Shown here in pieces: positions 1 through 21,267 of a stretch of DNA of 21,267 nucleotides (positions are counted from its first letter, which is position 1; every line of letters starts with the position of its first letter). The notes beneath the pieces were generated by a model. The model did no database searches. It saw only the letters and a list, made by a program, of their open reading frames with translations, and was not told the origin of the DNA. The translations under genes were made by a program, and so were the position numbers. The DNA comes from a virus, in IMG/VR virus record IMGVR_UViG_3300032073_000321, positions 1 to 21,267 of that record; one strand, written 5' to 3'.

Positions 1-2
1 GA

Positions 3-1202
3 GTCCGTTGGACCGTGTCCGCGGATACCGTAGTGTTATTCGATGATTTTTCACCTTATGACCATTTTACAATCGTGCCTTATTTTCCATACTTTCGTAG
101 AGGAAAACCGTTCGGTATGGTCCGAAATTTATTGTCACCTCAAGAACAATTAAACAAAATTACTTCTCAAGAACTACATATAGTAAACACAACTGCTAAT
201 AGTGGATGGATTGTAGAGTCTGGTTCTTTATCTGGCATGACAGCCGATGACCTAGAAGAACACGGCGCAGAAACTGGTTTAGTATTAGAATTTAACCGTG
301 GTTCTACTCCTCCTGGAAAAATACCACCAAACCAAATACCTACAGGTTTAGATAGAATAGGACAAAAAGCAGCAGCTAATATAAAACAAATTAGTGGTAT
401 TACAGAAGCCATGCTCGGTATGGATAGTCCAGAAGTTTCTGGTGTTGCTATTCAAGCAAAACAAAATAGAGGTTCTATGTTGTTACAAGTGCCTTTAGAT
501 AATCTTACAAAGACAAGACAATATCTAGCTGAGAAAGTTTTACAAATGGTACAAACTTATTACACAGAAGAAAGAATTATCCAAGTAACTGACGAGCAAG
601 ACCCTTTTAAACCAAGAAACAAAGTATCAGTTAATCAAATGACTCCAGAAGGTCAGATCATAAATGATCTTACTATAGGAGAATATGATGTAATTGTTGG
701 TACTGCTCCTGCTAGAGATAACTTTGATGAAATGCAGTTTGCTGAAGCAATTGAACTTAGAAATGTTGGAGTGCCTATACCAAACGATATGATAGTAGAG
801 TATTCACACCTTGCGCGTAAGGCTGATATTGCAGAAAGAATTAGACAGCAAGAAGGAACTGCACCGCCAACAGAAGAGCAAATACAATTACAACAATTCC
901 AAATGGAATCACAAATCAGAAGTACGCAGCTTGAGATTGCAAAACTAGAAGCAGAAGTAACTAGACTGCAAACTGAGTCTGCTCTGAATGTAGCGAAAGT
1001 AGAACAAGCTGAAGCTGATCCACAGTTGAAGGTTGCTGAATTACAAAGTAAACTACAAGCAAAACGTGAAGAGCTAGAACTACGTGAGAAGTTGTCGAGG
1101 ATGACAAACGACATGCGTATGGTGCAAAGCGATACACAAGCCGCAGTTAAAATGGCTGCTGCTGCCGTAAAACCACAAGGAGGTAATAATGGCCAAAAAT
1201 AA
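3..1202 (+). CDS. Portal protein, P22-like family (5' truncated by window edge)
   Basis: Portal proteins form the dodecameric ring at one capsid vertex through which DNA is packaged and ejected. The reading frame is open from the first bases, so the N-terminal part lies upstream; GTG at 15 is only an internal codon. About 399 codons are visible against roughly 700 in P22-type portals. Recognisable P22-family stretches are FRRGKPFGMVRNLL followed by a Q-x-x-x-N-K-x-x-S-x-E-L-H helix (visible residues about 35-60), then the SGVAIQAKQ segment and the LxKxRQYLAEKVLQMV helix. From about visible residue 300 to 380 there is a long charged helix rich in E, K, Q and L, consistent with the C-terminal helical barrel of this family. 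The last codons overlap the next gene by 14 bases. Family call is from pattern recognition; the role is established for the family. Confidence 0.85.
   Translation, partial: VRWTVSADTVVLFDDFSPYDHFTIVPYFPYFRRGKPFGMVRNLLSPQEQLNKITSQELHIVNTTANSGWIVESGSLSGMTADDLEEHGAETGLVLEFNRGSTPPGKIPPNQIPTGLDRIGQKAAANIKQISGITEAMLGMDSPEVSGVAIQAKQNRGSMLLQVPLDNLTKTRQYLAEKVLQMVQTYYTEERIIQVTDEQDPFKPRNKVSVNQMTPEGQIINDLTIGEYDVIVGTAPARDNFDEMQFAEAIELRNVGVPIPNDMIVEYSHLARKADIAERIRQQEGTAPPTEEQIQLQQFQMESQIRSTQLEIAKLEAEVTRLQTESALNVAKVEQAEADPQLKVAELQSKLQAKREELELREKLSRMTNDMRMVQSDTQAAVKMAAAAVKPQGGNNGQK
1177..1184 (+). promoter_or_regulatory. Shine-Dalgarno for the scaffold gene
   Basis: AAGGAGGT, a full-length match to the anti-Shine-Dalgarno core, lies inside the portal 3' end and 4 bases before ATG 1189. 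It fixes the scaffold start within the portal gene and predicts strong initiation, fitting a protein needed in many copies. Confidence 0.75.
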
Positions 1203-2229
1203 AAAAACTGAAACCCCGGAAGTAGTAGATGACAAAGTACTGTTTGACGCTATGCCAGGTGCAGATGCAAAAACTGAAGAAGATGCAAAAGGATTTGAAG
1301 TTGATATGAACTTCGATACCCCTGACGAAGAAGTAGAATTTCCCAAGGAGGACGAAATTGAAGAAGTCGAAGAACTTAAGGCTGAAGAAGAACCAGTTGA
1401 AGAGCTTGAAGAGGAAGCAGAAGAGGAAGTCCTTGAAGCTGCAGATGAAAGTGCAGAAGATTCAGGAGAAGAAACAGTATTGGCAGAAGATGGCGCAGAT
1501 ACACAACAATCTGAAGGAACAGTACCGGAAGCAGTTGCTGAGCCAAAAGAGCCAATGATTCCTAAGTCTAGGTTTGATGAAGTCCTAGCAAAACAAAAAG
1601 CACTAGCTAAAAAATTAGAAGAAGCTACTAATCCTATAGAGCCCATAGAAGGAGAACCTGAATATGACTTTGATGGAAAAGAAGCTGAGTATCAAGAATA
1701 TGTTTTAAATGGTAGAACTACAGACGCTTCAAAATTGCGCGCAGAAATTAGAAATGCAGAACGTCAATCTATGATGTTTGAAGTTCAAAATAGAATGGGT
1801 AAAACAGTTGAACAAAGTACAGAGTTATCTGCACTACAGGCTAAAGCTGCACAGCTAGCTGAAAGTTTCCCTATTTTAAATGAAACACATGCTGACTTTG
1901 ACGAAGTTAAAACACAAGAAGTTTTAGATTTAAGAGATGCGTTTGTAGTCCAAGGTTTTAGTGCAGCGGATGCTTTAGATAAAGCTGCAAAATACATAGT
2001 GGGCACTCCTGCACCAGCACCAAAAGTTAATACAGTACAACAAAAAATAGTAGAGAAAAAGAAAGTAGCAAACACACAAAAGAAAATGGAAGCTGCTGAA
2101 TCTCAACCGCCTTCTATGAAAGGTAAAACTAAAATAGAGAAAAAATTAGATATCAACACTTTATCCGTTGATGAATTTGATGCGTTACCAGCAGAAACTT
2201 TACGTAGAATGCGTGGTGATTTCGGATAA
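1189..2229 (+). CDS. Capsid scaffolding protein
   Basis: Predicted internal scaffold that directs assembly of the capsid protein and leaves before or during DNA packaging. Support is position (portal, then scaffold, then major capsid gene), length (346 residues) and composition. Residues about 15-115 are extremely acidic with runs of Glu. The middle (about 120-290) is charged and helical, and includes a short pattern seen in phage scaffolds: a SFPILNETHADFDEVK segment, then a G-F-S-x-A-x-A-L helix. The C-terminus ends in LPAETLRRMRGDFG, the short basic helical end expected to bind coat protein. There are no Cys residues and no membrane segments. The start is set by a strong Shine-Dalgarno inside the portal gene. 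No protease domain is visible, so whether the scaffold exits intact or is cleaved cannot be told. Alternative: another acidic head-assembly protein. Confidence 0.75.
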   Translation: MAKNKKTETPEVVDDKVLFDAMPGADAKTEEDAKGFEVDMNFDTPDEEVEFPKEDEIEEVEELKAEEEPVEELEEEAEEEVLEAADESAEDSGEETVLAEDGADTQQSEGTVPEAVAEPKEPMIPKSRFDEVLAKQKALAKKLEEATNPIEPIEGEPEYDFDGKEAEYQEYVLNGRTTDASKLRAEIRNAERQSMMFEVQNRMGKTVEQSTELSALQAKAAQLAESFPILNETHADFDEVKTQEVLDLRDAFVVQGFSAADALDKAAKYIVGTPAPAPKVNTVQQKIVEKKKVANTQKKMEAAESQPPSMKGKTKIEKKLDINTLSVDEFDALPAETLRRMRGDFG

Positions 2230-2394
2230 ATAGTGGTATATTGAAAATAAGTTCGCACGTAAGAGCGATATCTTACCAGGGTCGTTCCTGTAAAACATAC
2301 GTTATTCGCCCATCAAGGCGTTAAGCTGGTCGGGGTCGTGCCCGCAAACAACGAGAGCGTTTCCCCTACGATAGTGGGTATACGGATAAATAGT
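2223..2394 (+). repeat. 12-base direct repeat bracketing the leader cassette
   Basis: CGGATAAATAGT occurs exactly at 2223-2234, spanning the scaffold stop codon, and again at 2383-2394. The copies are 160 bases apart. Related ATAGTGGTATA (2230-2240) and ATAGTGGGTATA (2371-2382) sit beside each copy. Removing one copy and the material between would leave a simple 50-base leader with an intact scaffold stop and capsid Shine-Dalgarno, so the bracketed piece looks like an inserted or duplicated cassette. That origin is inference. Confidence 0.6.
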
Positions 2395-2444
2395 CGCTCC
2401 AATAAGTCGACTGGTTAATAAACTTTAATGATAGGAGACTTATC
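2230..2444 (+). ncRNA. Structured non-coding leader before the major capsid gene (candidate)
   Basis: This is the only long gap in the window (215 bases) and is visibly more GC-rich than the flanking genes. No convincing small gene is present. I can pair four simple hairpins by eye: 2259-2276 (GTAAGA/TCTTAC, 6-base loop), 2307-2320 (CGCC/GGCG), 2331-2344 (CGGG/CCCG) and 2363-2378 (CCC-CTA pairing with TAG-GGG with one bulged T, 3-base loop). The 2279-2301 and 2332-2353 segments are an imperfect direct repeat around GGGTCGT. The end of the gap (2433-2437, AGGAG) is the Shine-Dalgarno of the capsid gene, 7 bases before its ATG. Likely holds a promoter, an RNA processing site or a translation-boosting leader for capsid mRNA; which one is not decided by sequence alone. 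Confidence 0.4.
2233..2242 (+). promoter_or_regulatory. Shared motif GTGGTATATT, copy 1 (possible promoter element)
   Basis: GTGGTATATT begins 4 bases after the scaffold stop codon; the same ten bases begin 3 bases after the capsid stop at 3593-3602. TATATT resembles a bacterial -10 box, but no matching -35 box is evident, so it could instead belong to a phage-specific RNA polymerase promoter or a processing signal. Function is not established. Confidence 0.3.
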
Positions 2445-3590
2445 ATGGCAAATACAAACTTTGCTGCGTTGACCAGTGAACAATTAACGATCTGGTCTCG
2501 TGATTTCTGGCGTGTAGCTAGAAATATGTCTTTCATTAACCAATTCGCGGGTAGCGGATCTAACGCAATGGTTCAGACTATATCTGAACTTACTCAATCA
2601 GAAAAAGGAGCTAGAGCTGTATTAACACTTTTAGCCGATATGACTGGTGATGGTATTGTTGGAGACAACACTCTCGAAGGGAATGAAGAGGCACTAAGAG
2701 CTTTCGACATAGTCGTAGGACTCGACCAACTAAGATTTGCGAACAGACTGTCTGGTAGACTGGCTGATCAAAAATCAGTTGTGAACTTTAGGGAACATTC
2801 AAGAGACGCTCTTGCTTATGCAATGGCTGACAGAATGGACCAATTAGCGTTCCTTACTTTAAGTGGTATTGGATATAACTTGAAAAATAACGGTGCTTTA
2901 AGACCGCAAATGAATTCAGGTCAAAATCTAAACGACTTAGTGTTTGGTTCAGACGTAACCGCCCCAACTTCTAATAGACATAGAAGATTTGATGCTACTA
3001 ATGGTATCGTAGCTGGTGATGTTACTGCAGTTGCTGCAGCTGACAAACTAAGCTATAGCGCCATTGTTGATCTAAAAGCTTATGCTAAAGATCAGTACAT
3101 CAGAGGACTAAGAGGCGCAGGTAATGATGAAACATATCATTTATTTGTGACACCTCAAGTAATGGCTGACCTAAAACTTGATTCAGACTTCCTTGCTAAC
3201 GTAAGACAAGCTGGAGTAAGAGGACCAGGTTCAAGCTTATTCTCAGGTTCTTCAAGTCTAATGGTAGACGGAATTATGGTTCACGAGTTCAGACATGTGT
3301 TCAACACTACTGGCGCAACATCAGGTACTTCAAGTAATGCTGGTTCTGCTGGTTATAAGTGGGGTGCAGATGCTGACGTAAATGGATCTTCATGTTTATT
3401 CTGTGGTGCTCAAGCATTAGCTATGGCTGATATTGGTGCTCCAGAGATAGTAGAAGATACATTCGACTACGGGAACCAGAACGGTATTTCAATTGGTAAA
3501 ATATTTGGTCTTAAGAAGCCTAAGTATCATTCAGATGTCACAGGACAATCTGAAGACTTCGGTGTTGTTAGATTAGATGTCGCATACTAA
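2445..3590 (+). CDS. Major capsid protein, N4 gp56 family
   Basis: Main shell protein of the icosahedral head, HK97-fold by family. The 381 residues follow the N4 gp56-type pattern: an N-terminal helix with W-S-R-D-F-W, a basic R-N-M-S-F-I-N-Q-F segment and a Q-T-I-x-E-L motif (residues about 15-50), then G-D-G-I-V-G-D-N-T-L-E-G-N-E-E-A-L (about 70-88), a V-V-G-L-D-Q-L-R-F-A strand, and the helix SRDALAYAMADRMDQLAF followed by TLSG. The C-terminal part carries H-E-F-R-H, then a Gly/Ser-rich loop near residues 285-305, and a conserved-looking YGNQNGISIGKIFGLKKP segment. No propeptide cleavage site is evident. A Shine-Dalgarno AGGAG at 2433-2437 supports ATG 2445. A strong hairpin follows the stop codon, so high and separately tuned expression is likely. 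Confidence 0.88.
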   Translation: MANTNFAALTSEQLTIWSRDFWRVARNMSFINQFAGSGSNAMVQTISELTQSEKGARAVLTLLADMTGDGIVGDNTLEGNEEALRAFDIVVGLDQLRFANRLSGRLADQKSVVNFREHSRDALAYAMADRMDQLAFLTLSGIGYNLKNNGALRPQMNSGQNLNDLVFGSDVTAPTSNRHRRFDATNGIVAGDVTAVAAADKLSYSAIVDLKAYAKDQYIRGLRGAGNDETYHLFVTPQVMADLKLDSDFLANVRQAGVRGPGSSLFSGSSSLMVDGIMVHEFRHVFNTTGATSGTSSNAGSAGYKWGADADVNGSSCLFCGAQALAMADIGAPEIVEDTFDYGNQNGISIGKIFGLKKPKYHSDVTGQSEDFGVVRLDVAY

Positions 3591-3592
3591 TT

Positions 3593-3602
3593 GTGGTATA
3601 TT
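3593..3602 (+). promoter_or_regulatory. Shared motif GTGGTATATT, copy 2 (possible promoter element)
   Basis: Second exact copy of the ten-base motif, starting 3 bases after the capsid stop and running to just before the hairpin at 3605. With the preceding base pair it extends to T(A/T)GTGGTATATT in both places. Role unknown. Confidence 0.3.
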
Positions 3603-3604
3603 TT

Positions 3605-3630
3605 ATGGGTGGCTTACTAAAGTCACCCAT
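3605..3630 (+). terminator. Strong hairpin after the major capsid gene (attenuator/terminator-like)
   Basis: Left arm ATGGGTGGCTT (3605-3615) pairs with right arm AAGTCACCCAT (3620-3630) over 11 positions, one of them G-U, with loop ACTA. The T tract after it is poor (ATTT), so it is not a textbook intrinsic terminator; partial termination or protection of capsid mRNA ends is plausible, as with the terminator after the T7 capsid gene. The Shine-Dalgarno AAGGAG (3635-3640) of the next gene lies 4 bases beyond. Confidence 0.55.
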
Positions 3631-3647
3631 ATTTAAGGAGTAAAATT

Positions 3648-3995
3648 ATGTGGATAAAATCAAAAGAAGACATAACGGTGGCCTCTACTTGGGGTGCAAG
3701 CGTGCATCTAGTAGCACACGAGCCAAAACAAGTAGGTCATGATTTAGGACTACTTTGTTTACAAGCAGGTTGTGAAGAAGTAAAAGAAGGAGCAAAGGAA
3801 GCTCCGGTCGCTAAAGAACTAGTCGTCGAAGAAGAAGTTGTAGTCGAAGAAGAAGTTGTAGTTGAAGAAGAGTCAATAGATTTAGAGTCTATGACAAAAG
3901 TTGAACTAGAAGCTCACGGTCGTACTATAGGTATCGAACTCGATAGACGCAAAAAGAAATCAGATTTAATAGAGGAAATCAAAGCAGCGGAGTAA
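3648..3995 (+). CDS. Small capsid-adjacent protein with HeH/LEM-like C-terminus
   Basis: Function unknown; likely a minor head or connector-associated protein from its place directly after the capsid gene. The 115 residues split into three parts: a compact N-terminal region (about 1-48) with Trp, His and Cys residues; an acidic linker (about 49-80) with three V-V-E-E-E units; and a C-terminal helix-extended loop-helix pattern (about 80-115), M-T-K-V-E-L-E-x-H-G-R-x-x-G-I-E-L-D-x-R-x-x-K-x-x-L-I-E-E-I. This last part resembles HeH/LEM or SAP-like modules, which in other proteins bind DNA or nucleoprotein. A Shine-Dalgarno AAGGAG sits 7 bases before the ATG, just behind the capsid hairpin. A decoration or head-completion role is inference. 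Confidence 0.6.
   Translation: MWIKSKEDITVASTWGASVHLVAHEPKQVGHDLGLLCLQAGCEEVKEGAKEAPVAKELVVEEEVVVEEEVVVEEESIDLESMTKVELEAHGRTIGIELDRRKKKSDLIEEIKAAE
3819..3872 (+). repeat. Three 18-base tandem units coding V-V-E-E-E linker
   Basis: Codons 3819-3872 read as three successive 18-base units of the type GTT GTA GTC GAA GAA GAA, differing at a few bases. They encode an acidic linker between the two halves of the small capsid-adjacent protein and could expand or contract by slippage. Confidence 0.7.
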
Positions 3996-4001
3996 TATAT
4001 T

Positions 4002-4727
4002 ATGGCAGGGACACTTACAGGCGCTAATTTACTAGCTAGAATTCAGGACACCTTACAAGACACTACAAGTGTTAGGTGGCCAGAAGCTGAGTTAATTAGG
4101 TATATAAACGACGCTCAGAGAGAAATTGTAAATTTCAGACCTGAGTCATCAGCAACAACTTCTAACGTACAGCTGGTTGCGGGCACTAAACAGGCTTTAC
4201 CATCTGGTGGATTAAGGTTGATTAAACTAACTAGAAACATGAATGGTACAAGTAGTAGTGCTACTGGTAAAAGAGCTATTAGAATAGTAAATGCTGATAT
4301 TTTAAACACACAAGAACCAGATTGGAACGATCCAACTGTATCTGGGGATGCAGCACACGGAACAATAGTTAAACATTATATGTTTGATGAAGATGACCCA
4401 AGAAACTATTATGTATATCCAGGAGTATCTGGTAACGCGTATGTAGAGATTGTATTTTCTAATTCACCAACAGATTTAGCAAACGGTTCTGCAACTATTA
4501 GTGTAGATGACATATATGCAAATGCGATTATTGATTTTGTGCTATACAGATCATATATGAAAGATGCAGAGTACGCAGGAAATGCACAAAGAGCACAAAA
4601 CCATTACCAATTATTTACAGCTAGTATTGGGCAGGGCAACCAAGCTCAAATGTTGTTAGATCCAAACAACGATCCAGTTTCTAACATAGGCGCTGTTCCT
4701 AAGGTAATGCAACAGCAAGGTAGGTAA
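4002..4727 (+). CDS. Head-tail adaptor protein (SU10 adaptor / T7 gp11-like group)
   Basis: Predicted ring protein that docks under the portal and forms the first layer of the short tail. The 241 residues open with the pattern common to phage adaptors: two helices with L-L-A-R-I-Q-D-T-L-Q-D then W-P-E-A-E-L-I-R-Y-I-N-D-A-Q-R-E-I (residues 10-41). A beta-rich middle follows, including L-x-L-V-A-G-T-K-Q-A-L-P and Y-Y-V-Y-P-G-V-S-G-N-A-Y-V-E-I-V-F, then a helical C-terminus (about 170-210: Y-A-N-A-I-I-D-F-V-L-Y-R-S-Y-M-K-D-A-E) that usually packs against the portal. The gene begins 6 bases after the preceding stop with CGGAG at 3988-3992. Family assignment is from pattern; exact family name is uncertain. 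Confidence 0.7.
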   Translation: MAGTLTGANLLARIQDTLQDTTSVRWPEAELIRYINDAQREIVNFRPESSATTSNVQLVAGTKQALPSGGLRLIKLTRNMNGTSSSATGKRAIRIVNADILNTQEPDWNDPTVSGDAAHGTIVKHYMFDEDDPRNYYVYPGVSGNAYVEIVFSNSPTDLANGSATISVDDIYANAIIDFVLYRSYMKDAEYAGNAQRAQNHYQLFTASIGQGNQAQMLLDPNNDPVSNIGAVPKVMQQQGR

Positions 4728-4729
4728 AT

Positions 4730-5404
4730 GTGGCAGCCTACTCTTCTTTAGTTAAAGAAGTTCTACCTTACGTACCTTTGTGTCCAGACTCTTTGGTAGA
4801 ACAGAATTTACGTTCTGCAACAATAGAGTTTTGTGAAAGATCAAAAGCATACATTCTTGATATAGACCCTTTTAATACAATTTCTGGGGTTTATGAATAT
4901 GATTTTGATATACCCACAGGTACAGAAGTGCATCAAGTATTACTAATGACACATGATGGGAACGACATGGACCCCATAAGCCCACGTAGCCTGGAGTTAA
5001 ATTATCCAGATTGGAGGAACAGAACAGGCAATCCCCACGTCTATTTACAAAAAACACCCTCTACTTTTTGGATAGTTCCAGTACCGAGTGGGTCAAAAGA
5101 AGTTATAGCGAGCGTAGCTTTAAAACCAAGTAGAACTTCAAACAACATAGATACTGTAATTTCTAATCAATATAGAGATGCAATTATATATGGCACCTTA
5201 TATAGATTACTTAGGATGCCAAACAGAGAATGGACTGACATAGGGGCTGCCCAAGAGTACTCATTTCAGTTTAACCAAGAATTAAAACAAGCAGAATTAA
5301 GGGCCCGAGGTGGAGACCTTGGGGTAAAGAGAACTGTTAAGTACAAAGGAATAGGTATGCCAAGGAGACGGTATGGAAAGTACGGAAAGGAAATCGACTA
5401 TTGA
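4730..5404 (+). CDS. Second connector / tail accessory protein
   Basis: A 224-residue protein starting at GTG 4730, two bases past the preceding TAA; the overlapping ATG at 4728 is in a frame that stops after seven codons. The N-terminus (V-L-P-Y-V-P-x-C-P, residues 11-19) and the R-S-A-T-I-E-F-C-E-R-S helix, a beta-rich middle with T-F-W-I-V-P-V-P and a late helix Y-R-D-A-I-I-Y-G-T-L-Y-R-L-L-R-M-P are typical of phage connector proteins located beside the adaptor. The last 25 residues are very basic (R, K, G, Y-rich), which may bind nucleic acid or the acidic surface of another ring. The 3' end overlaps the next gene by 32 bases. It could be a short nozzle or stopper protein; the precise role is not decided. 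Confidence 0.6.
   Translation: MAAYSSLVKEVLPYVPLCPDSLVEQNLRSATIEFCERSKAYILDIDPFNTISGVYEYDFDIPTGTEVHQVLLMTHDGNDMDPISPRSLELNYPDWRNRTGNPHVYLQKTPSTFWIVPVPSGSKEVIASVALKPSRTSNNIDTVISNQYRDAIIYGTLYRLLRMPNREWTDIGAAQEYSFQFNQELKQAELRARGGDLGVKRTVKYKGIGMPRRRYGKYGKEIDY
5362..5367 (+). promoter_or_regulatory. Shine-Dalgarno inside the upstream gene
   Basis: AAGGAG lies 5 bases before ATG 5373 and within the coding sequence for the basic tail of the preceding protein. It supports the overlapping start at 5373 and explains the 32-base overlap. Confidence 0.6.
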
Positions 5405-5804
5405 GGAGCCTGTCTATACTGATATACGTCAGTGTTGGGACAAGGTAAAACCAGGCATAGTTGAGATAATAGAAGAAGATCCTTTTATTACTTTTATTCC
5501 TGAAGATGTTTACAGCGAGTGTGTGAATGAAAGGGCTTTTCTTTACACTTCTTCTGTAGGTTTTTTGATACTGGCTGTCGAAATAGATCAGTTTACAAAA
5601 GACAAGACATTGTATATGTGGTTAGCGTATACTTATGAGAAAGGAGGCCACAATTGGATGGCCCATGAAGAGTGGTTTAACCACCTAGCATCAGAAGCTG
5701 GATGTAGGTATATAGAAGCAAGGTCTCATATACCAGAATTAGAACCTTACGCTGTTGCAGATGGTTGGAGTACAGAAAAAGTTTATAGGAAAAAAGTTAA
5801 ATGA
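5373..5804 (+). CDS. GNAT-like virion assembly protein (T7 gp13-like position)
   Basis: A 143-residue protein. The C-terminal half has an acetyltransferase-like layout: a strand-rich core, then a helix with W-F-N-H-L-A-S-E-A-G-C-R-Y-I-E-A-R-S, and the ending G-W-S-T-E-K-V-Y-R-K-K. This pattern (helix, then a strand, then GW and a basic end) matches small phage GNAT-fold proteins such as the T7 gp13 group, also about 140 residues and also placed just before the internal virion proteins. No clear acetyl-CoA loop (Q/R-x-x-G-x-G/A) is visible, so enzymatic activity is doubtful and a structural use of the fold is more likely. It starts inside the upstream gene and ends with an ATGA junction to the next one, suggesting coupled translation. 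The fold assignment is a recognition call, not proven. Confidence 0.55.
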   Translation: MESTERKSTIEEPVYTDIRQCWDKVKPGIVEIIEEDPFITFIPEDVYSECVNERAFLYTSSVGFLILAVEIDQFTKDKTLYMWLAYTYEKGGHNWMAHEEWFNHLASEAGCRYIEARSHIPELEPYAVADGWSTEKVYRKKVK

Positions 5805-6400
5805 GTAAAGGACCTAAAAAATCAGAATATCAAGCAACAGAAGCTGAAAAAGTACAAGCTAAAGTAGCAAAAGCTGAAAAAGATTATTTTAACCAAGCGT
5901 ATAGCCCTTTATTAAGAGAACAACGCGATCTAGCTTTAAAAGAAAACTACGGCGATTATGTTGCGGGTAGAGCAGGCGCAGACGTAGCTCAAACTTTAGA
6001 TAAGCCTTCTCTTATGGCTACTAAGTCAGTTGATTCTTCTGCTGATAGGTTATCTGCGTCTATAGAAATGCAAGGTAAAGCACAGTCGTCAGGACTAGCT
6101 GGTAAAAGACAAAGGCAAATTGGTGTTTTAGCAACTGCAAGAGGACAACAAGCAGATGCTACTACTGGGTTAGCAGGGGCTGCACGTATAGCTGCTTCTG
6201 ATAGTTTACAGTCTGCCCAAAGAAAACAAACAGTAAGAACTGCAAATTTAAAAGCAGGATTCCAAATGGGTGGAACTATGTTGGCCCAAGGTATTGAAAA
6301 CGCGTCTACCGGCGACGGGTTCTTTGATCCCGGTAAGTCTAGAACAGAAGGAGCCGGTATGCGTTTTGTTGAAGGTTTATCATTAGGGAGCTACGGTTAA
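5801..6400 (+). CDS. Internal virion / ejection protein, small (T7 gp14-like), first copy
   Basis: A 199-residue protein, ATGA-coupled to the preceding gene. It is rich in Ala, Gln, Lys and Gly, helical, with a charged N-terminal helix (A-T-E-A-E-K-V-Q-A-K-V-A-K-A-E-K), a Gln/Ala stretch with G-K-R-Q-R-Q-I-G-V-L-A-T-A-R-G-Q-Q (about residues 100-117) and a Gly/Met region near 150-165 that could insert in a membrane. Length and position match T7 gp14 (about 196 residues), an ejection protein that reaches the outer membrane; sequence identity was not tested. It is read here as a component of the channel that carries DNA across the envelope. Confidence in ejection function comes mostly from context. 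Confidence 0.5.
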   Translation: MSKGPKKSEYQATEAEKVQAKVAKAEKDYFNQAYSPLLREQRDLALKENYGDYVAGRAGADVAQTLDKPSLMATKSVDSSADRLSASIEMQGKAQSSGLAGKRQRQIGVLATARGQQADATTGLAGAARIAASDSLQSAQRKQTVRTANLKAGFQMGGTMLAQGIENASTGDGFFDPGKSRTEGAGMRFVEGLSLGSYG

Positions 6401-6405
6401 AAATT

Positions 6406-6963
6406 ATGGCAGTTTCAAGATTAATGAGCGGGATGATAGATACTTTAGGGGACGTGAGTGATCCACAAAGCATTTATGCTCAAATGGCTAGAGATGACTA
6501 CGATAACTATATTGCTGATTTTAGAGGGTTTGAAGAACAACTTTTAAAAGCTCGTAATGACACATCTTTGATTGATAGAGCCAGAAAAGACTCAGAAACC
6601 AATACAAAACTAAATAGAGAAATAGCCGCACGAAACAGAGAACGTTACGGCGGTGCGGGCATGTCTAATGCACAAAGACAACAACAAGAAAGAACCGTAC
6701 AAAGATCAAGCGCTTTAGCAAGTGCCGGTAGTATAAACAACGCAAGGCTTGCGCAAAGGGAAATTAACCAAGCTACGCTTTCTGATCTTATAAATATAGG
6801 ACAAGGTGTAAATAGAAACGCATTAGGGCAAATGAACGAAGCAGCTCAAATGCAAAGTCAAAGATATAATGCATATAAAAATGCAAAAGCACAACATAGT
6901 GCTAATATGATAGGTATGGGAGGCCAAGTGGGATCTGCATTACTTGCAGCATTCTTGATTTAA
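6406..6963 (+). CDS. Internal virion / ejection protein, small, second member
   Basis: A 185-residue protein, rich in Ala, Gln, Asn and Arg. Helical and charged through residues 20-100, then a Q-R-Q-Q-Q-E-R-T-V-Q-R-S-S-A-L-A-S-A-G-S core that is very similar in style to other phage gp14-like proteins, and a C-terminal hydrophobic stretch G-M-G-G-Q-V-G-S-A-L-L-A-A-F-L-I ending the protein, suitable for membrane insertion. It begins 5 bases after the preceding stop with only a distant GGGAG upstream. Two small ejection-type proteins in a row suggest either a two-protein membrane pore or an ancient duplication; no clear sequence similarity between the two is visible by eye beyond composition. 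Confidence 0.5.
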   Translation: MAVSRLMSGMIDTLGDVSDPQSIYAQMARDDYDNYIADFRGFEEQLLKARNDTSLIDRARKDSETNTKLNREIAARNRERYGGAGMSNAQRQQQERTVQRSSALASAGSINNARLAQREINQATLSDLINIGQGVNRNALGQMNEAAQMQSQRYNAYKNAKAQHSANMIGMGGQVGSALLAAFLI

Positions 6964-6964
6964 T

Positions 6965-9388
6965 ATGAGTAATGAATATGCAAACGCATTTGCTAGAGGT
7001 CTATCTGCACCATCAACTATCCAAGCGAATCTTACCAAGAGCGCAGCAAATAAAGCGGCAAGAGAAACCTTGCAGAGTAACGCCGCTAAAAGCACCTACG
7101 ATTCAAATTTACAAGTTTTGTTAGGGGATATAACCCATACAAATGAAGAGGGCAAAGAGGTAACAGGAGGAATGTTTGTTCAAGAATCTGATGGGACTAT
7201 TGTTTTAGCTCCAGATGCAATGAAAAAACTAGAAGCGCTTAGCGATGGAAATCGAGAACAATATTCTAATGCGTTATTGATGAATGATATGATGGGAACA
7301 TACCATGCTGAAACCCCAGACGGGCAACTTGAGAAGAAAAGAAATCAACAAGTTTTTGCTCCTATTCTAGCAAAAGAAGGAGTAGTTCCTTATTCAGTTG
7401 AACAAGCAGCAGCTGCAGGTAATGTTGATTCTATTGCACTAAAAAAACAATATGAAAACGGTACCCTACGTGGTTACGTTACCCCTGCTCTAAACCAAGA
7501 AGGTTTACTTTCTTTACTAAATGTATTTGGTTCAGACAAAGCAGATGACCAACCACAGGTTGCTACGAGAGAAGAAATACTAACAGGTCTACAAGCTAGA
7601 GCAGATAAACTTAATGCAGATGCGCGCGCATTGATGCCAAAGAGAGACCGGGCTATAAATCTTGCAGAAAGCCAAAGCGCCATAGAGCTATCTAATATAG
7701 GCGGCGGTTCTGATCAAAGCATGATTGAGCTTGTTAATGGCGTATTTGATGAAAATGTTGGAAGAGGTTCTACAAATGCTTTCCTTAAAAACTTACAATC
7801 ACTGTATGCTGCTAATCCTAAATATACAGTTGCATCCCAACCAGCCTCTCAAACAGACCCTAGTATTGAAGTAGATAGTAAAGAAGATGTAATGGTTAAC
7901 ACCCAAGGTGTAGCTAAAACATTTGAACAGGCTTATCCAAGTTTACAAGGCTTAGATGGAGAACGTTTAGCTACCGAACTACAAAACCTAAAAGACTCAG
8001 GAGAGTTAGATAACTTCGGTGACCAACAAAAAGAACAAATATTTACAGATTTAGAAGAACAAGGTATTGGCTCAATTCCTGATTTAATGGCAAAACGTAA
8101 AGAACAAAAAGTTAGTGCGCAAGAGCAATATAAAGAAATATTATTGCTAAATACTGTAGCTGCTAGGACAGATGCAGATGGTAAGTTGGTTTTACCAGAT
8201 GGCAGAACACCAAAAGAAGCTGCCGATTCTATGTTTAATGAGTTTTACACAGGCGCACCAGGGGCAACACTTAATGACCTAGCAACTGCTCAAAACGCTA
8301 GAAGAACAAGTATCAGAGCTGACCAAACAGCAGATACTGCGGCGCTAACAGAAAAACGAACATACTATACTGCAATGACAGAAAGGTTAAAAAACCAAAA
8401 CGCAGACTTATTAGCTTGGAGAAAACAAATATTTGAAGAAAGCAAATATCGCTCAGAAACAATTGCAAAAGCAGCTAAAGCCGACCAAGATGTTAAAATA
8501 GCTAACGACCTTGAGTTTAAAACTGCTACCCAAGAATTGGCAGAAAGTTTCCCAGAAATTACAAAAATTCTAAGAGAGTACGCAACTAAAGGGGATGTTT
8601 CTAACCCTGGTTTCCCATTAGGACTTTTCCGAACTAGTTCTAGTATGGCTGATGACTTAGAACAGACTGAAAAAGTACGTATATTCCAGAATAAATTAGA
8701 GTCAATTACTAAAGACTATTTTAATAACGATCGAAAAGGCAAGGTAGGTAGCCAACATGTAAACGCAGCGTATGAAGCACACATGGCTGCTGCTGGGGAT
8801 AACGAAGAGTTGAGAGAAAGCTTACAAAAAATGTGGGACCAAGATGGGCATAATATTTATGTGTACAACTTTGCACAAGCAGGTGGGTTTACAGAACATA
8901 AGTTTATGCAAGAAGAAGCTATTGGCCAGAAAATAATGATGTCTTTACAAAACCCTGAGTCAATGTGGACTACTCTAACTGGTTGGACTGGAAAGCTTAT
9001 TAGTGGACAAGCTCCTGGCGAATACATAGCAGATATTGGTAGAAATGATCTGCAAGGTGCTGGTTTACTTAATGGTATAAAAGATACTTTAGCTCTAGTT
9101 TATGAAGGCGGAAATCCAGTAAAGATTGTTGCTATAGGCCCTGACGGAGCAGAACTAGAAGACTCTCTCCCACTAACAGAACTAGTGCGTGGACAAGCAA
9201 TAAGCGGTCTTGAGTATAATTGGATGCTAGAGAACTTAACAGCAATTGGTGATACAGAGGGCAAACCTAAAAAAGACAAAAAAGAAGAGCCAGACACAAA
9301 GAAAGACTCAAAAAGTAAAGAACCACTATCATCAACATTTCCAATAGTTCCTAACTTAAGTAATTTACCGGCGGGATCAGGTGTGTAG
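6965..9388 (+). CDS. Internal virion / ejection protein, large (T7 gp15-like position)
   Basis: An 807-residue protein whose ATG follows the previous TAA by one base. It starts with an Ala/Ser/Asn-rich helical segment (residues 1-50) and is mostly long charged helices; a clear helical block is at about 440-520. No hydrolase motif (lysozyme, transglycosylase, amidase) is recognisable. Residues about 762-790 form a Lys/Glu/Asp linker, K-P-K-K-D-K-K-E-E-P-D-T-K-K-D-S-K, followed by a short hydrophobic Pro-rich end. T7 gp15 is 747 residues and forms the hexameric periplasmic tube with gp16; order and length suit the same part here. The assignment rests on size, place and composition rather than on a recognised domain. 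Confidence 0.5.
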   Translation: MSNEYANAFARGLSAPSTIQANLTKSAANKAARETLQSNAAKSTYDSNLQVLLGDITHTNEEGKEVTGGMFVQESDGTIVLAPDAMKKLEALSDGNREQYSNALLMNDMMGTYHAETPDGQLEKKRNQQVFAPILAKEGVVPYSVEQAAAAGNVDSIALKKQYENGTLRGYVTPALNQEGLLSLLNVFGSDKADDQPQVATREEILTGLQARADKLNADARALMPKRDRAINLAESQSAIELSNIGGGSDQSMIELVNGVFDENVGRGSTNAFLKNLQSLYAANPKYTVASQPASQTDPSIEVDSKEDVMVNTQGVAKTFEQAYPSLQGLDGERLATELQNLKDSGELDNFGDQQKEQIFTDLEEQGIGSIPDLMAKRKEQKVSAQEQYKEILLLNTVAARTDADGKLVLPDGRTPKEAADSMFNEFYTGAPGATLNDLATAQNARRTSIRADQTADTAALTEKRTYYTAMTERLKNQNADLLAWRKQIFEESKYRSETIAKAAKADQDVKIANDLEFKTATQELAESFPEITKILREYATKGDVSNPGFPLGLFRTSSSMADDLEQTEKVRIFQNKLESITKDYFNNDRKGKVGSQHVNAAYEAHMAAAGDNEELRESLQKMWDQDGHNIYVYNFAQAGGFTEHKFMQEEAIGQKIMMSLQNPESMWTTLTGWTGKLISGQAPGEYIADIGRNDLQGAGLLNGIKDTLALVYEGGNPVKIVAIGPDGAELEDSLPLTELVRGQAISGLEYNWMLENLTAIGDTEGKPKKDKKEEPDTKKDSKSKEPLSSTFPIVPNLSNLPAGSGV

Positions 9389-9391
9389 TTT

Positions 9392-12300
9392 ATGTCAGAC
9401 CCAGTCCTTGACTTTATAAAATCTAAGAACGAAGAAAGAGAGCGACAAAAAGAGCCGTACGACCCCATCATAGGTTATAGAGATATGCTAGATAAGGTTT
9501 CTGGCGCAGACACCATGCCTGGTGGCCCTGAATTTGCAAACGAATTTGAGAATATAAGACCAGCTAATGCTGCTGATTCTATACGTCAGAGTTACAGAAA
9601 AAGCTTAAAAACTTTTGCTGCTGACATGGAATATATGAAAGGCGCTACTTTAGCTTTATTTGGAAATGAAGAAGGTGCTTACAACGCTGTTATGGCAGGG
9701 GTAAAAGAAGCAGATGAAGCGTCTAAACAAGTTGGAGCTATAGATTCAGCGGAAGCTTGGGAAGAGTTTTTAGACGAACCAGATTTTGAAGGTTTTATGC
9801 AATGGGCCCCAGCTGTTGTCGGAGAGACAGGTCTTTCTGCTCTTACTTCTATTACAGGTGCGCTTCTTGGAGTAGGATTAGCTGGACTGTCAGCACCTGT
9901 ATCAGTTCCTACAGGTACTGCTGCAGTTTTGGCTGGAGCAGCCGGTAAAAAGAAACTAAAAGACATTACTGAAAAACTCGCTTTTACACATTTTACAAAA
10001 GATATTATCTCTGATGCTGTCCAAAGAGCAGCTTTAAAAAAGACTCTTACTAACGAACAAAAAGATGTAATGAGGGCTGTTTACGGGCAATATCAAAAAA
10101 AAGTTTTAGCTAAACGAAGATTTATAGGAAGTGGGGCAGGGGTAACAGCGTCTGAATTCCCACGACAAACAGGACAAGCTTTTAGTAATTATGCAGATCA
10201 AGGTATGTACGATCCTATTTCTGCAGCTTTATCTTTTGGGCAAGGTACTGCTACTGCTGCAATCGGAGGTTTTACTGAAGCACTCGTTTTTAATAAGTTA
10301 TTTGGCGCTTTTACAAAAGCTACTGGTTTTAAATCGGGTATAACCCGTCCAGGTAGGCTAGATAACCCTAATAAGCCAGGATCTATACCTTATGGAGATA
10401 TATCTAAAACAATAGGAATCAGCACCGTGGCTGAGGCTGGTACAGAAGCATTGCAACAAGGAGTAGACTCTTTACAACAGTTTGGAATGCTTGACCCGCG
10501 TATAGAAGGTCAACTAAACGAAAAATATACTGCGCAACAAGCAAGGCTTGACGCTCAATTAGCTGCAGCATCTGGGGCCCTTGCTGGTTTAACTTTTGGT
10601 TTAGGTGGTGGTATTTCTACTGGAGCTGTAACAGGCGCTCAAAATTTACTGAGGGATTACCAACAGCGAGATGCAATGGCCGGCATGATACAGAAGAAGT
10701 ATGGACCAGGTGGACAAGGAGTACAGATAGAACCTAAAGAATGGATTAGGGGCCAGTTTAATGCCATGTTTGATCCAGAAGCAGATAAAGATGCTGTCTG
10801 GGTAGATGTAAATAGCTTAGAGGAGCTTGAAAAGTATAAAAAAGAATACCCGGGCGTTGCAAATTCAATGTTTAGTTATGATATGTCAGACACCAAAACG
10901 CAGCTAGGTGGTATTTTGTTTTCTACGGACTCACAAATCATAGAAGGTTTTAAACAGGTCATGGAAAATAACATGCCTAGCACTAATCTATTAGATAACG
11001 AGTTAGCTAGAATTTTAAAATACCCAAGAACTAGACAAAATTCAGATGCATGGGTAGCTCAAGTTAGAGACAAAGACACGGGTGCATTAGTTCATTACCA
11101 TCAAACAGGAGACCCAAAAGAAGACGGCGGCGTACACTTTGAGGCTGTTAAAAAAATGTTCCCAAACTCTGACAAATATAGCTACGAAATAGTAGACGCT
11201 GAAACTCATTTAGATGAAAGAGCATCACTTGTAGAAACCCCTGGTGTTGATTTAGATAACATTACAGCAAAAAACATAAGCATTCTTACTCAAGAACAGG
11301 CTGATGAAATTATGGGAAGAACAAGTACTGCAGACCCTGAAGGTATGACAGGTCTTAGGGATGAGACTGGTAAATATGCACAAGTTGCAGATGTGGCAGA
11401 AGATGGAGTAGATGTTACACCTACTCTACAAGAAGGTAGTAAACCTATTGTAGATAGAAATGGAAACCCCTGGAGAGCGCCTAATTTGCAATTCAGAGAT
11501 GACCAAGTGCCAAACGATGAACAAGTTAAGAATGCCAGGCTTCTTACCCACCCTAAATTTCGTCAAGAATTTGATAACGCTATAAAAGAAAATAAGTACT
11601 CTAGGTTGCTTTTGAAAAAGTTTATAGAGCAGGTAAACAAATTCGGAGCAGTAGACACAGATAACAACACAGAACTGGTTTATAAAATAGATGAACAAGC
11701 AGACGGTTTTGTTATTAATAAATATGACAAACCCTTAGAAAAATTACAATCGTACGAACAAGCAAAACCTGAGTTTGACCGTATCATCGTAGAGGCTAAG
11801 AGTAAGGGTAGGAAAAAAAGAAACAAAGTATTTAGCGACGGCAGTGAAAAAGAAGTATTTATGAATAGTCCTTTTGAGCTTACTAGTAGGGATCCTGATG
11901 GTAACTTTACACTACCACAAACAATAGACATGCCTACCTTAGTTAATGGTTATAGAAAAATATTAGGTAGGATGGCTGCATTACCTAATGAGCAATATTA
12001 TCAAAGCCTAGCAGATACCTTTACTAGTGTATACGGCAGTTTAGTAGATGATCCAGATTACCAACTAACATTTAAGGGTGAACCTATAACAGATCAAAGT
12101 TTTAATGATCCCGATTTTGTAGTTTACACCGAGGATAAAGGAAAACGTGAATTTTCTTTTGCTGATTTAGTAGCTAGGGGTGCTGAAGAATCTTTAGGAA
12201 TAAGTGACCAACAAGCTCCAAACACTGTCCTAAACATAGAAAAGAAAATTAAAGATATTAGTACCCAAATAGACTCTTTAGAAGAACAGATAAAAGAAAT

Positions 12301-15300
12301 GCAAACTATAAGAGATCAACAAGGTAAATTTAATAATGAACAGTACAACGCTTTTATGGAGTTAGTTGAATCTTTATATGGTCCTAAAAAAGGAGAAAAA
12401 AGAAATACTGCTGCTAATTTATACATCCAACGTAATGATTTAGAACAAAGCTTAAGGGAAGCAGAAACAGCAGGTGGTAGCACTAGTTTAGACCCAAGAG
12501 CTGATATAGAAGATATTACTGTAGATGATGGAGGAGATTTTCAGAATCAAGATTCTACAAACGAATATTGGGACGAGCAATTTGAGCATTATCAAAAACA
12601 AGGTTTTACTAGAAGTAAGATAAATTCTAAAAAAGAAACAAAACCAGAAGAAGAACCTAAGATGCCTAAAGAAACAGAGGCTATCATACTAAGTGAGGAG
12701 CTGGAGAAGTCTACAGACCTTGATGTTAAATCCTATATGAGAGATATAGCAAAGCTGGCTAAAAAACATTTAAACCTTAAAAGACCTATTTTGTTATATA
12801 CATCACAGGAAAAGCTTACGGTAAGAGGAGCTGCAAAGGTATTACCTCGTATTAAAAAAATAATCACAGACCACGGCGACGGTAATTTTGAAGCAGGATT
12901 AAAAGATATAGACAACACGTTAAATAATGTAAAAACTGAAGCAATGGATGATATTAGTGGTATTGCTGGGTATATGCAGGGAATAGGAAAACAGTTTGAT
13001 ATTATCGTGTTAAAAACACCAACTGATATGAGTGATTTTGATTTTGGATTATTACACCTTGTCCTGGGGCATGAATTAGGACATAGCTTTTTTAAGGAAC
13101 AAATGGTTAAAATCCTAAAAAATCCCGTGATACGAAATATGTTTATGAAAGAGTTTGAAAAAGCTAAAGAACAACAAATTAAAGAAGGTTTTGCAGGCGG
13201 CCAATACTTTGAAGAAAATGGTTTTGAAGAATGGTTTGTTGATAAAGTTTCAGCTGGTTTATTTGATCTGGAAAAAGGAACTATTCCTAATTCTAAAAAC
13301 TTAACTGATAACTATATTAATACAATGGTTGACAGTTTACTTGCTTTTTATATTGCTAAAGCTGATACACAAAGCAAAATTATACCCGGGAAAAACATGG
13401 TAGCGCCTTACATGCAAGGAAGGTTCACATACGATGAAACTGTCGGCGACTTTATGAAAGGTATAGCAGGAATCATTGAAGAAAGAACAGACTTAAATTT
13501 CCAAGATAGGGCTCACGCTGAGCAACTTATAGATGACCTCTTCGGCAGTAAAATGAGCACTAAGTTTTTACGTAGGATAAATAAAGACGCAGATAGAATG
13601 ATAAAAACTGGCAAAGTACCTATGTGGCTTACTAAGTTTTTCTTTACTGCTCGTGGTTTCTTAGATACTTTGGGCAAAGACCAAGAAACAGGTAAAGAAC
13701 TAGGTCAAATGTTTCACAAAGTTAGCGGAGAAAAAGGAACACCTGGGCTTATAAATGAATCAAACAGAAAATTAAACCAGCTAGTTAACGATCTTGTAAA
13801 CCGATTAGACATGGACGGTAAAGATGTAGAGGGTTTTGATGCAATCAAACAAGCTGTTACTGGGATAAATGACAACGCCTTTACCCAAGAAGAAATAGAT
13901 GCATTTAGAGAAGCGCAGGACGAAAAAATAGTAACAGAGGCTCTATCGCCAAAAGCACAAGTTGTACGTAAGTTCTTATTTGATGTGTACGATATTTTAG
14001 AATTAGAACAATATGAAATATTTAAACGTGATCCAAAAACTGGACAGTTCTATAAAAGTGACATTAAAAGAAGAGCAAATTATTTTCCTCGTATTATTTT
14101 AGTAGCAGATATTGCCGCTAACCCTAAGTTAAAAGCAAAACTTATAGAACTTCTTCTAGAAGCAAACCCAACTAGTAAACCCGCAGATGTTGCAAAAGCT
14201 GTAGAAGCAATTATTACAAACAATGAAAAAAATGTAGACACTGCTAGCAACTTAGATAAAGACTCTGGGTATGGACTAGGTATGCCGGAAGAAAGAGCCA
14301 TATTGTGGGAAGGACTAGATACACCTACGTTAGTTAAAGAAGGACTAGCCGCTCCGGGCGAAGTTGCAATAATAGAATATTTAAGAGATATAACAAGACA
14401 AGTAGAACTACAGAAAAGAGGAGGTAGTAGAAGAATTAAACAACTAATAGACATGCTGCCAGAAGAAGAGCAAGGACATGCTAGAGATGCAGTAAATGCA
14501 ATGCTTGGTAGGATAGATCCTATACGACATACTGCTTGGAGGCATATTAATGATGGCATGCTTACTTTAAACGTAATTACTCTTTTGGGTATGGCAGTGT
14601 TTGCTTCTGTACCAGATTCAGCAGGACCCATCTTAAGAAGCAGGGCTTTAGATTTAAAATCAATTGTTAATAATATAACTGCTGCTATGGGCAAAGGTGA
14701 GGGAGAAAAACTTGCTAGAGACATAGGTTCTAATGGTAGAGAAGCTATGGCACATACAATTTTATATGCAGGTGAACTGGATGGTTCAGCTTTGTGGGCT
14801 AGAAAAGCTACAAATAGCTGGTTTAGATTTACACAACTAGAAAGATGGACAGTGTTTACTAGAAAATTTGCTGCAGGTATGGCTAGAGATTTCTTGTTAA
14901 AACATGCAGAAATAGTAGACAAAGGCTATGAAGGAGACGCTGATGTACTTTTATCAGAAAGATATTTAGCAGACTTGGGTGTAACCGGCCAACAGATAAA
15001 CGCATATAAAAATGGTGGTAGTAATATAGAAGCACACCCAGAAGTAGCAGCAGCTTTGGGTAGGTTTGTAGATGAGTCTATTGTAAGACCAAATGCAGCA
15101 GAAAGACCTATATGGGCTTCTGACCCACATTGGGCAATTGTTTGGCAACTTAAATCTTTCTACTACGCATATGGTAAAAATATAATGGGGGGCTTATTCA
15201 GAGAAGGAAATACTAGGTATAAAGAAACAGGCAACATAACTCCAGCTTTAATGCCTTTGTTCTTTGGAGCAGCACTTTTAATGCCTCTAACAATGATAGG

Positions 15301-15628
15301 ATGGGATATAAGGGAAAGGTTTAAAATAGGGCTATCTTACGCACTACCAGGAGTTAGTCCTAATGACCCTGGAGTAAATTATAGAGCTTCTAAAGATATG
15401 TCTGGTGGTAAGTATTGGTTTGAGGTGCTGGACAGAAGCGGTATGATGGGGGCACCAGCTTTAGCTTTACCCTTAATTATGGAAGATAAACAATATGGCA
15501 AAGGGCCTCTTATTCCTATATTAGGGCCCGGAGCAGAAAGAGTATATGATGCAATCTCAGGAGAAGCATCACCACTTGATTATGCTCCTATATATAGCCA
15601 ACTCGACACTAGGGCATTAGAGAGGTAA
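9392..15628 (+). CDS. Giant ejection / polyvalent protein with predicted zinc metalloprotease domain
   Basis: A 2078-residue protein in the T7 gp16 position (gp16 is about 1318 residues). Hydrophobic Gly/Ala segments at about 143-190 and 385-415 look membrane-active. A coiled coil covers about 943-1030. At residues 1227-1231 is HELGH, set in L-L-H-L-V-L-G-H-E-L-G-H-S-F-F, a textbook HExxH zinc-binding helix preceded by a strand F-D-I-I-V-L; E1280 in E-E-W-F-V-D (ExxxD, 49 residues on) could be the third ligand, as in gluzincins. The C-terminal 400 residues, with T-L-N-V-I-T-L-L-G-M-A-V-F-A-S (about 1726-1740) and a second hydrophobic stretch near 1951-1970, resemble the large polyvalent protein-associated domains (LPD38-type) of big phage ejection proteins. 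No transglycosylase motif was seen. The protein likely leaves the capsid with DNA; protease target unknown. Confidence 0.65.
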   Translation: MSDPVLDFIKSKNEERERQKEPYDPIIGYRDMLDKVSGADTMPGGPEFANEFENIRPANAADSIRQSYRKSLKTFAADMEYMKGATLALFGNEEGAYNAVMAGVKEADEASKQVGAIDSAEAWEEFLDEPDFEGFMQWAPAVVGETGLSALTSITGALLGVGLAGLSAPVSVPTGTAAVLAGAAGKKKLKDITEKLAFTHFTKDIISDAVQRAALKKTLTNEQKDVMRAVYGQYQKKVLAKRRFIGSGAGVTASEFPRQTGQAFSNYADQGMYDPISAALSFGQGTATAAIGGFTEALVFNKLFGAFTKATGFKSGITRPGRLDNPNKPGSIPYGDISKTIGISTVAEAGTEALQQGVDSLQQFGMLDPRIEGQLNEKYTAQQARLDAQLAAASGALAGLTFGLGGGISTGAVTGAQNLLRDYQQRDAMAGMIQKKYGPGGQGVQIEPKEWIRGQFNAMFDPEADKDAVWVDVNSLEELEKYKKEYPGVANSMFSYDMSDTKTQLGGILFSTDSQIIEGFKQVMENNMPSTNLLDNELARILKYPRTRQNSDAWVAQVRDKDTGALVHYHQTGDPKEDGGVHFEAVKKMFPNSDKYSYEIVDAETHLDERASLVETPGVDLDNITAKNISILTQEQADEIMGRTSTADPEGMTGLRDETGKYAQVADVAEDGVDVTPTLQEGSKPIVDRNGNPWRAPNLQFRDDQVPNDEQVKNARLLTHPKFRQEFDNAIKENKYSRLLLKKFIEQVNKFGAVDTDNNTELVYKIDEQADGFVINKYDKPLEKLQSYEQAKPEFDRIIVEAKSKGRKKRNKVFSDGSEKEVFMNSPFELTSRDPDGNFTLPQTIDMPTLVNGYRKILGRMAALPNEQYYQSLADTFTSVYGSLVDDPDYQLTFKGEPITDQSFNDPDFVVYTEDKGKREFSFADLVARGAEESLGISDQQAPNTVLNIEKKIKDISTQIDSLEEQIKEMQTIRDQQGKFNNEQYNAFMELVESLYGPKKGEKRNTAANLYIQRNDLEQSLREAETAGGSTSLDPRADIEDITVDDGGDFQNQDSTNEYWDEQFEHYQKQGFTRSKINSKKETKPEEEPKMPKETEAIILSEELEKSTDLDVKSYMRDIAKLAKKHLNLKRPILLYTSQEKLTVRGAAKVLPRIKKIITDHGDGNFEAGLKDIDNTLNNVKTEAMDDISGIAGYMQGIGKQFDIIVLKTPTDMSDFDFGLLHLVLGHELGHSFFKEQMVKILKNPVIRNMFMKEFEKAKEQQIKEGFAGGQYFEENGFEEWFVDKVSAGLFDLEKGTIPNSKNLTDNYINTMVDSLLAFYIAKADTQSKIIPGKNMVAPYMQGRFTYDETVGDFMKGIAGIIEERTDLNFQDRAHAEQLIDDLFGSKMSTKFLRRINKDADRMIKTGKVPMWLTKFFFTARGFLDTLGKDQETGKELGQMFHKVSGEKGTPGLINESNRKLNQLVNDLVNRLDMDGKDVEGFDAIKQAVTGINDNAFTQEEIDAFREAQDEKIVTEALSPKAQVVRKFLFDVYDILELEQYEIFKRDPKTGQFYKSDIKRRANYFPRIILVADIAANPKLKAKLIELLLEANPTSKPADVAKAVEAIITNNEKNVDTASNLDKDSGYGLGMPEERAILWEGLDTPTLVKEGLAAPGEVAIIEYLRDITRQVELQKRGGSRRIKQLIDMLPEEEQGHARDAVNAMLGRIDPIRHTAWRHINDGMLTLNVITLLGMAVFASVPDSAGPILRSRALDLKSIVNNITAAMGKGEGEKLARDIGSNGREAMAHTILYAGELDGSALWARKATNSWFRFTQLERWTVFTRKFAAGMARDFLLKHAEIVDKGYEGDADVLLSERYLADLGVTGQQINAYKNGGSNIEAHPEVAAALGRFVDESIVRPNAAERPIWASDPHWAIVWQLKSFYYAYGKNIMGGLFREGNTRYKETGNITPALMPLFFGAALLMPLTMIGWDIRERFKIGLSYALPGVSPNDPGVNYRASKDMSGGKYWFEVLDRSGMMGAPALALPLIMEDKQYGKGPLIPILGPGAERVYDAISGEASPLDYAPIYSQLDTRALER
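13070..13084 (+). other. Zinc metalloprotease active-site codons HELGH
   Basis: Codons CAT GAA TTA GGA CAT encode H1227-E1228-L1229-G1230-H1231. Flanking residues are uncharged (L-V-L-G before, S-F-F after), as the HExxH consensus of zincins requires. The candidate third ligand E1280 lies at 13229-13231 and is followed by D1284, giving ExxxD. Confidence 0.65.
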
Positions 15629-15636
15629 AATTAATT

Positions 15637-16011
15637 ATGGCATATTCAGACACAATAAAATTTGTAGTGGGAGACACACTACCGGTTTTAGAAACAACAT
15701 TAAAAGACAGTAATACCGCTGCAAGTGGGAAGACGTTAGATACAGAAAACTCAGATACTTGGGCAGCTCTAAGTTTATCTAGTGGCTCTGTAAAACTAAG
15801 AATAAGAGAAGTCGGACAAACAACACTTATAAAAACTATAACCGGCGCGATCGCAGACGCTTCTAATGGTAGAGTCAACTTTACTATACCAAGTGGAACT
15901 TGGACTACAGCAGGAACGTTTGAAGGCGAGATAGAATTTACTTCTTCAGGAGGAGGAATACATACTGTTCAGGACTTAATTAAATTTAAAGTCCGCGATG
16001 ACTTTGACTAA
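15637..16011 (+). CDS. BppU-like beta-domain tail protein
   Basis: A 124-residue all-beta protein. The layout I-K-F-V-V-G-D-T-L-P-V-L-E-T-T-L-K-D, then S-G-S-V-K-L-R-I-R, a N-G-R-V-N-F-T-I-P segment, T-F-E-G-E-I-E-F and a final I-K-F-K-V-R-D matches the N-terminal domain of phage baseplate upper protein BppU, which anchors receptor-binding trimers to the tail. AGAGG at 15621-15625 precedes ATG 15637. The stop TAA overlaps the next ATG (TAATG at 16009-16013), implying translational coupling. It probably attaches the following fiber proteins to the tail; an alternative is a free-standing Ig-like decoration protein. Confidence 0.55.
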   Translation: MAYSDTIKFVVGDTLPVLETTLKDSNTAASGKTLDTENSDTWAALSLSSGSVKLRIREVGQTTLIKTITGAIADASNGRVNFTIPSGTWTTAGTFEGEIEFTSSGGGIHTVQDLIKFKVRDDFD

Positions 16012-17093
16012 TGTCTAAGTTAAAAAGTGTTACTTCTTTTGTAGACCTAAAAGGTAGCATTGCGCATGTTGATCTTAAAGGCCAAGTAACACACGTTAAT
16101 CTACAACTTACTGACCTATATCTAAATCCAGATACATTAGATAGAATCTTTACCGATACCTTTAGCCATACAGATGTACTTAGCTATGACATAGATAAAC
16201 GTGCAGATGACGCTGCATACCTATCAGAGTTTCACGTATTTGAATTATCTAAACCTTTTGCAGACTCTGTAGGATTTACTGAAAACGTAGACATATTAAG
16301 AACTTTAGGTTTAAGTTTTACAGATACGCCTACTATGTCTGACGCAGCTGTCGTGTCATTCTCCGGGGCACATAACGAGACCGTGTCCGTAGCAGAAATA
16401 TTAAATTACGCTATGGGTAAAGCTTTATCTGATACAACTACTATGTCAGATAGCCAAGTTTTAGAGCCTAGTCTAGGTAAAACAGATAGTGTGTCTATGT
16501 CAGAAGTACTTTCCAGGGTAGTAACGTTTGAACGTTCTTTTGCTGACACTATATCTTTAGATGATAGAACTTCTTTATCAGATCCATTAGCTACGGATGT
16601 AACAAGTAATAAAACTAACGTAGTCTCTATGGCAGATGTGCTTACGTACGATTGGGCTAAAACCAGAATTGACACGTTTAGTATGGTAGAAAGTCATGCT
16701 ATAGACTTTACTCCAGGGGGTTTTACAGATTCATTTAGTTTTACAGATAATGAAACAATAGATACAAGTTTAAGTAAATCTGATAGCTTTAGCTTTGCAG
16801 ATAGTGAGACACTATCTACTGCTTTAGGTAAGTCAGATAGCTTTAGTTTTACAGATAACGAAACGTTATCTACCAGTTTAAGTAAGTCTGATAGCTTTAG
16901 TTTTACTGACGTGCAAACGTTTAGTAACGCTGTAGCTAAAGCAGATAGCTTAAATATTACCGAAACTCATTCATTTAGTCTTGGTAAATCAGCACAAGAT
17001 AGTGCTACAATAAGTGAGTCGATAAGTATACTGAACGCTAATAGACAAAGCGCTTTGAATGCATCGGCTTTAAATAGTAATACACTTAACTAG
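16011..17093 (+). CDS. Asp/Ser tandem-repeat tail or fiber protein
   Basis: A 360-residue protein of no family I can name. The N-terminus has a short internal duplication, V-D-L-K-G-S-I-A-H then V-D-L-K-G-Q-V-T-H (residues 12-29). From about residue 46 to 345 the protein is a series of about sixteen units of 17-25 residues with the core D-S-x-S-x-T/S/A-D/E-x-x-x-L, the last six in an exact 18-residue register (DSFSFTDNETLSTSLSKS type). The C-terminus ends in A-L-N-A-S-A-L-N-S-N-T-L-N. No Cys, no membrane segment, and a strong acidic/hydroxyl bias suggest an extended beta-rich rod, possibly metal-binding through the many Asp residues. It is coupled to the BppU-like gene by TAATG and precedes fiber genes, so an appendage role is likely but unproven. 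Confidence 0.6.
   Translation: MSKLKSVTSFVDLKGSIAHVDLKGQVTHVNLQLTDLYLNPDTLDRIFTDTFSHTDVLSYDIDKRADDAAYLSEFHVFELSKPFADSVGFTENVDILRTLGLSFTDTPTMSDAAVVSFSGAHNETVSVAEILNYAMGKALSDTTTMSDSQVLEPSLGKTDSVSMSEVLSRVVTFERSFADTISLDDRTSLSDPLATDVTSNKTNVVSMADVLTYDWAKTRIDTFSMVESHAIDFTPGGFTDSFSFTDNETIDTSLSKSDSFSFADSETLSTALGKSDSFSFTDNETLSTSLSKSDSFSFTDVQTFSNAVAKADSLNITETHSFSLGKSAQDSATISESISILNANRQSALNASALNSNTLN
16728..17051 (+). repeat. 54-base tandem repeats in the Asp/Ser protein
   Basis: GAT codons opening the unit fall at 16728, 16782, 16836, 16890, 16944 and 16998, exactly 54 bases apart. Units 16728-16943 are close to each other at DNA level (GATAGCTTTAG followed by TTTTAC or TTTGCA), while the last two are more diverged. 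Upstream units, back to about 16146, are degenerate and vary in length (for example 57 bases from 16671). Confidence 0.85.
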
Positions 17094-17101
17094 GAGAAAT
17101 T

Positions 17102-17527
17102 ATGTTAAATGACGGCTTAAAATTAACAGGTAAATTAACCATTGCCCTCAATGACGAGATCGTTCAAGAAGTTCCTAACTTAGTTGTTACTGCAGGAAAA
17201 GGTTACGTTGCTAGTAGAATGAAGGATGCTTCAGCTACTGCAATGTCACACATGGCGATAGGTTCTGGTGACACAGCGGCTGCAGCAGGTCAAACTGCTT
17301 TAGGTACTGAGTTAGCTAGAACTGCGTTAACATCAACAACTGTATCAGGTGCTGATATTGTTTATGTTGACACTTTCGCAGCTGGTACTGGTACTGGTGC
17401 CGTCAAAGAAGCAGCTATTTTAAATGCTTCTTCTGGTGGAACTATGTTATGTAGAACCGTTTTTTCAGTAGTTAACAAAGGGGCTAACGACGCTATGACA
17501 ATTACCTGGACGGTAACTGTTTCATAA
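17102..17527 (+). CDS. Small fiber-associated virion protein
   Basis: A 141-residue beta-rich protein without Cys pairs or membrane segments. After an N-terminal strand region (L-K-L-T-G-K-L-T-I-A-L-N-D) comes V-T-A-G-K-G-Y-V-A-S-R-M, then M-A-I-G-S-G-D-T-A-A-A-A-G-Q-T-A-L-G-T-E-L-A-R, and the ending V-V-N-K-G-A-N-D-A-M-T-I-T-W-T-V-T-V-S. This order (G-Y/V-A-x-R, I-G-x-G, T-x-L-x-x-E-L-x-R, then T-I-T-W) is common in small phage structural proteins encoded next to tail fibers. A Shine-Dalgarno AGGAG (17092-17096) overlaps the upstream stop codon. Likely a fiber-tip, adaptor or fiber-assembly protein; which one is not decided. Confidence 0.55.
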   Translation: MLNDGLKLTGKLTIALNDEIVQEVPNLVVTAGKGYVASRMKDASATAMSHMAIGSGDTAAAAGQTALGTELARTALTSTTVSGADIVYVDTFAAGTGTGAVKEAAILNASSGGTMLCRTVFSVVNKGANDAMTITWTVTVS

Positions 17528-17533
17528 TTATAA

Positions 17534-17548
17534 AGGAGATGTAAGTTG
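17534..17548 (+). promoter_or_regulatory. Shine-Dalgarno and TTG start of the fiber gene
   Basis: AGGAG at 17534-17538 is 7 bases before TTG 17546. The nearby ATG at 17539 is followed at once by TAA, and no in-frame ATG is found near the start, so TTG is the best start for the long fiber frame. Confidence 0.7.
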
Positions 17549-20500
17549 GCTATTGTTTTTAAGAACAATGCGACTACAACCCTATCGGGTAACATAACCA
17601 ATAGTGCCACAAGTATAGGTGTCACAGATGGTTCAGTTTTCCCATCATTAAATAGCGGAGAGTCGTTTTTTGTTACGTTTGACGACGGAACAAATAAAGA
17701 AATCGTAAAGGTTACTGGTATAAGCAGTAACACGATTACCGTCGTACGTGCTCAGGACGGGACTTCCGCACGTGCATTCTCCCAAAATGATGCTGTAGAT
17801 TTACGTCTTACAGCAGCAGTTCTAGAAGCCTTCCCACAACTTAACGGAAACTCCCAAACAGGAGTATTAGACGTAACTGGTGTAAAAATTGCTGGTTCTG
17901 AAGTAATTGATAGCTCTGGAGAATGGCAAGGACCTGCAGGGGGTATAAAAGGAGCAACTGGTGCTCAAGGTCCTACAGGTAGTACTGGCCCACAAGGGGC
18001 AAAAGGCGAAGTAGGAGTTACAGGTGACAAAGGCGCAACCGGTGCTCAAGGCCCAACTGGTAGTACAGGGCCCACAGGTCCTACTGGATCAGATGGACCA
18101 ACTGGACCGAATGGCCCTCAAGGAGCAAAAGGTGTAACTGGATCAACAGGTCCAACCGGACCAGATGGACCAACCGGACCAACAGGCTCACAAGGAGCCA
18201 AAGGAGCTACAGGCGGAACGGGTCCTACAGGCGGAACGGGTCCAACAGGCCCACAAGGAACAAAAGGAGCGACTGGTGCCCAAGGTGCAGAAGGACCAGA
18301 TGGCCCAACAGGCTCGACAGGACCTACAGGTGCAAAAGGTGAAGTAGGTGTTGGTGGAGCTAAAGGTGCAACCGGCGCAGCTGGTTCAAATGGTAGTAAT
18401 GGGGATAAAGGTGCCACAGGTGCTCAAGGCCCTACAGGCGGAACAGGTCCAACCGGATCAACAGGTCCAACAGGTTCACAAGGAGCAAAAGGTGCAACCG
18501 GTGCAGCAGGTGGGGATGGCGCAGATGGAGCAAAAGGTGCTACAGGCGCACAAGGCCCTACAGGCGGAACTGGACCTACAGGTCCAACGGGCGCAAAAGG
18601 ACAAAAAGGCGAAATAGGAGCTACAGGCCCAACAGGCCCAGCGGGTGGAGATGGAAATGACGGAGCTGCTGGAGCAAAAGGAGCTACAGGCGGAACTGGA
18701 CCTACAGGCCCAGCAGGTGGTGATGGATCAGACGGAGCTAAAGGTGCCACGGGTGGTACAGGTCCTACAGGTCCAACGGGCGCAAAAGGACAAAAAGGTG
18801 AAATAGGGGCTACAGGCCCTACTGGTCCAGGTGGTAGTGATGGAGATGACGGAGCCGCTGGGGCAAAAGGTGCTACAGGCGGAACTGGACCTACAGGCCC
18901 ACAAGGTGATAAAGGCGCAACAGGCGCAGGCGGGTCAACAGGCTCACAAGGTGATAAAGGTGCAACTGGAGCAGGTGGTTCAACAGGCCCACAAGGTGAT
19001 AAAGGAGCGACTGGGGCAGGTGGTTCAACAGGTTCTGCAGGAGCCAAAGGTCAAAAAGGAGAAGTAGGAGCTACAGGTGGTACAGGACCAACCGGTCCAC
19101 AAGGATCTAAAGGGGCAACAGGTGCAGGCGGACCTACAGGTAGTACAGGTACTGGTATTACTATGGAAGGACAAGTTGCTCAAACAAGCAATCTTCCTTC
19201 TTCAGGCAACACTAAAGGTGACGCTTATATAGTACAAGCAGATGATAGTTTACATATTTGGGATGGTTCAGCATGGGTAAGTGGTGGATCTATTCAAGGC
19301 CCTACAGGTAATACTGGTTCACAAGGAGCCAAAGGTGCAACGGGTTCAACTGGTGGAACAGGTCCTACAGGCCCAACCGGCCCACAAGGCGACAAAGGTG
19401 CAACAGGTGCAGGCGGTTCTACAGGTTCAGCAGGCGCAAAAGGAGCAACTGGGGGAACCGGTCCAACAGGTTCAGCAGGTGCAAAAGGAGCAACTGGAGC
19501 AGGCGGATCAACAGGTTCAGCAGGTGCTAAAGGTGCTACAGGTGGTACAGGCCCAACAGGCCCAGGTGGAGCTAAAGGACAAAAAGGAGAAGTAGGAGCT
19601 ACAGGTGGAACAGGACCTACAGGTTCTACAGGACCAGCAGGTAGTAATGGTTCTGATGGAGCAAAAGGAGCAACTGGCGCAGGAGGCCCAACTGGCCCAG
19701 GTGGAGCTAAAGGTGCTACAGGTGCAACAGGACCAGCAGGTAGTAATGGTTCTAACGGGGCTAAAGGACAAAAAGGAGCGACTGGAGGAACTGGCCCAAC
19801 AGGTGGTACAGGTCCAACAGGCCCAGCAGGTTCAAACGGTAGTGCTGGTGCTAAAGGTGCTACAGGTGCTACTGGGCCAGCAGGTTCAAACGGTAGCGCA
19901 GGTGCAAAAGGACAAAAAGGCGCAACTGGAGGAACTGGCCCAACAGGGGGTACAGGACCTACAGGCGGAACTGGACCTACAGGTCCACAAGGACAAAAAG
20001 GAGCTACTGGAGCAGGCGGATCAACTGGAGGAACTGGTCCAACAGGGCCAACAGGACCAGGAGGAGCTAAAGGAGCTACTGGAGCAGGCGGACCTACAGG
20101 TAGTACTGGTGGAACTGGACCTACAGGTGCAAAAGGACAAAAAGGAGCGACTGGAGGAACTGGACCTACAGGTGGTACAGGGCCTACAGGACCGGGTGGA
20201 GCTAAAGGAGCAACTGGTGCAGGCGGACCTACGGGTGGAACCGGACCAACAGGGCCAGGCGGAGCTAAAGGGCAAAAAGGACAAACAGGCGGTACAGGAC
20301 CTACAGGTGGCACAGGGCCAACAGGACCAGGTGGTGCAAAAGGTGCTACTGGATCAACAGGACCAACAGGAGGAACCGGACCTACAGGTGGAACTGGACC
20401 TACAGGTGGAAAAGGACAAAAAGGAGCGGCAGGTTCTAATGGTTCTAATGGATCAACCGGACCAACTGGACCAACTGGACCAACTGGATCAGGTGGATCA

Positions 20501-21267
20501 GCTGGTGCTAAAGGACAAAAAGGAGCTACAGGTTCAACAGGTGGCACAGGACCTACAGGACCAGGCGGAGCCAAAGGCGCAACAGGCGCAGGTGGTGGCA
20601 CAGGACCAACAGGTGCAAAAGGAGCGACTGGAGCAGGCGGCGGTACTGGACCAACGGGCCCAACAGGACCGGGCGGAGCAAAAGGGGCCACAGGTGCAAC
20701 AGGACCAGCAGGTAGTAATGGATCAAACGGTAGCGCAGGTGCAAAAGGAGCTACAGGAGCAACAGGACCTACAGGTGGTACCGGACCTACTGGTGGCGGC
20801 GGATCTAAAGGACAAAAAGGTGCTGCAGGTTCTAACGGAGGAACTGGTCCTACTGGTGGTACAGGACCTACAGGACCAACAGGACCAACAGGTGGATTCT
20901 CTACTAACTCAAATGCACAAGTTAATAGCTTAGGAGTAGGTACAGGTGGGTCAGGAACAGCTGGTGAAATAAGAGCTACGAATAACATTACTGCTTACTA
21001 CTCAGATGAAAGACTAAAAGAATTTGAAGGTAAGATAGATAATGCGTTAGAAAAAGTCTTAGCATTAAGTGGTTATTACTATAAAGATAACGAACTAGCT
21101 AAAGAGCTAGGTTATGATAATGAAAGACGTCAGGTAGGTTTAAGTGCACAAGAAGTGAAAAAGATACTACCAGAAGTTATAACAGAAGCTCCAATTGACG
21201 ATCAATATTTAACAATATGGTATGATAAACTTATACCGCTAATCATTGAGGCAATAAAGGAGTTAGC
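17546..21267 (+). CDS. Collagen-like tail fiber with S74 self-cleaving chaperone (3' truncated by window edge)
   Basis: About 1240 codons visible, TTG start, open to the last base. Residues 1-128 form a virion-attachment type head ([49 protein letters not shown]), a pattern known from phage fibers. Then come about 310 Gly-X-Y triplets in two blocks (17951-19147 and 19298-20890) parted by a small globular insert. After the last triplet a short linker leads to the intramolecular chaperone: Y-Y-S-D-E-R-L-K at residues 1151-1158, with S1153 and K1158 as the expected cleavage dyad, then V-G-L-S-A-Q-E-V and a C-terminal helix cut by the window edge. Such fibers trimerise, and the chaperone cuts itself off N-terminal to the Ser. 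Receptor binding is the likely role; the target is unknown. Confidence 0.88.
18581..18905 (+). repeat. 189-base higher-order repeat in the fiber
   Basis: The segment starting GGTCCAACGGGCGCAAAAGG at 18581 recurs at 18770, 189 bases (63 residues, 21 triplets) later. Both encode [15 protein letters not shown], then two Asp/Asn-rich triplets and G-A-A-G-A-K. The second copy is complete only to about 18905. Confidence 0.7.
18905..19039 (+). repeat. Three 45-base tandem units in the fiber
   Basis: Units beginning GGTGATAAAGG at 18905, 18950 and 18995 each encode [13 protein letters not shown] followed by S-Q, P-Q or S-A. Synonymous differences separate the copies. Confidence 0.75.
19148..19297 (+). 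other. Globular insert domain within the collagen-like fiber
   Basis: About 50 residues (536-583) without Gly-X-Y periodicity: [19 protein letters not shown], then [21 protein letters not shown]. The L-P...G-D-x-Y-x-V...W-D-G-x-x-W-V pattern is a recurrent small module of phage fibers, probably a beta domain. The triplet register differs on the two sides. It could register the three chains or bind a ligand. Confidence 0.7.
20990..21267 (+). other. Peptidase S74 / intramolecular chaperone domain (partial)
   Basis: The segment [10 protein letters not shown] followed by a long amphipathic helix, Y-Y-Y-K-D, then [15 protein letters not shown] and [16 protein letters not shown] is the S74 domain. 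The Ser (codon 21002) and Lys (codon 21017) are five residues apart, as in known self-cleaving members. The end of the domain is outside the window. Confidence 0.85.

Follow-up and report, generated by a model that had tools for sequence, protein, structure and literature searches.

The gap before the capsid gene

The stretch of viral DNA analyzed here (the window; positions 1 to 21,267 of IMG/VR record IMGVR_UViG_3300032073_000321) belongs to a marine podovirus-like phage. It opens with a portal fragment and a protein in the scaffold position, followed by the major capsid protein gene and further structural genes (Table 1). The capsid protein is 54% identical to the major head protein of phage KPP25. 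Between the scaffold and capsid genes lies a gap of 215 nt, the only long one in the window, as an earlier note on this DNA had pointed out; the runner-up is 57 nt in length (3591–3647). The gap is free of genes, with stops in all three plus frames, and its GC content is raised (0.48 for 2235–2382 vs. 0.387 for bases 1–17500).

Table 1. Positions of the genes, the repeat copy and the predicted RNA elements in the window, and of csrA genes in marine leader-bearing contigs (prefixed by contig).
Feature	Position	Strand	Description
Portal fragment	15–1202		PHROG 156
Scaffold-position protein	1189–2229		No PHROG hit
First 12-base repeat copy	2223–2234	+	Scaffold gene end (2223–2229) and following bases; outside the RNA core
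Putative extended -10-like promoter element	2234–2242	+	TGGTATATT; a few bases 5' of the core
Conserved structured RNA core (covariance model R1)	2251–2414	+	From comparison of relatives
H1 and PK1	2253–2276	+	UCGC (2253–2256) with loop GCGA (2265–2268)
H2 and PK2	2277–2301	+	H2 2277–2290; loop CGU (2283–2285) with ACG (2299–2301)
H3 and PK3	2307–2330	+	H3 2307–2320; loop AUCA (2312–2315) with UGGU (2327–2330)
H4 and PK4	2331–2354	+	H4 2331–2344; loop UCGU (2336–2339) with ACGA (2351–2354)
H5 and PK5	2358–2378	+	H5 2364–2378; CGU (2358–2360) with loop ACG (2368–2370)
H6 and PK6	2384–2412	+	H6 2392–2412; GGA (2384–2386) with loop UCC (2398–2400)
Hairpin H7	2429–2445	+	Stem UGAUA/UAUCA; SD GGAG (2434–2437) in loop
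Major capsid protein gene (proposed regulated gene)	2445–3590	+	ATG at 2445; PHROG 334 major head protein, E = 4e-78
Marine csrA	G001:22881–23036, G016:4600–4755, G029:20215–20373, G031:4233–4391, G043:36620–36784		Open frames of 64–85 amino acids

An exact 12-base direct repeat (CGGATAAATAGT) occurs at 2223–2234 and 2383–2394, with a spacing of 160. Its first copy overlaps the scaffold stop codon TAA (2227–2229), and its second copy supplies the GGA of PK6 and the 5' side of the H6 stem. The earlier note had offered two readings of the bracketed DNA, an insertion that still carries its target duplication or a small RNA or leader under selection. The 12-base repeat alone is unremarkable when set against shuffled sequence: dinucleotide shuffles of 17.5 kb held on average 0.5 such 12-base pairs within 200 nt, and 10 of 40 shuffles held at least one. 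In relatives, the first arm is mostly CGGATAAACTG or TTGGTTAA and the second CGGATAAAAGTCG or CGGGTAAATAGC, such that the 12-mer is not kept as a repeat. The two arms also differ in the job they do, the first belonging to the scaffold C-terminus, stop codon and promoter region and the second to the PK6 strand and H6 stem. Because the arms diverge independently, the repeat is coincidental in this genome, and the target-duplication reading fails.

The gap itself is conserved. Capsid relatives 83–100% identical to that of the window were collected from IMG/VR, and 80 loci were kept of at least 595 confirmed. In all 75 of these 80 with a readable scaffold–capsid gap, the gap spans 208–230 nt, and every one keeps the same hairpin series; no relative without the cassette, which the earlier note had suggested looking for, was found among them. 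With covariance model R1, each of 49 sources gave a single strong hit, and this hit always preceded the capsid gene (a further match in L025, at 11.6 bits and E = 0.3, is noise). A mobile or inserted cassette between target-site duplications would account for the exact repeat and for the raised GC, but the presence of the element in every readable gap, its restriction to one site, and a flanking repeat that is neither conserved nor beyond chance leave this explanation with practically no probability. The gap element is a deeply conserved RNA and not a removable insert.

Its placement before the capsid gene holds more widely. Among the IMG/VR matches listed for a 20-base motif, 166 of 168 scorable hits precede a capsid-like start, a count that pools loci of several scans and takes in some loci twice; the two exceptions (L147 and L182) are one and the same coding stretch, matched by chance. 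Homologues also occur in contigs derived from metagenome-assembled genomes (MAGs), with capsids ~77% identical, at E < 1e-20, and in four of these contigs (L276, L277, L279, L281) and the partial L278 the leader precedes a related capsid gene. L276, L277, L278, and L281 are filed as Neomarinimicrobiota, Gammaproteobacteria or Verrucomicrobiales MAGs, and these four are best read as binned virus or provirus.

Hairpins and pseudoknots of the RNA core

Comparison of relatives predicts that the core folds as six hairpins (H1–H6) with up to six consecutive pseudoknots (PK1–PK6). The small hairpins described in the earlier note are thus present, but the core has six and not four, and most are tied into pseudoknots. 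R1 scores 170.7 bits in the window (E = 1e-48), which is itself among the sequences from which the model was built. The pseudoknots were spotted by eye and then evaluated by pair counts and swap tests; a MAFFT/RNAalifold consensus missed them. Folding of the single sequence revealed no unusual stability (z = -0.30 for 2223–2445 and +0.32 for 2235–2382), and the structure is seen only by comparison of relatives.

Covariation in sets of 39 to 60 sequences gives strong support to the tested structure of six hairpins and four pseudoknots, and with it to the second reading of the earlier note, a small RNA or leader under selection. When 60 distinct gaps were aligned (A1), both partners varied in 27 pairs, with 327 such cells as compared with 93 in shuffled and at most 62 in slid controls, and 39 less redundant cores gave the same outcome; neither of these two alignments was fitted to the structure. 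A third alignment, of 56 sequences aligned by covariance model and including divergent members (capsid 73–77% identical), had 31 of 42 pairs changing on both sides and 358 compensatory cells, as against 97 ± 11 for shuffled (0 of 500 shuffles) and 17–53 for slid controls. As this alignment was fitted to nested hairpins and not to pseudoknots, the pseudoknot counts are not favored by the fit. The control shuffles keep relatedness in; the slid controls and the diversity of pair types argue against relatedness as the cause of the signal.

Covariation is seen for each of the hairpins. All six pairs of H1 (GUAAGA-GCGAUA-UCUUAC, 2259–2276) covary, as do all four of H2, all four of H4, and all five of H6. 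PK1, PK3, PK4, and PK6 are predicted pseudoknots with clear covariation, each at 0 of 500 in alignment-free swap tests. The fourth pair of PK1 is U-A in 30 cases, C-G in 20 and G-C in 1, and all four pairs of PK3 change on both sides (e.g., G-C 23, A-U 19, C-G 5). PK4 occurs as UCGU/ACGA, UCAU/AUGA, UCGC/GCGA, CGCAU/AUGCG, and CGCGU/ACGCG. The third pair of PK6 is A-U in 30 cases, G-C in 18, G-U in 5, and U-A in 1 (0 of 500 shuffles). PK2 is partly supported, its real score being reached by 14 of 500 swaps, and changed but matching partners occur in L079 (AGCAGU/ACUGUU) and L031 (CGAU/AUCG). The core of PK5 is invariant among the relatives compared and therefore carries no covariation signal; PK5 shares its form with PK1, whose UCGN/N'CGA pair covaries in KPP25-like leaders. 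H5 is nearly constant in the clade of the window and becomes CCC/GGG, CCUC/GAGG or GCUC/GAGC further out (L278, L277).

Paired columns contain 53 G-U wobbles vs. 8 A-C mismatches, an excess from which the functional molecule is read as plus-strand RNA. A DNA-level element, such as a packaging signal, an origin or a recombination site with the hairpins acting as single-stranded DNA, would conserve inverted repeats as well. However, it would not carry this plus-strand signature, and the position of the element is fixed before the capsid Shine-Dalgarno sequence (SD), making a DNA function highly improbable.

Initiation region and probable control of capsid translation

A candidate promoter precedes the core, and PK1 starts ~10 bases after its -10-like element. 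The pattern TGnTAnn(A/T) is found in 48 of 60 marine relatives. The window has no match to a -35 element, and its start site is accordingly one that we infer. KPP25-like leaders have sigma-70 promoters (TTGACA/TAnnnT) at the equivalent position, with scores of at least 10 of 12 in 11 of 58 (shuffled mean 0.47), and many members of this group have a terminator and then a promoter just upstream of the leader.

Downstream of the core, a seventh hairpin, H7, has the SD in its loop and extends as far as the first base of the capsid AUG. In the marine leaders, the two sides of the SD covary (10.8 vs. 9.2 ± 0.27 swapped, 0 of 300), in pairs such as UGAUA/UAUCA, UAAUG/CAUUA, UUAUG/CAUAA, and UAUAG/CUAUA; in the KPP25-like group, the same hairpin barely exceeds its control (2 of 300). 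In 44 of 60 marine leaders, pairing is also possible between the CUCC of the H6 loop and the SD GGAG. This pairing shows no covariation in the marine clade, where the H6 loop is accounted for by PK6 covariation, and CUCC:GGAG cannot form in some members (e.g., L042 and L058). For these reasons, we regard a switch between the two pairings as plausible for the window itself.

A scan with the KPP25 capsid yielded 80 loci, nearly all with capsids ~60–74% identical to that of KPP25; the phiA008 capsid, used in the same way against viral sequences, gave no hits. KPP25-like leaders differ in layout from marine leaders. They contain 104 hairpins with NCGAYA loops, as compared with 26 in shuffles, with NCGA pairing to an upstream UCGN; N and N' are complementary in 48 of the 62 cases with an upstream UCGN (C:G 24, U:A 14, G:C 10). 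A strand complementary to the capsid SD also covaries with it in this group (18.6 vs. 15.9 ± 0.36 swapped), as in L219 (CGCCUCUCU/AGAGAGGCG), L237 (CUGAUACCUC/GAGGUAUCAG), and L204 (CUUUCGCUUG/CAAGCGAAAG), with the proviso that the highest-scoring helix was sought over the whole leader, so that some helices (e.g., in L196 and L206) are due to chance. By inspection, the anti-SD strand includes the UCGN strand of the pseudoknot in L204, L232, L234, and L236, and this overlap suggests that the leaders of these four have two mutually exclusive states. R1 hits L217 and L225 at the same place (E = 7e-4), which is weak, though independent, support for a common origin; it gave no hit in KPP25, phiA008, AP1, or KLEP18-1, despite gaps of similar size.

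We propose that the capsid mRNA begins with a 5' leader encoded by the gap, a member of a new family of cis-acting leaders that control capsid translation, and assign this reading a probability of roughly 0.7. Alignment of relatives establishes the leader and its structure, and control of translation is likely in view of a position always ahead of the same gene, the hairpin around the SD, and, in relatives, the covariation of an anti-SD strand. Transcription would start just upstream of 2251 from the putative promoter around 2234–2242, and the nascent RNA would fold into tandem H-type pseudoknots PK1–PK6, and then into the A+U-rich hairpin holding the SD. The leader would act in cis on major capsid translation, its chain of pseudoknots positioning or capping the ribosome-binding region. 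The H6 loop (CUCC in most relatives) would have two alternative partners, the upstream GGA (PK6) and the SD, and the leader correspondingly an open and a closed state. The trigger may be folding itself or a protein, for instance CsrA or the capsid protein. The promoter and start site in the window, the direction of regulation, the switch in the marine clade, and the trigger are parts of this model that we infer.

Two other roles for a structured leader at this place were considered. The chain could serve mainly as a 5' stabilizer that blocks 5'-end-dependent decay and prolongs the life of an abundant capsid mRNA, with no translation switch. Such a role agrees with the closeness of PK1 to the -10-like element and to the predicted mRNA 5' end, a few bases away, the compactness of the tandem pseudoknots, and the single copy at the capsid gene, but it leaves the covariation of the SD hairpin and that of the anti-SD in KPP25-like leaders unexplained, and we judge it unlikely. 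Still less probable is a put- or EAR-like element, which would act on RNA polymerase where the late operon begins and cause processive antitermination. While a structured RNA between a promoter and a long structural operon, and the terminator and promoter upstream of many KPP25-like leaders, would fit such an element, put and EAR act far from an SD and need neither an SD hairpin nor an anti-SD. Moreover, no downstream terminator requiring read-through is established in the window, and neither EAR nor any other Rfam family matches.

Within the proposed control of capsid translation, the CsrA/RsmA family provides a specific candidate for the trigger. The leader would in this case be the operator of such a protein, from phage or host, which represses capsid translation through the GGA of the SD hairpin; this reading names a trigger for the leader explanation and is no alternative to it. 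CsrA is a candidate because of two sets of genes. In the distant relatives BcepIL02, Klebsiella phage ZX1, and Erwinia phage PEp14, which have homologous capsids, the space between scaffold and capsid is taken up by a csrA-like gene (L285, 1209–1403; L286, 1142–1351; and L287, 1149–1340, respectively), at the very place where the clade of the window has the RNA leader. In addition, five marine leader-bearing contigs encode CsrA over the Pfam cut-off; in three of these (G001, G016, and G029), the gene is ~17–22 kb upstream of the capsid gene on the opposite strand. A GGA within the H7 loop is likewise in keeping with such an operator. However, an ANGGA core at the SD region occurs in only 31 of 60 marine leaders and is absent from the window, KPP25, phiA008, and AP1 have no csrA, and the conserved ACGGA is explained by PK6 covariation, with ACGGG in many relatives. 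We therefore regard a CsrA operator as rather unlikely, though less so than the stabilizer. Autocontrol by the capsid protein may stand on a par with CsrA as candidate trigger. csrA genes have been reported in phages, and the sections of that report on which we draw name no phage target (PMC7366521).

Relation to known RNAs and neighboring features

No match to Rfam 15 was found at the gathering threshold in the window or in ten KPP25-like loci, and none at E ≤ 10 for 2150–2500; ARAGORN found no tmRNA. A search of open-access papers turned up no account of a structured RNA before a phage capsid gene, although a subscription journal may carry one.

Functionally, the closest known counterpart is the operator pseudoknot of gene 32 in phages T4, T2, and RB69, which a 2010 review describes as perhaps the sole viral pseudoknot with a known role in translational autoregulation (PMC3014915). 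It is likewise an H-type pseudoknot in a phage mRNA leader, located upstream of the SD of an abundant protein and exerting translational control. It differs in being a single pseudoknot with an unrelated gene and sequence, whereas the capsid leader strings together up to six and adds a hairpin at the SD and a loop resembling an anti-SD. The Guanidine-II RNA (mini-ykkC, RF01068) similarly has small repeated hairpins with CG loops before an SD, and its two loops dimerize with each other (PMC5486947); each loop of the capsid leader instead pairs with a strand outside its own hairpin. No match to RF01068 was found in the window or the ten KPP25-like loci. CsrA/RsmA systems resemble the leader in having a GGA in a hairpin loop at the SD and a csrA gene in relatives, adjoining the capsid gene in Bcep22-like phages, but the ANGGA core of their operators is not conserved in marine leaders.

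The preQ1 and SAM-II/V riboswitches are compact H-type pseudoknots that control SD access, as single aptamers before metabolic genes. The capsid leader has similarly compact pseudoknots but is without an Rfam match. Consecutive H-type pseudoknots occur in tmRNA and in the 3' UTR of tobamoviruses, chains that are alike in form and unlike in position and role. Control of major capsid synthesis in DNA phages is mostly regarded as transcriptional. If the proposed mechanism is true, the leader would provide, in a widespread phage clade, a rare case of post-transcriptional control over the most abundant virion protein. Its motif is absent from Rfam, and with four strongly covarying pseudoknots in 160 nt, it offers a useful benchmark for RNA structure prediction and for studies of tandem pseudoknots. 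More tentatively, and with less than even odds, the chain of up to six tandem pseudoknots, which draws in part on a recurring UCGN/N'CGAYA module, may constitute an undescribed RNA family in a large podovirus-like clade, in which a switch made of three mutually complementary stretches, the GGN before H6, the H6 loop and the SD, would act as a sensor coupling capsid translation to an assembly- or host-derived signal.

Several further features were observed. A 72.6-kb contig of Pasteurella testudinis DSM 23072 (L280) encodes a capsid relative (52% identical), and the region upstream of its capsid gene contains CUCGU...GGUGU-ACGUUA-AACACC, which resembles the PK1 module. In the window, the gap after the capsid gene (3591–3647) opens with GTGGTATATT at 3593–3602, the same 10-mer as at 2233, followed by an imperfect inverted repeat (GGGTGGCTT...AAGTCACCC); this element is possibly a second promoter or a processing site. 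The small protein encoded directly after the capsid gene (3648–3995) has VVEEE repeats and a C-terminal part resembling the PHROG endonuclease VII family (E = 6e-8). A 2078-amino acid protein (9392–15628) has a weak C-terminal match to virion structural proteins (PHROG 30152 and 6958) and is probably a large internal virion protein. A 1240-amino acid open frame (17546–21265) runs to the end of the window with long collagen-like G-x-y repeats, and the C-terminal end of its product resembles an intramolecular chaperone.
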